This document shows positions 1 through 64,000 of a DNA stretch of 64,000 nucleotides, one piece after another. Source of the DNA: Pontiellaceae bacterium B12227 (lineage in GTDB: Bacteria > Verrucomicrobiota > Kiritimatiellia > Kiritimatiellales > Pontiellaceae); assembly GCA_029432775.1 (NCBI GenBank), contig JAROAZ010000025.1:1-64000 (forward strand), given 5' to 3'. Position numbers and translations under genes: made by a program. The notes beneath the pieces were generated by a model. That model worked only from the letters and a program-made list of their open reading frames with translations, searched no databases and was not told the DNA's origin. Within the stretch, counting starts at the first letter, position 1. The number at the start of each line of letters is the position of its first letter.

Positions 1-116
1 CCGGATAAAACGGGGGAGTAGGCATCGAAGGCCTCAAACCCAATAAACACAGTGTAATAGAGAGAAAATAGAAGGCGTTCGCTTTACAGAACGTGATTAA
101 GATGAAGGAGAAAGAA

Positions 117-1049
117 ATGAAGAAGCTGTTTTTCGTATTATTAATGTGTTCTGCCGGAGCACTGCACGCAGCGGAGCGGGCTTCCAACCCGTTCATTAAG
201 CACATGTTTACCGCCGATGCCTCGGCCCATGTCTGGGAAGATGGTCGTCTGTATGTCTATCCATCCACCGACATTAAAGGAAAGGGCTATCGATCGATGG
301 ATGGGTATCATGTCTTTTCGACGGACGACATGCTCAATTGGACCGATCACGGAGAGATCCTGCATTCACGTGATGTCGAGTGGGGGACTCCAAAGGGTGG
401 AAATATGTGGGCGCCGGACTGTCTCTACAAAGACGGGACCTATTATTTTGTTTTCCCGCACCGGGATCCCAAAAATGTATGGGAGCTCGGTGTTGCGACC
501 AGCAAAGAACCGGCTTCCGGCTTTGAGCTACAGGGAATCATTCAAGGCTGCAGGACCTTCTGCGATCCATGTGTTTTTATGGACGATGACGGGCAGATTT
601 ATCTTTATGCCGTGGTGAAAGCCAAATGCTACGCCGCGAAGCTCAAGGATAACATGATGGAGATCGAAGGGGAGATGGTTCAACAGGTCGGTGTCGATGA
701 ACATCGCGAAGGACCGTTTGTTTTTAAGCGGAACGGGATCTATTACATGATCTATCCGGACCACACGAAACCTCGCAACCGGATGCAGTATTCGATGAGT
801 GACAGCCCTTTAGGCCCATGGGAGCCTAAAGGCGTATTCATGGAGGCCACTGATGTTTTAACGATGCATGGCTCTATCGTTGAATACAAAGGGCAGTGGT
901 ATGTGTTTTATCATAACGGCGCGCTTTCCGGCGGGAGAAATTCCAACCGTTCGATCTGCTTTGACACCGTTTCGTTTAATGAAGACGGTACGATCAATAT
1001 GGTTGAACAGACGCGCGGTGTGATCGATAAGAATCTTGAATCAAAGTAA
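117..1049 (+). CDS. Exported GH43-family glycosidase
   Basis: Predicted exported five-bladed beta-propeller glycosidase of 310 aa. The ATG at 117 is preferred over upstream GTG/ATG codons because an AAGGAG ribosome site lies 6 nt before it and a clean signal peptide follows (MKKLFFVLLM, cleavage near ALHA). The GH43 triad can be placed: D34 in TADASA (base), D150 in FCDPCVF (pKa modulator) and E198 in HREGPF (acid). Family members cleave arabinose, xylose or galactose units; the substrate cannot be read from sequence. It lies 16 nt before the GH95 gene and probably shares its transcript. Confidence 0.8.
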   Translation: MKKLFFVLLMCSAGALHAAERASNPFIKHMFTADASAHVWEDGRLYVYPSTDIKGKGYRSMDGYHVFSTDDMLNWTDHGEILHSRDVEWGTPKGGNMWAPDCLYKDGTYYFVFPHRDPKNVWELGVATSKEPASGFELQGIIQGCRTFCDPCVFMDDDGQIYLYAVVKAKCYAAKLKDNMMEIEGEMVQQVGVDEHREGPFVFKRNGIYYMIYPDHTKPRNRMQYSMSDSPLGPWEPKGVFMEATDVLTMHGSIVEYKGQWYVFYHNGALSGGRNSNRSICFDTVSFNEDGTINMVEQTRGVIDKNLESK

Positions 1050-1065
1050 ATTTTCCGGAGGTAGT

Positions 1066-3726
1066 ATGTTGGTACGAAACTTAATGACACTGGCCGTTGC
1101 GGTATCCGTATGGACAGGATTCGCACAGGTGACTTCGGCGGCGGAACAGGGTAGTGGCTTAATCGCCAATCAGCCCGGCAAGCCAATGCGGCTCTGGTAT
1201 GACGCGCCGGCCCCGGACAGCGATCTCGGCTGGGCGAACGCTTCCATTCCGATGGGTAATGGCTACATGGGGATTAATGTGTTTGGACGCACGGATTCTG
1301 AGCGAATCCAGATCACCGAAAACAGCCTTTACGACTGGGCCGCTAAGAATGCGGGATTTAAGCGCCGTGGCGTAAATAACTTTGCCGAGGTCTATATTGA
1401 TTTCGACCACAACCAGATCAGTAGCTACGAGCGGGAGCTGAACCTGAACGAAGGCGTCTCGCGCGTGAAATATGAGCAGGGCGGGGTGCAGTTCATCCGT
1501 GAATATTTTACGAGCTATCCTGACAAAGTTATGGTGATCCGCCTGAATGCATCGAAGGCCGGACAGCTGTCGTTCACCCTGCGCCCGACCATTCCCTTTC
1601 TGGGCGAAGGGAAAACGGGATCCGTCTCGGCGAAGGGTGATACCGTTACGCTTTCCGGTATGATGACGTACTATAAGATCCAGTTTGAGGGTCAATTCAA
1701 GGTCATTCCCCAAGGTGGAAAAATGAAAGCCTCCGGGGGCACGGTTTCCGTTTCGAATGCGGACAGTGCGGTGATCCTGATCGCGGTCGGAACCAACTAC
1801 CAACTTGATCCTCAGGTATTCCTGACCGCAAATGCCGCTGATAAGCTTAAAGGGTTCCCGCATCCGCACGCCAAGGTTTCCGGAATCATTGCCGATGCGT
1901 CGGCGAAGACCTATGACGAGTTACTGGCAAACCACCAGGCCGACTACACCGAACTCTACGACCGGGTGAGCCTTGATCTCGGTGCAACGCAACCGGCGAT
2001 CACCACCGATAAGCTGGTCGATGCCTACCCCGATGGGGCCTCAAGCCGCTATCTGGAGGAACTCGCATTCCAGTACGGACGCTACATGCTGATCTGCTCT
2101 TCAAGGAAGGGCACGCTGCCTCCACACCTTCAGGGAATCTGGAACGTCTATGCACGGCCGCCGTGGTCGTCTCAGTATTTGCACGACACCAACGTGCAGA
2201 TGGCCTACGCGCCGGCTTTCTGCGCCAACCTGCCGGAGCTGTTCGAGTCCTATGCCGACTTCTTCAATATCTTCGTGCATCAGCAGCGGCAGTACGCGAC
2301 CCAATACATCAAGCAATACAACCCGTCGCAGCTCGAACCAAACGGCGACAACGGCTGGTCCGGCCCGTTCTGGACTAATCCGTACAATGTAACCGGAAAG
2401 TCGCCCGTTGCGGGCTTCGGTACCGGCTCGTGGATTGCGCAGATGTTCTGGGATTATTATGATTATACCCGCGATGAAGTCCTGCTGGCTGACACGGTTT
2501 ATCCCGTGATGTATGAACAGGCCAACTTTGTCTCCCGGTTTGTTCAGGACATTGATGGTGCTTTGTTGGCGAAGCCCTCTTCGTCGCCGGAACAAAAGTT
2601 CCGCAACACCACGGGTACTACGTTCGACCAGCAAATGTTCTACGAAAACCATCACAACACCTTAACAGCAGCCAAAATTCTGGGACGCTCTGATCCGCTT
2701 TTAGCGAAGTACAGGAAACAGCTCCCGCTGCTGGATCCGATCCAGATCGGGAAGTCGGGTCAGATCAAGGAATTCCGCAATGAAGAATTCTATTGCGACG
2801 CTCACAAGGCGCTCGATCCCCACCATCGGCACACGTCCATGCTGCTCGGGGAGTACCCGGGCCAGTTGATTAACGACTCGACGCCGGCCTGGCTTGATGC
2901 GGTTGAGAAAACACTGACCTTGCGCACCCGCAAATCCAATATCGGCTGGGCGCGGGCCGAGCGGGTCGCCTTTTGGGCCCGGGTGCATGACGGCGATGAG
3001 GCCTATCTCTTCTTTCAGGATTTGCTGGGCGGAAACTACCTGCACAACCTGTTCAACGACCACCGGGGCGGTCCGCTGTTCCAGGCGGATGCAAACTATG
3101 GTGCGACGGCCGGAGTTGCCGAGTTGCTCATGCAGAGCCAGGATCATGTTGTAGCCCCGTTCCCCGCATTACCTGCGGCTTGGTCGGACGGGAGCTACCG
3201 CGGTCTGTTGGCCCGGGGTAATTTCGAAGTTTCTGCTGAATGGTCGAAGGGGGAGGCAAACCGGCTGGAAGTACGTTCCAAAGCGGGCGGTATTCTGAAG
3301 CTGAGATACCCGAATGTAGCTAAGGCAGTAGTTAAAACGGCCGATGGGCAGATGGTCAACTTTGAGGCCAAAGGCACGGACCTGATCGGCATCGAGACCA
3401 CGAAAGGCCAGACCTATGTTGTTACCGGAATTCCGGCCTACACGCCTGTGGCGGCACCGTCGGATCTGACGATTGCCAAGGATCTTAAATCTCAGATCGG
3501 GTTGAGGTGGACCGGCAGTGCAGATGCCAAAACCTATAATCTGTACCGCGCGGTGGGTAATGCTCCGGACTATGAGCAGATCGCTTCAGGAGTGAAGGAT
3601 ACGAAGTTTGCCTACAAAGCGTCCGATCTCAAACAGCTTGAGCAGATCACGTTCAAAGTCACGGCCGTGCGGGTGGACGGGCGCGAGAGCCGCACTGGGG
3701 CCACGGCAATCCGGTTGCTGCCCTGA
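1066..3726 (+). CDS. Exported GH95-family alpha-L-fucosidase/galactosidase with C-terminal FN3 domain
   Basis: 886 aa. The ATG at 1066 follows a GGAGG site and begins a signal peptide ending near TSAA; a TTG 30 nt upstream is the alternative start. The order is an N-terminal GH95 beta-domain (about 40-300), an alpha/alpha barrel (about 320-710), a C-terminal beta-domain, and a fibronectin type III-like domain (about 800-886). Barrel landmarks are LQGIWN, HDTNVQMAY, E509 in SSPEQ (expected acid) and D584 in DPHHRH. GH95 enzymes release alpha-1,2-L-fucose or L-galactose. The Asn-x-Asn pair described for the bifidobacterial enzyme reads D-T-N here. Expected in the periplasm or outside the cell. 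Confidence 0.85.
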   Translation: MLVRNLMTLAVAVSVWTGFAQVTSAAEQGSGLIANQPGKPMRLWYDAPAPDSDLGWANASIPMGNGYMGINVFGRTDSERIQITENSLYDWAAKNAGFKRRGVNNFAEVYIDFDHNQISSYERELNLNEGVSRVKYEQGGVQFIREYFTSYPDKVMVIRLNASKAGQLSFTLRPTIPFLGEGKTGSVSAKGDTVTLSGMMTYYKIQFEGQFKVIPQGGKMKASGGTVSVSNADSAVILIAVGTNYQLDPQVFLTANAADKLKGFPHPHAKVSGIIADASAKTYDELLANHQADYTELYDRVSLDLGATQPAITTDKLVDAYPDGASSRYLEELAFQYGRYMLICSSRKGTLPPHLQGIWNVYARPPWSSQYLHDTNVQMAYAPAFCANLPELFESYADFFNIFVHQQRQYATQYIKQYNPSQLEPNGDNGWSGPFWTNPYNVTGKSPVAGFGTGSWIAQMFWDYYDYTRDEVLLADTVYPVMYEQANFVSRFVQDIDGALLAKPSSSPEQKFRNTTGTTFDQQMFYENHHNTLTAAKILGRSDPLLAKYRKQLPLLDPIQIGKSGQIKEFRNEEFYCDAHKALDPHHRHTSMLLGEYPGQLINDSTPAWLDAVEKTLTLRTRKSNIGWARAERVAFWARVHDGDEAYLFFQDLLGGNYLHNLFNDHRGGPLFQADANYGATAGVAELLMQSQDHVVAPFPALPAAWSDGSYRGLLARGNFEVSAEWSKGEANRLEVRSKAGGILKLRYPNVAKAVVKTADGQMVNFEAKGTDLIGIETTKGQTYVVTGIPAYTPVAAPSDLTIAKDLKSQIGLRWTGSADAKTYNLYRAVGNAPDYEQIASGVKDTKFAYKASDLKQLEQITFKVTAVRVDGRESRTGATAIRLLP

Positions 3727-3787
3727 CTTTCGGTGAGTCCCAAATAATAGGGATAGGCAGTTTCCGCGGTTTGAGTAGCATGTTGGG

Positions 3788-5947
3788 ATGAATATGATGA
3801 AGATCTTTAGTTTGATACTGCTTGCTGCGCTCCTGCTGGCCGGACGCGATGGTTGCGCTGAAACTCCGAAGGCGGATTTTTATGTGTCGCCCGAAGGATC
3901 CGATGCCGGGGCGGGGACGCTGTCTTCTCCATTCGCCACGCTTGAACGCGCACGCGATGCCGTCCGCATCTTGAAGAGAAAGAAAACAGGGGACATCGTG
4001 GTGCTGGTTCGCGGCGGAACCTACCGGCTGGATGAAACCGTGGTATTCGGCCTGAAGGATTCGGGGGAGAACAATTCAACGATCGCCTATGCGGCCTATC
4101 CCGGCGAAACGCCGGTGTTTAGTTCGGGCCGGGAAATCAAGGGGTGGAAAAAAGTGAAAGGCCTTCTGCCGGGTTTGCCTTCAGCTGCGCAAGGGAAGGT
4201 ATGGGAAGCGAAGGTTTCGGGGAGCTTCCGTACGCTTTACAACGACGAAGGCCTGCTGCCGCGTGCGCAGTCCGAGGGCTTTATTCCTGAGGAAGGAGGC
4301 GGACGTAACAGGGTTCGTATTCCAAAGGAATATTTCAAGGATTGGAAAAATGCGCAGGAGGCAGAGATTATCGTACGCCCTCACCACGCCTGGATCGTGA
4401 ATATTCTTCCGATCGCTTCGGTCGATGAAAAACAACAGATAGTTCACACGTCCATCGATTCGACCTATGCCATGAATCCGCTGCATTTTCTGAAGGCGGA
4501 TAAAATTCCTTCCTGCTGGGTGGAGAACGTGCTGGAAGAACTCGACGAGTCGGGCGAGTGGGTGCTCGATACAAAGAAGGGCACGGTCTATCTCTGGCCG
4601 CGAGGCAAGACACCGGTCGTGGCGCCGCAATTACTCGAACTCATTCGGGTGGAAGGTAAGGTTGATAAGGAAGGGCCGAAAGATATTCCGGTGCGCAACC
4701 TGATTTTCCGCGGTCTCACGTTCAAGCATGGTGAGCGCTATCAGGTTGCCGAGGACGATGCCGGCCTGCAGCATGACTGGGATTTTCTGGATAAGCCCAA
4801 TGCGCTGGTGCGTCTGCGTGGTACCGAAAAATGCACGATTGAAGCATGTCATTTCCTGCACAGCGGCAGCGGCGCAATCCGGGTGGATCTGCATGGCCAG
4901 GAAAACAAAATCTCCGGCAATCATATCGAGCAGATGGGCGGCGCAGGGATTCTGCTCTGCGGCTATGGCCCCGGAACGAAAGACGTGAATAAAAACAACC
5001 TCGTCTACAACAACCATGTCCACCACACGGGACAGATCTATTGGCACTCGCCGGGCATCATGTTGTGGCAGAGCGGCGAAAATCGGGTGGCGAACAACCT
5101 GATCCATCACACCGATTATACGGCACTGATCATCTCCGGCTGCATGACCGAATTTTTTGGGAAGGGTGGCCGCGAGCTGACCCGTACCATCCGCTGGCAC
5201 GAAATCGGGGGAAGTCCCAAGAGCTTCAAGGGTAAATCCCTGGAAGAGGTGCGGCCCTATCTGCATACGCATGACAACCTGATTGAATACAACGAGATCC
5301 ATCATGCCATGCAACGGCTTGGCGACGGCAACGCGATCTACATCCGCGGGGCGGGAGCCGGGAACGTGATCCGCCGCAACTATATCCACCATCTCGTAAC
5401 ACCGATGATCATGCAGTGCGCGGTGCGAACGGACGGAGGGCAGATGGACACGTTGATTGCTGAAAATCTGATCTACAAATGCACCTCGCAAGGGATTATG
5501 GCCAAGCTGAATACGCGGGTGGAAAACAACATTGTTGCCGATGTCATTGCGCCGCCGCGCGGGTATTATCTGTCTGTACGGGAAGGCCCCTTGACCGGCG
5601 GAACCATCAAGCGGAACATTTTCTATTCGCACAAGCCGGATACCGAATTTATCAGTGAATTGGCGTCAGGAAATAAAAATGCTTCCGAGGATCGCCGGGG
5701 ACGCAAAATCGCGCGGGTTGCAGATGCCGATGCGGATTACAATATATACTATTCAACGGCGAACCCCGAACTGGGGGAAGATCTGCTTCGTAAAAATCAG
5801 GCCGATGGGGTGGATCAGCACAGCCGGGCAGTCGACCCGCTTTTCGTTGATCCGGAAAACGGCGATTTTAGCTTCAAGCCGGGCGCCCCGGCACTAGAAA
5901 TGGGCATTATCCCGATCGATCTTTCAAAAATCGGTTTGCGCTATTGA
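3788..5947 (+). CDS. Exported right-handed beta-helix enzyme, GH141-type
   Basis: 719 aa. The N-terminus carries the hallmark of GH141 and related parallel beta-helix enzymes: FYVSPEGSDAGAGT, SPFATLERARDAVR, then RGGTYRL and AYPGETPVFSSG. The helix core (about 290-650) contains many NxI/NxH turns such as NNHVHHTG and YNEIHHAM. A signal peptide is present (MKIFSLILLAALLLAG). ATGs at 3788, 3794 and 3797 are possible starts; GGGA at 3785 fits 3794 best. Characterised GH141 members are an alpha-L-fucosidase and a xylanase. Next to GH95, a role on a fucose-containing glycan is plausible, but this is inference from the neighbour. Confidence 0.72.
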   Translation: MNMMKIFSLILLAALLLAGRDGCAETPKADFYVSPEGSDAGAGTLSSPFATLERARDAVRILKRKKTGDIVVLVRGGTYRLDETVVFGLKDSGENNSTIAYAAYPGETPVFSSGREIKGWKKVKGLLPGLPSAAQGKVWEAKVSGSFRTLYNDEGLLPRAQSEGFIPEEGGGRNRVRIPKEYFKDWKNAQEAEIIVRPHHAWIVNILPIASVDEKQQIVHTSIDSTYAMNPLHFLKADKIPSCWVENVLEELDESGEWVLDTKKGTVYLWPRGKTPVVAPQLLELIRVEGKVDKEGPKDIPVRNLIFRGLTFKHGERYQVAEDDAGLQHDWDFLDKPNALVRLRGTEKCTIEACHFLHSGSGAIRVDLHGQENKISGNHIEQMGGAGILLCGYGPGTKDVNKNNLVYNNHVHHTGQIYWHSPGIMLWQSGENRVANNLIHHTDYTALIISGCMTEFFGKGGRELTRTIRWHEIGGSPKSFKGKSLEEVRPYLHTHDNLIEYNEIHHAMQRLGDGNAIYIRGAGAGNVIRRNYIHHLVTPMIMQCAVRTDGGQMDTLIAENLIYKCTSQGIMAKLNTRVENNIVADVIAPPRGYYLSVREGPLTGGTIKRNIFYSHKPDTEFISELASGNKNASEDRRGRKIARVADADADYNIYYSTANPELGEDLLRKNQADGVDQHSRAVDPLFVDPENGDFSFKPGAPALEMGIIPIDLSKIGLRY

Positions 5948-6144
5948 GTATAAGCATGGGACGATATGGTAGTTGTGCGATTGTTGCCCGCAAGTCCTGG
6001 CTGTTCCGGTGATGGGCACCAATACGGGTCCGAATCTTCGCGGAATAGCGTGTAAGTAGTTATAAATACCCTTTTCCGGCGATACCGCACGTACACATGA
6101 AACGCTACATTATCTAATTACTAAATGGCATGAGGAAGAAACGA
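5948..6144 (+). other. Intergenic region with conserved promoter-like motif
   Basis: 197 bp between the GH141-type gene and the envelope-protein operon. No terminator hairpin with a T-run is visible. The notable content is copy 1 of the 20-nt motif at 6065-6084. The rest shows nothing recognisable. Confidence 0.5.
6065..6084 (+). promoter_or_regulatory. Conserved upstream motif, copy 1
   Basis: AATACCCTTTTCCGGCGATA, identical to copies at 13206-13225 and 60610-60629; with copy 3 the identity runs four bases further (CCGC). A possible -10 element (TACATT, 6106-6111) starts 22 nt after the motif, and the downstream gene starts at 6145. The placement suggests an activator site or an alternative-sigma -35 region; the bound factor is unknown. 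Confidence 0.6.
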
Positions 6145-7341
6145 ATGGCTACAGAGAAAAAGAAAAAGGGGTATATGGCGAAGCATGCCAAATCGAGCGC
6201 AATGCTCGTAAGTTTGGGCATTCACGCGGTGTTGATTATCATTGCAATTTCGTTCGTTGCGGTGACGGTGATTACCAAAGAAGATCAGGTTTTTGAAGCA
6301 AAGCCGGTGAGTCGGCCCAAGGTGCCGCTCAAGAAACTGCAGGTGCCTGTAAATATTAAAAAGAAAAAGACGCAGAAGCCGAAATTGCGCAAGCGGATCG
6401 TCGTGCAGCCGAAATTGACGAAGATTCCGGATATCAAGATGCCTGAGATTACGGGTGTGAAAGGCGGCATGGGTGGTGGTTTCGGTGACGGCGGTGGAAG
6501 TCTTGGTTTTACCATGCCGGAAATCGATTTTTTCGGAGCAAAGGGTAAAGGGGAAAAAGTGGTTTTTATTGTTCACTTCGGTCCGGCTACTATCGGAAAT
6601 AATCCCTATCAGCGCATGACAGGCTATACGATCCGTAAACGGCTTGAAGAGTTGATTGACGGCTTGCCGGGACCGGCTCTTTTCAATGTGGCGGCCTACT
6701 GGGCGAATGATACCTGGGCGATGGCCCCGAAGATGATGCTGGCCACACCGGAAAATAAAAAGAAGGTGATGGACTGGATGGAACCGGTTAATCCGCTGGT
6801 GGGAAAATACGGCCACTGTTTTGATAAAAGTTCAAAAAACGGGGCCATCAAGGCGGCTCGTGCAAAATATCCGAAGATCGTGAATAAACTATGGTTTTAC
6901 GCGCCCAAATGGATCTATCCCTATGAAGTGCCGGCGGCCATCAACAATAAGTATCTCGGGCCAGGCAAGGCATACAAGCATTGGAACCGGGGCGTGACCT
7001 GGGCGTTGCAGACACAGAAACCCGACACCATCTTCATCCTGACCACCAACTATATCGATGCATGGGGCGGAGGTTCTAAAGGCAATCCCGCGAAACTTTC
7101 TTCGGGATATCGGGCAATGATTCGCGATATCTACGGGCCCGATAAAAATAGCTGGCCGTCCATGAATGTTGTTGTGCTGCAGCATGGAAAACTGAATGCG
7201 GGCGTTGTCCTTAATAACCAGTTTGGTCCGGTCATCAAGGCCTTCCGAGGCGATGGTTCCACGATTAATGATATATCCAAATATATGACGGATGAAGAGC
7301 GGGCTATGTATAAGGACTACAGGAGCCAATATCAGAATTAG
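6145..7341 (+). CDS. TonB-like N-terminus plus degenerate VWA-like protein
   Basis: 398 aa from the ATG at 6145, which has GAGGAAG 6 nt upstream; the ATG at 6130 is an alternative. A Lys-rich cytoplasmic start is followed by one membrane helix (about 19-43), then a Lys/Pro-rich periplasmic linker (about 50-100) like that of TonB, then a Gly-rich stretch. The C-terminal part (about 130-390) resembles VWA domains of PVC proteins (EKVVFIV at strand 1), but the metal-site motif DxSxS reads HFGPA, so metal binding is probably lost. First gene of a three-gene unit. No exbB/exbD is nearby, so energy coupling is unproven. Function unknown. Confidence 0.6.
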   Translation: MATEKKKKGYMAKHAKSSAMLVSLGIHAVLIIIAISFVAVTVITKEDQVFEAKPVSRPKVPLKKLQVPVNIKKKKTQKPKLRKRIVVQPKLTKIPDIKMPEITGVKGGMGGGFGDGGGSLGFTMPEIDFFGAKGKGEKVVFIVHFGPATIGNNPYQRMTGYTIRKRLEELIDGLPGPALFNVAAYWANDTWAMAPKMMLATPENKKKVMDWMEPVNPLVGKYGHCFDKSSKNGAIKAARAKYPKIVNKLWFYAPKWIYPYEVPAAINNKYLGPGKAYKHWNRGVTWALQTQKPDTIFILTTNYIDAWGGGSKGNPAKLSSGYRAMIRDIYGPDKNSWPSMNVVVLQHGKLNAGVVLNNQFGPVIKAFRGDGSTINDISKYMTDEERAMYKDYRSQYQN

Positions 7342-7431
7342 AGTGTTGCGAAAAAGCGGGGTGTCTCGGGGCCGGAAGATTAACCCCCAGGATGTTCATG
7401 GGTGGAAAAAGACCGGAATAGGGGATAATAG

Positions 7432-8061
7432 ATGAATGCCAGAATGATAGTTGTTGGGGTGGTGGGATTGGCCGTGGTGGCAGGAGCCGTTCCCGCCAAG
7501 CGATATGCGGCGCGGATTTCGGTCAAGGGGGAGCTGGAGAAAGACCGGGACTCCTCCAAAAATGAGTCGGCCAACAGCAGCACAAAAACCAAGTCGGAAG
7601 TTCAATTCTATAATTTAGAGGTAACCGTTGCGAATACGGGAAAGCACACGGGGACATTCGATCTGGAATGGTATTTTCTGAAGCGTCGACTGGATGCTGC
7701 AGGAAAGAAAGGGGATCCTGTACTGAGCGAAAAAGATAAAACAACGCTTACCATTGCAGGTATGAAACGGGTGGTACACCCGGTCACATCCAGTTCCCTT
7801 TCCTGGTCGGAATCGAAAAGCAGCAAGAACAGCAGCGGACGGAATAATAACAGTAGCTCCTCCTCCAAGAAAAACATCAGCGGCGAGATTTACGGAGGCT
7901 ATGTTCTTCTGCTTCGAGCGGATGGAGAGATGGTCGCCAAGTATGCGAGCGACAGAAAGTTCCTGTCGGATGAATGGCTGGTTCAACTGCAGGCTCCAGT
8001 CGCAAATACCACGCCTGCGCGCAAGACAAAGAATAAGAAACGGAAGAAAAAGAAGAAATAA
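7432..8061 (+). CDS. Exported protein of unknown function with polylysine tail
   Basis: 209 aa with an N-terminal hydrophobic segment (MIVVGVVGLAVVAGAVPA) that is probably a signal peptide. The body has a beta-rich pattern (FYNLEVTVAN, GGYVLLLRADGEMVAKY) that resembles the C-terminal domain of the next gene product (GGYLVVIKDSRGEIIAY), so the two likely share a fold. A Ser/Asn-rich stretch at about 125-145 is low complexity. The protein ends in a strongly basic run (KNKKRKKKKK). It lies between two TonB-like membrane proteins and is probably co-transcribed with them. No function is recognised. Confidence 0.6.
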   Translation: MNARMIVVGVVGLAVVAGAVPAKRYAARISVKGELEKDRDSSKNESANSSTKTKSEVQFYNLEVTVANTGKHTGTFDLEWYFLKRRLDAAGKKGDPVLSEKDKTTLTIAGMKRVVHPVTSSSLSWSESKSSKNSSGRNNNSSSSSKKNISGEIYGGYVLLLRADGEMVAKYASDRKFLSDEWLVQLQAPVANTTPARKTKNKKRKKKKK

Positions 8062-8103
8062 TATCCTGCTGCATGTGCTGATTCAGTTTTTTTAAGGAGG
8101 GCA

Positions 8104-9963
8104 ATGAGGGAGATGAAGGCAAAGAGCGTTGTGAAAGGTGCGCCCAGCGGTTTTGTGATCAGCTTGCTGTTTCACGCAGGAGCTTTTCTGCTGGCCGGGT
8201 TGTTGGTTGTTTTTACCGTGCACCAGAAGGAAGAGAAAAAATTTGTTCCCCCCCGGCCGGTAGAACGGCCCAAGATGAAACTGAAAAAACCGAAGGTGAA
8301 AGTAAAGAAAAGCGCCAAGCCCAAGGCGTCGAGTCGCATTGTCACGAAAGTAAAACGGGCGAATATGCCGGATATTCAGTTGCCGGAGATGGCCGGAATT
8401 GGAGAAGGTCTAAGTGGAAGTGATGTCGGAGGGTTCGATATCGCGCCGGACTTGAGCGAGATCAGTGTTTTCGGAGGAGCACAGACAATCGGCAATGATT
8501 TTGAAGGAGTTGTTTATTCCCTGTTGCATACGCGCGGTGGGGGGGCAGCCTCGATGGGACCGGACGAGTTCAGGGACATCCTTAGAAAATATGTGCTGAG
8601 TGGGTGGCGGGAATCGGTGCTTTCGCGTTATTACCGGTCGCCGAAAAAACTCTACACCACTCATTTTATGGTGCCTCCGATTCCTACGGCAATGGCGCCC
8701 GGAGTGTTCGGTGTTCCGGATCTGGAAGATTATTATCTGTTCATTAAGTATGAAGGCCAACTGGTTCATTCAACCGACATTAAGTTTCGTTTCTGGGCCA
8801 TCGGCGATGCCTATGTCTTCATCAATGTCGATGGAGAAGAGGTGTTGATGAATGCATGGCAGATTCATCACCCCTGGTTTGATTGGTGGTCGAGCACTGC
8901 CGGGGGAGACCGGACTCATATTCTGGGAAACCAGCGCATGGTGGTCGGTGACTGGATTGAGCTCAAAGCGGGAGAGCCGTTGGATATGAAGGTGCTCTAT
9001 GGCGAGTGGCATGGAGGTCAGGTTGCGTGCATGCTGCTTGTCGAGGTGGAGGGCGAGGACTATCCGAACGCCCGAACGGGCGGACCGCTTCTGCCAGCGT
9101 TTAAAACAGAAAATTTTTCCTGGGATTCGATTACTGAAATTTCCCGCTTCCTGGCTGAGGATGAATGCACTCTTACCAACGGCCCTGTGTTTAATGACTT
9201 TCATTCAGAATCGCGTCCGTCAACGGCAATCATTCAGCAAGATCAGGTGGTGGAAGAAAAGTCGGCGCCGAACACCGAAGAGACCGTCTTGCGTTTGTGG
9301 ACAATGACGGATGGAAAGACGGCCGAAGCAGAGCTGCTGAGTGTAATGAGCGGCAACATTATTCTGAAGAATGCGAAGGGAAGACAGCTTAAGATTCCGG
9401 CAGAAAAACTTTCCGAGGGGGACCGTCTGTATGCTTCTCTGGCCATGCCTCCTGATCTGGATATCAACTTTGCCAAGACCACCAAACCCCGGAAATTCGG
9501 GGGAACGGTGAGGGGGATTGATCCGCCGGTCCGCGGTAACTTCTATACATTTTCTGCCCGGATTAAACAAACATCCAGGCGGCCCTATGGGCATCAATTG
9601 ACGGCAGAATACTTTGCGGTCGGTGATGAAATCGGCGGAAACAGGAACGTTTTGCTCGACCATCAAACAGCCAGCTTCACGCTGACCAGAGACAATGATT
9701 ATTCGTTTGTATTCAGCGGCCCTCCGGTGGAGCTGCTAGATTACACCATTAATAATGAACGGCGTGGAAAACGATATGGGGGCTATTTGGTGGTCATCAA
9801 GGACAGCCGGGGCGAAATCATTGCCTACAATACTCCTAGTGAAAAACTGTATGAGAACCTTGAAAATCTGCGAAGGATACGGGTGGGATGGTATTTCGAT
9901 GATGAGTGCAACCGTTGCCTGCCGACACCGCCGGAACCGTGGGTTGAAGCAGGTAACAATTAA
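8104..9963 (+). CDS. TonB-like N-terminus with PA14-like and SHD1 domains
   Basis: 619 aa. AAGGAGG lies just before ATG 8104; ATG 8113 is an equally possible start. One membrane helix (about 18-40) and a Lys/Pro-rich linker match the first gene of this unit, including the MPDI..PE motif after the linker. A PA14-like module follows (about 130-320; RFWAIGDAYVFINVDGEE). An SLA1-homology domain (SHD1) sits at about 400-445 (RLWTMTDGK, KIPAEKLSEGDRLY), common in PVC envelope proteins. The last about 140 aa resemble the preceding gene product. Likely anchored in the inner membrane and reaching through the periplasm, perhaps to bind glycans. The role is inferred only. Confidence 0.6.
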   Translation: MREMKAKSVVKGAPSGFVISLLFHAGAFLLAGLLVVFTVHQKEEKKFVPPRPVERPKMKLKKPKVKVKKSAKPKASSRIVTKVKRANMPDIQLPEMAGIGEGLSGSDVGGFDIAPDLSEISVFGGAQTIGNDFEGVVYSLLHTRGGGAASMGPDEFRDILRKYVLSGWRESVLSRYYRSPKKLYTTHFMVPPIPTAMAPGVFGVPDLEDYYLFIKYEGQLVHSTDIKFRFWAIGDAYVFINVDGEEVLMNAWQIHHPWFDWWSSTAGGDRTHILGNQRMVVGDWIELKAGEPLDMKVLYGEWHGGQVACMLLVEVEGEDYPNARTGGPLLPAFKTENFSWDSITEISRFLAEDECTLTNGPVFNDFHSESRPSTAIIQQDQVVEEKSAPNTEETVLRLWTMTDGKTAEAELLSVMSGNIILKNAKGRQLKIPAEKLSEGDRLYASLAMPPDLDINFAKTTKPRKFGGTVRGIDPPVRGNFYTFSARIKQTSRRPYGHQLTAEYFAVGDEIGGNRNVLLDHQTASFTLTRDNDYSFVFSGPPVELLDYTINNERRGKRYGGYLVVIKDSRGEIIAYNTPSEKLYENLENLRRIRVGWYFDDECNRCLPTPPEPWVEAGNN

Positions 9964-10024
9964 CGAAGTTTTCCGGTCAGACTGGTCTTGAGCAAAATCT
10001 AAGCCTGCGGACATATCACGTGGA

Positions 10025-12034
10025 TTATGTCTGATCCACGGAAAGTGTGAGTGCCGTTCCTGTTCCGGGAATGGATTCAATGTTCAGCTGGGCATGGAGC
10101 CAGTCTGCTCGTTGCTTGAGCGTGCGCAGGGTGCGGGGTTTATTCAGTGTTTCTTCGTCGATGCCTAAGCCGTTGTCTTTGATGTTGAGAACCAGAATTT
10201 TTTCTTCCCGACGGAATGAAATATCAACGTGTGTGCATTGCGAATGGGTTTTTGCATTGTGGATTACTTCTTTGTAGAAGGGCAGAAGGCCTTTGCACAA
10301 GGTGGCGTTGTTCTGTAGTACCTGATTGATGGATGGATCGGCCTTAAACGTGAAATCGGTCTTGCCGAGGAGAAGGCCGGTCAGCTCCCGCATATAGGCA
10401 ATGATATCCTGGGCGCGCCCGACTTCGGGGGCAGTGGTGCGCAGTACTTCCCGCAGCCCGAATACACTTTCCCGGGTGAGCCGGTAGATGGACTGAAGGC
10501 GCTTCTGTTCCGGCGGTGTATCGACCTGCTCCTGCAACTTTTCGACATGAAGAACGATCGCGCCCAGATTGCTGCCGACGTCGTCATGCAGATCGCTGGC
10601 CATTTTTGCACGGGCAAGCCGGATTTCCCTGCGCATACGTATGCGGTTGCGCACGATGATGGTTATCGCGCTTCCGATTACCAAGAGAAGCAGGGTCAGG
10701 CTTCCGTAGATGAGCGTTTTTCCGACATCCACCAGGCTTCTTTGCTGAAGCTTATGCAGGACCAACTGCTCCTCCAGTACTTGTTGGCGATAGGCGAGGC
10801 CTTCGATCCATTCCCGCAGCGGAAGTATCGGTCCTGATTGCGTCAGACCATCATTGGCGGATGCCAGCATTTTTTTGGGAACGGTATTCAGCGGGGCACC
10901 CTGTGTAACGCGTATCGTTTTGTTTTGGAACAGTTCTTCGAGGATGGTTGCACGAGGCTGTATTTTGCCTTGGAGCATCGCTGTAATTTCACTGAAAACT
11001 ATAGTCTCTGCTGCTTTCGGAATCGGTTGTGATGGCTGCAGGATATTAAGGCGCACAGCATGGGCGGTTGTTTCGGGAAAATAGGAAAAGTGGGGGTTCA
11101 GTCCGGGGTTGCGCAGGGGGAATTTTTCGTACCTTCTGTCGCTCCGTATAATGCGGCCGTCACCATCGAGTAGATCAATGGTGAAACGCACCGGAAATCC
11201 TTGCCCATAGGAATGCTCGACGGCCGGATCAATCCGTACAGCATCAATGGAGATGGGGTGGGGATAGCGCAGGGTCAAGGCATAGGTTTTTTTTGTCCCC
11301 GGCCGTCTCGATAAGATTTTTTTTATAAAGAGTTGGCCGCCCTGCCGGTCGCTAAGTTCGGGGAGCCCCAGCGGGGTCTGCAAGTCAGTCAGGAATTCCT
11401 GAGCCAATACATAGTACCCTTGCCGACTCTGGGTGGTCCTCAGCGTGGCCTGCGGTGCCACATTGGCCGCACCGGAAAAGATGCAGACTTCGGCGAATCC
11501 GGCGGAATACCATTTTTCATGGGGATGTTGTGGGAGGTCAGTACATCGGATGATGAGCATGTCGGTTTTTACCGGATCGAAATGCATCAGCTGGGGCAGG
11601 GATTGACAGAAAAGAGGTTGGTTGTCTGTACTTAGGGCGATGGTCTTATGTTTTCCATCAACCACGGCTTTTATGTTAATGGTGCCTGGCCAATAGAGGT
11701 TTTCGCCATAGACCTCGTCCATGAAAAGCCGCAAGGGGAAGAGGGCCACGGCATCGAGCTCGACCGGGCTGCCCCAGCGGAACCTCAGAACCACCTCGTT
11801 GGTGGCGCTTTCCCTGCCGTGGGCGAGATAGCCGCCGGTTCCGGTAGGCTCGCGCAGATAGGGCTGGGGGAGGACTTCAAGTTCCTTGCCGATCTCGGCA
11901 AGCCGCGCCTCGTTCTGCTTGTATCCCTTGACGAAGCCGCGCGCAACTCGTTGCTCCAGCGTCTCCGCCTGCACGGATACGATAAGAAAACCTGAAATCA
12001 GGAATACTCCATTTAAAGTACATATCTTCAGCAT
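10025..12034 (-). CDS. Sensor histidine kinase with discoidin-like extracytoplasmic domain (HisKA_3 type)
   Basis: 669 aa from ATG 12034; a TTG overlapping the regulator stop codon at 12067 is the alternative. A signal peptide (GVFLISGFLIVSVQA) precedes about 390 residues of extracytoplasmic sensor with discoidin-like features (VELDAVALFPLR, GYYVLAQEF), then one membrane helix (LTLLLLVIGSAITIIV). The phospho-acceptor is H483 in SDLHDDVGSNLG, the NarL-type HisKA_3 signature; the ATPase has HNAKTH and DNGLGID. It probably senses a carbohydrate outside the cell and phosphorylates the regulator encoded immediately upstream. It faces convergently toward the 8104 gene. Confidence 0.85.
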   Translation of the reverse strand: MLKICTLNGVFLISGFLIVSVQAETLEQRVARGFVKGYKQNEARLAEIGKELEVLPQPYLREPTGTGGYLAHGRESATNEVVLRFRWGSPVELDAVALFPLRLFMDEVYGENLYWPGTINIKAVVDGKHKTIALSTDNQPLFCQSLPQLMHFDPVKTDMLIIRCTDLPQHPHEKWYSAGFAEVCIFSGAANVAPQATLRTTQSRQGYYVLAQEFLTDLQTPLGLPELSDRQGGQLFIKKILSRRPGTKKTYALTLRYPHPISIDAVRIDPAVEHSYGQGFPVRFTIDLLDGDGRIIRSDRRYEKFPLRNPGLNPHFSYFPETTAHAVRLNILQPSQPIPKAAETIVFSEITAMLQGKIQPRATILEELFQNKTIRVTQGAPLNTVPKKMLASANDGLTQSGPILPLREWIEGLAYRQQVLEEQLVLHKLQQRSLVDVGKTLIYGSLTLLLLVIGSAITIIVRNRIRMRREIRLARAKMASDLHDDVGSNLGAIVLHVEKLQEQVDTPPEQKRLQSIYRLTRESVFGLREVLRTTAPEVGRAQDIIAYMRELTGLLLGKTDFTFKADPSINQVLQNNATLCKGLLPFYKEVIHNAKTHSQCTHVDISFRREEKILVLNIKDNGLGIDEETLNKPRTLRTLKQRADWLHAQLNIESIPGTGTALTLSVDQT

Positions 12035-12063
12035 TCGAAATTCTCTGTTCGCTATTCCGGAGT

Positions 12064-12723
12064 TCAAATAATTCCCATCGAAGTGGCTTTGCTGATGGCC
12101 CCCGACACATTATGCACCTGAAGTTTTTGGTAGATGTTACGGATGTGGGTGCTGACGGTGTGTTTGCTGACGAACAGTTTTTCGGCAACTTCCTTCCGGC
12201 TCATCCCTTCGGCCAACAGCTTGAGCACTTCCGCTTCGCGTTCGGAAAGATCCTCTTCGGGGGAGGCCGGTTTGAAGGTGGAAAAGGTGTCGAACACCAT
12301 TTTTGCAATTTCCGCGCTGAGCGGTGCGATGCCGTGGCAGGCATCCTCGATCCCTTGCACGATGGCCTTGAGCCCGTCGGACTTGATTAGATAGCCCATT
12401 GCTCCGGCTCCCAGTGCCTGGAAAACCCGGGCTTTATTGTCGAATACGGTCAAAACCAGGATTTTGGTGGCCGGCACGGATTGGCGGATCAATGGAATGG
12501 CATCGAGCCCGTCCATACCCGGCAGGCCCAGATCCAGTATCAGAATTTCCGGTGGTTCTGATTCCTTCAGGTATTCAAAGGCATCCTCTGCATTCGATAG
12601 GGTCGCGCAGATTTCGAACCGATCCGTTGTTTCAAGGGCTTCGCAGAGTGCCTCGCGGAAATCGGGGTGATCTTCAATTAAGCAGATGCGGATCTGCTTT
12701 GGGGACTGTTGAGCTTTCGTCAT
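12064..12723 (-). CDS. NarL/FixJ-family response regulator
   Basis: 219 aa. Receiver domain at about 10-130 with the acidic pair in IEDHPD, phospho-acceptor D64 in ILDLGLPG, the switch Thr in VLTVFD and Lys in GYLIKSD. LuxR-type HTH at about 155-215 (LSEREAEVLKLLAEG, VSKHTVSTHIRNIYQKL). It is first in the minus-strand pair with the kinase and is transcribed divergently from the 14-gene run at 13.3 kb, so that run is its most likely target. Confidence 0.9.
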   Translation of the reverse strand: MTKAQQSPKQIRICLIEDHPDFREALCEALETTDRFEICATLSNAEDAFEYLKESEPPEILILDLGLPGMDGLDAIPLIRQSVPATKILVLTVFDNKARVFQALGAGAMGYLIKSDGLKAIVQGIEDACHGIAPLSAEIAKMVFDTFSTFKPASPEEDLSEREAEVLKLLAEGMSRKEVAEKLFVSKHTVSTHIRNIYQKLQVHNVSGAISKATSMGII

Positions 12724-12971
12724 GATGAACTATTGTAAAGGGAATCGACCTCCGGTTGTCAAGATCGGGAGAACGTCATCCTGTCCATCCTGTTATCTGA
12801 TCAAGAGCACTGCTCAAAATGCTCTTTCCCGACCATATACTCTTTTCTCTTATGATAAATTTAATGGTTTGGCATAGAAGTTGTCCAGATATCGAAGCTC
12901 TGCTTTATGCAGAAAAAGGTCAGAGGCCTGTTTGGCCCCGTGAGGCGCGATTACGTCACATGACAAGTTTG

Positions 12972-12996
12972 CAGAAAACGCATACTATGTTTTCTG
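12972..12996. promoter_or_regulatory. Palindrome, candidate operator
   Basis: CAGAAAAC and GTTTTCTG separated by 9 nt, in the divergent region of the response-regulator gene. Half-site-like GCAGAAAA/TGTAGAAAA sequences occur about 60 nt upstream and immediately downstream. It could bind the adjacent LuxR-type regulator; there is no direct evidence. Confidence 0.35.
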
Positions 12997-13205
12997 GCTT
13001 GTAGAAAAAGGCCAATCAATTTGGTTGTTAACAAAGCATCATATGAGTGAATACGAGGCTGTCCCGGAAAGGCATGACGGTTTAGAACGCGATGTTTCAT
13101 ATACATCGGTTTTAAAGGTCGTGTCCTGTTAGAGTACCCTCTTTCGAGGGGACTATGCCGTGTGTTCCTCGTGGTGCTGGTAATATAGAGGCTCAGTCGG
13201 AGGAT

Positions 13206-13225
13206 AATACCCTTTTCCGGCGATA
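13206..13225 (+). promoter_or_regulatory. Conserved upstream motif, copy 2
   Basis: AATACCCTTTTCCGGCGATA, 98 nt before the ATG at 13324. A possible -10 (TAGAAT, 13248-13253) starts 23 nt after the motif. Same motif and similar geometry as at 6065 and 60610. Confidence 0.6.
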
Positions 13226-13323
13226 GCATCTATATGTGAAGGAATAATAGAATAGTAGCTTATTTGTTTGGTAAATATCTGGTTGGAACGGGTTTAATGA
13301 GTGGTTTTCATGAAAGGAGAACT

Positions 13324-14295
13324 ATGGATAAGTTTGGTTTGATTTTGTTGGTCGGATTGACGGGTTGCTTGTGCGGGGTTGCTGCGGCACAGGCGGAGAT
13401 AAAAACGGTTGAAGTAACCCATTCTGAGCTGAAGGGTATCGGGCAGGAAAAGGACGTGATGCGCCGGGATCCGAGCGATGTGATTAAGGTCGGTGACCTT
13501 TTCTATGTCTGGTATTCGAAGGGGCCGATCTCCCCCGGATACGATGCAACGGTATGGTATGCGACCTCTACGGATGGCGTTAACTGGACGGAGAAGGGGA
13601 TGTCGGTAGACAAGGGCAAACCGGGAACCTGGGAGGGCGCGAGTGTCTTTACGCCGAACATTCTTGTGGCCGAGGGGAAATACTGGCTGTTCTACACCGG
13701 AACTTCCAACGACTATTATAAAAAGCCCTTTAATCCGGACTCGAAAATCGGCATTGCGGTGTCTGATTCGCCCGACGGCCCCTGGAAAAAGCTCGCCACC
13801 AATCCGGCACTGAAAAACAGCGAAAATCCCGAGGACTTCGACAGTCATCTGGTTGACGATGCCTGCCTGATTGTGCGCGATGGAAAATACTGGTTCTACT
13901 ACAAAGGCCGTCAGCTGGGTAAAAGTCCGAAATTCACCCAGATGGGGTTGGCGATTGCCGATAAACCGGAAGGACCCTATGTCAGGCATGAAGCGAATCC
14001 GGTGATTCCGGGCAACCACGAAGTGTTGGTCTGGCCGCAGGGCAAGGGCGTGGCCGCCATGATCGGCACCACCGGACCGAAGGATATCGTCAATTCGGTT
14101 CTCTATGCTGATGATGGAGTACATTTTACGAAGACCCATAAGGTGAAAAAAGGCCCGTGGGCAGGCGGAACCTATCGCCCCGAGGCATTTACCGACAGCA
14201 GTGAGGGAACGATGCCCGAATGGGGCGTTGAAATCGGGAAAGAAAAAAAGGCGTTGCCGTTTATCGGACGGGTTGACCTGAAGGAAGGGAAATAA
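13324..14295 (+). CDS. Exported GH117-family glycosidase (a)
   Basis: 323 aa from ATG 13324 behind AAAGGAGA; the upstream in-frame ATG at 13264 is rejected because the signal peptide (FGLILLVGLTGCLCGVAAA) and ribosome site fit here. GH117 markers run through the five-bladed propeller: MRRDPSDVIKVGD (D49), VWYATSTDGVNW, ASVFTPNILV, DFDSHLVDDACL, FYYKGRQLG, LAIADKPEGPY and GNHEVLVWPQGKGVAA (H232-E233). Known GH117 enzymes release 3,6-anhydro-L-galactose from neoagaro-oligosaccharides; divergent members may act on other sugars. First gene of the 14-gene run. Confidence 0.82.
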   Translation: MDKFGLILLVGLTGCLCGVAAAQAEIKTVEVTHSELKGIGQEKDVMRRDPSDVIKVGDLFYVWYSKGPISPGYDATVWYATSTDGVNWTEKGMSVDKGKPGTWEGASVFTPNILVAEGKYWLFYTGTSNDYYKKPFNPDSKIGIAVSDSPDGPWKKLATNPALKNSENPEDFDSHLVDDACLIVRDGKYWFYYKGRQLGKSPKFTQMGLAIADKPEGPYVRHEANPVIPGNHEVLVWPQGKGVAAMIGTTGPKDIVNSVLYADDGVHFTKTHKVKKGPWAGGTYRPEAFTDSSEGTMPEWGVEIGKEKKALPFIGRVDLKEGK

Positions 14296-14296
14296 G

Positions 14297-15544
14297 ATGA
14301 CAAAATTGAAAATGGCAGCAGGAGTGGGAATCGCGGCGGTATGTTTAGTGTCCGGTTGCGTAACGAATGAGACTGCGGGTACAGGCGAATTTGCCGACGA
14401 TGTAACCTTCATGAAGCAGCACACGCCGATTGTGGTGTTGAAAGACGGCGACGCGGCGGTGGCCGTGGCTCCGGACTATCAGGGCCGCGTGATGACCAGC
14501 ACCTTCGATCGCAAGGTGGGGCCGAGCTTCGGTTGGATCAACCGTCCTGTCATTGAAAAAGGCATCATGTCCGAAGAAGAGGCCGCGGGAAAACTGGAAG
14601 CGCATATCTATATTTTCGGTGGAGAGGAACGCTTCTGGCTCGGGCCGGAAGGCGGGCAGTATGCACTCTATTTCAAGCCCGGCGACAAATTTGAATTCTC
14701 CCACTGGAAGACGCCGGCGGTGATCGATACCGAAGCGTTTGAGCTGGTGAATCAATCCGAATCGTCGGCCACATTCAAACACAGCGCTGAACTGATCAAC
14801 TATAGCGGCGCCAGGTTTAACGTGGGCATCGAGCGCACCGTGAAGCTGCTGGATAAGGCGAACGCCTCCGAAATGCTGGGTGTTGAACTGGGCGAGGGGC
14901 TGCGATTGGTCGGCTATGAAACCGACAACCGGATCACCAATGCCGGTTCCAATGTCTGGAAACCGGAAACCGGCCTGCTCTCGATCTGGGTCCTCGGGAT
15001 GTACAACCCGTCGCCCGAAACCACCGTCGTCATTCCTTTCAAAATGGGGGGAGAAAAAACGCTCGGCCCGCGGGTGAACGACACCTATTTCGGTGCGATT
15101 CCGGAGGACTACCTTCGTGTAGAGCGTCAGAAGCTCTTTTTCAAAGGCGACGGTACGCGGCGCGGTAAAATCGGCATCAGCCCGCAGCGCTCTAAAGGCA
15201 TTGCCGGCAGTTACGATGCTACAGGGCAGGTGCTTAACATTGTCACCTACAACGTGCAGGATGCGCCGAACGGTTTTGTAAACTCCATGTGGGAGCTGCA
15301 GAAGGAGCCGTATGCCGGCGACGTCATCAATTCCTATAACGATGGGTCACCCGAGCCGGGCGCCGATCCGCTGGGTCCGTTCTATGAGCTCGAAACCTCA
15401 TCGCCTGCTGCCGCCCTCAAGCCCGGTGAGACGATGCAGCACGTACAGCGTACGTTCCATATCCAGGGTTCGGAAGCCGAGCTCGATCCGATTGCTCGGA
15501 AACTGCTCGGTGCAAAACTGGAAGTCATCAAGGAGGCTTTTTAG
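14297..15544 (+). CDS. DUF6786-like lipoprotein
   Basis: 415 aa, starting one base after the preceding stop codon. The N-terminus is a lipoprotein signal with a lipobox ending in VSGC. The body is beta-rich with IFGGEERFWLGPEGGQYALYF, a pattern I associate with the DUF6786 family, which has a mutarotase-like fold; this recall is tentative. ALKPGETMQHVQRTFHIQG near the C-terminus is also mutarotase-like. No catalytic residues can be assigned. Its place between GH117 and the sulfatases suggests a surface or periplasmic role in handling released sugars or oligosaccharides. Confidence 0.55.
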   Translation: MTKLKMAAGVGIAAVCLVSGCVTNETAGTGEFADDVTFMKQHTPIVVLKDGDAAVAVAPDYQGRVMTSTFDRKVGPSFGWINRPVIEKGIMSEEEAAGKLEAHIYIFGGEERFWLGPEGGQYALYFKPGDKFEFSHWKTPAVIDTEAFELVNQSESSATFKHSAELINYSGARFNVGIERTVKLLDKANASEMLGVELGEGLRLVGYETDNRITNAGSNVWKPETGLLSIWVLGMYNPSPETTVVIPFKMGGEKTLGPRVNDTYFGAIPEDYLRVERQKLFFKGDGTRRGKIGISPQRSKGIAGSYDATGQVLNIVTYNVQDAPNGFVNSMWELQKEPYAGDVINSYNDGSPEPGADPLGPFYELETSSPAAALKPGETMQHVQRTFHIQGSEAELDPIARKLLGAKLEVIKEAF

Positions 15545-15577
15545 TCCCTTGTAAGTTGGCTCTGCGGGAGGATGGTT

Positions 15578-15650
15578 GGCAAAATAATTATGAGCAAAAT
15601 GATTAATAACCCACTCCGCCCCGAATTATTTTGCTCTAAATCATTTTGCC
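15578..15650. repeat. Imperfect inverted repeat (GCAAAAT-type)
   Basis: Two 27-nt arms (15578-15604 and 15624-15650) separated by 19 nt. Each arm carries two spaced units, GGCAAAAT and AGCAAAAT, each followed by an A/G-ATT core. The arms are reverse complements apart from a few bases, so a long hairpin can form. The whole lies between the lipoprotein and sulfatase genes, so it is transcribed if the run is one operon. It resembles a miniature interspersed element rather than a terminator. Confidence 0.6.
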
Positions 15651-15688
15651 TGAATTTCTGTTGCAAAGCTGTGCGGGGAAAATTGTAT

Positions 15689-17113
15689 TTGAAAAAAACT
15701 AGTCTCATGCATTTGTTTGCGGCTGCCTGTTTGGGGGCAGTTGCAGTTCGTGCGGCACAGCCCAACGTAGTCATTATTCTGACGGATGATCAGGGCTATG
15801 CCGATCTGGGCTGTTTTGGCGGGGATCACGTGAAGACGCCCCGGATCGACCGGATGGCGGAAGAGGGCGCCAGGCTGACCAGCTTTTATGTGGCCGGATC
15901 AGTCTGTACGCCGTCCCGCTCGGCGCTGATGACGGGTTGCTATCCGCGGCGCATCGGCCTGGCAGGTGGTGTTTTTCTTGCCGGCGATAAAAACGGGCTG
16001 AACCCGGATGAAATCACGATCGCCGAGCTGCTGAAGTCGGCGGGCTATGCCACCGGCATATTCGGCAAGTGGCACCTCGGCGATCAGTTGCAGTTTTTTC
16101 CGACCCGTCAGGGGTTCGATGAATTTTTCGGCATTCCCTACAGCCATGATATTCATCCGTTCCATGGGAACGATAAAAAGCATCATTTTCCGCCGCTGCC
16201 GCTGATGGAAATGGAGACGGTGATCGAAGAAGAACCCGATGCGGATTATCTGACAAAGCGCATCACCGAGCGGGCAGTCGGCTTTATCAATCAGCATAAA
16301 GAGGAACCGTTTTTTCTCTATGTGCCGCATCCGATCCCGCACCGGCCCATCCACATGTCGCCACCATTTATGGAGGACGTTCCAGATGAGATCAAAGCCA
16401 GGCTGAAGGATGAGACGCGTATCGACTATTTAACGCGCGACAAAATTTACAACTATGCGATCAATGAAATCGACTGGTCAGTGGGGCAGATTCTCGATGC
16501 TTTGAAAAAGAACGGCATCGATGAAAATACCGTGGTGGTCTTTACGTCGGACAACGGACCGTCTGTCGGGAAGACGACTCCGCTGACGGGTAAAAAGGGC
16601 AGTTCCTATGAAGGCGGCATGCGTGTGCCGGGCATCATTCGCTGGCCCGGAACCATTCCGGCTGGACAGACCATCGGTGAAGTCGTGACGGCCTTGGACC
16701 TGTTTCCAACCTTTGGAAAACTCGCCGGAGCGGATCTGCCGGGCGATCGCGTGATCGACGGAAAAGATATTCTGCTTGTATTGACCGAGGGGGCGGCCAG
16801 CCCGCATGAGGCCTTTTTCTATTACAAAGGCGATGCGCTCAAAGCGGTGCGGTCCGGCAAGTGGAAACTTCATTTCGGCAAAACAAAGGGCAATGCCGGT
16901 AAGAGGCGGGGCAAAGGATCCAGCTCGCCGATTATGGCACTGTTTGATCTGGATGCGGACCCGGGCGAGCAGGTCAATGTGCTGGCGTCCAACCCCGAAG
17001 TCACCGAGCGTCTTCGTTCTTATGCTGGAACTTTCAAAGCAGAGCTGGAGCAAAACAGCCGCCCTGCGGGTGTGGCAGAAAACCCCAAGTCTTTAACAAC
17101 GAGAGAAAACTGA
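15689..17113 (+). CDS. Exported S1 sulfatase
   Basis: 474 aa from a TTG at 15689, chosen because it yields a standard signal peptide (MKKTSLMHLF, AAACLGAVAVRA) with GGGGA upstream; ATG 15707 is possible but leaves no basic residues. Metal ligands D33-D34 (LTDDQGY), the formylglycine precursor C73 in CTPSR, FGKWHLGD, and the DN pair in FTSDNGP are all present. It is close to the sulfatase at 32048 (shared RQGFxEFFGxPYSHDIHP and the RPAG..ENP tail), so both belong to one subfamily. Exported; it probably removes a sulfate ester from an algal glycan. Confidence 0.9.
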   Translation: MKKTSLMHLFAAACLGAVAVRAAQPNVVIILTDDQGYADLGCFGGDHVKTPRIDRMAEEGARLTSFYVAGSVCTPSRSALMTGCYPRRIGLAGGVFLAGDKNGLNPDEITIAELLKSAGYATGIFGKWHLGDQLQFFPTRQGFDEFFGIPYSHDIHPFHGNDKKHHFPPLPLMEMETVIEEEPDADYLTKRITERAVGFINQHKEEPFFLYVPHPIPHRPIHMSPPFMEDVPDEIKARLKDETRIDYLTRDKIYNYAINEIDWSVGQILDALKKNGIDENTVVVFTSDNGPSVGKTTPLTGKKGSSYEGGMRVPGIIRWPGTIPAGQTIGEVVTALDLFPTFGKLAGADLPGDRVIDGKDILLVLTEGAASPHEAFFYYKGDALKAVRSGKWKLHFGKTKGNAGKRRGKGSSSPIMALFDLDADPGEQVNVLASNPEVTERLRSYAGTFKAELEQNSRPAGVAENPKSLTTREN

Positions 17114-17115
17114 AT

Positions 17116-18585
17116 ATGAAAATGGATAAGCGGAAATTTGCAGCGGCGCTTGCGTGCCTGATGTTGGTGAGCCCGGTGTGGGCGCAGGATCATGAACAGC
17201 CCAACGTGCTGTTTATTTTTGCGGATGACATGAGCTATGAGACGATCGGCGCGGCCGGCATGCTGGATATCGACACACCGAACCTCGACAAGCTGGTCGA
17301 AAACGGAGCCAGCTTCACACATGCCTACAACATGGGGGCCTGGGGCGGGGCGGTTTGCGCGGCCAGCCGTTCCATGCTCAATTGCGGACGCTTTGTCTGG
17401 CAGGCGCAATCGGGCGTCAAAGCTGGTGTTTCTGAAAACCGCATGTGGTCGCAGCGTATGCAGGATGCGGGTTACCAGACCTATATGTCCGGCAAATGGC
17501 ACGTGCCCGGAGCGGATGCGGAACCTCTTTTTAATGTCGCAAAGAATGTCCGCGGCGGAATGCCGAACGACTTCTGGCGCAAAGGATCGGCCGACGGCAC
17601 TAAGCCCAAACGCTATGGGTATGGCCGTCCGGTGGATGAAGATGATTATAAGAACGGCTGGAAACCCTGGGACGTCACCAACGGCGGATTCTGGGAAGGC
17701 GGCACCCACTGGAGCGAGGTGCTTGCCAACGACGCTGTGGATTATCTGGCAGCGGCGGCGGAGGACGACAAACCGTTCTTCATGTACCTGGCCTTCAATG
17801 CTTCGCACGATCCCCGCCAGTCGCCGAAGGAATACATCGACCGTTATCCGCTTGATCGCATTAAGCTGCCGGAAAACTTCCTGTCCCAATATCCGTATGC
17901 CGACAAGATTTGCGGATTGAGCCTGCGCGATGAAAAGCTGATGCCCTATCCGCGTACCGAATTTGCCGTAAAGGTCCACCGCCAGGAATATTTTGCCATC
18001 ATCACCCACATGGATGACCAGATCGGCCGGATTTTCCAGGCCTTGGAAAAATCAGGAAAAGCCGATAACACCTATATTGTTTTCACGGCCGACCACGGGC
18101 TGGCTTGTGGCCATCATGGCTTTAGCGGCAAGCAGAACATGTATGACCACAGTGTGCGTGTGCCTTTTCTGGTTGTCGGGCCGGATGTGAAACCGGGGAT
18201 GAAAATTGACGCGCCGATTTATCTGCAGGATGTCATGGCGACCTCGCTGGAGCTCGCCGGTGCCTCGTCGGAGGGGGTTGATTTCAAAAGCCTGCTGCCG
18301 CTGCTGCGCGGTGAATCAGCCGAGCACTATCCGGAGATTTACGGTGCGTATATGAATAAGCAGCGCATGATTACTCAGGGCGACTGGAAGTTTATTTCCT
18401 ATCCCACCGCCCATGTTGAACGTCTCTTTAATCTGAAAAAAGATCCGAACGAAATGAACGATCTGGCAGCCAATCCGGAATATGCCGCAAAGTTGACTCA
18501 GATGCGCGGGGCGCTGACCCAATTAAGTACATCGCTGGGCGATCCTCTGTTGAAAGCTCATAAGGAAAAGAAAAAGAAAAAATAG
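17116..18585 (+). CDS. Exported S1 sulfatase with CAASR motif
   Basis: 489 aa, 2 nt after the preceding stop. Signal peptide ends near VWAQ. Ligands FADDMSY, then C81 in CAASR: Ala replaces the usual Pro of the C-x-P-x-R motif, a variant still accepted by maturation enzymes. SGKWHVPG and FTADHGLACGHHGF follow; ADHG replaces the SDNG seen in most neighbours, as in choline-sulfatase/heparan-like branches. It is the most divergent sulfatase of this run. The C-terminus is polybasic (KEKKKKK). Confidence 0.88.
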   Translation: MKMDKRKFAAALACLMLVSPVWAQDHEQPNVLFIFADDMSYETIGAAGMLDIDTPNLDKLVENGASFTHAYNMGAWGGAVCAASRSMLNCGRFVWQAQSGVKAGVSENRMWSQRMQDAGYQTYMSGKWHVPGADAEPLFNVAKNVRGGMPNDFWRKGSADGTKPKRYGYGRPVDEDDYKNGWKPWDVTNGGFWEGGTHWSEVLANDAVDYLAAAAEDDKPFFMYLAFNASHDPRQSPKEYIDRYPLDRIKLPENFLSQYPYADKICGLSLRDEKLMPYPRTEFAVKVHRQEYFAIITHMDDQIGRIFQALEKSGKADNTYIVFTADHGLACGHHGFSGKQNMYDHSVRVPFLVVGPDVKPGMKIDAPIYLQDVMATSLELAGASSEGVDFKSLLPLLRGESAEHYPEIYGAYMNKQRMITQGDWKFISYPTAHVERLFNLKKDPNEMNDLAANPEYAAKLTQMRGALTQLSTSLGDPLLKAHKEKKKKK

Positions 18586-18594
18586 AGCGGTTGT

Positions 18595-19992
18595 ATGAAA
18601 CATAAACGATGGATAGAGTTTTTTGCAGTGGCCCTGCTTTTGAGTTGCTCAGCATGGGGCAGGGGGCAGCCCAACATCATCCTGATTTTTGCGGATGATT
18701 TGGGTTACGGCGATCTGAGGTGTTACGGGGCGAAGGTTGCCTCGCCGGAAATCGACCGGTTGGCCGAAGAAGGTTTGCGCGCGACCGACTGCCTGGTCGC
18801 CGCCAATGTGTGCGGGCCGTCGCGCGCAGCATTAATGACCGGACGCTATCCCATGCGCTGCGGGCATCCTATTTCAAGGCATCCAACTGCAAAATACGCA
18901 GCGTATGGAATTGCACCGGATGAGATCACCATGCCGGAGCTTTTAAAGTCCGCGGGCTATACCACGAAGATGGTCGGCAAGTGGCATCTTGGATTCCATG
19001 TGGAAGGATCCCATCCGCTCGATGCCGGGTTTGATGAATACCTTGGACTGTACAGCAATTATGCCACCCCGAAAGATCGTGTAGATGAACGCACCATCTA
19101 CCGTAACCGTGAGGTGGTGGAAACGGATGTTCCCTTTGAAAAGGTAACGAAGCTCTACACCGATGAGATCGTCGATTTTATCAAACAGGACCACGACAAG
19201 CCGTTCTTTATCTACTTTGCCCATCACATTGCACATGGTCCGCTTCTGCCCAGTAAACCGTTTAAGGGCACTTCCGAGACAAAGGGTCGTGCCGGGATCT
19301 ACTGCGATTTTGTGCTGGAACTTGACCACAGCATCGGACGGGTGATGGATGCGGTGAACGAGGTCGGCATCCGTGACAATACGCTGATCGTATTTCTGTC
19401 GGATAACGGGCCCGCTCGAGATGGTTCCGCGAAACCTTTGAGCGGCGGAAAGTATGTCACGATGGAGGGCGGTCACCGGGTTCCAGGGATTTTCCGCTGG
19501 CCCGGGACAATTCCGGCCGGGCAGGTTTCGGATACCTTGATTTCCAGTCTGGACCTGTTGCCGCTCTTCTGCCATGTGGCAGGCGTTGATGTCCCGACGG
19601 ACCGCACGATGGATGGAAAAAATATCATCGATGTGCTGACGGGAAAAACCGACCAGAGCCCGCACAACTATTTTTATTATTACAATGGCCTGAATCTTCA
19701 GGCGGTACGGAACGAGCAGTGGAAGCTGCATTTTCCACGTACACCTGCAGACCAGCCGTATTGGGCTAAGAAGGACAGCGGACAGCGAATCTATACGACG
19801 TTGAAGATGCCGATGCTTTTTAATCTGGAGTCCGATATCGGCGAGAAAAAGAACGTGATCGCGCAACACCCGGAGGTGGTCTCTGAATTGACAAAGGTGG
19901 CGGAACGCATCCGAAAAGAACTCGGCGATATCAATGTCACCGGTTCGGATCAGCGCCCCCATGGCCTGGTGAATCCCCAGGAGAAAAACTAA
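18595..19992 (+). CDS. Exported S1 sulfatase
   Basis: 465 aa. Signal peptide (FFAVALLLSCSAWG) then IFADDLGYGDLRCYG; formylglycine precursor C73 in CGPSR; VGKWHLGF; LSDNGPARDG; FYYYNGLNLQAVR. It groups with the sulfatase at 25065 (similar YYYN..NLQ and GSxQR ends). The stop codon overlaps the next start by one base (TAATG), which implies translational coupling. Confidence 0.9.
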   Translation: MKHKRWIEFFAVALLLSCSAWGRGQPNIILIFADDLGYGDLRCYGAKVASPEIDRLAEEGLRATDCLVAANVCGPSRAALMTGRYPMRCGHPISRHPTAKYAAYGIAPDEITMPELLKSAGYTTKMVGKWHLGFHVEGSHPLDAGFDEYLGLYSNYATPKDRVDERTIYRNREVVETDVPFEKVTKLYTDEIVDFIKQDHDKPFFIYFAHHIAHGPLLPSKPFKGTSETKGRAGIYCDFVLELDHSIGRVMDAVNEVGIRDNTLIVFLSDNGPARDGSAKPLSGGKYVTMEGGHRVPGIFRWPGTIPAGQVSDTLISSLDLLPLFCHVAGVDVPTDRTMDGKNIIDVLTGKTDQSPHNYFYYYNGLNLQAVRNEQWKLHFPRTPADQPYWAKKDSGQRIYTTLKMPMLFNLESDIGEKKNVIAQHPEVVSELTKVAERIRKELGDINVTGSDQRPHGLVNPQEKN

Positions 19993-21599
19993 TGAGCAAT
20001 AGGAGTTTTTTCACAGCAGGCCTGATCTGCCTGTTCATTTTTTCGGGACTGGGGGTCAGGGCTGAAACATTGCCCAACGTCGTGCTTATTTTTGCCGATG
20101 ACCTTGGCTATGGCGACCTCGGCTGCTACGGCGCAGCCAAAGTTCAGACGCCGAACATCGATAAGCTGGCGAGCGAAGGGCGGCGCTTCACCGATGCTCA
20201 TTCGGCGTCGGCGGTCTGCACGCCGTCGCGCTATGGCCTGCTGACGGGTGAATATCCGTTTCGCGCGCAGGGCGGCAAAGGTATCTGGGGGCCGTGCGGT
20301 CATTTCCAGTCGCTGTTGATTGATACGGATAAACTGACGTTGGGCCAGCTCTTTAAAAACAAAGGATATGCCACCGCGGCGGTTGGTAAATGGCATCTGG
20401 GCTTTGGCTCCGGCAAGACCGACTGGAACCAGCCGTTGCGTCCCGGGCCGCTGGAACTCGGGTTCGATTATTATTTCGGTGTGCCCAAGGTAAACAGCGG
20501 CTATCCCTATGTCTATGTGGAGAATGATTCAATCGTTGGCTACGACCCGAACGATCCAATCACCTTTAAGAAGCCGTTCTCGGTAACGACGACGTATCCC
20601 GAGGTCGCCGGTAAAAAATCAGAGAACAAGGTGGGAGGCGCGAAAAAGGCGCACGCTATCTATGACGACGAAAAAACGGGACCTCTGTTGGTAGAAAAGG
20701 CAGTTGATTGGATAAATAAGCAGGTTGGTGATCGCAACACCCGACACTCGACACCCGACACTTCTGCTCCCTTCTTCCTCTATTTTCCAACGACCAACAT
20801 TCACCACCCGTTCACTCCGGCGCCGCAGTTTAAAGGAACCAGCCAGTGCGGGCTCTATGGCGACTTTATTCATGAGTTCGACTGGATGGTCGGCGAGCTG
20901 GTCCAATGTTTGGAAAAGAACGGGCTGTCGGAAAATACGCTGATCATTGTGACCAGTGATAACGGCGGCATGTTTAATCGTGGCGGGCAGGATGCCTTTG
21001 CGGCGGGCCATCGCCAGAACGGAGACCTGCTCGGATTTAAGTTTGGCGTCTGGGAGGGCGGCCAGCGCGTGCCGTTCATTGCCAAATGGCCGGGGCATAT
21101 TGAACCGAAAACGGTGTCTGATCAACTGATCAGCGGAGTGGATATGCTGGCCACGTTTGCGGCTCTCACCGGGCAGCAGGTAGCCGAAAAACAGCTGGCG
21201 GACAGCATCAATGTCCTGCCGGCGCTGACCGGAGAACCGGAGGCGCCGTTGCGCGAAGAGCTGGTGCTCATGCCGCGCCAGTCGAGCCATGTTTCCATTC
21301 GTAAAGGGAAGTGGGTCTACATTCCGGCGAAGGGGGCCGGCGGGTTTAAAGGAAAGCCCGGCACTCACGGCGCCGGCGGTCCCGCATGCGCATCGTTTGT
21401 CGGCAGCGTAAACAGCGATATTGAAAACGGAAAAATCAAGAAGGGCGCGCCGCCTGCGCAGCTCTACGATCTCAAAGCGGATGTCAACCAGACCAGAAAC
21501 CTTTACAACGAATTCCCTGAAGTAGTGAAGGAAATGCAGGCTCTGTTGGCCACATATAGACCGGCCAGCGGTGTAGCAAAGAAAAGGAAGAATAAGTAA
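19992..21599 (+). CDS. Exported S1 sulfatase with internal repeat-derived insertion
   Basis: 535 aa. Signal peptide ends near GVRA; IFADDLGYGDLGCYG; C76 in CTPSR; VGKWHLGFGSGKTDW; TSDNGGMFN. It is the same subfamily as the sulfatase at 33475 but carries about 12 extra residues near 250 (GDRNTRHSTPDTS), encoded by a 14-nt tandem direct repeat (20737-20764). The frame is preserved on both sides. The C-terminus is basic (KKRKNK). Start and stop overlap both neighbours by one base. Confidence 0.88.
   Translation: MSNRSFFTAGLICLFIFSGLGVRAETLPNVVLIFADDLGYGDLGCYGAAKVQTPNIDKLASEGRRFTDAHSASAVCTPSRYGLLTGEYPFRAQGGKGIWGPCGHFQSLLIDTDKLTLGQLFKNKGYATAAVGKWHLGFGSGKTDWNQPLRPGPLELGFDYYFGVPKVNSGYPYVYVENDSIVGYDPNDPITFKKPFSVTTTYPEVAGKKSENKVGGAKKAHAIYDDEKTGPLLVEKAVDWINKQVGDRNTRHSTPDTSAPFFLYFPTTNIHHPFTPAPQFKGTSQCGLYGDFIHEFDWMVGELVQCLEKNGLSENTLIIVTSDNGGMFNRGGQDAFAAGHRQNGDLLGFKFGVWEGGQRVPFIAKWPGHIEPKTVSDQLISGVDMLATFAALTGQQVAEKQLADSINVLPALTGEPEAPLREELVLMPRQSSHVSIRKGKWVYIPAKGAGGFKGKPGTHGAGGPACASFVGSVNSDIENGKIKKGAPPAQLYDLKADVNQTRNLYNEFPEVVKEMQALLATYRPASGVAKKRKNK
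20737..20764. repeat. Tandem 14-nt direct repeat inside sulfatase gene
   Basis: ACACCCGACACTCG followed directly by ACACCCGACACTTC. It encodes part of an insertion absent from the related sulfatase at 33475. The sequence looks like intergenic repeat material captured in frame. Confidence 0.6.
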
Positions 21600-22561
21600 T
21601 GAAAATGAAGCCACTCATTCTGACTTCACTGATTTCGGCCTGTGTTTTATCGGTGCGTGCAGACGAACAGCCGGTTGGCACTGCCACGTTTTCGCGCACG
21701 ACGTTGACCGGGATTGGACCTGACAAGAAGATTTCGCGGCGCGATCCGAGCGATGTGATCAAGGTCGGGGATCTGTATTATGTCTGGTATTCAAGGGGGC
21801 CCGTCAAAACGGGCTATAACGCCACGGTCTGGTATGCGACTTCTCCAAACGGTGTCAACTGGACGGAAAAGGGCGAGGCGGTCGGGAAGAGTTCCGAGGA
21901 GGGCGCATGGGACGAAGCCAGCGTCTTCACACCCAATATCCTGGTCGCCGAAGGCAGGTACTGGCTCTTCTATACTGGGATCTCGAAACACATGAAGGTG
22001 CGACCGGATTCTAAAATCGGTATGGCGGTGTCCGATTCGCCGGACGGACCGTGGGAAAAACTCGGCACCAACCCGGTGCTGAAGAACAGCGACAACCCGG
22101 AAGACTTCGACAGCCATCTGGTCGACGATTCCTGCCTGATCGTACGTGATGGAAAATACTGGCTCTACTACAAAGGGCGTCAGTTGGGTAAGAGCTCTCG
22201 AGAAACCCAGATGGGACTGGCAATTGCGGATAAACCGGGCGGGCCTTATATTCGGCATGAAGCGAATCCGGTGATTCCCGGAAACCACGAAGTGGTGGTC
22301 TGGCCGCAGGGTTCCGGGGTATGTGCCATGATTGGGAAAGTCGGGCCGAAGAATCTTGTACGCACCATCCAGTATGCTGAGGACGGGATCAACTTCAGCA
22401 AAACGCATGATCTGTCCGAGGAGGCCTTTGCCGGCGGAACCTATCGCCCCGAAGCCTTCACGGACAGCAACAAAGGCGAGGCCCCCGGCTGGGGGGTTGA
22501 AATCGGAAAAGCCGGGAAACTGCTGTGTATTCAGCGTTTCGACATCGAGTGGTCGGAATAG
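21599..22561 (+). CDS. Exported GH117-family glycosidase (b)
   Basis: 320 aa, start overlapping the previous stop (TAATG). Signal peptide MKMKPLILTSLISACVLSVRA. It has SRRDPSDVIKVGD (D49), VWYSRGPVKTGYN, ASVFTPNILV, DFDSHLVDDSCL, YYKGRQLG and GNHEVVVWPQGSGVCA. Very similar to the next gene, with which it forms a tandem duplicate, and more distant from the copy at 13324. Predicted to cleave a terminal anhydro-L-galactose-like unit; the exact substrate is unknown. Confidence 0.82.
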   Translation: MKMKPLILTSLISACVLSVRADEQPVGTATFSRTTLTGIGPDKKISRRDPSDVIKVGDLYYVWYSRGPVKTGYNATVWYATSPNGVNWTEKGEAVGKSSEEGAWDEASVFTPNILVAEGRYWLFYTGISKHMKVRPDSKIGMAVSDSPDGPWEKLGTNPVLKNSDNPEDFDSHLVDDSCLIVRDGKYWLYYKGRQLGKSSRETQMGLAIADKPGGPYIRHEANPVIPGNHEVVVWPQGSGVCAMIGKVGPKNLVRTIQYAEDGINFSKTHDLSEEAFAGGTYRPEAFTDSNKGEAPGWGVEIGKAGKLLCIQRFDIEWSE

Positions 22562-22572
22562 GTATTCGCGTT

Positions 22573-23547
22573 ATGAAAAGCTGTAACTGCATCCTTCTTG
22601 TTTTGCTCATTATGGGGTCTTCGGCAGTTGCCGACGGCCCGGCTTGCGGCACTGCAACGACGATTCGTTCGGCCCTGACCGGTATCGGATTGGAGACAGG
22701 CGTTTCACGGCGTGACCCGAGTGATGTGATTAAGGTCGGGGATCTGTATTATGTCTGGTATTCGCGAGGTCCGGTAAAGACCGGTTACAACGCCACGGTC
22801 TGGTATGCCACGTCGCCGGACGGTGTGAACTGGGCCGAAAAAGGCGAAGCCGTCGGGCGGGGCGGAGCCGGTGCCTGGGACGAGGCCAGTGTGTTTACGC
22901 CCAACATTCTCGTGGCCGAAGGGCGCTACTGGCTGTTTTACACCGCGATCTCGAAACACATGAAGGTCCGGCCGGATTCGAAAATAGGCATTGCGGTGTC
23001 CGATTCGCCGGACGGCCCGTGGGAAAAGCTCGCCACCAACCCGGTGCTGAAGAACAGCGACAATTCGGCAGATTTTGACAGCCATCTGGTCGATGATTCC
23101 TGCCTGATGGTTCGCGACGGCAAGTACTGGCTCTACTACAAAGGGCGTCCGCTGGGGAAAAGTGCGCATTATACCCAAATGGGATTGGCGATTGCTGAAA
23201 AGCCGGAAGGTCCCTATATCAAACATCCGGAAAATCCGGTGATTCCCGGCAATCATGCCGTGCTGGCCTGGCCGCAGGGGAAGGGCGTTGCCGCCATGAT
23301 CGGCGTTACCGGGCCGGCGGACCTTATCAATACGGTTCAGTATGCGGAAGACGGGGTTCATTTCATCAAAACCCACGATGCCGTGGATGGACCGCGGGCC
23401 GGAGGCGCGTACCGTCCCGAGGCCTTTACTAACAGCGGAGCCGGAAAACCCATCCAATGGGGCGTAGAAATCGGTAAGCACAAAGGCAAGGAACTGCCCT
23501 ATATACACCGCGTTGATATCGAGTGGTCGGAAAGAGGAAACAAATGA
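22573..23547 (+). CDS. Exported GH117-family glycosidase (c)
   Basis: 324 aa from ATG 22573; the longer frame from 22525 overlaps the previous gene and adds a non-signal extension. The signal peptide (KSCNCILLVLLIMGSSAVA) includes Cys residues but no clear lipobox. Family motifs match copy b (RRDPSDVI with D48, SVFTPNIL, DFDSHLVDDSCL), but GNHAVLAWPQGKGVAA has Ala where the other two copies have Glu after His. If that Glu contributes to catalysis, activity may differ. The stop codon overlaps the next start (ATGA). Confidence 0.82.
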   Translation: MKSCNCILLVLLIMGSSAVADGPACGTATTIRSALTGIGLETGVSRRDPSDVIKVGDLYYVWYSRGPVKTGYNATVWYATSPDGVNWAEKGEAVGRGGAGAWDEASVFTPNILVAEGRYWLFYTAISKHMKVRPDSKIGIAVSDSPDGPWEKLATNPVLKNSDNSADFDSHLVDDSCLMVRDGKYWLYYKGRPLGKSAHYTQMGLAIAEKPEGPYIKHPENPVIPGNHAVLAWPQGKGVAAMIGVTGPADLINTVQYAEDGVHFIKTHDAVDGPRAGGAYRPEAFTNSGAGKPIQWGVEIGKHKGKELPYIHRVDIEWSERGNK

Positions 23548-24974
23548 GAAACGGATTGATTGCTGGATTTGTATTTGGGCTTATCGGGCTGAGTTGTGCT
23601 GAATCGGTTCGGCCAAACTTTATTATTATCTTCACCGATGATCAGGGTTATCAGGATCTGGGGTGTTTCGGCTCGCCGGATATTAAAACGCCACGGATTG
23701 ATCAAATGGCGAAGGAGGGCATGCGCTTCACCGGCTTTTATGCCCAGACGGTCTGCGGGCCTTCGCGCGGTGCATTGATGACGGGGTGCTATCCGATTCG
23801 CTTTGCCCGACAGGACGATCCCAACTCGATCCATCCCGAAATGCATACTGATGAAATCACCATCGCCGAAATACTCAAAGAGCTGGGCTATGCAACCGGC
23901 GCATTCGGCAAGTGGGATCTGGCGGGGCACAATCCGGCTGCGTACAAAGAGGAACTGCTGCCGCCGCATCAGGGATTTGATGTTTATTTCGGTACGCCGG
24001 GAAGTAACGATAAGGTTGTCAACCTGATCCGGGGTACGAAGGAGATTGAGCAGAAGGCCAACATGGCCACCTTGACCCGGCGCTATACGGATGAAGCAAT
24101 TGCCTTTATTGAATCAAAGAAAGATGCACCCTTCTTTGTCTATCTCGCGCACACCATGCCGCACACGAAACTCGCCGCGTCTGCGGCATTTAAGGGGAAA
24201 TCAGCAGGCGGCCTGTATGGCGATGTGATCGAGGAGCTCGACTTTAACGTCGGGCGCGTGCTCGATCGGGTGAAGGAACTGGGGCTCGACGACAACACGT
24301 ATATCATTTTTACCAGCGACAACGGCCCGTGGCTCATTCGCAAGAACCACAGCGGCCATGCCGATCCGTTGCGCAGTGGCAAAACCTCCTGCTGGGAGGG
24401 CGGCCTGCGCGTTCCGTGCATTATGCGGGCGCCCGGAAGAATTCCTGCCGGAACCGAGTGCGATGCCGTGGCGGCCACCATTGATCTGATGCCGACGATC
24501 GCCAGACTGGCCGGCGGTAAAGCGCCGACGGATCGCATGATTGACGGGGTCGATATTGCGGCGCTGATGAGCGGTGAAGTGAAGGCCATTGATCGCACCT
24601 ATTATTTTTACCAGCACGACTGCCTACGCGCGGTGCGTTCCGGAAAATGGAAGCTGATGCTGCCGCATACGGAGCCGGTTGAGGCCAGCATCGCGTATAA
24701 ATGGAGAAACCATATTGCCAAAGCCGATGCGGCCCGGATTCAAAAGCCGCAGCTCTTTAACCTTGAGGACGATATAGGCGAAACCACCGATGTCTCTTCA
24801 CAGCATCCGGAAAAGGTCGCTGAGCTGATGAAGCTGGCGGCGTGGGCACGGCAGGATCTCGGCGACCACGATACGTTCGGTGCCAACGCCCGTACATTCG
24901 GTGCAAAACGGCGGCTTTTGTCGGGCGAACCCGGCTATGCTGAGACGATTTTCCCAAAGAAAAAGAAGAAGTAA
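23544..24974 (+). CDS. Exported S1 sulfatase, GKWD variant
   Basis: 476 aa from ATG 23544, preceded by AGAGGAAA and overlapping the previous stop by 4 nt. Signal peptide GLIAGFVFGLIGLSCA; IFTDDQGYQDLGCFG; C71 in CGPSR. The usual GKWH motif reads FGKWDLAGH, so the conserved His is Asp. FTSDNGPWLI follows. The C-terminus is polybasic (FPKKKKK). The sulfatase part of the fusion at 45932 is its closest relative in the window. Confidence 0.88.
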   Translation: MRNGLIAGFVFGLIGLSCAESVRPNFIIIFTDDQGYQDLGCFGSPDIKTPRIDQMAKEGMRFTGFYAQTVCGPSRGALMTGCYPIRFARQDDPNSIHPEMHTDEITIAEILKELGYATGAFGKWDLAGHNPAAYKEELLPPHQGFDVYFGTPGSNDKVVNLIRGTKEIEQKANMATLTRRYTDEAIAFIESKKDAPFFVYLAHTMPHTKLAASAAFKGKSAGGLYGDVIEELDFNVGRVLDRVKELGLDDNTYIIFTSDNGPWLIRKNHSGHADPLRSGKTSCWEGGLRVPCIMRAPGRIPAGTECDAVAATIDLMPTIARLAGGKAPTDRMIDGVDIAALMSGEVKAIDRTYYFYQHDCLRAVRSGKWKLMLPHTEPVEASIAYKWRNHIAKADAARIQKPQLFNLEDDIGETTDVSSQHPEKVAELMKLAAWARQDLGDHDTFGANARTFGAKRRLLSGEPGYAETIFPKKKKK

Positions 24975-24992
24975 AATAGGTGCCAAGGTTTG

Positions 24993-25041
24993 GTAGGGCG
25001 GGGGCCTTGACCCCGCCTCCGCGATCAAGGATCACGGCTAC
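24993..25041. repeat. Paired GTAG-type REP elements
   Basis: A GTAG tetranucleotide at 24993-24996 heads a hairpin (GGCGGGG / CCCCGCC, to 25017). A second hairpin in inverted orientation (CCGCGATC / GATCACGG, 25019-25037) ends in CTAC. GTAG at the foot of a short hairpin is the hallmark of REP elements mobilised by REP-associated tyrosine transposases. The same two hairpins recur inside the GH116 gene at 57929. Confidence 0.7.
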
Positions 25042-25064
25042 AGTTTGTGAAAGGGAAGAGAGAT

Positions 25065-26510
25065 ATGAGAAAAATAATTGGTTTGTTTTGTATGGTGGCT
25101 TTTGTCGCGAATGCGGCACAAAAGACGAATGTTATTTTTATCCTGATGGATGACATGGGCTACAGCGATGTGAGCTGCTATGGCGCAACCAAAGTCAGTA
25201 CGCCGAACATTGACCGTATGGCGGCAGAGGGAATCAGGTTTACCGATTTTCACACGGCGGCCTCCATCTGTTCTCCGTCGCGTGCGTCGTTTCTCACCGG
25301 GGCCTATCCGCAGCGCTGCGGACTCTATATGGGGATCAACCAGAACCGTGAGGCGCACTGGTTCCTCGGTTTGAACCCGGATGAAATCACCATTGCCGAG
25401 CAGTTTAAAACACAGGGCTATGTTACGGCGATGGTCGGGAAATGGCATCTGGGCAAGGAAGAAAAATTCTCTTATTTCCATCAGGGCTTCGATCACTATT
25501 ACGGCGCACCGGACAACATGGGGCACAATTCTGCATTCTATGATGGCCGGGAGGTGATCTATCAAAGTACGCCTCTGGAGCAATTAACGAAGCTCTATAC
25601 GGAGCGCATGGTGAAGCACATCGAAGACTTCAAAGAGCAGCCGTTCTTCATCTACTTCGCGCACAACTATCCGCACACGCCGTATAAAGCGGGGCCTGAT
25701 TTTAAGAAATCATCCCAGGACGGGGTGCGCGGCGATATCATTCAGGAAGCGGACTGGGGTATCGGTGAAATCCTGAAGGCGCTTGAGGTCAACGGCATTC
25801 TCGAAAACACGGTGATTGTTTTCAGTTCAGATAACGGCCCCGTAAAACAGCGATATGCCCAGCCCTACAGCGGCACTAAATATGTTTCGATGGAAGGCGG
25901 CCACCGCGTTCCATTCATTATCTATTGGAAGGGAAAGATTCAGCCGGCGGTCTCGGACGTACCCGTGATTGCGATGGATCTGTTCCCGACGTTCAGCGAG
26001 CTGATAGGTGCGCCGCTTCCAAGTGATCGGAAATATGACGGCGTCAGCCTCACGCCGTTGTTTAAGGGTGACGCGATTGCCCGCTCTGCAGACGAGCCGT
26101 TCTATTACTACAACTGTGAAAACCTGCAGTGCGTGCGCGTTGGCGACTGGAAACTCCACCTGCCGCGCGAAAAGAAGCAGTTCCCTTTTTGGTCAATGAA
26201 GAAGCAAAAGCCGATTGCAACACCGCGGCTCTACAACCTTAAAGACGATGCGGCAGAAATGAATGATGTAGCGGCCGCACACCCGGAGCGGGTTTCCGAA
26301 ATGATGCATCTGGCCGAGGCCGCCCGTCCGAAGCTCGGGGAGTTCGGTACACGCGGATCCGAACAGCGCGCGACCGGATCGCTGTTCCCGGAAGTTCCAG
26401 TCATTGGAAACCATGTGCTGTATTGGGACCAGCTGTCGGATGAGGAAAAAGGACGCGCAAAAACTGAATTTAAAGGAGCGCAAAAATCCACGCGCAAGAA
26501 ATCTAAATAA
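25065..26510 (+). CDS. Exported S1 sulfatase
   Basis: 481 aa from ATG 25065; the in-frame GTG at 25047 would add charged residues before the signal peptide (IIGLFCMVAFVANA). LMDDMGYSDVSCYG; C69 in CSPSR; VGKWHLGKEEK; FSSDNGPVKQ. It shares the YYYN..NLQ.VR..WKLH ending with the sulfatase at 18595. The tail is basic (STRKKSK). It lies downstream of the REP pair. Confidence 0.9.
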   Translation: MRKIIGLFCMVAFVANAAQKTNVIFILMDDMGYSDVSCYGATKVSTPNIDRMAAEGIRFTDFHTAASICSPSRASFLTGAYPQRCGLYMGINQNREAHWFLGLNPDEITIAEQFKTQGYVTAMVGKWHLGKEEKFSYFHQGFDHYYGAPDNMGHNSAFYDGREVIYQSTPLEQLTKLYTERMVKHIEDFKEQPFFIYFAHNYPHTPYKAGPDFKKSSQDGVRGDIIQEADWGIGEILKALEVNGILENTVIVFSSDNGPVKQRYAQPYSGTKYVSMEGGHRVPFIIYWKGKIQPAVSDVPVIAMDLFPTFSELIGAPLPSDRKYDGVSLTPLFKGDAIARSADEPFYYYNCENLQCVRVGDWKLHLPREKKQFPFWSMKKQKPIATPRLYNLKDDAAEMNDVAAAHPERVSEMMHLAEAARPKLGEFGTRGSEQRATGSLFPEVPVIGNHVLYWDQLSDEEKGRAKTEFKGAQKSTRKKSK

Positions 26511-26527
26511 ACGGCGCGAAGCGCTTT

Positions 26528-26583
26528 GGAGTGCGCCGACAGCGTCGGCGCTTTAAAAGCGGTGACACCGTCACCGCATTCCA
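26528..26583. repeat. GGAG-type inverted REP pair
   Basis: A GGAG tetranucleotide (26528-26531) heads hairpin 26533-26551 (GCGCCGAC / GTCGGCGC). A second hairpin 26559-26577 (GCGGTGAC / GTCACCGC) is followed by ATTCC, the near reverse complement of the GGAGT foot. Flanking GCGAAGC/GCTTCGC blocks extend the symmetry to about 26513-26598. It lies in the 115-bp gap before the GH116 gene. Confidence 0.65.
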
Positions 26584-26625
26584 GAGCAGCTTCGCCGCAG
26601 GTTTCAAAGGCAGGAAGCAGGAGTA

Positions 26626-29600
26626 ATGATGAAAATGAAAAAAAATATCGGTTTGGTAATGTTAGGGGTTCTTGTCACAGTTCTGGCTCCGGTGCAGGCA
26701 GCAGGCAACAGCGACACCTATGCGAAAGCGCTGAAGTCGCATCCATCCTTGCGTGCACATTGGCAGTTTGACGGCGATCTCTCCGTTTCCAAAGGCAAGG
26801 CGAATGCCAAATCCGGCGGTGCTGTTTCCTATGCCGACGGCGTGCTCGGCAAAGCGCTGAAAGTCGATGCTGCTTCTCCGGTATCCCTGCCGAAGGCGGA
26901 CTGGTTGATGGGCAAAAAGGGCTCGCGGGTTACGCTTGAACTGTTTTTCAAAGTGGTGTCTGCGCCGACCGGAAAGCAGGATGTGGTGCTGATTGGTCAG
27001 ACCACGGGTCAAAAGGTCCGCTATCTCGCCGGTGTCAAAAACGATCTGTCGGCACTCCTTTATCGCGGAGGCCAGAATCCAAGTGTGTTGACGACGATTA
27101 ATCTGCCCACTGATCAGCCGGTCGAAGTCGGCCGTTGGTATCATCTGGCGATCACCAGTTATGACCTCGACCTGCGCGCCTATATTGACGGCTACGAATG
27201 TGCCCTGACGGGCGGAGCGTTTGAGTTCACACGCAACGGCCCGAAAAACAGCATCATGACCTTTGGTACAACCCCCTTCAAAGGGCTGGCAACCGGAGCG
27301 GTTCTGCTGGATGAAGTCGCCGTGTACGGTGAAGGCCTGACACAGGCCCAGATTCAGGAACACATTAAAGCTGCCGGGTTGGAGAAACAATTGGCGGCCA
27401 CCGGCGAGATCGTCGCCAAGGTCGCCGCGGAACGCGATGCCGTTCGCGAGCGCAAACTGGCGACCATGCTGAAGGATCCGGCGCTGACGGCCAAAGGTGA
27501 GCCCCGCATTTATGAGGGTGAAAACCTCAGTGCGATTGCCTTCCAGGTCGGTGGCATCGGATCAGGCTCTATTCAGTTTAACGGCAAGGCCGAGCCGGCG
27601 ATCTGGCAGATCGCCAAAAACTTTGAAGAAAAGCGCGTCGCCAACAGCTTCCTGGCGGTTCGGGCGCAGACCAAAGGCGGCCAGCCGGTTGTTCGTGCAC
27701 TGCAGACCTCGGCGGTCGGGCCGTTTGCGGCGATGCCGTCGCTGAAGTTTGAAGGCGAGTACCCCTTCGCCAACTATCGTTTTGAAGAGCCGGAGCTTCC
27801 CGTCGAAGTGGAACTGGAGGTGTTTAATCCGCTCATTCCGATGGATCTCAAAAACTCAGCCATTCCCTGTGCCATTTATACGGTCACCGCGAAGAACACC
27901 TCGACGTCGCCGGTGACGGTTGACGTTCTGGCCGCCCAGCGCAATGCGCTGGGGTATGAGGCCAAAAAGGGCAATGCGTTTGGGCAGAACCTGAACAAGG
28001 TTGTGCGCAAGGGTGAGGCGACTATGCTGCACATGATGAAGCAGGCTTCCGGCGCAGATATGGTGCTGATGACCCTGGCCAACGGTGCATCCGGAGTGGC
28101 GGCCTTCGACTCGCCGGAATCCCTGAAAAATTCTTTCGCCAAAGCTGGCGCTTTCCAAGGTTTGGAAACGGCGGGGCCTTCAGCGAAGGGCAAAACGCTG
28201 GACGGTGCACTGTCTGCTCCGCTGGAACTGGCGCCGGGCGAAACCAAGTCGGTTACTTATGCCCTGACCTGGTATTTCAAAAGCCCGAAGCACGGCTCCG
28301 GCAAACGCTCTAAAGCCATGGAAGGGGAGCCGGCCAGCGGCCCGTGGTCGCACGCCGGCCAGAAGTACACCACCTGGTGGCCGAGCGCGATGGGTATCGC
28401 CGATTATCTTACAGAAAATCTGGATGGCCTGACGGCACGCACCCGCTTGTATCACGACACACTTTATGCTTCCGACCTTCCGCGCTGGCTGCTGGATCGC
28501 TTCAGCTCGCCGTTGGCGGTGCTGCGCAGCCAGACCTGCTGGTGGGCGGCTGACGATTACTTCGGGGCCTGGGAGGGCAGTCGGCAGAATATGGGCAGTT
28601 GCGGCGGCAACTGCACGCATGTCTGGCAGTATGCACAGGGCCACGCACGCCTCTTCCCCGAGCTTGGGCGTTTGATGCGCCATCAGGATTTTGCCCAGCA
28701 AAAGCCGACCGGCCTGTTCCCCAACCGGCATGGCGGCGGCGAGGCGGCGGCGGACGGATTTTTCGGGACCATCCTCAATATCTATCGCGAGCATCTCTGC
28801 AGCGCGGACGACGAATGGGTGAAAGCAAAATGGCCGAAGGTGAAGAAGGCGATGGAATTCGGTATGGAGCATTGGGACCCCAACCATGACGGCTTCCTGC
28901 AGAACCGCCAGCACAACACCCTCGACGGAAAAATGTGGGGATGCTCTTCCTGGATCGGAAGCATCTATCTCTCCGCCCTCGAAGCCGCGGCCCGTATCGC
29001 CGACATTGCCGGCGATTCTAAAACGGCATCCGAATACCGCAAGATCCGGGCTTCGGGCCAAAAGATGCAGAACGAACGCCTGTGGAATGGCGAATACTAT
29101 ATTCAGGAAGTCGGTGTGCAGCGCGAACAGGACTATCTCGACGGCTGCCATATCGATCAGCTGCTCGGCGACTGGTGGGCTGTGCAGGTTGGTATCGATC
29201 CCAGCTTCCCGCAGGACCGTTCCCGCACGGCGATGGAGTCGCTGTTTAAATACAACTACCTTGCCGACTCGCATGGTCACTCGCTCAAGCCGCGCCAGTA
29301 TTATGAAACGGCGGACGGCGGCATCAAAATGATCACCTGGCCGAAAAATCCACAGCCGATCCCCGGTATGAAATACGGCGACGAAGTGATGACCGGCTTT
29401 GAATATGCTGCCGCGGCGACCATGATGCAGAACGGCCTGCAGGATGAGGGGCTGGTTATTTTCAAAACAATCTATGACCGCTACGACGGCCGCCTGCGCT
29501 CCGAAGGGGTCACCGATCTGGGCGTGGCCGCCTGGGGCTACTCCGGCAATCCGTTCGGCGACGACGAATGCGGAAAATATTACGGCCGCTCCCTGAGTTC

Positions 29601-29961
29601 CTGGTCGGCGCTGCTGGTGCTACAGGGCTTCATCTACGACGGCCCCGCCGGCCGCATCGGTTTCCGTCCGATCTGGCAACCGGAAAACCACGCCAGCTTC
29701 TTCACCGGAGCGGAAGGCTATGGGCTGTTTTTCCAAACCTTGGAAGAAAACAAACTCAACGCATCCATCGACTTGAAGGACGGCCAGCTGCGCCTTACCG
29801 AAATCGTGCTTGCTGCATCGAATGCCGAATCCGCTCAGCTAACCCTCGCCGGAAAGCCGGTTGCTTCGAGTTTTTCTACGAAGGACGGAGACGTTATCCT
29901 CAAGTTGCAGAAACCGCTGACCCTCCAAGCCGGCCAGCAACTGGACATCCAGGTACAGTAA
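26626..29961 (+). CDS. Exported LamG-like plus GH116 glycosidase
   Basis: 1111 aa. Signal peptide (MKKNIGLVMLGVLVTVLAPVQA), then a LamG/concanavalin-like binding domain (about 38-245; LRAHWQFDGDLS, GRWYHLAITSYD, DEVAVYGEGLT), then a GH116 N-terminal beta-domain (about 300-580) and alpha/alpha barrel (about 600-1010). By motif position the nucleophile would be E650 (GAWEG) and the acid/base D767 (QHNTLDG). GH116 covers beta-glucosidases, beta-xylosidases and N-acetylglucosaminidases. It differs from the three GH116 genes at 52-60 kb by the LamG module and lower similarity. ATG 26629 is an alternative start. Confidence 0.82.
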   Translation: MMKMKKNIGLVMLGVLVTVLAPVQAAGNSDTYAKALKSHPSLRAHWQFDGDLSVSKGKANAKSGGAVSYADGVLGKALKVDAASPVSLPKADWLMGKKGSRVTLELFFKVVSAPTGKQDVVLIGQTTGQKVRYLAGVKNDLSALLYRGGQNPSVLTTINLPTDQPVEVGRWYHLAITSYDLDLRAYIDGYECALTGGAFEFTRNGPKNSIMTFGTTPFKGLATGAVLLDEVAVYGEGLTQAQIQEHIKAAGLEKQLAATGEIVAKVAAERDAVRERKLATMLKDPALTAKGEPRIYEGENLSAIAFQVGGIGSGSIQFNGKAEPAIWQIAKNFEEKRVANSFLAVRAQTKGGQPVVRALQTSAVGPFAAMPSLKFEGEYPFANYRFEEPELPVEVELEVFNPLIPMDLKNSAIPCAIYTVTAKNTSTSPVTVDVLAAQRNALGYEAKKGNAFGQNLNKVVRKGEATMLHMMKQASGADMVLMTLANGASGVAAFDSPESLKNSFAKAGAFQGLETAGPSAKGKTLDGALSAPLELAPGETKSVTYALTWYFKSPKHGSGKRSKAMEGEPASGPWSHAGQKYTTWWPSAMGIADYLTENLDGLTARTRLYHDTLYASDLPRWLLDRFSSPLAVLRSQTCWWAADDYFGAWEGSRQNMGSCGGNCTHVWQYAQGHARLFPELGRLMRHQDFAQQKPTGLFPNRHGGGEAAADGFFGTILNIYREHLCSADDEWVKAKWPKVKKAMEFGMEHWDPNHDGFLQNRQHNTLDGKMWGCSSWIGSIYLSALEAAARIADIAGDSKTASEYRKIRASGQKMQNERLWNGEYYIQEVGVQREQDYLDGCHIDQLLGDWWAVQVGIDPSFPQDRSRTAMESLFKYNYLADSHGHSLKPRQYYETADGGIKMITWPKNPQPIPGMKYGDEVMTGFEYAAAATMMQNGLQDEGLVIFKTIYDRYDGRLRSEGVTDLGVAAWGYSGNPFGDDECGKYYGRSLSSWSALLVLQGFIYDGPAGRIGFRPIWQPENHASFFTGAEGYGLFFQTLEENKLNASIDLKDGQLRLTEIVLAASNAESAQLTLAGKPVASSFSTKDGDVILKLQKPLTLQAGQQLDIQVQ

Positions 29962-29993
29962 TAGCGTAGAACGATCCTCCGGGCCGTTTAACA

Positions 29994-30016
29994 CACGGCG
30001 CGGAGCACCGTGCTAC
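29994..30016 (-). repeat. GTAG-type REP element
   Basis: Hairpin CACGG / CCGTG followed by CTAC, so on the minus strand a GTAG foot precedes the hairpin. Same class as 55240-55263. The GTG at 30010 lies inside it and is therefore rejected as a start for the next gene. Confidence 0.65.
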
Positions 30017-30024
30017 GTTTGGAA

Positions 30025-32031
30025 ATGATGATGAATTTAAAAAAAATATTGGGATTGGTTCTGCTGGGGGGGGCGGCATGTTTTGCGGAGCCACGGATTC
30101 GCGTCGCCTGCGTGGGGGATAGCATTACCTATGGCTTTGGGATCGAGAACCGGGAGCAGCAGAGTTATCCGGCGCAGCTTCAAAAGCGGTTGGGTGAACA
30201 GTGGATTATTGGAAACTTTGGTAAGAATGGAGCCACGGCGTTGAAAAAGGGCCATGCCCCGTACTGGAAGGCAAAACAGTATAAAGCTGCGCTCAAATTT
30301 AATCCGGATATAGTGATTATCAAGCTGGGTACAAATGATTCCCGCCCCGAAAATATTGGAAAGCATAGATCGGAGTTTGTTCCCGATTATGTGGAGTTGA
30401 TCCGTTCGTTCCAAGAGCTAAACAGCAAACCCACGGTCTGGATTTGCACTTCTGCACCGATTTATACCTCACGTAAAGGGATGACGGATGATGTTGTTAA
30501 AAATGAAATCATTCCTCTGGTTACTCAAGTGGCCGAACAGGCAGGCGTTGAAATCATCGATTTAAATACGGTACTGAGCAATAAGAGGGAGCTGTTCTCT
30601 GACGGGATACATCCCAATGCCGTAGGCGCAGGCGTGATTGCGAAAACCGTCGCTGCTGCGATCAAACGGAGTGATCCGGTCCACGCTGCACGCAATGAGG
30701 CCGGCAAACTCCGGAAGCAAAACGGCAATGCGAAGGTGGACAGGCCCAACTTCGTGATCATCTTCACCGATGACCAGGGTTATCAGGATCTTGGGTGTTA
30801 CGGTTCCCCGAATATCAGAACCCCTAACATTGATCAGATGGCGAAAGAGGGCATGCGCTTTACCAGCTTCTATGCCCAGACCGTTTGCGGACCATCCCGG
30901 GCGGCGCTGATGACGGGGTGTTATCCGATGCGCATTGAACGGGCCGAACATGATGATGGCCGTATGGTGCACCCGGCAATGTCGTTGAAGGAAATCACCC
31001 TTGCGGAAATCCTGAAGGAGCGGGGATACAAAACCGGCATGGCTGGAAAATGGGATCTTTCCGGCAGAGGAAAGTTAACGTTCCGCGTTGGGTTCGGCCC
31101 GCACAACCAGGGATTCGACAGCACGCTGTGGGGACAGAACAGTAAGTGCCAACCGCTATATGATAAGGCGAAGGTATCCCTGAAGAACGCCAACAAGCCA
31201 TCGCCGACCGAGCTTTTCACGAACAAGGCGATAGAGTTCATCGAGGAACATAGGGACGAACCGTTTTTCTTCTACCTCGCGCATCCCATGCCTCACACTC
31301 CCTTGAAGACCACTCCCAGATTCAAAGGAAAATCGAGAGCCGGACTGTATGGTGACGTCATTGAGGAACTGGACTTTCATACCGGCCGCCTGTTGGACAA
31401 AGTGAAGGAGCTCGGTCTGGATGACAGCACCTATATTATCTTTACCAGTGATAACGGCCCCTGGTGGATCAGGAAGAATCAGGCCGGGCACTGCGAGCCG
31501 CTTCGCAGTGCCAAAACCAGCACCTATGATGGAGGCCTCCGCGTCCCGTTCATCATCCGTGCGCCGGGGAAGGTTCCTGCCGGAACCGTTTCGGATCTCG
31601 TCTGCGTAAACATGGATCTGTTTCCAACCATTGGAAAACTCGCAGGTGCCAAGTTGCCGGATGACCGCGTGATTGACGGGCTGGATATTTCCGGGATTAT
31701 TCACGGCACACAGACGGAGCTGGATCGTCCGTTTTTCTTTTACCAGCATGAGGCATTGCGGGCCGTACGCCGTGGAAAGTGGAAGCTCCATCTTATGCAT
31801 TCCGATTTGGATCGCACCAAGGAAGGGGTGCAATGGCAATCCCACGTGCCCCCCGAAGACCGTCCCTATATTGAAGAACTCACCCTCTACAACCTCGACG
31901 ACGATATTGGAGAAACCACGAATGTGGCGGCGCAGTATCCGGAAGTGGTTGCCGAGCTGTTGGAAGATCTCGACTTTGCCAAAGTGGATATCGGCTACCA
32001 CGATGTGATCGGGGAGAATTCCCGCAGATGA
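30025..32031 (+). CDS. Exported SGNH hydrolase fused to S1 sulfatase (GKWD variant)
   Basis: 668 aa with start at one of the ATGs at 30025, 30028 or 30031. Signal peptide (ILGLVLLGGAACFA), then an SGNH/GDSL esterase domain (about 24-215) with S33 (GDSIT), N104 (GTNDS) and D193/H196 (DGIHPN), all catalytic blocks present. The sulfatase follows at about 237 (RPNFVIIFTDDQGY), with C288 in CGPSR and AGKWDLSGR in place of GKWH. Its sulfatase half is nearly the same as that of the fusion at 38756, down to the GENSRR end. It likely removes an acyl group and a sulfate from the same glycan. Confidence 0.87.
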   Translation: MMMNLKKILGLVLLGGAACFAEPRIRVACVGDSITYGFGIENREQQSYPAQLQKRLGEQWIIGNFGKNGATALKKGHAPYWKAKQYKAALKFNPDIVIIKLGTNDSRPENIGKHRSEFVPDYVELIRSFQELNSKPTVWICTSAPIYTSRKGMTDDVVKNEIIPLVTQVAEQAGVEIIDLNTVLSNKRELFSDGIHPNAVGAGVIAKTVAAAIKRSDPVHAARNEAGKLRKQNGNAKVDRPNFVIIFTDDQGYQDLGCYGSPNIRTPNIDQMAKEGMRFTSFYAQTVCGPSRAALMTGCYPMRIERAEHDDGRMVHPAMSLKEITLAEILKERGYKTGMAGKWDLSGRGKLTFRVGFGPHNQGFDSTLWGQNSKCQPLYDKAKVSLKNANKPSPTELFTNKAIEFIEEHRDEPFFFYLAHPMPHTPLKTTPRFKGKSRAGLYGDVIEELDFHTGRLLDKVKELGLDDSTYIIFTSDNGPWWIRKNQAGHCEPLRSAKTSTYDGGLRVPFIIRAPGKVPAGTVSDLVCVNMDLFPTIGKLAGAKLPDDRVIDGLDISGIIHGTQTELDRPFFFYQHEALRAVRRGKWKLHLMHSDLDRTKEGVQWQSHVPPEDRPYIEELTLYNLDDDIGETTNVAAQYPEVVAELLEDLDFAKVDIGYHDVIGENSRR

Positions 32032-32047
32032 CAAGAAGGAATAGATT

Positions 32048-33442
32048 GTGAAAAAGATAAAAACATTACTCATCGCTGCTTTGTTTTCAGCGACTCTCTC
32101 ATTCGCTTCCGACAAACCCAACTTCGTCATCATCTTCACGGACGATCAGGGCTATGCCGATCTGAGCTGCTTTGGCGGGAAGCATGTGTTTACGCCGAAC
32201 ATCGACCAAATGGCTGAAGAAGGGGCGCGGCTTACCAGCTTCTATGTCGCGGCGCCGCTGTGTACGCCGTCTCGCGCGGCGCTGATGACGGGCTGCTATC
32301 CGGCGCGGATTGATATGGATGTGCCGTCGTCGATCACTGTGAAGGAAATTAATGAAAAACCTTTTCCGGTCTGTCTGGCGGGAGATGGGCGCGGGCTTAA
32401 CCCCAAGGAGTTGACTATTGCCGAGGTGGCGCAATCGGCAGGTTACAAGACCGGCATGTTTGGTAAGTGGCATCTTGGCGACCAGCCGCAGTTTCTGCCG
32501 ACGCGCCAGGGTTTTGAAGAATTCTTCGGGCTGCCCTACAGCCACGACATCCATCCGAAGCATCCGAGGAATAAGATATTCAAGTTTCCGTCACTTCCTC
32601 TGCTGGAGGGAGAAACCGTGATTGAGATGGATCCCGATGCGAACTACCTGACCCGGCGTATTACCGAACGCGCGGTCGACTTTATTCAGCGGAATAAGGA
32701 CGAAAACTTTTTCCTGTACGTTGCACATCCCTTGCCCCACGGCCCTCTTGCCGCTTCGCCTGAGATCAAAAAGGAATATGCCTCGAAGATGCCGAAATCT
32801 GTGAAGAAAAATATGCGGCTTTTTTCATCCGCAATCTATGAGCTGGACTGGTCGGTCGGCGAAATCCTCAAGGCGCTGAAGGAACAGGGCATTGATGAAA
32901 ATACCATCGTGCTCTTTACCAGCGACAATGGACCGGCCAAAGGTTCGGCCAAGCCGTTGAGCGGGAAAAAAGGTAAAACACTGGAAGGCGGGCAGCGCGT
33001 ACCGACTGTGATCCGTTGGCCGAAGAAAATTCCCGCGGGCAGCGAAAACGATAAGGTGTTAACCGCGATGGATGTGCTGCCCACCTTTGCCAAACTTGCA
33101 GGTGCGAAACTGCCGGAGGGTCTGGTGATTGACGGCAAAGATATGCTGCCGACACTGGTGGACGGTGCGGAGAGCCCTCACGAATATTTTTTCTATGCCC
33201 ATTGGGGTGTGCTTGAGGGCGTCCGGTGGAAGTCGTGGAAGCTCCGCGTCATCGATGGAAAAGAAGCGCTCTATAACCTGGACGAAGATGTCGGCGAGAA
33301 GAAGAATGTCGCTGCCGATCACCCTGAAATCGTTCAGCAACTTAAAGCTGTCATGCAGGATTGGGAAAAAGAGATGGAAGAGAACGTCCGGCCTGCGGGT
33401 TCTGTTGAAAATCCGCAGCCGCTAACGATGGTTGCGGAGTAA
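32048..33442 (+). CDS. Exported S1 sulfatase
   Basis: 464 aa with a GTG start behind AAGAAGGAA. Signal peptide KKIKTLLIAALFSATLSFA; IFTDDQGYADLSCFG; C72 in CTPSR; FGKWHLGDQPQF; FTSDNGPAKG. Same subfamily as the sulfatase at 15689, and the two occupy similar positions in the two halves of the run. No basic tail. Confidence 0.9.
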   Translation: MKKIKTLLIAALFSATLSFASDKPNFVIIFTDDQGYADLSCFGGKHVFTPNIDQMAEEGARLTSFYVAAPLCTPSRAALMTGCYPARIDMDVPSSITVKEINEKPFPVCLAGDGRGLNPKELTIAEVAQSAGYKTGMFGKWHLGDQPQFLPTRQGFEEFFGLPYSHDIHPKHPRNKIFKFPSLPLLEGETVIEMDPDANYLTRRITERAVDFIQRNKDENFFLYVAHPLPHGPLAASPEIKKEYASKMPKSVKKNMRLFSSAIYELDWSVGEILKALKEQGIDENTIVLFTSDNGPAKGSAKPLSGKKGKTLEGGQRVPTVIRWPKKIPAGSENDKVLTAMDVLPTFAKLAGAKLPEGLVIDGKDMLPTLVDGAESPHEYFFYAHWGVLEGVRWKSWKLRVIDGKEALYNLDEDVGEKKNVAADHPEIVQQLKAVMQDWEKEMEENVRPAGSVENPQPLTMVAE

Positions 33443-33474
33443 TTACTTTAGATAATTGGAAACGAGGTGAAATT

Positions 33475-35601
33475 ATGAAATTGAGTAAATTTATTGGGTT
33501 GGCTCTGTTGGGGGGCATTTCATGCTTTGGTGATGCGTCGCAGCAACCGCCCAACGTGGTATTAATTTTTGCCGATGATCTCGGTTACGGCGATGTCGGC
33601 TGTTATGGCGCCACGAAACTGCAAACACCGAACATTGATAAACTGGCCACCGAAGGCCGCCGTTTTACGGATGCGCATTCTGCCTCGGCGGTCTGTACGC
33701 CTTCGCGCTACGGGTTGTTGACCGGGCAATATCCCTACAAGGCGGATGGTGGCCAAGGCATCTGGAAGCCGACCGCGATCGACGCGGCTTTGCTGATCAA
33801 TACGGATATGCAGACCATTGCCGATGTGTTCAAAAGCCAGGGCTACGACACGGCGGTAATCGGAAAATGGCATCTGGGCTTTGGAACAGGTAAAAACGAC
33901 TGGAAAGAGCCGCTTCGCCCCGGCCCACAGGATCTCGGTTTTGATTACTACTTCGGGATGCCGGTGGTAAACAGCTGCCCGCCTTATGTGTATGTCGAAA
34001 ATGATCGCGTCGTCGGAAGCGATCCGAATGACCCGCTGATCTATCTCGGCAGCAAGGCAAAGCCGGGGCAAGTCACACCCATCACCCCGATCCCCAAAGA
34101 GGCCGCTCAGCGAACGCCGAATCATTTTGGCGGTGCCGTCAAAGCGCACAAACTGTTCAACGATTACGAGGTCGGAACCAAGCTGACCGAAAAGGCGACC
34201 GATTGGATCAAGGGTCGTGATGGGAAACCGTTCTTCATGTATTTTGCGACGACAGCCGTGCATCATCCGTTCACACCTGCCAAGCGTTTTCAGGGAACCA
34301 GCCAGTGCGGCGTCTACGGCGACTTTGTGCATGAGCTCGACTGGATCGTTGGCGAGGTAATGAAAACCCTCGAGGAAGTCGGTGCGGCCGACAATACGCT
34401 GGTGATCTTCACCAGCGATAACGGCGGCATGTTTAATCACGGCGGCCGTGCCGCTGCGGAGCTGGGGCACAGCATTAACGGAAGACTTCTCGGTTCCAAA
34501 TTCGGAATCTGGGAGGGCGGACACCGCGTGCCGTTCATCGCCTGGTGGCCCGGGAAAGTCGAGGCGGGCAGCGTCTCTGACCAGATGCTCATGAGTGTCG
34601 ACCTGAAGGCGACCTTTGCCGCGGTCTCGGGATACGAGTTGAGTCCCGCTGAGCAGCAGGACAGCATCAACATGCTGCCGGCACTGACCGGGAACCCGGA
34701 TCAGCCGCTTCGGAGCGAAATGGCTGTCACGTGCCGCAAAGCGTCACACATGGCGCTTCGCAAAGGAAAATGGATGTATATCCCGGCAAAAAGCGACGGC
34801 GGCTTCGGCGGCTCCAAGCCCGGCCAGCACGCATGGGGCGGCGCGGCGGTTACCAAGCTGGTTCACACGCCTAACAGCGATATCGTAAACGGTAAGATCA
34901 AGCCGAATGCCCCGCGCGCCCAGCTCTATGATCTGGAGGCCGATCCCAACCAGACAAAGAACCTGTTTAACCAATATCCGGAAGTGGTTCAGGAGATGGC
35001 CACCGAGCTGAAAGCGCTTCGCCCGGTAGCGCAGAACGACGGTACCATGCGGAAGAAAAGCGCCCCCGCAAAGAAGACCTCTGAGGCAAAAAAAAATCCG
35101 GCACCCGCCGGCAAACGGAGTGCGTCGTTCGATTTTGAGTCCGGAAATCTGGAGCCCTGGAAAGTCGTTGAAGGCAGTTTCGGTCATGTGGTCGGGAACC
35201 GTGAAATGTTTTTTGCCAACAAGGGCGTCTATAACAAGCAGGGAACCTTTTATCTGACGACACTCGAATCAGCGGCCGGAGCCGAAAAGGGCAACGATAA
35301 GCAGATCGGTGTGATTGTTTCGCCGCTGTTTATTGCTGAAGGGGGCAGCATGACCTTCCGCGTTGGCGGCGGGAAAGGTCCGCAGACCTATGTTGCTCTG
35401 TGTACGGAAGCCGGGAAGGAAGTTCTGAAGGCTCACGGCGTCAACAATCAGGAGATGCAGCATATGAGTTGGGATCTTGCGCCTTACTCCGGCCAAAAGA
35501 TGTTTATCAAGGTGGTCGACAACGCCACGGCCGGCTGGGGCCATATCACAGCAGACCACTTTGAGTTCGATGCGCAAATCCTGGAGCAATATAGCTATTA
35601 G
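33475..35601 (+). CDS. Exported S1 sulfatase with C-terminal beta-sandwich domain
   Basis: 708 aa. GAGGTG precedes the ATG. Signal peptide KFIGLALLGGISCFG; IFADDLGYGDVGCYG; C74 in CTPSR; IGKWHLGFGTGKNDW; TSDNGGMFN. The sulfatase ends near 520 and a Lys/Ala/Pro-rich linker (KKSAPAKK) leads to an about 165-aa domain (FDFESGNLEPW, GGSMTFRVGGGKG, ADHFEF). This resembles the binding module found on GH32-type and planctomycetal secreted enzymes and probably binds glycan. The paralogue at 19992 lacks it. Last gene of the 14-gene run; it faces the minus-strand regulator gene. Confidence 0.88.
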   Translation: MKLSKFIGLALLGGISCFGDASQQPPNVVLIFADDLGYGDVGCYGATKLQTPNIDKLATEGRRFTDAHSASAVCTPSRYGLLTGQYPYKADGGQGIWKPTAIDAALLINTDMQTIADVFKSQGYDTAVIGKWHLGFGTGKNDWKEPLRPGPQDLGFDYYFGMPVVNSCPPYVYVENDRVVGSDPNDPLIYLGSKAKPGQVTPITPIPKEAAQRTPNHFGGAVKAHKLFNDYEVGTKLTEKATDWIKGRDGKPFFMYFATTAVHHPFTPAKRFQGTSQCGVYGDFVHELDWIVGEVMKTLEEVGAADNTLVIFTSDNGGMFNHGGRAAAELGHSINGRLLGSKFGIWEGGHRVPFIAWWPGKVEAGSVSDQMLMSVDLKATFAAVSGYELSPAEQQDSINMLPALTGNPDQPLRSEMAVTCRKASHMALRKGKWMYIPAKSDGGFGGSKPGQHAWGGAAVTKLVHTPNSDIVNGKIKPNAPRAQLYDLEADPNQTKNLFNQYPEVVQEMATELKALRPVAQNDGTMRKKSAPAKKTSEAKKNPAPAGKRSASFDFESGNLEPWKVVEGSFGHVVGNREMFFANKGVYNKQGTFYLTTLESAAGAEKGNDKQIGVIVSPLFIAEGGSMTFRVGGGKGPQTYVALCTEAGKEVLKAHGVNNQEMQHMSWDLAPYSGQKMFIKVVDNATAGWGHITADHFEFDAQILEQYSY

Positions 35602-35710
35602 AGGCTAGGCTTTAGGCCTAGGGGGACTGGCAACTCCCAATAATTAACGCCTAGTCCCTAATACCTAATGTCCGAAGGAGTGATTCGATGAAGGCGGAGA
35701 GATCTTTTTC

Positions 35711-36376
35711 TTAGCCGTCCCTTGGGAAGAGACCTGCCTTGTAGGCTTTGGAGATGGCGGCCGGGGCGTTCTGGACGTTGAGCTTTTCGTAGATGTGGCG
35801 GATGTGGGTCTCGACCGTTTTTGTGCTGATGTTGAGTTCGTCGGCGATTTCTTTCTGCATCTTCCCGTCTGCAATGCAGGTCAGGATTTCCAGTTGCCGG
35901 GGTGAGAGCAGCTCTTGTTCCGCTTTAGGGGTCGGCTGCTTTTTGTGATGGTTTATGAGATATTTAGCCATGGAGGGGTCGAGTGACGCGCCGCCGTTCA
36001 TCACCGTCCGAATACCTACCGTGATTTGATCCAAGGTCGATTCTTTGAGGAGGTAACCGCTTGCTCCTGAGTGGATCGCCGTCAACACATCAGCTTCACG
36101 GTCGGACTGGGTCAGGATAATGATTTCCGCATCGGGCACCGCCTCTTTAAACCAGGGAATCGCCTCGAGGCCGGGTGTTCCGGGAAGATTTAGGTCGAGC
36201 AGGATCAGATCGGGCACTTTTCTAGTCGATCGATCCTGCAGACTGCGCAGTGCGAAGTCGGCCGTGCCGAACTGGCTTTGGAGCTCGATGTCCGGTTCGT
36301 CGCTCAGGGTGAATGCCACGACATCCCGGAATTCAGGATTGTCTTCGACCAGCATGATTTTGATTTTTGTATTCAT
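35711..36376 (-). CDS. NarL/FixJ-family response regulator
   Basis: 221 aa. Receiver domain with VEDNPEF, D61 in LLDLNLPG, the switch Thr in ILTQSD and Lys in GYLLKES; LuxR-type HTH at about 148-210 (LSPRQLEILTCIADG, ISTKTVETHIRHIYEKL). It lies downstream of its probable partner kinase, separated by a 107-bp gap that holds a repeat. Its likely targets are the plus-strand genes starting at 38756, which are divergent from the kinase. Confidence 0.9.
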   Translation of the reverse strand: MNTKIKIMLVEDNPEFRDVVAFTLSDEPDIELQSQFGTADFALRSLQDRSTRKVPDLILLDLNLPGTPGLEAIPWFKEAVPDAEIIILTQSDREADVLTAIHSGASGYLLKESTLDQITVGIRTVMNGGASLDPSMAKYLINHHKKQPTPKAEQELLSPRQLEILTCIADGKMQKEIADELNISTKTVETHIRHIYEKLNVQNAPAAISKAYKAGLFPRDG

Positions 36377-36391
36377 GATTTTATACGCATT

Positions 36392-36468
36392 TTAACGCAA
36401 AGGCGCTGAGTGAGAAAAGGTTCGCAAAGCTTTGCGCGACTCTGCGCCCTTTGCGGCTTTGCGTTTAA
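36392..36468. repeat. Imperfect palindrome between kinase and regulator genes
   Basis: Outer arms TTAACGCAAAGGCGC and GCGCCCTTTGCG..CTTTGCGTTTAA, with an inner GCAAAGCTTTGC palindrome. I recall similar AACGCAAAGGCGC repeats as interspersed elements in many genomes. It could form a large hairpin between the two cistrons and lower regulator expression relative to the kinase, but no T-run is present. Confidence 0.55.
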
Positions 36469-36483
36469 CTATTTGGTAGGGGA

Positions 36484-38469
36484 TCATCTAAAGACTCCAA
36501 ATATTTTTGTTTTGAGTTTCAGGGTAATGCAGGTTCCTCCCTCAGGCGGATTTTCTATTCCAAGTCTGGCGTGCAGCAGATGTGCCCGGCGTTTTAGGGA
36601 GTGGGGGATCTCGAGCACGCCTTGCCCGTTGTCGGCGATGATGAGGCGGATTTGCTTTGGGGAACCGATCATATGGGTGGTGATGCGCGTGGCGTGCGAA
36701 TGGCGGACGATATTAGTTAGGCATTCCTTGTAGAAAAGAAAGAGGTCGATGCGTTTGCGCGGCGAAAGCCGATGAATAAATTCTTCTCCCTCGAATACGA
36801 GGTCGTGTTCGGCATCGGCCAGAAGCCGTTCGGACGAGCGCTGCATTTCTTCCGTAAGGTCGGCGCACAGCTCTTTAGCTTCAAGTAGGTTGGCACAGTG
36901 ACGCGCGGCCTTGCCGCTGCGTTCGGTGAGCTGCCGGATCCGCTCGAGAATGCCGAGCAGGGTGTCGCGCGCATCCACTTTGTTTTTTGCCATATCGCCC
37001 AGCAGTCCGATGGCATGCAGGTTGGCACCGAGTTCGTCGTGAAGATTGGCGGCGATGCGTTCGCGGATATTCAAGACCGCGCGCATTTGAACGATCCAGC
37101 CGATGAGAATACTGATGATGATGCCGACGGCCAGCAGGGTCGCCAGCCAGGCCATGCGACGAATCGTGATCTGCTGATGTTCGTATCGTAGCTCCAACTC
37201 TGTTGTGATCAGGGGGCGCTCCCGTTCCAGGGTATGGCGGCGGGCCAGCTGCTTCATCCATTCGCGGATGGGAAGGATTTCTCCATAGTGGTTACTCCCA
37301 TCAGTGATGGCGTCATGTTTGAAACCATAATTTTTTGAACGCGGATAAACCGGTTTGACGCCCTGTGCTACATTGCGTCCATTTGAAATGATCTCAAGCT
37401 CGGCAAGGCCGAAGCTCCGGCGCTTATGTGCGCTCGTGTCGGCGGTTTGGTAAGGTTCGGGCACGGAAAGGCGGATATGGCGGCATCGCGTTTCAGGGAC
37501 ATGCCGAATGAGTATGGCTCCCGATTCATAGATGGATTTACGCCGATAATCCAGCAACGGAACGGCATCGGAAAAGTTGGGCTGGTTGGCACCTTCTATC
37601 ACAAGGTGGTAGGGAACTCCGTAATCACTGTCGCAGAGCTGCGGAACATATTCGCTCATATCCGCGCTGTGGAATCGGATTTCATCAACCGGGTAGGTAT
37701 TTCCGAGATCGAGTGTGAAGGAATACATTTTTTCTTCAGGAATAAAGGCCAGGTGAGGATTGCTGTCGGTTCCGGTGGACGCATCCATCAGGAAGGGGGT
37801 AAATCCATCCGTCAGAGTTTTCTTGTTGATTGCATCCACGCCCCAGCCTCTGCCTCCGACCTCGGAGGAAACTCGAACGGGTTGGTTGAGCGCGATATTG
37901 CGATCGCCGCTGAATACCATAATCTCCGAAAGACAGAATAAATAGTTTCCCTCCCGGATATCTGACGTGAGGCGGGTGGCTTTGATGCGCATCCATGCTG
38001 CCGTTTTGTCGCGAATGGGAATCACCAAGGGGGCCGTGCGCGGCAGGAGATGATCTTCAGGACCAAACTGGGCAACCACCTCGATTTCGGATCGGTCTTT
38101 GGTTCCGATAAGCACCTCAAACTTTTCGGGAAATCCGTCTGCCTGAATCCCTTTTTGTGCATCGTTCCAGAGCAGTGGAACCAACACGACTTGGTCAATG
38201 GGTGTGTTTTCGGGGAGATCGATTTCCACCCATTCAGGACGGTCGCGGCTCCCCTTTCTCGTTGAAATCCATCCTGCCGTGCCGGTTCCGGTGCGCGGAG
38301 TAAACTGAGCGAGCCCGGTGAGCTCCGCATCGATTTCGGCCAGGCGGGTTTTGAGTTCAAAGGTGGAGTATTCGCCATAATCAAGGTGGTTTGTGGTCGC
38401 AAAGGTTTCGGCGGGGCGATTGAGGGCCAGTGTCAGGGTCGCGATTAGAATACTCGGGAATCGGTACAT
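36484..38469 (-). CDS. Sensor histidine kinase with discoidin-like extracytoplasmic domains
   Basis: 661 aa. A signal peptide (PSILIATLTLALNRPAETFA) precedes two discoidin/F5-8C-like segments (about 75-195, WVEIDLPENTPIDQVVLVPL; about 195-355, IALNQPVRVSSEVGG). The LPIREWMKQL linker matches LPLREWIEGL of the kinase at 10025. One membrane helix (LATLLAVGIIISILIGWIV) leads to HisKA_3 with H477 in AANLHDELGANLH. The ATPase has NIVRHSHA and ADNGQG. Likely senses an extracellular glycan and phosphorylates the regulator encoded just downstream. It is a clear paralogue of the first kinase, but here the kinase gene comes first. Confidence 0.85.
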   Translation of the reverse strand: MYRFPSILIATLTLALNRPAETFATTNHLDYGEYSTFELKTRLAEIDAELTGLAQFTPRTGTGTAGWISTRKGSRDRPEWVEIDLPENTPIDQVVLVPLLWNDAQKGIQADGFPEKFEVLIGTKDRSEIEVVAQFGPEDHLLPRTAPLVIPIRDKTAAWMRIKATRLTSDIREGNYLFCLSEIMVFSGDRNIALNQPVRVSSEVGGRGWGVDAINKKTLTDGFTPFLMDASTGTDSNPHLAFIPEEKMYSFTLDLGNTYPVDEIRFHSADMSEYVPQLCDSDYGVPYHLVIEGANQPNFSDAVPLLDYRRKSIYESGAILIRHVPETRCRHIRLSVPEPYQTADTSAHKRRSFGLAELEIISNGRNVAQGVKPVYPRSKNYGFKHDAITDGSNHYGEILPIREWMKQLARRHTLERERPLITTELELRYEHQQITIRRMAWLATLLAVGIIISILIGWIVQMRAVLNIRERIAANLHDELGANLHAIGLLGDMAKNKVDARDTLLGILERIRQLTERSGKAARHCANLLEAKELCADLTEEMQRSSERLLADAEHDLVFEGEEFIHRLSPRKRIDLFLFYKECLTNIVRHSHATRITTHMIGSPKQIRLIIADNGQGVLEIPHSLKRRAHLLHARLGIENPPEGGTCITLKLKTKIFGVFR

Positions 38470-38755
38470 GTTGCTCTTGTATCAGAATAAGATCCTCCTT
38501 GTCATGGCAATGTTAAGTCGGATTCTCTGACCTATTCGTTCATCTATGAAATGGAACCGGAACGGCATCAGGGAAACACCTGATAGGCGTATTTGCTCAA
38601 TAAGGATACATTCCTTATGTGAGTCGAAAAGCAGGGGCACTTCTGATGAGCCTGTAAACTGAAGAAACCCAAGGAAATTATGCCGGGGCCGGGGCGGCTC
38701 ATGTGGCGGAGATCATCAATTTCCCAAAGATAGCAATAAGAGAAAGTCATTCATT
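38470..38755. other. Divergent control region with palindromic leader element
   Basis: 286 bp between the kinase (minus) and the first fusion gene (plus). It holds the palindrome at 38567-38584 and a second possible hairpin at about 38596-38624, plus an AGATAGCAATAAGA stretch just before the ATG that recurs before the gene at 45932. No supported gene. Confidence 0.5.
38564..38634 (+). promoter_or_regulatory. Paired-hairpin leader element, copy 1
   Basis: ATCAGG, GAAACA, CCTGAT forms a perfect 6-bp-arm palindrome inside a run that is identical for 23 nt to copy 2 at 49007. A second hairpin follows (TAAGG / CCTTA within CTCA / TGAG), then a conserved GAAAAGCAG. It could be an operator for the adjacent regulator or a structured RNA leader. 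It does not match any riboswitch class I can name. Confidence 0.45.
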
Positions 38756-41700
38756 ATGAAAAAAATATTCGGAATGGCCGGAATGGTTCTGGCTTTAGCA
38801 GTCGGCGCGCGTGCTGCAATGATTGGAGGCGATGTGATCGCGATCGACTTTGGTGCGATCGCACCGGCCGAAGCGAATTGGAACCAAATATCGACGTCGA
38901 CTCTTTCGATCAGTGATTTACAACGACTGTCTGATGGAGCCCTCACCGGTGTAGGCGTTACTGTGACTCTCACGGAAACGAATGGGGACTATGTAAACAA
39001 CGTTGCGCCTGGTGCCGGCCAGGGTTCAACCGATGCTTCTATTTATAACGATCACCTTGCTGCCAATAACCTAAGTGGTTCTGATTTGATCACGGTGACG
39101 TATGCCGGTCTGGATGACAGCCTGAGTTACACGCTTACTGGCGGAATGGCTCGCAGCGGTAATACGACTCCCTTCGAGCAGACGTACACGGTTGGGGGAA
39201 TTGATTATGATTATACAGGCACTTCAGGTGTTGATGCATACGCTGAATATACCGGTCTCTCCTCAAGTGGCGGCGTGCTGACATTTACCGTATCTGATTA
39301 CACGGATTCTGATCTCGCTTCAATTTCACAGATGAAACTGACTGCAGTTCAGGTGCTCCCGGACGGAGCCACCCTCAGTCTGGCACCGGGCGCGCTTTCG
39401 CTGGATCTGGTTGCTCCTGATACTGCGGTCGACGGCATCATTACAGCTTCCTATACCGCAGGGGCGGTGTCCTCGAACAACATTGAAATCATTTCGCTGG
39501 TGGCGGATGCCGGCTTCAGTGCCGTCGCAGCCAATCCCACCCTGGGGCCGGCCGACACCGAGGAAGAGTTTACGGTCACTTTCGATAATGCTGGAATCGG
39601 CCTGGAAATCGGGGAATCCACAAACTCCACACTGGTGGTTACCTGGACCGAAGCGGGATCTTCTGTGACGAATACCGAAAATATTGCGCTGGATCTCACC
39701 TATGATGAGGATACTGCCGATTTTTGGACCCTTGCGCTTGATTTTGGGAATGTCCCGCCTGCCAACCATTTTAACGATATTTCCGCCAACGGCAGCTACA
39801 GCTCGTTGGTGCGGCTCTCCGACGGAAGTTCGGTGACCGGGGTATCGGTGATCGTTGACGGGCCGTCGTTTTATGTGGACGGGCCCAACGACTCCCTGAC
39901 CGGGCTTGCGAGCGATTACGATGTTTCGAATGTGACCGACTGGGCCGGAGACAGTGATACATGGACCGTGATGTTCTATGGACTGGATGATTCAATGGCC
40001 TACAATATCGAGGGGGTGATCGGTGGGTTTACGAACAATGACCTTACGGATATGACCTATATGCAGGTCGGCTCGTTAACTGATATGTTTAATCCCGACA
40101 CGGCCTCTGCGGATCCGCGGATCGCCCGTATTGAAGGAGCCCAATCCTTCGGCGGTGTTCTGGAGATCTTCGTGGCTCCGAACTCGCAGTATCCCGTTTT
40201 GTCGACCCTGATGATTACCGCGGTGGAAGGCGGCAATACCACCAATGATGTGATTGCCGTGCCGAATATTGTGGAGATCACGGTAGGGAGCGAAAGTAAT
40301 GTGGTTTTGAGTCTGGAGCCTGTCGGAACCAATTATGTTGTGCAGCAGTCGGACGATCTCCAGCAGTTTTCCACGGTTGTTTTCGATGTCGAGGGCAGTG
40401 ATTCCGTGAGGGTTTCCGGCAGCGGTAACGTGGATGCTGACGGGGATGGCAGCGCCTTTTTCCGCCTGGAACGCCAGCCGAACTTTGTCATCATCTTCAC
40501 GGATGATCAGGGCTATCAGGATCTTGGGTGTTTCGGTTCACCCAATATCAAAACGCCGAATATCGACCAGATGGCGGCGGAGGGCATGAAGTTTACAAGC
40601 TTTTATGCCCAGACCGTTTGCGGACCGTCCCGCGCGTCAATCATGACAGGCTGCTATCCCATGCGGGTGGAGCGGCACGAAGATGATGACGGATCGATGG
40701 TGCATCCGGCGTTGTCTTTAAACGAAATCACAATTCCTGAAATACTCAAACCGCTCGGATATAAGACGGGAATGTCGGGCAAGTGGGATCTGTCCGGGCG
40801 CTCGCCCGCCGGAACCTATCGGATTGGGCTCGGCCCGCACAACCAGGGTTTTGAAGAGACGTTTTGGTCGCCCACGAGTGATGCGAATCCAATCTACGAA
40901 GCAGAGACCGATATCCTTAACAACCCGACCCGATCTTCTATTACCCGGCGGTTTTCGGATGACGCCATTCAGTTTATTCATGCCAATAAAGACCGTCCCT
41001 TTTTCTATTATCTTGCTCACCCGATGCCGCATACGCCGATCGCGGCTTCCGCAGACTTTTTGGGTACATCGGATGGCGGGCTCTATGGGGACGTCATTGA
41101 AGAACTGGACTATCATACCGGTCGCGTTCTGGATGCGGTAAAGGAGGCCGGGATCGATGAGCTCACGTATGTCATTTTCACGAGTGATAACGGCCCATGG
41201 TGGGTCAAGCTGCCCAATGCCGGATTCGCTGATCCGCTACGCAGTGCAAAAACCAGCGCCTATGACGGGGGCCTGCGCGTCCCGTTTATTATTCGCGCAC
41301 CGGGGCGGGTTCCTGCCGGAACCACCTCAGACCTGGTCTGCGCAAACCTGGATCTGTTTCCAACTATTGCCCGGCTGGCCGGGGCCGATGTTCCGGACGA
41401 CCGCGTGATCGACGGGGTCGATCTCTCGGATGTTTTCCACGGCACGCAAACCGAGCTGGATCGTCCGTTTTTCTTTTACCAGCATGAATCATTGCGGGCC
41501 GTACGCCGTGGGAAGTGGAAACTTCATCTCGTGCATTCCGCAGATGATCAGGACATGGTTGAAAATGATCCATGGGTCAATTGGCCAATCCACGTGCCCG
41601 AAGATGACCGCTCCTACATCGAGGAACTCACCCTCTACAACCTTGATGATGATATTGGCGAAACCACGAATGTGGCTTCGCAATATCCGGAAGTGGTGGC

Positions 41701-41779
41701 CGAGCTGCTGGAGGATCTAGACTTTGCCAAAGAGGATATCGGCTATCACGATGTCACCGGGGAGAATTCCCGCAGATAA
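38756..41779 (+). CDS. Modular exoprotein: duplicated N-terminal module fused to S1 sulfatase
   Basis: 1007 aa. Signal peptide (MKKIFGMAGMVLALAVGARA), module A (about 22-200; IDFG, RLSDG, YAGLDDSLSYTLTGG), a beta-sandwich linker (about 205-320), a second diverged copy of module A (about 323-500; LDFGNVPPANHFNDIS, RLSDG, YGLDDSMAYNIEG), then a short domain ending in AFFRLER that elsewhere marks a protein C-terminus. The sulfatase starts right after it (RQPNFVIIFTDDQ, about 575), with C622 in CGPSR and SGKWDLSGR. The sulfatase part closely matches that of the 30025 gene; the N-terminal part matches the 45932 gene. Confidence 0.88.
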   Translation: MKKIFGMAGMVLALAVGARAAMIGGDVIAIDFGAIAPAEANWNQISTSTLSISDLQRLSDGALTGVGVTVTLTETNGDYVNNVAPGAGQGSTDASIYNDHLAANNLSGSDLITVTYAGLDDSLSYTLTGGMARSGNTTPFEQTYTVGGIDYDYTGTSGVDAYAEYTGLSSSGGVLTFTVSDYTDSDLASISQMKLTAVQVLPDGATLSLAPGALSLDLVAPDTAVDGIITASYTAGAVSSNNIEIISLVADAGFSAVAANPTLGPADTEEEFTVTFDNAGIGLEIGESTNSTLVVTWTEAGSSVTNTENIALDLTYDEDTADFWTLALDFGNVPPANHFNDISANGSYSSLVRLSDGSSVTGVSVIVDGPSFYVDGPNDSLTGLASDYDVSNVTDWAGDSDTWTVMFYGLDDSMAYNIEGVIGGFTNNDLTDMTYMQVGSLTDMFNPDTASADPRIARIEGAQSFGGVLEIFVAPNSQYPVLSTLMITAVEGGNTTNDVIAVPNIVEITVGSESNVVLSLEPVGTNYVVQQSDDLQQFSTVVFDVEGSDSVRVSGSGNVDADGDGSAFFRLERQPNFVIIFTDDQGYQDLGCFGSPNIKTPNIDQMAAEGMKFTSFYAQTVCGPSRASIMTGCYPMRVERHEDDDGSMVHPALSLNEITIPEILKPLGYKTGMSGKWDLSGRSPAGTYRIGLGPHNQGFEETFWSPTSDANPIYEAETDILNNPTRSSITRRFSDDAIQFIHANKDRPFFYYLAHPMPHTPIAASADFLGTSDGGLYGDVIEELDYHTGRVLDAVKEAGIDELTYVIFTSDNGPWWVKLPNAGFADPLRSAKTSAYDGGLRVPFIIRAPGRVPAGTTSDLVCANLDLFPTIARLAGADVPDDRVIDGVDLSDVFHGTQTELDRPFFFYQHESLRAVRRGKWKLHLVHSADDQDMVENDPWVNWPIHVPEDDRSYIEELTLYNLDDDIGETTNVASQYPEVVAELLEDLDFAKEDIGYHDVTGENSRR

Positions 41780-43206
41780 TGATGAAACACAGAATACAAA
41801 TACTGATTGCCTTTGCGCTTGCTGCACTATGCTCATTCGCTGCCGAAGCGCCCAATATTATCTATATTTTAGCCGATGATATGGGCTTCGGTGATCTGGG
41901 CTGCTACGGGCAGGAGGTCATTCAGACGCCCCATATCGACAAGCTGTGCCGGGAGGGTATGAAGTTTACAAACCACCATTCCGGCAGTACGGTCTGTGCG
42001 CCGTCACGCGCCTGCCTGATGACCGGACAGCATACGGGCCATGTGTGGGTTCGTTCCAACGGAAAGGTGCAACTGCGTGCGGATGGTAAGGATATTACGA
42101 TTGCTCGGGTACTGAAGAACGAAGGCTATCACACGGCGATGATCGGAAAGGCTGGAACGGGTTGCACGGTATCGGCCGGCCAGCCTAACGAAAAAGGGTT
42201 TGATTATTTTTACGGATTCAACAGCCATGCCTTAGCACACCACTATTTCCCGAAGGTGGTTTATCGGAACGACAAAAAGATTCTTTTCCCGAACAATAAA
42301 AGGCACACGGGCGATACCTATATCCATGACGAGTTCATGAAAGAAATCCTGGGCTATCTGGATGCGCGCAAGAAGGACGGTCAGCCGTTCTTCCTTCACT
42401 ATGCCGCATTGATTCCGCATGCGACCATGGTTGCGCCCGAAGAGTGGATTGCGAAATACCGAGAAAAGGTGGACGAGGTTCCGCCGTTCAAGGGCGGGGG
42501 CGGTGGAGGCCGCAACGCACAGTATGGTCCGACCAAGGAGCCCAAGGCAACTTTTGCTGGGATGGTGAGCCGTCTCGACTGGGAGGTCGGTGAGATCCGT
42601 CGGAAACTGGAGGAACTGGGCCTGGCGGACAATACGCTGATTATGATTTCGTCCGATAACGGACCGCATAGTGAAGGCGGGCAATTGCCCGAATATTTTG
42701 GCTCCAATGGACCGCTGCGCGGCGGAAAACGCGATATGTTTGAGGGGGGCGTCCGGGTTCCGATGATTGCCTGGTGGCCGGGACATATTGCCGCCGGCAG
42801 CGAGTCGGATCATCTATCCGCTTTTTGGGATGTCATGCCGACCCTGTGCGAATTGACGGGGGCAAACGCGCCGGAAAATATCGACGGGCTCAGCTTTTTA
42901 CCAACCCTGCTGGAACAGAGCGGACAGGCGCAGCACGATTATCTCTACTGGGAGTTTTATGAACAGGGTGGCAGGCGTGCCGCATTGACCCAAAAGTGGA
43001 AAGCGGTGCAACTGAATGTGGGTAGTGGTGGTGATCCTATTATGCTGTTCGATATTCATGCGGATATCGGAGAGAAAAACAATGTGGCTGCCCAATATCC
43101 CGAGGTGGTCGATCTGTTTAGAGCCATCTTCAAAAAAGCGCATACGCCGTCCCCGAAGATTAAATGGTCTGCGGCAGGTAAGGGTAAACAGCAGCAGAAG
43201 AAGTAG
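41779..43206 (+). CDS. Exported S1 sulfatase, divergent GKW motif
   Basis: 475 aa, start overlapping the previous stop by one base (TAATG). Signal peptide IQILIAFALAALCSFAAEA; ILADDMGFGDLGCYG; C73 in CAPSR. The lysine motif reads IGKAGTGCT, so both Trp and His of GKWH are missing. This occurs with a TGQHTGH segment typical of one arylsulfatase branch, so it may be a subfamily trait rather than damage. MISSDNGPHSEGG is intact. The tail is Gln/Lys-rich (KGKQQQKK). Confidence 0.86.
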   Translation: MMKHRIQILIAFALAALCSFAAEAPNIIYILADDMGFGDLGCYGQEVIQTPHIDKLCREGMKFTNHHSGSTVCAPSRACLMTGQHTGHVWVRSNGKVQLRADGKDITIARVLKNEGYHTAMIGKAGTGCTVSAGQPNEKGFDYFYGFNSHALAHHYFPKVVYRNDKKILFPNNKRHTGDTYIHDEFMKEILGYLDARKKDGQPFFLHYAALIPHATMVAPEEWIAKYREKVDEVPPFKGGGGGGRNAQYGPTKEPKATFAGMVSRLDWEVGEIRRKLEELGLADNTLIMISSDNGPHSEGGQLPEYFGSNGPLRGGKRDMFEGGVRVPMIAWWPGHIAAGSESDHLSAFWDVMPTLCELTGANAPENIDGLSFLPTLLEQSGQAQHDYLYWEFYEQGGRRAALTQKWKAVQLNVGSGGDPIMLFDIHADIGEKNNVAAQYPEVVDLFRAIFKKAHTPSPKIKWSAAGKGKQQQKK

Positions 43207-43273
43207 AGTGGGGCAAAGCACAATGAGTCCGGAGAGGATAAGGTCTGATGTGAAAAGACGGTTGGGGATGAGT

Positions 43274-45862
43274 ATGGGAAAGTGGATAACGGGTTTGGCC
43301 GGAGCGTTTTTGTTATCATTAGCGATTCAGGCTGATGCGGTACAGACGCGTGCGACGGATGCCGAAGCGGTTATTGAAAATGAGCAGGTCCTGGTCCGGG
43401 TTTCGCTGAAAGCGGGAACGTATTCTGCCATTCGGAAAAAAGATCATATTGAATGTTTGTCGAACGTATCGTGGTCGGTTGAAGAGTGGAATTCTATCGA
43501 TGGCTATACCTTTACGTGGCAGAAGAAGGAGCTGTCGGATTCTTTAGGGAATGGAATAGCGCTTGAGGTGACAGGAACCAAAGCCGGTGCACCATCACTG
43601 ATTCTCCAACTGGGGCTCTACGAGGGGGAGGGGTTTATTACGGCCTGCAACGGTGTCGCAAACACATTGAATCAGCGATTGCAGATCAAAACGTTTTCAC
43701 CGCTGACCGGTACGGCCTATCAAGGTTCGGAGTTCGTGGACTTCATGCTTCTTGATGGTGAAAGCGGCGAATATAACAGCCGGGTTCTGACCGGAGATCA
43801 GGCAAAGGAACTTTCTTGCTTCAACAATGTTCTGGTCTCATTTGGAGAAAAAGGTTCTGAAAAAAACAATCTTTTGGTCGGCGGCTTGAGCTACCGCGAT
43901 TTTACGAAGCGTTGCGAGGTAAAAAGGCGGGCGGATAAGCTTGAGGTCAAACTCCGGGGAGATGATCCATATGGGAAACGGGTTGATCCCAACAGTACCT
44001 GTATTTTTGACAACGACCGGATGTATATCGATTTCACACCCGCATCACGTTTCGACATTCTTGAAAACTACGGTCTGGCCCTGAAAGCCGCGAACAACAT
44101 CAAGCTGGACACCTTAACCGCGCCAGGCCTGAACTTTTGGTATTGTATGTGGCGTGCATTCGGAGGCGATGAGTTTAGAAACACGTCTGCCGGAACGCTG
44201 GAGGCCCTTCAGAAGGCAAAGGATACCGGGTTTTTGAACTATGCTCCCCTGGCCATCCGGCTTGAACCGGACGATTATGCTGTTCCAAACAACCAGCAGG
44301 GTTGGTGGGATGACAAACACTGGCAAATGTATGAAGGCGGCAGGCTTGTAAAACCGTTCGATACCATTGAAACGTGGGGCAATGAAGTGCTCAGACAAGG
44401 TGGAATCCCCCTCATCTACTGCCAGACGGCACGCCGCTCTCTCGATTATGCAGAGGCTTTCCCCGGGCACATGTTGTTTAACGAGGTGAGTAAGGAACGC
44501 TCCAAGGGTAAGATTGACTATTACAAGGGGGACACTTTCTGGTCGTATGACTTTACGGATCCCGGTTTCGTCGAGCACATGCAGGAGGTCTACAGCAACC
44601 TCAAAAAAGGCGGGGTAAGGGGAATGAAGTTTGACTACCCGGACATCGGGTGGGCCTATGACGGGGGGATGGAAGATCCATACACGACCACAAGCAGCGC
44701 GTACCGTAGGATTTATGAATTAGCCCATGAAGGTTTGGGATGGAATTCCGACATCCATGAACGTTTGCCGCTGCACGGCGACATCGGTCTGGGAGCGGTC
44801 ACGACGCATCGAACAGAGCAGGATACGGATCGGTTCTACCCGGTCATGGCCAGAAAGTGCGGCCTGCGCTGGTACAAAAACCGGGTGGTCACCAAATATG
44901 TGAACGATGTGATTAATCCGTTCCATGCATTCCCTTACAACAGCGATGGTTGGCGGACGATGTATACGATGACCTACCTGACCAATGGACGCATTGAAAT
45001 CGGCAAATACATTGAGAAAATGACCGACGAGATGCGTTATGATCTGACCCGTATCATTCCGCTCTACACCGCGGAGCAGAGTGCGAAACCGATCGATGCC
45101 TTCAGCGGAAAAGAGTATCCGGAGATTTTTAACTTTGAAGTATCACCTTCCTGGCATCTGGTTGCGTTTTACAACACCCGGATCGAAAAAGACAAAAACA
45201 AAGTCAAAGCGCAATGGAACTCGATTCCGAGGGAGCCCCCAAACAAGAAATTAAAGAGAAAGCAGAAGCCGGCCCCGGCAACCGTATGGCCCGTAACCAA
45301 GAAGCTGGCAGGTGCGGCACAAACGCTTCCTGTTGCATCTACCATTACTGTTTCACTGGCGGACTCCATCGACGATGGCGGCCTTGGGCTTGATCCGGCA
45401 ACAGCGTATTATGTCTATGACTTCTGGAACGATGCATTCGTCGGCAAACTCTCCGGCCAGGCCACCCTCGAACAGACCCTCAGACCCGGTGAGACCCGTA
45501 TGATGTCCGTTCACGCCGTTCAGCCGAATCCCCAGTTCATTTCAACCGACCGCCATATTATGCAGGGGTATGTCGATTTTGAAAAAGTTCCGCAGTGGAA
45601 TGGAGAAAGCAACACCCTCTCTGCGACCTCGAAAGTAATCAAAGACGAAGCCTATACCGTGACCCTTGCGCTTAATGGGAAAGAGGTCGACCGCGTTTCA
45701 GCTTCCGGAGCCACAGCGAAGTTCAAGCTCGTGGATGAAAAGACGGGGATGGGTAAACTGACCCTGCTTGCGAAGGAGAACGGCGCTGTTGAATGGACCG
45801 TGCATTTCAAGCGGGGAAGTAGAAACATAAACGGATCAACGGTTGTTCCGGACGCTCAATGA
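43274..45862 (+). CDS. Exported clan GH-D-like glycoside hydrolase
   Basis: 862 aa from ATG 43274 with GGGGA upstream and a signal peptide (WITGLAGAFLLSLAIQADA); the frame is open upstream into the previous gene but that part is not supported. An N-terminal beta-sandwich (about 30-300) is followed by a TIM-barrel-like region (LNFWYCMWRAFGG, GGIPLIYCQTARR, GGVRGMKFDYPDIGW) whose Asp in KFDY would fit the nucleophile of GH27/GH36-type alpha-galactosidases. The rest is beta-rich and Lys/Pro-rich near 660. The family call is tentative; a GH31-like or unclassified hydrolase is possible. Confidence 0.55.
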   Translation: MGKWITGLAGAFLLSLAIQADAVQTRATDAEAVIENEQVLVRVSLKAGTYSAIRKKDHIECLSNVSWSVEEWNSIDGYTFTWQKKELSDSLGNGIALEVTGTKAGAPSLILQLGLYEGEGFITACNGVANTLNQRLQIKTFSPLTGTAYQGSEFVDFMLLDGESGEYNSRVLTGDQAKELSCFNNVLVSFGEKGSEKNNLLVGGLSYRDFTKRCEVKRRADKLEVKLRGDDPYGKRVDPNSTCIFDNDRMYIDFTPASRFDILENYGLALKAANNIKLDTLTAPGLNFWYCMWRAFGGDEFRNTSAGTLEALQKAKDTGFLNYAPLAIRLEPDDYAVPNNQQGWWDDKHWQMYEGGRLVKPFDTIETWGNEVLRQGGIPLIYCQTARRSLDYAEAFPGHMLFNEVSKERSKGKIDYYKGDTFWSYDFTDPGFVEHMQEVYSNLKKGGVRGMKFDYPDIGWAYDGGMEDPYTTTSSAYRRIYELAHEGLGWNSDIHERLPLHGDIGLGAVTTHRTEQDTDRFYPVMARKCGLRWYKNRVVTKYVNDVINPFHAFPYNSDGWRTMYTMTYLTNGRIEIGKYIEKMTDEMRYDLTRIIPLYTAEQSAKPIDAFSGKEYPEIFNFEVSPSWHLVAFYNTRIEKDKNKVKAQWNSIPREPPNKKLKRKQKPAPATVWPVTKKLAGAAQTLPVASTITVSLADSIDDGGLGLDPATAYYVYDFWNDAFVGKLSGQATLEQTLRPGETRMMSVHAVQPNPQFISTDRHIMQGYVDFEKVPQWNGESNTLSATSKVIKDEAYTVTLALNGKEVDRVSASGATAKFKLVDEKTGMGKLTLLAKENGAVEWTVHFKRGSRNINGSTVVPDAQ

Positions 45863-45931
45863 AAGCGTATGCCCTAACCGGCTTTGTCTTGGCAGGAACC
45901 GCAAAATAGCAATAAGAAGAGGTAACTCATT

Positions 45932-48900
45932 ATGAAAAAAACAGTAGGAATGGCTGGAATGATACTGGCTTTAGCCGTCGGTGCGCGTGCTGCAATTATT
46001 GTCGGCGATGTTGTCGCGATTGACTTTGGTGCGACAGCACCGGCCGTGGCGAATTGGAACCAAATATCAACATCGACTCTTTCAATCGGTGATTTGCAAA
46101 GATTGTCTGATGGTAACCCCACGGGGGTAGGCGTTACTGTTACTCTCACTGGAACGAATGGTGACTATATAAACAACGCTGCTCCTGGCGACCCCGGTTT
46201 AGGTTCAACTGATGCTTCTATTTATAACGATCACCTTGCTGCCAATAACCTAACTGGTCCTGATTTGATCACGGTTACTTATACTGGTCTGGATGACAGC
46301 CTAAGTTACACGCTTACAGGTGGAATGGCTCGTAGTGGTGGCACGACTGCATTCGAGCAGACGTACTGGGTGGGGGGAGTTGAGTATGATTATACAGGTG
46401 CTTCAGGTGTTGATGCATACGCTGAATATACCGGTCTCACCTCAAGTGGCGGAGTACTGACATTTACCGTATCTGATTATACGGACACTGATCTCGCTTC
46501 AATTTCGCAGATGACACTGACTGCAGTTGGGGAGCTCCAGGCTACCCTCAGTCTGGCGCCAAGTGAGCTCTCGTTGGATCTGGTTGCTCCTGATACCACG
46601 GTCGACGGTATCATTACAGTTTCTTATATCGCAGGAGCGGCTTCTTTGAACGATATTGAAATACTTACGTATACGGCGGATGCCGGCTTCAGTGCCGCCA
46701 TAACCAATACCACTATGGGGCTGGTCGATACCGAGGAAGATATTACGGTTACCTTTGATAACTCCGGCATCGGCCTTGCCAACGGGGAATCAACAAATTC
46801 TACGCTTGAGGTCACCTGGACTGAGGCAGGCTCCTCCGTGACAAATGCCGAAACTTTTACGCTGGATGTTACCTATGATGAGGATCTTGCCAAATTCTGG
46901 ACCATTGCCCTGGATTTCGGTGATACCCCGCCCGCCAACCATTTTAATGATATTTCCGCCAACGGCACGTACAGTTCGCCGGAGCGGCTCTCCGATGGAC
47001 ACTCGGTGACCGGGATCTCCGTGAAGGTGACCGGCGCGTCGTTCTACAAGAGTGATGGCCCCAATGATTCCCTTGCCGGGCTTTCCGCCGATTATGATCT
47101 GTCCAATGTGACCGACTGGGCCGGGGACACCGATACCTGGACCGTGATGTTCTATGGACTGGATGATTCGCTGGTTTACGACATCGAAGGGGTGATCGGC
47201 GGCTTCACGAACAATGCAAATACCGATACGACATTCCTTCAGGCGGGAACACGGACGAACATGTTCAACCCCGTTACGGCCTCTGCGGATCCCCGGATCG
47301 CCCGTATTGAAGGAGCCCGGTCCCACGGTGGTGTTCTGGAAATCGCCGCGAAGCCGGGGTCGAAGGTGCCCGTCCTGTCGACCCTGATGGTTACAGCGGT
47401 GGAAGGAAGCACCAATGACGTGATCGTTGTGCCGAACATTGTGGACATTACGGTGGGGAGCGAAAGTAATGTGGCCTTGAACCTGGAGCACGCCGGGACG
47501 AATTATGTGGTACAGCAGTCGGATGATCTGCAGCGGTTTTCCGCGGTCGATTTTGAGGTTGAAGGTGTCGGCAATGAAACCGTACGACTCTCCGGAAGCG
47601 GGAACGTGGATCCCGACGGGGATGGAAGCTCATTTTTCCGCCTGAACCGCCAGCCGAACTTCATCATTGTTTTTGCCGATGATCAGGGGTATCAGGATCT
47701 CGGTTGCTTCGGATCGCCGGATATTCTGACGCCGCGAATTGATACCATGGCGAGTGAAGGAATGCGTTTCACCGGGTTTTATGCGCAGACCGTCTGCGGA
47801 CCGTCGCGGGATTCACTTATGACCGGCTGCTATCCATTGCGAACGGCAACGCCTGATGCCAGATCCGTCGTACATTGCCGACTGGCTCACACCGAAGTGA
47901 CCCTTGCAGAGATTCTCAAGGAGGTCGGGTATACGACCGCTGTTTTTGGTAAATGGGATTTGGGCGGCCACTCCCAGACCACGTATGACCCGGACTATCT
48001 CCCGCTCGCCCAGGGCTTCGATTATTTTCTGGGCACCTCCGGGAGCAATGACGGGACGGTAAATATCATCGAAAACACGACCCGTATTGAAACAGGCGCC
48101 GACATGAGCCAGTTGACGAAGCGCTATACCGATGCGGCCATCGCGTTTATTCAAAACAATAAGGAACGACCGTTCTTCGTCTATCTGGCCCATACGATGC
48201 CCCATGTGGATCTGGCGGTTTCCGACGACTTCGAGGGCACGTCGGCGGGCGGGCTCTACGGCGACGTGATCGAGGAGCTCGACTGGAACGTCGGCCGTAT
48301 CCTCGATACGCTGGTCGCGGAAGGTCTCGACTCGAACACCTACGTGATCTACATGAGCGACAACGGGCCGTGGTATCTGGGGAACAGCAGCTCGCACGTC
48401 AGCGAGTATGGCGGCGTTGCCGAAGCGGAGGCCATGGGCGGGTCGGCCCTGCCGCTGCGCGGCGACAAGGTTACGAGCTGGGAGGGCGGGTTCCGCGTTC
48501 CCTGCGTCATGCGCGCGCCCGGACGGATTCCCGCCGGAACGATGTGTGATGAAATCATCTCCACTCAGGACATTATGCCGTCCCTCGCAAAACTGGCCGG
48601 GGCGACTGTTCCGTCCGACCGTGTGATCGACGGTGTTGATATTACCCCTCTGATGCACGGAGTTCCCGGGGCCGCAACTTCAAGGGAAGCCTTCTTCTAT
48701 TATGTCCGGAATGACCTCCATGCGGTTCGAGTCGGGAAGTGGAAACTGCACGTAGCCCGGGATGCCGACTCCACCTGGGCGAAGTATTACCGGGATGGGG
48801 ACTTGTTCGATATTCCCTCGCCGCTGCTCTTTGACCTCGATGCCGATATCGGGGAAACGAACGATGTCGCTGCCGCCAACCCGTCCGTCGTCAGCAACCT

Positions 48901-48970
48901 GCTCGAATACATTGAATTAGCCCGGGCCGACATCGGTGATGGAGCCCTGATCGGGGAGAATGCGCGATGA
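45932..48970 (+). CDS. Modular exoprotein: duplicated N-terminal module fused to a second sulfatase type
   Basis: 1012 aa. Signal peptide MKKTVGMAGMILALAVGARA; module A, beta-sandwich linker, second module A (LDFGDTPPANHFNDIS), FFRL domain, then sulfatase from about 575 (RQPNFIIVFADDQ). Formylglycine precursor C622 in CGPSR falls at the same residue number as in the 38756 protein. GKWH reads FGKWDLGGH. The sulfatase half resembles the 23544 protein, not the 38756 one, so the same 570-residue front has been joined to two sulfatase clades. The short upstream gap repeats the AAATAGCAATAAGA leader of 38756. Confidence 0.88.
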   Translation: MKKTVGMAGMILALAVGARAAIIVGDVVAIDFGATAPAVANWNQISTSTLSIGDLQRLSDGNPTGVGVTVTLTGTNGDYINNAAPGDPGLGSTDASIYNDHLAANNLTGPDLITVTYTGLDDSLSYTLTGGMARSGGTTAFEQTYWVGGVEYDYTGASGVDAYAEYTGLTSSGGVLTFTVSDYTDTDLASISQMTLTAVGELQATLSLAPSELSLDLVAPDTTVDGIITVSYIAGAASLNDIEILTYTADAGFSAAITNTTMGLVDTEEDITVTFDNSGIGLANGESTNSTLEVTWTEAGSSVTNAETFTLDVTYDEDLAKFWTIALDFGDTPPANHFNDISANGTYSSPERLSDGHSVTGISVKVTGASFYKSDGPNDSLAGLSADYDLSNVTDWAGDTDTWTVMFYGLDDSLVYDIEGVIGGFTNNANTDTTFLQAGTRTNMFNPVTASADPRIARIEGARSHGGVLEIAAKPGSKVPVLSTLMVTAVEGSTNDVIVVPNIVDITVGSESNVALNLEHAGTNYVVQQSDDLQRFSAVDFEVEGVGNETVRLSGSGNVDPDGDGSSFFRLNRQPNFIIVFADDQGYQDLGCFGSPDILTPRIDTMASEGMRFTGFYAQTVCGPSRDSLMTGCYPLRTATPDARSVVHCRLAHTEVTLAEILKEVGYTTAVFGKWDLGGHSQTTYDPDYLPLAQGFDYFLGTSGSNDGTVNIIENTTRIETGADMSQLTKRYTDAAIAFIQNNKERPFFVYLAHTMPHVDLAVSDDFEGTSAGGLYGDVIEELDWNVGRILDTLVAEGLDSNTYVIYMSDNGPWYLGNSSSHVSEYGGVAEAEAMGGSALPLRGDKVTSWEGGFRVPCVMRAPGRIPAGTMCDEIISTQDIMPSLAKLAGATVPSDRVIDGVDITPLMHGVPGAATSREAFFYYVRNDLHAVRVGKWKLHVARDADSTWAKYYRDGDLFDIPSPLLFDLDADIGETNDVAAANPSVVSNLLEYIELARADIGDGALIGENAR

Positions 48971-49005
48971 AGCCGATTGGAACGGATTGAGTCAAATAGT
49001 CTCCA

Positions 49006-49076
49006 GGCATCAGGGAAACACCTGATAGACGGATTTTTCCAAAAGGGTAAATTAGCCCTATGTTTCGGAAAAGCAG
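49006..49076 (+). promoter_or_regulatory. Paired-hairpin leader element, copy 2
   Basis: ATCAGG, GAAACA, CCTGAT at 49009-49026, inside the 23-nt identity with copy 1. A second hairpin with a different sequence follows (AGGG / CCCT within TTTTCC / GGAAAA), then GAAAAGCAG. It lies 41 nt before ATG 49117. Confidence 0.45.
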
Positions 49077-49116
49077 CAATGCTTTGAGTGTATACATAGA
49101 CAGGAGAAAGGGAGAT

Positions 49117-51135
49117 ATGATGAAAAAAACAGTAGGAATGGCCGGAATGGTTCTGGCGTTGGCAGTCGGCGCACATGCTGCAATTATTGAAGGCGATGCT
49201 ATCGCGATTGACTTTGGTGCAACAGCACCGGCCGTGGCGAATTGGAACCAGATATCGACATCGACTCTTTCAATCGCTGATTTAAAACGATTGTCTGATG
49301 GTAACCTCACGGGGGTAGGCGTGACTGTTACGCTCACTTCCCCTAATGGTGACTATATAAAAAACGCTGCTCCGAGCGCCGGTTTGGGTTCAACAGATGC
49401 TTCTATTTATGACGATCATCTTGCTGCCAACAGTACGGGTGCTTCGGGTGTAAATGATTTGATCACGGTGACGTATACCGGACTGGATGATAGTCTGAGT
49501 TACACGCTTACAGGCGGAATGGCTCGTATTCTTGGTCCTGCTGGATTCGAGCAGACGTACACGGTGGGGGGAATTGCTTATGATTATACAGATAGTTCAG
49601 GTGTTGATGCATACGCTGAATATACCGGTCTTTCCTCAAGTGGCGGAGTGCTGACATTCACCGTATCTGATTACACGGATTCTGATCTCGCTTCAATTTC
49701 GCAGATGACACTGACTGCAGTGCCACCACCCGGTTCGCCCTCGCTCGAGCTGGCACCGACATCGATCTCGCTCGATCTGATTGCTCCAGATGCCACGGTC
49801 GAAGACATCATTACGGCTTCTTATATCGCAGGAGCGTCTTCCTCGAGCGATATTGAAATTCTTACGTATACCGCGGATGCCGGCTTCAGTGCAGCCATAA
49901 CCAATACCACCCTCGGTCTATCCAATACAGAGGAAGATATTACGGTTACTTTTGATAACGCGGGTATTGGTCTTGCAAACGGCGAATCCACGAACTCCAC
50001 GCTGGTGGTCACCTGGTCTGAAATAGGTGTAAGTACGGTCACCACCTCTAGTATTCCGCTGGATGTCACCTACATCAATGTGCCGAGCAGCCTTGAGTTG
50101 AATCCGGACTCGATATCACTGACGCTGCTGAATCCTGACACAAGTGCCAACGCCACGATGGTAGCATCGTTCGTTGAGGGCACGCTCTCGAGCGACGTTG
50201 AGGTTCTTTCGATCACGTCGACGAATGGCAACTTCTCAGTCGATGACGAGACCTTTATCCTGGATACCGTCGTCACGAGTTGGGACGTCACGGTCACTTA
50301 CACCAACACGGGCACCTTGGTCAACACCGGGGATACAGACGCATCCACGCTGGTAATTGCATGGACTGAAGATGGTTCCGGTGTAATTAATACCTCGGAA
50401 GTGCCGGTGGATGTCAACTATGTCAAGGGCGATGTCGTTGACGTGACAGTCGGCGCAACCTACTTCGAAGTCTCAGCGAGCGACAAGCGGATCGCCACCA
50501 CCGTGATCCGATTTGGCGCAAATAATGGTGAAACTTTTTCGTATGTCGGTCTGATGATGTTCGACCTCAGTGCATATACTCTAGAAGAACTTCAGAGTTC
50601 AGCCTATGCACTCCAGTTTGAACTGGGTGTCCAGGACAACACTCCTCCTCCTGCCGACTTAACGATCGAATATGTCGGCACTTTCGCCTCCACTAATCTG
50701 GGAGTAGCCGGCGTCAATGGTGCAAATGCAAACGCGACGAACATTGCAAATTCTGCAACGGTCTACAGCATATTCAGCGGTGCGGAAACTGCAGGGGCCA
50801 AATCCTATGATGCGACTGTGATCCAGGGTGATAGCTTCGACAACCAGTATGCGGTATTTCGTCTCACGAAAACATTTGAACCGAACCAATGGGATATTCC
50901 CATTGGAACGGCTACGCTGATTGTCAGCACAACACAGGTGGAAATCGGCGACGTAACCATGGGGATTTCCGGCAGCGATGTGGTGCTGTCCTGGGAAGGC
51001 GACTTTACCTGCGACGTGGAAACCAACGCCAACCTTGTGCACCCGAATTGGGGTGTCTTGGAGTCGGATGCAACCTCGCCGGCAACCAACGCCATCAGCA
51101 GCGAAGCGCAACTGTTCTACAGGCTCAGCAAATAA
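49117..51135 (+). CDS. Modular exoprotein with CBM96-like domain, no enzyme
   Basis: 672 aa from ATG 49117 behind AGGAG/GGGAG; ATG 49120 is also possible. Signal peptide MKKTVGMAGMVLALAVGAHA, module A (about 23-205), two beta-sandwich repeats (about 208-320 and 322-440; each SLxLxPxSISLxLxxPD), then a CBM96/DNRLRE-like jelly-roll (about 445-610; YFEVSASDKRIATTVIRF, GLMMFDLS) and a C-terminal cap ending in LFYRLSK. The CBM96-like part also occurs at the start of the GH116 protein at 52179. Probably a secreted glycan-binding protein. Confidence 0.75.
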   Translation: MMKKTVGMAGMVLALAVGAHAAIIEGDAIAIDFGATAPAVANWNQISTSTLSIADLKRLSDGNLTGVGVTVTLTSPNGDYIKNAAPSAGLGSTDASIYDDHLAANSTGASGVNDLITVTYTGLDDSLSYTLTGGMARILGPAGFEQTYTVGGIAYDYTDSSGVDAYAEYTGLSSSGGVLTFTVSDYTDSDLASISQMTLTAVPPPGSPSLELAPTSISLDLIAPDATVEDIITASYIAGASSSSDIEILTYTADAGFSAAITNTTLGLSNTEEDITVTFDNAGIGLANGESTNSTLVVTWSEIGVSTVTTSSIPLDVTYINVPSSLELNPDSISLTLLNPDTSANATMVASFVEGTLSSDVEVLSITSTNGNFSVDDETFILDTVVTSWDVTVTYTNTGTLVNTGDTDASTLVIAWTEDGSGVINTSEVPVDVNYVKGDVVDVTVGATYFEVSASDKRIATTVIRFGANNGETFSYVGLMMFDLSAYTLEELQSSAYALQFELGVQDNTPPPADLTIEYVGTFASTNLGVAGVNGANANATNIANSATVYSIFSGAETAGAKSYDATVIQGDSFDNQYAVFRLTKTFEPNQWDIPIGTATLIVSTTQVEIGDVTMGISGSDVVLSWEGDFTCDVETNANLVHPNWGVLESDATSPATNAISSEAQLFYRLSK

Positions 51136-51163
51136 ACGATCTAACGATAAATGCACAAAATAT

Positions 51164-51187
51164 CGGGGAAGTCATTGGGCTTCCCCG
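51164..51187 (+). other. Hairpin between exoprotein genes
   Basis: CGGGGAAG / CTTCCCCG with an 8-nt loop, in the 72-bp gap between the 49117 and 51208 genes. No T-run follows, so it is more likely an mRNA-stabilising or attenuating hairpin than a full terminator. Confidence 0.45.
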
Positions 51188-51207
51188 GATAAAATAAGGA
51201 GAAATAA

Positions 51208-51900
51208 ATGAAGAAAATTATAGGAACGGCCGGAATAGTTCTGGCTTTGGCCGTCGGCGCGCAAGCTGATATTGTTGAAGGCGATGTTATCGCAGTTGAC
51301 TTTGGTTCGGTTGCACCGACCGTAGCGAATTGGAACCAATTATCGACATCGTCTCTTACCATCGCAGATGCGATAAGACTGTCTGATGGGGCGGGCACCG
51401 GTGTAGGCGTTGCTATGACTCTTACTGCACAGAATGCCGACGCTACTAACAACACTGAACCCACCGACACCAGTTTGGGGTCAGACGATGTGTCTATTTA
51501 TCTCGATCACAGTGCTGCCAACAGTACGGGTGGTTCGGGTGTAAATGATTTGATCACGGTTACCTATACTGGTCTCGATGATAGCCTGACTTACACGCTG
51601 ACAGGCGGAATGGCTCGTGCTGGTAATGGCTCGGCAGCATGGCAGCAGGTTTACACGGTGGGGGGAATTGATTATGAATATACGCTAGTAGGTGGTGATA
51701 CTGTTGATGCATACGCTGAATATACCGGTCTCTCCTCAGTTGGCGGAGTTCTGTCATTCACCGTATCTGATTACGAAGATTCTGGTCTCGCTTCAATTTC
51801 GCAGATGTCGCTGGAAGCTATTCCGGAACCGGGTACATTGGGACTGGTTGCTGCATTCGGAGGAGCGGTTCTGTTTATCCGCCGTCGCTTGATGGTGTAA
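51208..51900 (+). CDS. PEP-CTERM protein with module A
   Basis: 230 aa. ATG preceded by AAGGAG. Signal peptide (GTAGIVLALAVGAQA), one module A (about 22-200; VDFGSVAPTVANWNQLS, RLSDGAGTGVGV, YTGLDDSLTYTLTGG), then a C-terminal PEP-CTERM sorting signal: IPEPGTLGL, a hydrophobic segment, and RRR. PEP-CTERM proteins are processed by an exosortase (not in the window) and exported to the envelope or extracellular matrix. It is the simplest of the four module A proteins and may show the ancestral arrangement. A strong terminator follows. Confidence 0.85.
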   Translation: MKKIIGTAGIVLALAVGAQADIVEGDVIAVDFGSVAPTVANWNQLSTSSLTIADAIRLSDGAGTGVGVAMTLTAQNADATNNTEPTDTSLGSDDVSIYLDHSAANSTGGSGVNDLITVTYTGLDDSLTYTLTGGMARAGNGSAAWQQVYTVGGIDYEYTLVGGDTVDAYAEYTGLSSVGGVLSFTVSDYEDSGLASISQMSLEAIPEPGTLGLVAAFGGAVLFIRRRLMV

Positions 51901-51923
51901 GCATTCATTTTCCGAATGGATAA

Positions 51924-51949
51924 GCCGCCCGGTACCGGGCGGCTTTTTT
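51924..51949 (+). terminator. Rho-independent terminator
   Basis: A 9-bp GC-rich stem (GCCGCCCGG / CCGGGCGGC) with a two-base centre, followed by six T. It lies 24 nt after the PEP-CTERM gene stop and closes the 38.7-51.9 kb gene group. Confidence 0.9.
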
Positions 51950-52178
51950 GTAGATAAGACTCGGTGGTGTTGATGGTGCACGGGGTTAGCACTGCACCCA
52001 TTAGTCATTACCGTTGCATCATGGTATTCCAACCATATGGCTGAACCGAGAAGGCTTTTCGATTATAGTTGCACTTTACAGTCATGCGCAAATACGAGAT
52101 TTTTGATCCTGCATATATAAAATAAATTTTTGTCCCTATATCCTCGAATTTATATGTGTGGAAATGTGGAGTTATGTA
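51950..52178 (+). other. Upstream region of GH116 cluster
   Basis: 229 bp, AT-rich toward the gene (TATATAAAAT at about 52114-52123), likely holding the promoter of the three GH116 genes. The 20-nt motif found at 6.1, 13.2 and 60.6 kb is absent. No other feature is recognised. Confidence 0.4.
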
Positions 52179-55100
52179 ATGAAGAAAGTGGAAAAATGTT
52201 TTTGGGGCTTGTGCCTTTTGGTGTTTGTTGCTGCGGCGCAGGCGGTGCCGTTAATGGATTCCGGGACGTTTTTTGTCTCGAGTGGAAAGCCGCAGGTGAA
52301 CGAAACCCTGATCCGGTCCGGCAAAAACAATAACGGCCAGATTGCATTTGTTGGGTACACCACCTTTGACCTGTCGGACATCGCCGGGAAGGCCGCCGAG
52401 GGCGGTATCTCGCTGTCCGGCAACCTGAAGGTTTTTCAAGGGAAGCCAAGCGGGCTGATTGTTGAGTTTCTTGGAACGTACGGTGATGGAGCCCTCAACC
52501 TGACGAGCGGCGCGGAGTGGAGCGCGACAGAGGCGGTGGCCAGTCAGCCTGTTTCTCCCAAAGGAAACACCTTTGTCGTTCAGATGGGCCTTCCGGCGGA
52601 TGAGCTGGTGAGTCGCTATGCCGTGTTCCGCTTTAGAAATGAGCAGAAGGCGTCCCAATGGGATCTTTCTTCGATCACGCTGAGCCTTGCCGATGCAACA
52701 GCAACTCCGGCTGCACAGAAGACGGCGGAGCCGTCGAGAAATCCGATGGAGACGGCTGAGCTGTATGCGAAAATGGTGCCGGCTGAAAAAGAGCTGGATC
52801 CGGACTGGGTGAAATCACTGACGGAGCGGGGGCATCCGCTGGATGCCGCAATTCGTGGTTCCAAAAAGGACGATTCACTCAAATATATCGGCATGCCGGT
52901 CGGCGGGATCGCCTGCGGCTCGCTGATCATCGATGGGGCGGGACAGCTGTATGCCTGGGATATTTTCGGCGCGCAGCCCAAAGGGATTATTAACCAGGAT
53001 GTCAAACTTCCGGATGGCTATCTCGGCTTTAAAAACGGATTGCGCAAGACGATCCGTATTCATGACGGCGCGAACTTCATGAATCCGCCGACCGTCGATA
53101 AATTCCCGCCGCCCGTGAAGAGCGGCTTTGCCCTGAAGGTTAAAGGGGGTTCGGAATTTGCGATGGATTCCAGGGATTGGAAAACGGTTGAGTTCGAAGG
53201 CCAATGGCCTGTCGGCAACGTTACTTATAAAGATTCTGATTCGCCGGTCAGTGTTCAGCTTGCGGCCTATTCGCCGTTCATTCCCCTGAATGTCGAGGAT
53301 TCAAAACTGCCGGCCACCGTGATGGCCTATACACTGGTTAACAATTCGTCGGAGCCGGTTTCGGTTGAGTTCGACGGATGGTTGGATCTGCCGGGAAAGA
53401 ACGCCAAACTACAGGCGGAATCATATAAAGATGCAACCGGGTTTTCGTTGGATGTTCCAAAGGCAGGAAAAAATAAGGGCGGCTCGATGGGGCTGACCGT
53501 GGTTGGAGCTGCGAAACCGGTTCAGAGAAACGGAGCCAACGCCCTCCGTGTTTCGGAAAAGCTGGCTCCGGGCGAGAGTAAAATCATTCCGTTCCTGATT
53601 ACCTGGCGCTTCAGCCATGACGCGTATACGAAAAAGTTCAGCAACTCGTCGGCGGTCGCGGCTTATGTTGCGGGCAACTATGATCGGCTGTCTTCTAATA
53701 CGCTGCGCTGGGCGAAGACCTGGAACGACACCAGCCTGCCGCAGTGGTTTATCGACCGCGCGATGGCACCGGCCAGCACGATGCAGACGGCCAACCTGCA
53801 GTATGCCGGCGAGCGGCTGTGGGGCTGGGAAGGAATCGGTGCCGGATCGGGCACCTGCACGCATGTGTGGGGCTATGCTCAGGCGATGGCCCGCCTTTTC
53901 CCATCATTGGAACGTAATCTCCGCGAGGTGACCGATTTCGGACTTTATCAGATGAAGGACGGCGGTGTTCCGTTCCGTCCGTCGCGGGACAAAACCAAGG
54001 TTGCGATCGACGGGCAGTGCGGCACGGTGCTGCGTTCGTATCGCGAGCATCAGATGTCGGCGGATCAGGAGTTCCTGAAGCGCAACTGGCCGTCGATCAA
54101 GAAGGCCGTCAACTATCTGATTGAATTCGATAAAAATGACGACGCCTATGACGGACTGCTGGATGGCGAGCAGCACAACACGCTCGATGCCGAGTGGTAC
54201 GGCAAGGTACATGTGCTCTGTTCGCTCTACCTTGCAACACTGCGCGCCGGGGAAGAAATGGCCATCGATATGGGCGACACGAAGTTCCAGAAGCTTTGTC
54301 GCGACACGTATGACATGGGCAGTAAGAACATCGAGAAGCTATTTAATGGCGAATACTACATACAGATCGAAGACCCGAACCATGCCGATGCGATCGGTGT
54401 CGGTCCCGGAGTTTACATTGATCAGGTCTATGGTCAGTTCTGGGCCAACCAGGTCGGGCTGGGTCGCCTCTATAACGAAGAGCACATCCGCTCCGCGCTG
54501 AACGCGATTTGGCGCTATAATTACCTGAGTGACGTCGGGCCGTTCCGCGAGGTGTTCAAGAAAGGCCGGTTCTATGCCTGGGAAGGCGACGGCGGGCTCA
54601 TCATGTGTTCGTGGCCGCATGGCGGCATTACTGAAAAGCAGCGCGAATTCTGGACCTTTGGATACTTTAACGAAGTGATGTCCGGCTTCGAACATCAGGT
54701 TGCAGCGCACATGATTGCCGAGCGCGATCCCGAGCTGCTGACCAAAGGGCTGGCCATCATGCGGACGATCCACGACCGCTACGCACCGGCCAAGCGCAAT
54801 CCCTATAACGAAATCGAGTTTTCCGACTTCTATGCCCGCGCCATGGCCTCCTACGGCAGCTTCCTCGCCGCCTGCGGATTCACCTATAACGGCCCCGAAG
54901 GTGTGATCGGTTTTGATCCGGTCATCCACCCGGAAAACTTCCGCGCACCGTTCACCGCCGCCGAAGGGTGGGGCACGTTCAGCCAGACCGTCGGGGCTGA
55001 CGAGATGAAGGCTGAGCTCGCTGTAAACTGGGGGAAGCTGAAGCTCCAGACGATCGATTTGAATCCGCTGGATCTGAATGTTTCGGGTGTGGACGTGACC

Positions 55101-55217
55101 TATGATGGCAAAGTATTGAAAGCAAAATGGATCAAAAGTGAAACCGGCGTATCTGTCGAACTTGATGCGCCCGTATCCATAGCCGCCGGTAAGGCGATGA
55201 ATGTTGTGTTGAAGTAG
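52179..55217 (+). CDS. Exported CBM96-like plus GH116 glycosidase
   Basis: 1012 aa from ATG 52179 (GGAG at 52168-52171); the longer GTG frame from 52158 adds seven residues before the signal peptide (CFWGLCLLVFVAAAQA). A CBM96-like domain (about 24-180; GTFFVSSGKPQ, GYTTFDLSDI, SRYAVFRF) resembles the C-terminal domain of the 49117 protein. GH116 follows from about 200: IGMPVGGIACGSL, then candidate nucleophile E551 (GWEGIGAG) and candidate acid/base D670 (QHNTLDAEW). First of three tandem GH116 genes; predicted beta-glycosidase. Confidence 0.82.
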   Translation: MKKVEKCFWGLCLLVFVAAAQAVPLMDSGTFFVSSGKPQVNETLIRSGKNNNGQIAFVGYTTFDLSDIAGKAAEGGISLSGNLKVFQGKPSGLIVEFLGTYGDGALNLTSGAEWSATEAVASQPVSPKGNTFVVQMGLPADELVSRYAVFRFRNEQKASQWDLSSITLSLADATATPAAQKTAEPSRNPMETAELYAKMVPAEKELDPDWVKSLTERGHPLDAAIRGSKKDDSLKYIGMPVGGIACGSLIIDGAGQLYAWDIFGAQPKGIINQDVKLPDGYLGFKNGLRKTIRIHDGANFMNPPTVDKFPPPVKSGFALKVKGGSEFAMDSRDWKTVEFEGQWPVGNVTYKDSDSPVSVQLAAYSPFIPLNVEDSKLPATVMAYTLVNNSSEPVSVEFDGWLDLPGKNAKLQAESYKDATGFSLDVPKAGKNKGGSMGLTVVGAAKPVQRNGANALRVSEKLAPGESKIIPFLITWRFSHDAYTKKFSNSSAVAAYVAGNYDRLSSNTLRWAKTWNDTSLPQWFIDRAMAPASTMQTANLQYAGERLWGWEGIGAGSGTCTHVWGYAQAMARLFPSLERNLREVTDFGLYQMKDGGVPFRPSRDKTKVAIDGQCGTVLRSYREHQMSADQEFLKRNWPSIKKAVNYLIEFDKNDDAYDGLLDGEQHNTLDAEWYGKVHVLCSLYLATLRAGEEMAIDMGDTKFQKLCRDTYDMGSKNIEKLFNGEYYIQIEDPNHADAIGVGPGVYIDQVYGQFWANQVGLGRLYNEEHIRSALNAIWRYNYLSDVGPFREVFKKGRFYAWEGDGGLIMCSWPHGGITEKQREFWTFGYFNEVMSGFEHQVAAHMIAERDPELLTKGLAIMRTIHDRYAPAKRNPYNEIEFSDFYARAMASYGSFLAACGFTYNGPEGVIGFDPVIHPENFRAPFTAAEGWGTFSQTVGADEMKAELAVNWGKLKLQTIDLNPLDLNVSGVDVTYDGKVLKAKWIKSETGVSVELDAPVSIAAGKAMNVVLK

Positions 55218-55239
55218 AACGGGCCTCCGGGCTCTTTAT

Positions 55240-55263
55240 GCACGGCGCAGAGCACCGTGCTAC
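55240..55263 (-). repeat. GTAG-type REP element
   Basis: Hairpin GCACGG / CCGTGC ending in CTAC; same class as 29994-30016, with a shared CCTCCGGG block upstream in both copies. It lies in the 70-bp gap between two GH116 genes. Confidence 0.65.
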
Positions 55264-55287
55264 GACGAAGATGTGAGGTGTGTGTAC

Positions 55288-57927
55288 GTGAAAAAGACCG
55301 TTGGATTGGCTTGTTTGATGTTGGCAATGGTTGTCGGGGTGTCGGCGGACAGCTTGACGACGATCGACCCTGCGGCACTATATCGAAAAACGATTCCGGA
55401 GGACAAGCAACTCGATCCGGCCTGGGTTGAATCGCTGACGCAGCGCGGCCATGCGCTGGATCGTGGAATCACGGGATCGAAGAATGACGATTCGCTGAAA
55501 TACATCGGCATGCCGGTGGGCGGCATTGCCTGCGGCACGGTTTATCTGAATGGCGACGGTCGTCTCTATGTCTGGGACCTCTGGAGCGATGGCCATATTG
55601 GCGTCGTGCAGCAAGTCATTCCGCTTCCGGAAGGATTTCCCAATTGGCGCAAACGGAACGATGTGCCGGTGCATTGTGGTGCCAACTATATGAAACCGCC
55701 AACGATAGAGGACTTTCCTCCATCGTTTGCGCAGGGCTTCGGCCTTCGCTTTGCGGATGGATCCTTGAAAAAGTTTGAGGCTGCGGATTGGGACGCAGTG
55801 GAGTTTGCCGGAACCTGGCCGATCGGCACCGTTTCCTACAAGGATTCCAAGAGCCCTGTCCGGGCGGAGCTGAAGGCTTATTCTCCGTTTGTTCCGCTCA
55901 ATCTTGAAGATTCATCCATGCCGGTGACGATCATGAGCTACACGCTGACGAATACCTCTGGCGAACCGGTCTCCGCCGAGTTGGTCGGTTGGTTGGAAAA
56001 TATGAGCAACCCGCCGGACTCGGATAAAGCCGGTTCGGTTGCGAGCAAATCCGGGTTAACCCTGTTAAGCCATGATTGCGCAATAAAGGCGAAGATGAAA
56101 CGTGAAGGCACGTTTGATCACAGCGGAACGATGGCTTTGTCGTATCTGGGCACCGGGCAGAAAGCTACGGTTGAGCAGATTCCTGGGATTGCCGCCGATG
56201 TGGTTTTGAAGCCGGGTGAAAGCCGGGAGTACACCTTCCTGATTTCATGGAACTTCCCGGTGGTTCGCATTAAAGACAGCTACAAGCCCAAAACTATCGC
56301 TCATAAAAACGAATACTCGGCCCGCTTCAAGGATGCGACAGCGGTGGCGGAGCATGTCGCTGAAAACTTTGACCGGTTATCATCGCAGACCGAGCTGTGG
56401 GTGAAAACCTGGAACGATTCCACGCTGCCGCAGTGGCTGCTGGATCGCACGATCGTCACAGCGAACACGCTGCAGACGGCCAACTGTAATATTCTAGCGG
56501 ATGGAGCCGGGGGACGCTTCTGGGCGTGGGAAGGCATTCGGGTCTGTCATGGCACCTGTACGCATGTCTGGCACTATGCGCAGGCGATGGCGCGCCTGTT
56601 TCCCGAGCTCGAACGCAACCTGCGCGAAAAGACCGACTATGGTTTTGCACTGCAGCCCAACGGCGTGGTGCCGTATCGCGGCACGCTTAAAGCTGGCGAA
56701 GGCGGCGGCATCGCCATCGACGGACAGGCCGGCACGGTGCTGCGTTCCTACCGCGAGCATCTGACCAGCGCGGACGATACCTTCCTTAAAAATAACTGGC
56801 CGAAAATCAAGCTGGCGCTTGAATATCTGATCAACTTTGACTGCAACGATGGTGACTTTGACGGCATGCTGCACGGCAAACAGCACAACACGCTGGATGC
56901 TTCGTGGTACGGCAAGGTTCACGCAATTAGCTCGCTCTACATAGCCGCCCTGCGCGCCGGGGAGGAAATGGCCCAACGGATGGGTGATGCCGAATTCGAA
57001 ACCCTTTGCCGCGACCTTTACAGCAAGGGCAGCAAAAACATCGGGAAACTCTACAACGGCGAATACTATGTGCAGGAAGAAGATCCAAAACATCCGGAGG
57101 CCATCGGTGTCGGGCCGGGCGTTTATATCGATCAGGTGATCGGGCAGTTCTGGGCGAACCAGCTGGGGCTCGGGCGACTTTATAACGAAGAGCATATTCA
57201 GTCGGCTCTGAACACGCTATGGAAATATAACTTTGTGCCGGATGTGAGGTCCTTCCGCGATACGTTCCGCAAAGGGCGGTACTATGCATGGGAAGGCGAT
57301 GCGGGACTGATCATGTGCTCCTGGCCGAACGGCGGGCTGAAAGATGATTTTATGAATCACTGGCAGTATGACTACTTCAACGAATGCATGAGCGGGTTTG
57401 AATATCAGGCCGCCGCGCACATGGTGGCGGAGGGAACACCGGAGCTGATTACGCAGGGGCTGGCTGTCACCCGCGCGATCCACGACCGCTATGCTCCGGA
57501 AAAGCGCAATCCCTACAACGAAATCGAGTGCTCGGACCACTATGCCCGCGCGATGTCGTCCTATGCCGTGTTCCTGGCGGCGTGCGGCTTTACGTATGAC
57601 GGTCCGGCCGGCCTGATCGGTTTTGACCCGGTCATTCATCCGGAAGATTTCCGTGCGCCGTTCACCGCTGCCGAAGGGTGGGGCACGTTCAGCCAGACCG
57701 TCGGTGAAAAAGAGATGACAGCCGAGCTCGGTGTGAACTGGGGGAAACTGAAGCTTCAAACTCTGAAGTTGAATCCGATGGACCTGAAGGTCAAATCGAT
57801 AGACGTGACGCTTAATGGAAAGAAAATCAGCGCCGAACTTGTTTCTCATGAAGGCGGCGTTTCGGTCGAACTCAACACTCCGATTACCATTGAGGCCGGC
57901 CAGTCAGTAGGCATTGTGATGAATTGA
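55288..57927 (+). CDS. Exported GH116-family glycosidase
   Basis: 879 aa with a GTG start at 55288 chosen for GAGGTG 7 nt upstream and the signal peptide (KKTVGLACLMLAMVVGVSA). No accessory binding domain. IGMPVGGIACGTVYLNGDG opens the GH116 domain; candidate nucleophile E415 (FWAWEGI), candidate acid/base D537 (QHNTLDASW). Highly similar to the next gene, from which it is separated by 1 nt, so the pair is a tandem duplication. Predicted exo-beta-glycosidase outside the cytoplasm. Confidence 0.82.
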   Translation: MKKTVGLACLMLAMVVGVSADSLTTIDPAALYRKTIPEDKQLDPAWVESLTQRGHALDRGITGSKNDDSLKYIGMPVGGIACGTVYLNGDGRLYVWDLWSDGHIGVVQQVIPLPEGFPNWRKRNDVPVHCGANYMKPPTIEDFPPSFAQGFGLRFADGSLKKFEAADWDAVEFAGTWPIGTVSYKDSKSPVRAELKAYSPFVPLNLEDSSMPVTIMSYTLTNTSGEPVSAELVGWLENMSNPPDSDKAGSVASKSGLTLLSHDCAIKAKMKREGTFDHSGTMALSYLGTGQKATVEQIPGIAADVVLKPGESREYTFLISWNFPVVRIKDSYKPKTIAHKNEYSARFKDATAVAEHVAENFDRLSSQTELWVKTWNDSTLPQWLLDRTIVTANTLQTANCNILADGAGGRFWAWEGIRVCHGTCTHVWHYAQAMARLFPELERNLREKTDYGFALQPNGVVPYRGTLKAGEGGGIAIDGQAGTVLRSYREHLTSADDTFLKNNWPKIKLALEYLINFDCNDGDFDGMLHGKQHNTLDASWYGKVHAISSLYIAALRAGEEMAQRMGDAEFETLCRDLYSKGSKNIGKLYNGEYYVQEEDPKHPEAIGVGPGVYIDQVIGQFWANQLGLGRLYNEEHIQSALNTLWKYNFVPDVRSFRDTFRKGRYYAWEGDAGLIMCSWPNGGLKDDFMNHWQYDYFNECMSGFEYQAAAHMVAEGTPELITQGLAVTRAIHDRYAPEKRNPYNEIECSDHYARAMSSYAVFLAACGFTYDGPAGLIGFDPVIHPEDFRAPFTAAEGWGTFSQTVGEKEMTAELGVNWGKLKLQTLKLNPMDLKVKSIDVTLNGKKISAELVSHEGGVSVELNTPITIEAGQSVGIVMN

Positions 57928-57928
57928 A

Positions 57929-60595
57929 ATGGGTAAAATGACCAAACATAGTTTAGAGAATCTGACCCCCTCAGAGGATCCGGGGGTGCTGTATCGAAAG
58001 ATGATCCCTGAAGATAAGCAGTTGGACCCGGCCTGGGTGAAGTCGCTGACCGAGCGGGGGCACGAACTGGATGCGGGCATCCGCGGCTCCAAGGCGGATG
58101 ATACGCTGAAGTTTATCGGCATGCCGGTCGGCGGGATCGGATGCGGTACGGTTTATCTGAGCGGCGACGGACGTCTTTATGTCTGGGATATCTGGAGTGA
58201 CGGTCATCAGGGCGTTGTTCCCAATACCATTCCGCTACCCGAGGGCTTCCCCGGTTTCCGAGGCGTGGAAAATGTGCCGGTGTGGTGCGGATCGAATTAT
58301 ATGAAGCCGCCGACCGTTGGAAATTTTCCTCCCGCTTTTTCGCAGGGCTTTGGGATTCGGTTTAAGGACGAGAGCCTGAAAAAGTTTGAAAGTTCAGACT
58401 GGGAAAGAGTCGAGTTTACGGGCCGGTGGCCGATGGGGACGGTTTCTTTTCAGGATGCCGCGTGTCTCATCCGGGCCGAACTGAATGCCTATTCGCCGTT
58501 CATTCCTTTAAACGTCGACGATTCATCCATTCCGGTCACGGTGATGAGCTACACGTTGACCAACGAATCAGCCAAGCCGGTGTCGGCGGAGTTGGTCGGA
58601 TGGCTTGAAAATATGAGCACTGCTGCTCCGCGATCGAGGATCGCGGCTACACGTTATTCCGACAGGTGTAGGGCCGGGGTCCGTGACCCCGCCCAAGTAA
58701 CCACCCTGAACCATGCCTGCACGATGAAGGTGCCGGATCCGATTACGCAGTGGGGCGAGGTCGGGGAATCGCCCGGTGTGCATGAAGGCACGATGGCGCT
58801 GTCGCTTTTGGGTGAGGGGGAACAGACCTCGGTTGATCGGGTTCCAGGCATTGGAACTCAGGTTCAGTTGGAAGCGGGTGAAAGCCGGGAGTTCACCTTT
58901 CTCATCTCCTGGCATTTCCCGGTGGTGCGGATTGCGGAGGATTACAGCTGGCGAACTATCGCTGAACAAAACGAGTATGCCACCCGATTCAAGGATGCCG
59001 AGGACGTTGCGGCCTATGTGGCGGAACATTTTGACCGCCTCTCGTCGCAGACAAAACTTTGGGTCAACACCTGGAATGATTCCACGTTACCGCAGTGGCT
59101 GCTGGACCGGACGATTGTGACGGCCGATACGCTGCAGACCGCGAACTGTAATATTCTGGCCGATGGAACCGGCGGCCGGTTCTGGGCGTGGGAAGGGATT
59201 CGGCTTTGCCACGGCACTTGTACCCACGTCTGGCACTACGCGCAGGCGGCGGCCCGTCTGTTTCCTGCGCTCGAACGCAACCTGCGGGAAAAGACCGACT
59301 ACGGTTTTGCGCAGCAGTCCGACGGTCTGGTGCCGTTCCGCGGTACGATTGACGCCGGCGAGGACGGCGGCATTGCCATCGACGGGCAGTGCGGAACCGT
59401 ACTGCGCTCGTTTCGTGAACACCTGCTAAGCAAAGATGATACCTTCCTGAAAAGCTACTGGCCGAAGATCAAGCTCGCGCTGGAATACCTGATCGATTTT
59501 GACCGCAATGACGGCGATTTTGACGGCCTGCTGCACGGGCAGCAACACAACACGCTGGATGCTTCGTGGTACGGCAAGGTTCACGCCATCAGCTCGCTCT
59601 ATATCGCCTCACTGCGCGCCGGGGAAAAAATGGCCATGCGGATGGGCGATTCAGAATTCGAAGCCCTGTGCCGCGATCTTTACAACAAAGGCCGCCGGAA
59701 TATCGAAAAACTATACAACGGCGAATATTACATCCAGGAAGAGGACCCGAATCATCCCGAGGCGATCGGCGTTGGAACGGGCATCTATATCGACCAGGTG
59801 ATCGGTCAGTTCTGGGCCAACCAGTTGGGGCTCGGTCGGCTCTATAACGAAGAGCACATCCGGTCTGCGCTGAATGCACTGTGGAAACACAACTTTGTTC
59901 CAGACATTGGAAGTTTCCGCGAAACCTTCCGCAAGGGGCGGTACTACGCGTGGAAAGGCGATGCCGGACTGATCATGTGCTCCTGGCCCAACGGCGGGCT
60001 GAAAGATGATTTCATGAATCATTGGCAGTATGACTATTTTAATGAATGCATGACCGGGTTTGAATATCAGGCCGCCGCACACATGGTGGCCGAAGGAACG
60101 CCTGAGCTGGTGACACAGGGCCTCGCCGCGACCCGCGCCGTTCACGACCGCTACGCGCCTGCAAAGCGCAATCCGTATAACGAAGTCGAGTGCTCGGACC
60201 ATTATGCCCGCGCTATGTCGTCCTACGCCGTTTTTCTGGCGGCCTGCGGGTTCGATTATGATGGGCCGGCCGGGAAGATCGGCTTCGATCCAGTCATCCA
60301 TCCGGAGAACTTCCGAGCGCCGTTCACCGCCGCCGAAGGGTGGGGCACGTTCAGCCAGACCCTTGGTGAAGGCGAAATGAAGGCCGAACTCAGCGTGAAC
60401 TGGGGCCGTCTTAGGCTGAAATCGATCAAGTTGAATACGCAGGATCTGAAGGTCTCCGCCGTTAAAGTGATGATGGATGAAAGTTTGCTGAAGGCCGAGC
60501 TGGTGCAGCATGCGGGCGGCGTCGCAGTCGAACTGGATGTGCCGGTTATGATTGCCTCTGGCCAAATCCTGGAAGTAATACTCGCAAAGAGATGA
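57929..60595 (+). CDS. GH116-family glycosidase lacking a signal peptide, with REP insertion
   Basis: 888 aa. The N-terminus (MGKMTKHSLENLTPSEDPG) shows no signal peptide, unlike its tandem duplicate, so the enzyme may be cytoplasmic or export may have been lost. Catalytic motifs are intact: E422 (FWAWEGI) and D544 (QHNTLDASW). At about 234-256 a stretch rich in Arg and Ala (SRIAATRY, CRAGVRDPAQ) is encoded by two REP hairpins (58628-58693). It replaces a variable loop and makes the region about 17 residues longer than in the neighbour. The frame is intact throughout. Confidence 0.8.
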   Translation: MGKMTKHSLENLTPSEDPGVLYRKMIPEDKQLDPAWVKSLTERGHELDAGIRGSKADDTLKFIGMPVGGIGCGTVYLSGDGRLYVWDIWSDGHQGVVPNTIPLPEGFPGFRGVENVPVWCGSNYMKPPTVGNFPPAFSQGFGIRFKDESLKKFESSDWERVEFTGRWPMGTVSFQDAACLIRAELNAYSPFIPLNVDDSSIPVTVMSYTLTNESAKPVSAELVGWLENMSTAAPRSRIAATRYSDRCRAGVRDPAQVTTLNHACTMKVPDPITQWGEVGESPGVHEGTMALSLLGEGEQTSVDRVPGIGTQVQLEAGESREFTFLISWHFPVVRIAEDYSWRTIAEQNEYATRFKDAEDVAAYVAEHFDRLSSQTKLWVNTWNDSTLPQWLLDRTIVTADTLQTANCNILADGTGGRFWAWEGIRLCHGTCTHVWHYAQAAARLFPALERNLREKTDYGFAQQSDGLVPFRGTIDAGEDGGIAIDGQCGTVLRSFREHLLSKDDTFLKSYWPKIKLALEYLIDFDRNDGDFDGLLHGQQHNTLDASWYGKVHAISSLYIASLRAGEKMAMRMGDSEFEALCRDLYNKGRRNIEKLYNGEYYIQEEDPNHPEAIGVGTGIYIDQVIGQFWANQLGLGRLYNEEHIRSALNALWKHNFVPDIGSFRETFRKGRYYAWKGDAGLIMCSWPNGGLKDDFMNHWQYDYFNECMTGFEYQAAAHMVAEGTPELVTQGLAATRAVHDRYAPAKRNPYNEVECSDHYARAMSSYAVFLAACGFDYDGPAGKIGFDPVIHPENFRAPFTAAEGWGTFSQTLGEGEMKAELSVNWGRLRLKSIKLNTQDLKVSAVKVMMDESLLKAELVQHAGGVAVELDVPVMIASGQILEVILAKR
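58628..58693. repeat. Two GTAG-type REP elements inside a coding region
   Basis: Hairpin CCGCGATC / GATCGCGG ending in CTAC (58628-58650), then GTAG heading hairpin GGCCGGGG / CCCCGCC (58668-58693). These are the same two elements as at 24993-25041 but in swapped order. They are translated in frame within the GH116 gene. Confidence 0.7.
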
Positions 60596-60609
60596 TTTTT
60601 CGCTGTTAG

Positions 60610-60629
60610 AATACCCTTTTCCGGCGATA
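60610..60629 (+). promoter_or_regulatory. Conserved upstream motif, copy 3
   Basis: AATACCCTTTTCCGGCGATA, 15 nt after the GH116 stop. Possible -10 TAGTAT at 60650-60655 (21 nt after the motif), 88 nt before ATG 60743. With copy 1 it shares CCGC after the motif; upstream CTGTTAGA also occurs before the degenerate copy at about 13127. Confidence 0.6.
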
Positions 60630-60742
60630 CCGCCCGGTTTGCAAAATGCTAGTATATGTATTCGTACTCATCATGTCGGGATGATGGCGCGCATGGATTC
60701 GCCCAGCAGTGGCGGACATTTTTTTATGGAGAGATTGAGTTT

Positions 60743-62176
60743 ATGAAAGCAAAGCAAATGTATTGTGTGTTATCTGCGCTTATCTACGGAGGGTGTTTAG
60801 TTGCGTTTTCAGCAGAGGGCGTCGGGAAGCAACCTGGTATCGACCAGGCCAAAGCGGATAAGCCTAATATTGTTTTTATTGTGGCCGATGATCTGGGGCC
60901 GGGATGGGTCGATTTTGACGGGAGCAACCCCAAGATCAACACGCCGAACCTGGAGCGGCTGGCGGAGAGCGGGATGGTGTTCAACAAGGCCTATGCTGCG
61001 GCGACCGTTTGTTCGCCGACACGTGCGGCGCTGATTACCGGCATGTCGCCGGCGCAGATTGGACTCACCACGCATATCCCGGGAATTGCCGGCAGGGAAC
61101 GTCCTGCTCCGAAGGGCGGTCCCCGCGATGCGGCAACGCTGAAACATCTGCCGCTGGAACTTCCCAGCTATGCGCGTGAATTGAAAAAGCAGGGCTATGC
61201 GACCGGCTTTCTCGGGAAATGGCATCTGGCCGGCGAGGGGTCGGTGAAGACGAAGGACGGCATCGTAGACAGCCGCTACCATCCGGAACATTATGGGTTC
61301 GACAGTAACATTGGCGGTTGTGCCTACGGACAGCCCAAGTCGTGGTTCGATCCCTATCGTAACGGCACCATCAAGGATCGGAAAAAGGGCGAATACCTGA
61401 CGGATCGGCTGGGCGATGAAGCCGTTGAATTTATCAAGGCCAATAAAGACAAACCGTTTCACCTGTCGCTGTGGACCTATAATGTGCACACCCCGATCAA
61501 GGCACCTGCCGAACTGGTGAAAAAGAACGGCGGGGACAAGTATCTGGCCATGCTTGAAAGCATGGACGGAGCCGTGGGCAAGGTGCTTGATGCACTGGAA
61601 GCGACCGGGACGATTGATAACACGATGGTAGTTTTCTATTCCGATAACGGCGGGTGGAAGGCGACGGAATGGCTGGCGGATAAAAAGGGGTCGATGCTGG
61701 AAGGCGGCCTGCGGGTGCCGATGGCAGTCAGCTGGCCGGGGATTATCCAGCCCGGAACGCAGAGCGATGAGCCGGTGAACAGCATGGACTTTTTCCCGAC
61801 CTTCGTGCACGCAGCGGGCGGCTCGACGAAGGGCATCACGCAGCTGGAGGGGCTGGATCTGAAACCGCTTTTCCAGGGTTCGGAAAAACTGGACCGCGAT
61901 GCCTTGTATTGGCACTATCCGCACAATCGTCCTGATGTGAAGTACTATATGGGTAGCTCCATTCTCATGGGCGACTGGAAGCTCTATGAAGGGCACGGCA
62001 CGATTCCGGATGCGTTGTTTAATCTGAAGGACGACCCAATGGAGACTACGAACCTCGTGAAGCAGAATCCGGAACTGGTGGATCGTCTGCGAGATAAACT
62101 TACTCAGTATCTAAAGTCAGTGGATGCCAAAATGCCGCCGGTAACCGATCAGCGGATCTCAAGCAAATCCAGGTAA
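60743..62176 (+). CDS. Exported S1 sulfatase
   Basis: 477 aa from ATG 60743, with GGAGAG upstream; the longer frame from 60656 would start before the likely transcription start. Signal peptide MYCVLSALIYGGCLVAFS; IVADDLGPGWVDFDG; C90 in CSPTR; LGKWHLAGEG; FYSDNGGWKATEW. It belongs to a different branch from the others (CSPTR, longer N-terminal region). It is followed 20 nt later by the second GH95 gene, so the two are probably co-transcribed under the conserved motif. Confidence 0.9.
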   Translation: MKAKQMYCVLSALIYGGCLVAFSAEGVGKQPGIDQAKADKPNIVFIVADDLGPGWVDFDGSNPKINTPNLERLAESGMVFNKAYAAATVCSPTRAALITGMSPAQIGLTTHIPGIAGRERPAPKGGPRDAATLKHLPLELPSYARELKKQGYATGFLGKWHLAGEGSVKTKDGIVDSRYHPEHYGFDSNIGGCAYGQPKSWFDPYRNGTIKDRKKGEYLTDRLGDEAVEFIKANKDKPFHLSLWTYNVHTPIKAPAELVKKNGGDKYLAMLESMDGAVGKVLDALEATGTIDNTMVVFYSDNGGWKATEWLADKKGSMLEGGLRVPMAVSWPGIIQPGTQSDEPVNSMDFFPTFVHAAGGSTKGITQLEGLDLKPLFQGSEKLDRDALYWHYPHNRPDVKYYMGSSILMGDWKLYEGHGTIPDALFNLKDDPMETTNLVKQNPELVDRLRDKLTQYLKSVDAKMPPVTDQRISSKSR

Positions 62177-62196
62177 TAAACGGGGAATGAATTGAA

Positions 62197-64000
62197 ATGA
62201 GCAACAACGGACTTAAAATACTATTTGGAATTTTCCTGATCTCGGCGTCGATTGCTCCGGCCGACGAACGCTATGTGTTGCAATACGATGCGCCGGCCAA
62301 AGAGAACCCTGCGGGTAAAGGAAAAAAGAAAGGGCTTGGCTACATCCAGACTGCATTGCCAATGGGCAACGGCCGGCTCGGCGCCATGTTTTCCGGCGGC
62401 ATTGATTCCGAACATTTAATGATGAACGACATCACGTTGTGGATGAACTCCAAGCGCGGGCAGGACGAAGTGGCCCAGTCATCGGCCCGGAAAGTTGATC
62501 CGAAAGATTTTGAGATGGTTCGGCAGGCTTATCGTGACGGAAAATACGGTACGAAGGACGGGAGCCTGGAGAGCCTTTCGACAAAGTATGTCAGCAGCAG
62601 CGAACCGCTGGGGAACTATGCACCCTTTGCCGATCTGTTCATTTCCACCGGTCACGATCCCTCCGCCGTTACGGACTACCACCGTTCACTCGATTCCCGC
62701 ACCGGGCTGGGACATGTCAGCTATTCGATCGGCAAAGGAACCTTTACCCGCGAATATTTCTGCAGCCATCCGCACGATGTTGTAGCAGTTCGCTATACCG
62801 CTAAGGGTGCAAAACTCAACCTGACCGTTAAGGCCACCACGAAACACCGGGGGGCGGAAGTTAAAGCCGCCGGCAATCGGATTGTCCTGACGGGTGCAGC
62901 CAAGATGGTTGAGGACGATATAAAGTTTATGCAGGCCGTGGAGGTTGATGCGAAGGGCGGAACCGTAACGGCGCAGCCGGACGGATCAGTAGAGGTTTCC
63001 GGGGCCAGCGACGTGACGATTGTTCTGGCGGGGTATTGCGATTATCTGCCGGTCTATCCGTCGTTCAAGGGGCGCGATTATAAAACGGACTGTTTCCAGG
63101 CATTGGAAAAAGCAAATGCAGCGGGCTACGGTGTTCTCAAAAAAACGCATGTAGACGATGTGTCTGCACTGATGAACCGCTGCCGGTTGGAACTGGATTT
63201 CGAGCCATCCGGCAAGACGACCGATCAGCTGGTCAAGCAGGCGAGTACCGAGCTGGAAAACCTTTACTTCAACTACACCCGCTATCTGCAACTGAGCTGC
63301 TCGCGCGGCGCACCGGTTCCCTCGAACCTGCAGGGGCTCTGGAATGATTCGCTTAAGCCGCCGTGGAACTGCGACTACCACACCGATATCAACGTGCAGA
63401 TGAACTACTGGATGACAGACCCAGCTAACCTTTCCGAGTCGTTTCGTCCCTTCGTCGAGTGGATGAAAGTGATTGCCGAGTCGGGCTCGCATACCGCCCG
63501 CGAAACCTTCGGGATTTCCAAGGGTTGGAGCATGGGGCTGAACGGTAATGTGTTTGGCTTCACGGCCCAGAATGTCCACGGCCGTCGCGCGCAACAGTCC
63601 GGACACTGGCTTTGTCAGAACCTGTTCGATCACTATACCTTCAGCCAGGACCCGGCCTATCTCGAAGAGATCTATCCCATTCTGAAAGGCTCGGCGGAAT
63701 TCTTTGTCGAGTTCCTCGCGCCGTGGAAGGACGGCTCTCTCGTGGTCTATCCCACCTGGTCGCCGGAAAACACCTTTCTCGTCAAGGAGTTCAGCAAGCT
63801 GAACAAACAGACCTATGGCGCGGCCTGGGACCAGCAGCTGGTGTTGAATCTCTTCACGGACTGCATCGAAGCTTCCACAGTTCTGGGCCGCGACGAAGCC
63901 TTCCGGAAATCCCTGCAGGATATAATTCCGAAACTCTGCCCCCAGAAGATCGGGCAGTACGGCCAGCTACAGGAGTGGCCGGAGGACTGGGATAACCCGA
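62197..64000 (+). CDS. Exported GH95-family enzyme (partial, runs off window)
   Basis: The first 601 codons of a second GH95 gene; no stop is reached at the window edge. Signal peptide GLKILFGIFLISASIAPA. Family landmarks: LPMGNGRLGAMFSGG, LQGLWNDSLKPPWN, HTDINVQMNYW (D397, N399), E524 in WSPEN (expected acid) and QLQEWPEDWDNP at the very edge, as in canonical members. Closer to typical GH95 alpha-L-fucosidases/galactosidases than the copy at 1066, which lacks QMNYW and SPEN in standard form. Confidence 0.88.
   Translation, partial: MSNNGLKILFGIFLISASIAPADERYVLQYDAPAKENPAGKGKKKGLGYIQTALPMGNGRLGAMFSGGIDSEHLMMNDITLWMNSKRGQDEVAQSSARKVDPKDFEMVRQAYRDGKYGTKDGSLESLSTKYVSSSEPLGNYAPFADLFISTGHDPSAVTDYHRSLDSRTGLGHVSYSIGKGTFTREYFCSHPHDVVAVRYTAKGAKLNLTVKATTKHRGAEVKAAGNRIVLTGAAKMVEDDIKFMQAVEVDAKGGTVTAQPDGSVEVSGASDVTIVLAGYCDYLPVYPSFKGRDYKTDCFQALEKANAAGYGVLKKTHVDDVSALMNRCRLELDFEPSGKTTDQLVKQASTELENLYFNYTRYLQLSCSRGAPVPSNLQGLWNDSLKPPWNCDYHTDINVQMNYWMTDPANLSESFRPFVEWMKVIAESGSHTARETFGISKGWSMGLNGNVFGFTAQNVHGRRAQQSGHWLCQNLFDHYTFSQDPAYLEEIYPILKGSAEFFVEFLAPWKDGSLVVYPTWSPENTFLVKEFSKLNKQTYGAAWDQQLVLNLFTDCIEASTVLGRDEAFRKSLQDIIPKLCPQKIGQYGQLQEWPEDWDNP

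What the first reader, a model, noticed from the sequence alone, without database searches (positions are those of the whole stretch)
38756..51900. Domain-shuffled exoprotein family: one N-terminal module, four different outputs
Four proteins (38756, 45932, 49117, 51208) share an about 180-residue module A after nearly identical signal peptides. It is followed by a GKWD sulfatase of one clade, a sulfatase of another clade, a CBM96-like domain, or a PEP-CTERM anchor. Module A is strongly conserved at the DNA level (for example the stretch encoding GVDAYAEYTGL and the following TFTVSDY), while the C-terminal parts differ. In both sulfatase fusions the formylglycine Cys is residue 622. This looks like recent duplication plus module exchange that produces sulfatases with a common targeting or binding front end. 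I know no named family for module A.
Basis: partly seen in the sequence, partly recalled or inferred. Interest (0 to 1): 0.78.

Follow-up and report, generated by a model that had tools for sequence, protein, structure and literature searches.

The report
Shuffled binding module on secreted sulfatases
A marine bacterium carries a cluster of sulfate-removing enzymes in which one previously unnamed, sugar-binding-like protein module has been copied by recombination onto the fronts of several different secreted proteins, perhaps to target them to the same place.

Summary
Four secreted proteins (S1 38756, S2 45932, C3 49117, P4 51208) share a signal peptide and a ~185-residue module A. S1 and S2 also share an Ig-like repeat B, a second, diverged module copy A' and a linker. 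Identity steps down at module borders (residues ~205, ~320, ~573). Their sulfatases are not sisters.

Outside relatives give polarity: S2's counterpart in G003 and S1's in MAG JB023 keep A'-linker-sulfatase but have another first module and no B. So the A+B front is a recent replacement; a C3-like gene is the likeliest donor. In A, 10 informative sites support orthology and 14 conflict; in the sulfatase, 374 and 7.

Module A matched no Pfam, NCBIfam or PDB sequence family. Its predicted structure (pLDDT 90) is a beta-sandwich resembling carbohydrate-binding modules. Single-module PEP-CTERM relatives lie just upstream of a sulfatase in 11 of 29 cases, mostly close relatives.

Likely role, inferred: glycan-binding front end targeting the sulfatases, with P4 as the surface-held copy. 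A new unnamed family of a known kind. A conserved dyad upstream of S1 and C3, beside a two-component system, is a side finding.

The parts
38756..41779 (+). S1: signal peptide - A - B - A' - linker - sulfatase, 1007 aa
   Evidence: ORF; Pfam Sulfatase residues 575-877; domains
38819..39370 (+). module A of S1 (residues 22-205)
   Evidence: profile match; structure
39371..39706 (+). B repeat of S1 (Ig-like by eye, residues ~206-317)
   Evidence: phmmer E 2.8e-37 with B1 of C3
39710..40240 (+). A': second, diverged module copy in S1 (residues 319-495)
   Evidence: profile match 152 bits
40475..41776 (+). sulfatase domain of S1; FGly Cys622 at 40619-40621
45932..48970 (+). S2: same front architecture, sulfatase of a different clade, 1012 aa; FGly Cys622
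45992..46543 (+). module A of S2
46883..47416 (+). A' of S2
49117..51135 (+). C3: A - B1 - B2 - X domain - tail, 672 aa, no enzyme domain found
49180..49737 (+). module A of C3
50428..50952 (+). X domain of C3, homologous to the N-terminal domain of the GH116-type protein 52158-55217
51208..51900 (+). P4: single module A plus PEP-CTERM tail, 230 aa
41779..43206 (+). sulfatase without module A inside the same gene run
35711..36376 (-). LuxR/NarL-type response regulator, divergent from S1
   Evidence: found beside some other module-A genes
36484..38469 (-). histidine kinase with discoidin-like N-terminal part (its Pfam matches are all below cut-off)
38567..38584 (+). inverted-repeat element upstream of S1 (ATCAGG-GAAACA-CCTGAT)
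49009..49026 (+). the same inverted-repeat element upstream of C3
51922..51945 (+). terminator-like site with a 10-pair stem just after P4: likely end of the gene run
   Evidence: consensus scan: 23 terminator-like sites found, 11.5 expected; this one has the longest stem

Best explanation
Module A is a non-catalytic beta-sandwich domain of the carbohydrate-binding-module type, belonging to an unnamed family in Verrucomicrobiota/Kiritimatiellota. In this lineage one version of it (A, or A plus B) was spread by recombination among neighbouring genes of a sulfatase gene run, replacing the older front ends of two sulfatases of different clades and also heading a protein without a recognised enzyme domain (C3) and a PEP-CTERM protein (P4). 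Proposed working: all four are exported; module A binds the same glycan, either the sulfated substrate or the cell's own exopolymer; P4 is held at the surface by the exosortase pathway and the sulfatases are concentrated at the same place. Shown by computation: the shared module, the replaced front (firmest for S2), the predicted fold class, and sulfatase linkage for close relatives. Inferred: glycan binding, co-localisation, exosortase processing, the donor gene.
For: Replacement: S2 and S2x against the G003 counterpart are 34-42% aa over residues 1-320, then 74-97% in every bin from 321 on. S1 and S1x against the JB023 counterpart are 36-51% over A, B is absent, then 60-100% from 321 on. Grouping S2's and S2x's A with the G003 A is rejected (AU p 0.0006). 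Quartet sites, orthology against conflicting: A 10 and 14, B 20 and 9, A'+linker 80 and 10, sulfatase 374 and 7. Sulfatases not sisters: S1's domain is 73% and 58% identical to two window sulfatases without module A but 53% to S2's. Donor: B of S1/S2 matches B1 of C3 far better than B2. Fold: AF2 pLDDT 89.7, pTM 0.87; 18 of the 50 listed Foldseek PDB rows are CBMs by title (CBM6, 22, 32, 35, 36, 61); a phage tail-fibre protein reaches TMq 0.71. Linkage: 11 of 21 single-module PEP-CTERM genes have a same-strand sulfatase within 1 kb downstream, 0.21 expected; 4 of the 11 are module-A fusions. Control in two genomes within 2 kb: 3 of 5 against 1 of 108 other PEP-CTERM genes, p 1.7e-4. Exosortase present.
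Against: No binding assay, and no binding site was mapped. The best TM-score to PDB is 0.47-0.48, so 'CBM-like' is a fold-class statement; the top row is YxiM, the next an arabinanase, and 8 of the 50 rows are Cry toxins. A second sample of 8 further PEP-CTERM-tailed module proteins showed 0 sulfatases downstream, so the total is 11 of 29. Trees of module A do not reject plain orthology of S1/S1x or S2/S2x (AU 0.405, 0.197 protein; 0.156, 0.167 DNA), nor S1+S2 (0.077) nor P4 with the JB single-module copies (0.057); S1+S1x+S1jb is not rejected either (0.454; S1jb is a long branch), so for S1 the replacement rests on the identity profile. The full-length S1 model was poor (pLDDT 58). Module A also occurs on proteins with cytochrome-c, PKD/LamG or, by eye, dehydrogenase-like parts (L046), so it is not sulfatase-specific.
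Confidence: 0.6

Rival explanations
1. Module A is a protein-protein or assembly module: the enzyme-borne and C3 copies dock onto (or stack with) the exosortase-anchored single-module protein, building a surface-held sulfatase array; sugar binding is secondary or absent.
For: Fused sulfatases share a locus with a single-module PEP-CTERM protein in 6 of 9 loci that hold fusions (window, L029, L031 with L036 on a second contig, L032, L034, L039; not L033, L042, L050; a borderline 11-bit match in L041 was left out). Modules occur in tandem (A-A') within one protein. Amino-acid identity to the JB023 single-module copy is 66-76% although third codon positions agree at only 0.38-0.41, so the module is under constraint.
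Against: Many of the solved structures that resemble the fold are sugar-binding modules (18 of 50 listed rows). Single-module proteins also occur with no sulfatase downstream.
Confidence: 0.2
2. Plain tandem duplication of one ancestral A-B-A'-sulfatase gene, followed by faster divergence of the sulfatase domain; no exchange.
For: S1 and S2 are collinear and linked; trees of module A alone cannot reject orthology.
Against: S1's sulfatase is nearer to two sulfatases without module A than to S2's. Outside counterparts of both genes lack B and carry other first modules, with a sharp break at residue ~320. Between counterparts in different genomes the sulfatase is more conserved than A', yet between S1 and S2 it is far more diverged.
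Confidence: 0.08
3. Module A is a passive spacer or export/stability domain whose sequence is kept similar mainly by ongoing gene conversion.
For: Mosaic sites in A; no binding residues identified.
Against: 66-76% aa identity to the JB023 copy with third positions at 0.38-0.41, and 66-81% to the JB025 copy with third positions at 0.58-0.64, point to purifying selection as well as homogenisation.
Confidence: 0.1
4. Assembly artefact: repeat-induced chimeras of one gene.
For: G021's contigs break inside module A with an exact 91-base overlap, so the repeat does trouble assemblers.
Against: Independent assemblies G000 and G021 give the same order S1, S2, C3 with orthologue-level divergence along S1 and S2, and the four window copies differ at 21-30% of third positions.
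Confidence: 0.02

Closest known systems
Carbohydrate-binding modules of the beta-sandwich type (CBM6/22/32/35/36/61) attached to secreted polysaccharide-active enzymes
   Same: Predicted nearly all-beta; Foldseek E 7e-4 to 5e-3 to members of these families; appended to secreted enzymes
   Different: No sequence match in Pfam, NCBIfam or PDB; TM only up to 0.48; binding untested; CAZy/dbCAN was not available here
PEP-CTERM / exosortase-sorted surface proteins
   Same: P4 and its relatives are short proteins with a signal peptide and a PEP...hydrophobic...RRR tail; exosortase in the genome
   Different: None of the 9 relatives scanned reaches the cut-off of a named NCBIfam PEP-CTERM protein family; the module also occurs without the tail, fused to enzymes
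Type I (FGly) sulfatases of the S1 superfamily, clustered in Kiritimatiellales genomes
   Same: C-x-P-S-R motif at Cys622, Pfam Sulfatase 180 and 195 bits; rows of sulfatases and nearby two-component systems are described for Pontiella agarivorans (PMC10880615, passages), several hundred sulfatases for the Black Sea strains (PMC6388578, passages)
   Different: The A-B-A'-linker front is not mentioned in the passages of those papers that I saw
Concerted evolution / gene conversion between linked prokaryotic paralogues
   Same: Paralogue similarity equal to orthologue similarity in one part of the gene; reported as rare but long-lasting in prokaryotes (PMC6053082, start of abstract in the listing)
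   Different: Here it is confined to one module and crosses between genes with unrelated C-termini

Membership tests
FGly sulfatase (S1) | C/S-x-P/A-x-R sulfatase motif and Pfam Sulfatase domain | tested here: met
   CGPSR at Cys622 in S1 and S2; Pfam 180.1 and 195.2 bits, cut-off 25
FGly sulfatase (S1) | sulfate-ester hydrolysis | not testable with these tools
   needs an enzyme assay
PEP-CTERM protein (P4) | C-terminal PEP motif, hydrophobic stretch, basic end above curated cut-off | tested here: inconclusive
   18.4 bits against 20.7 and 15.3 against 16; of 9 single-module relatives scanned, 6 reach TIGR02595's 16 bits (16.0 to 23.6), 1 has 15.8 and 2 no match
PEP-CTERM protein (P4) | exosortase in the genome | tested here: met
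   PF09721 at 177 bits, one match
Carbohydrate-binding module (module A) | sequence membership of a described Pfam/NCBIfam family | tested here: not met
   0 Pfam families for S1's A at E up to 1, no family matched by more than 2 of 31 members; no NCBIfam match in that part of the proteins. CAZy itself not tested
Carbohydrate-binding module (module A) | beta-sandwich fold | tested here: met
   AF2 pLDDT 89.7, nearly all beta; 18 of 50 listed PDB rows are CBMs, TM up to 0.48
Carbohydrate-binding module (module A) | measured glycan binding | not testable with these tools
   needs affinity electrophoresis or ITC
CBM96 / DNRLRE (X domain of C3) | match to a described family | tested here: not met
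   no Pfam or NCBIfam match for C3; the CBM96/DNRLRE likeness is recollection only
Concerted evolution of paralogues | paralogues within a genome as similar as or more similar than orthologues | tested here: inconclusive
   codon-3 identity of A: S1-S2 0.78, S1-S1x 0.77, S2-S2x 0.78, S2-S1x 0.85; star-like DNA tree, orthology not rejected

The most novel reading that the evidence does not exclude
Module A is the common currency of an exosortase-based surface sulfatase system: a short anchored copy (P4) plus interchangeable enzyme-borne copies, kept mutually compatible by gene conversion within the gene run and controlled as one regulon by the adjacent two-component system through the conserved dyad. 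In effect a plug-in scaffold that lets the cell refit new sulfatases with the same address tag.
Probability: 0.15. Interest if true: 0.75.

Novelty: new variant of a known kind. Interest (0 to 1): 0.5.

Why it matters
Pontiella isolates encode about 500 sulfatases each (521 and 480, PMC7356697 passage), and I saw nothing on how each reaches its substrate. An unnamed module family that exists alone as a probable surface protein, often sits beside sulfatases in close relatives, and is swapped onto sulfatases of different clades gives a concrete handle: one domain to express, bind and delete. It also gives a natural example, with polarity, of front-end replacement between neighbouring bacterial genes.

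Tried and rejected
Plain duplication: disfavoured by the sulfatase tree and the outside relatives. The idea that the S1/S2 identity break lies inside the sulfatase (first impression, drop after residue 634): rejected, because residues 574-634 are also conserved in related sulfatases without module A. Rejection of orthology by trees of module A: tried with protein and DNA, not obtained, so I rest on quartet sites, identity profiles and the one AU rejection with G003. Sequence kinship with phage tail fibres: fold similarity only; no tblastn match at E up to 0.1 in 50,697 phage records, three weak PHROG matches in 31 members. Rfam: 0 matches at gathering threshold in 35500-52500. Sulfatase adjacency as a general rule: rejected by a second sample, 0 of 8. 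Full-length S1 structure: too poor to use. A wider dyad regulon: 8 matches in 10 genomes, 6 upstream of module-A genes, the 2 others inside ORFs, against 4 matches of the reversed control pattern; no wider regulon seen in those 10.

In print: searches listed no paper that I recognised as describing module A or these fusions. Papers were seen as listings only, except PMC6388578, PMC10880615 and PMC7356697, of which I saw passages; I read no paper whole and no supplements.
Full report
WHAT IS THERE. The window is bases 1-64000 of contig C124 of genome G000 (6.3 Mb). By the same reasoning G260 is MAG JB023 (contig of 22301 bases); JB025 is G406. The genome is sulfatase-rich: 150 of 270 first-look candidates were scored and gave 150 matches, those listed all over the Pfam cut-off. 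The window holds 13 sulfatase ORFs. The finding is a run of six co-directional genes from 38756 to 51900: S1, a sulfatase without module A (41779), an 882-aa protein of unknown family, S2, C3 and P4. A two-component pair lies divergent upstream (35711-38469), and a terminator-like site with a 10-pair stem follows P4 (51922-51945).

ANATOMY. C3: A, B1, B2, X domain, tail. P4: A plus PEP-CTERM tail. Both sulfatases have CGPSR at Cys622. The best-scoring solved sulfatases by sequence are arylsulfatase A for S1 and steryl-sulfatase for S2; the substrate cannot be read from that.

WHERE IDENTITY BREAKS. Third-codon-position identity S1/S2: 0.76-0.80 in A, 0.67 in B, 0.60-0.64 in A'+linker, 0.45-0.50 at 574-634, 0.27-0.47 beyond. 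S1/S1x and S2/S2x are 0.67-0.87 over the bins from residue 22 on. Residues 574-634 are also conserved in the two related sulfatases without module A, so the border is ~573. Quartet sites (S1, S2, S1x, S2x), orthology: crossed: within-genome: residues 1-205 10:9:5; 206-320 20:7:2; 321-573 80:5:5; 574-1007 374:3:4. The signal is a staircase with steps near module borders, not an even decay.

POLARITY. In G003 the S2-type gene (L033 4759-7512) and in MAG JB023 the S1-type gene (L039 6591-9698) have A'-linker-sulfatase matching their namesake, but a different first module (34-42% and 36-51% identical) and no B (neither is among the B matches). The first A of S2 and S2x cannot be grouped with that of the G003 gene (AU p 0.0006); S1+S1x+S1jb was not rejected (p 0.454). 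B in S2 and S1 matches B1 of C3 (E 7e-45, 3e-37) much better than B2 (3e-12, 1e-13). The simplest history: an older A'-linker unit joined to two sulfatase clades; then, before G000 and G021 split, an A+B front from a C3-like neighbour replaced the fronts of S1 and S2; exchange among the A copies may have continued (S2 with S1x: bootstrap 97 in the protein tree, 77 in the DNA tree, where orthology is not rejected). The sulfatase tree of 51 domains (quick method) places S1 with the sulfatases at 30010 (which has an SGNH-like front), 23523 and L048_6760, apart from S2. Module A is fused to sulfatases in several parts of that tree; in one case (L033_11096) the close counterparts in the window (32048) and G021 have no module.

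THE FAMILY. A 190-position profile finds 32 copies in the first loci. Genome scans: 5 of 29 genomes in the family group with the single sequence; 21 of 387 in the phylum sample; 16 of 285 in the class of G260, overlapping the former. In the two profile scans only the best 8 or 11 candidates per genome were scored, so copies are undercounted. No Pfam, NCBIfam or PDB sequence match. AF2 from 22 sequences: pLDDT 89.7, pTM 0.87, nearly all beta. Foldseek against PDB: YxiM first (E 5e-5, TM 0.47), then an arabinanase; of the 50 listed rows 18 are CBMs by title and 8 Cry toxins. In BFVD, six of the seven best rows reach TMq 0.62-0.71, the named one a Vibrio phage tail-fibre protein; no sequence similarity to phages was found.

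COMPANY. The commonest form among the loci fetched is a single module plus PEP-CTERM tail. In the first set, 11 of 21 had a same-strand sulfatase within 1 kb downstream, 0.21 expected from first-look sulfatase counts per genome (the density for JB025 was assumed, clustering of sulfatases was not modelled, relatives are not independent, and 4 of the 11 sulfatases are themselves fusions). In G260 and G144, 3 of 5 module-A PEP-CTERM genes against 1 of 108 others have a sulfatase within 2 kb (p 1.7e-4; within 1 kb 2 of 5 against 1 of 108, p 0.005); the one other shows no module A. A second sample of eight single-module genes, mostly more distant, gave 0 of 8. Total 11 of 29: 8 of 11 copies scoring 100 bits or more, 3 of 18 below that (the second sample was scored with a slightly wider profile). 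A homologous histidine kinase/response regulator pair lies near the module gene in 6 of 32 distinct module-bearing sources (window, L029, L031, L039, L041, L049).

DYAD. ATCAGG-GAAACA-CCTGAT lies upstream of S1 and C3, the only two places in the genome within 2 mismatches, and upstream of their G021 orthologues. JB023 and JB025 have CTAGG-AAAAC(G/A)-CCTAG between the divergent kinase gene and the single-module gene. The outer two pairs of the arms differ between the groups and stay complementary. As RNA it folds as a small hairpin (z -2.7, -2.9, -2.3, -0.9), but it is equally readable as an operator of the neighbouring regulator; which one is not decided.

FUNCTION. Shown by computation: the shared, recombinationally spread module and its predicted fold class. 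Inferred: it binds a glycan and brings S1, S2 and C3 to where P4 is anchored. Two Pontiella isolates grow on sulfated polysaccharides and themselves make sulfated glycosaminoglycan-like exopolymer (PMC7356697, abstract and passages), so the bound glycan could be food or the cell's own coat.

VERDICT. Real module shuffling, well supported for S2 and probable for S1, with a previously unnamed CBM-like domain family; a new variant of a known kind.

Noticed in passing
window 38567-38584 and 49009-49026; L031 5621, 18100; L039 5784; L041 5810: Conserved inverted repeat with complementary changes in its arms and an AAAC core, upstream of module-A genes; in four of the six places beside a divergent two-component system; candidate operator or RNA hairpin.
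   Followed up: partly
window 30010-32031: SGNH-hydrolase-like N-terminus (by eye) fused to an S1-type sulfatase (73% identical to S1's domain); its last ~110 residues are 83% aa and 0.73 codon-3 identical to S1, far above residues 701-800 (52% aa), suggesting a second local exchange.
   Followed up: partly
L033 11096-13141 against window 32048-33442 and L031 1-1248: Closely related sulfatases, one with a module-A front and two without: recent gain or loss of the module.
   Followed up: partly
L029 1478-8990: Module A heads a 1209-aa protein with beta-propeller and di-haem cytochrome-c peroxidase parts, next to a protein with a hydrazine-synthase-alpha-like middle domain.
   Followed up: no
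G021 contig ends (L031 end, L036 start): The contigs break inside module A with an exact 91-base overlap, so C3x/P4x of G021 are unresolved; possibly a very recent exchange there.
   Followed up: partly
window 43214-45862: 882-aa protein with a signal-peptide-like start in the same gene run, with no Pfam match at E up to 0.1 or PDB match at E up to 0.01; by eye glycoside-hydrolase-like.
   Followed up: partly
window 52158-60595: Three consecutive large proteins; the first is GH116-type with the same N-terminal X domain as C3; the second reads alike by eye, the third was not read.
   Followed up: no
PDB 9s8x: A 1263-residue solved 'Sulfatase' whose match to S1 begins near residue 516, so it has a long front of its own; no sequence match to module A, but it could be compared by fold.
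   Followed up: no
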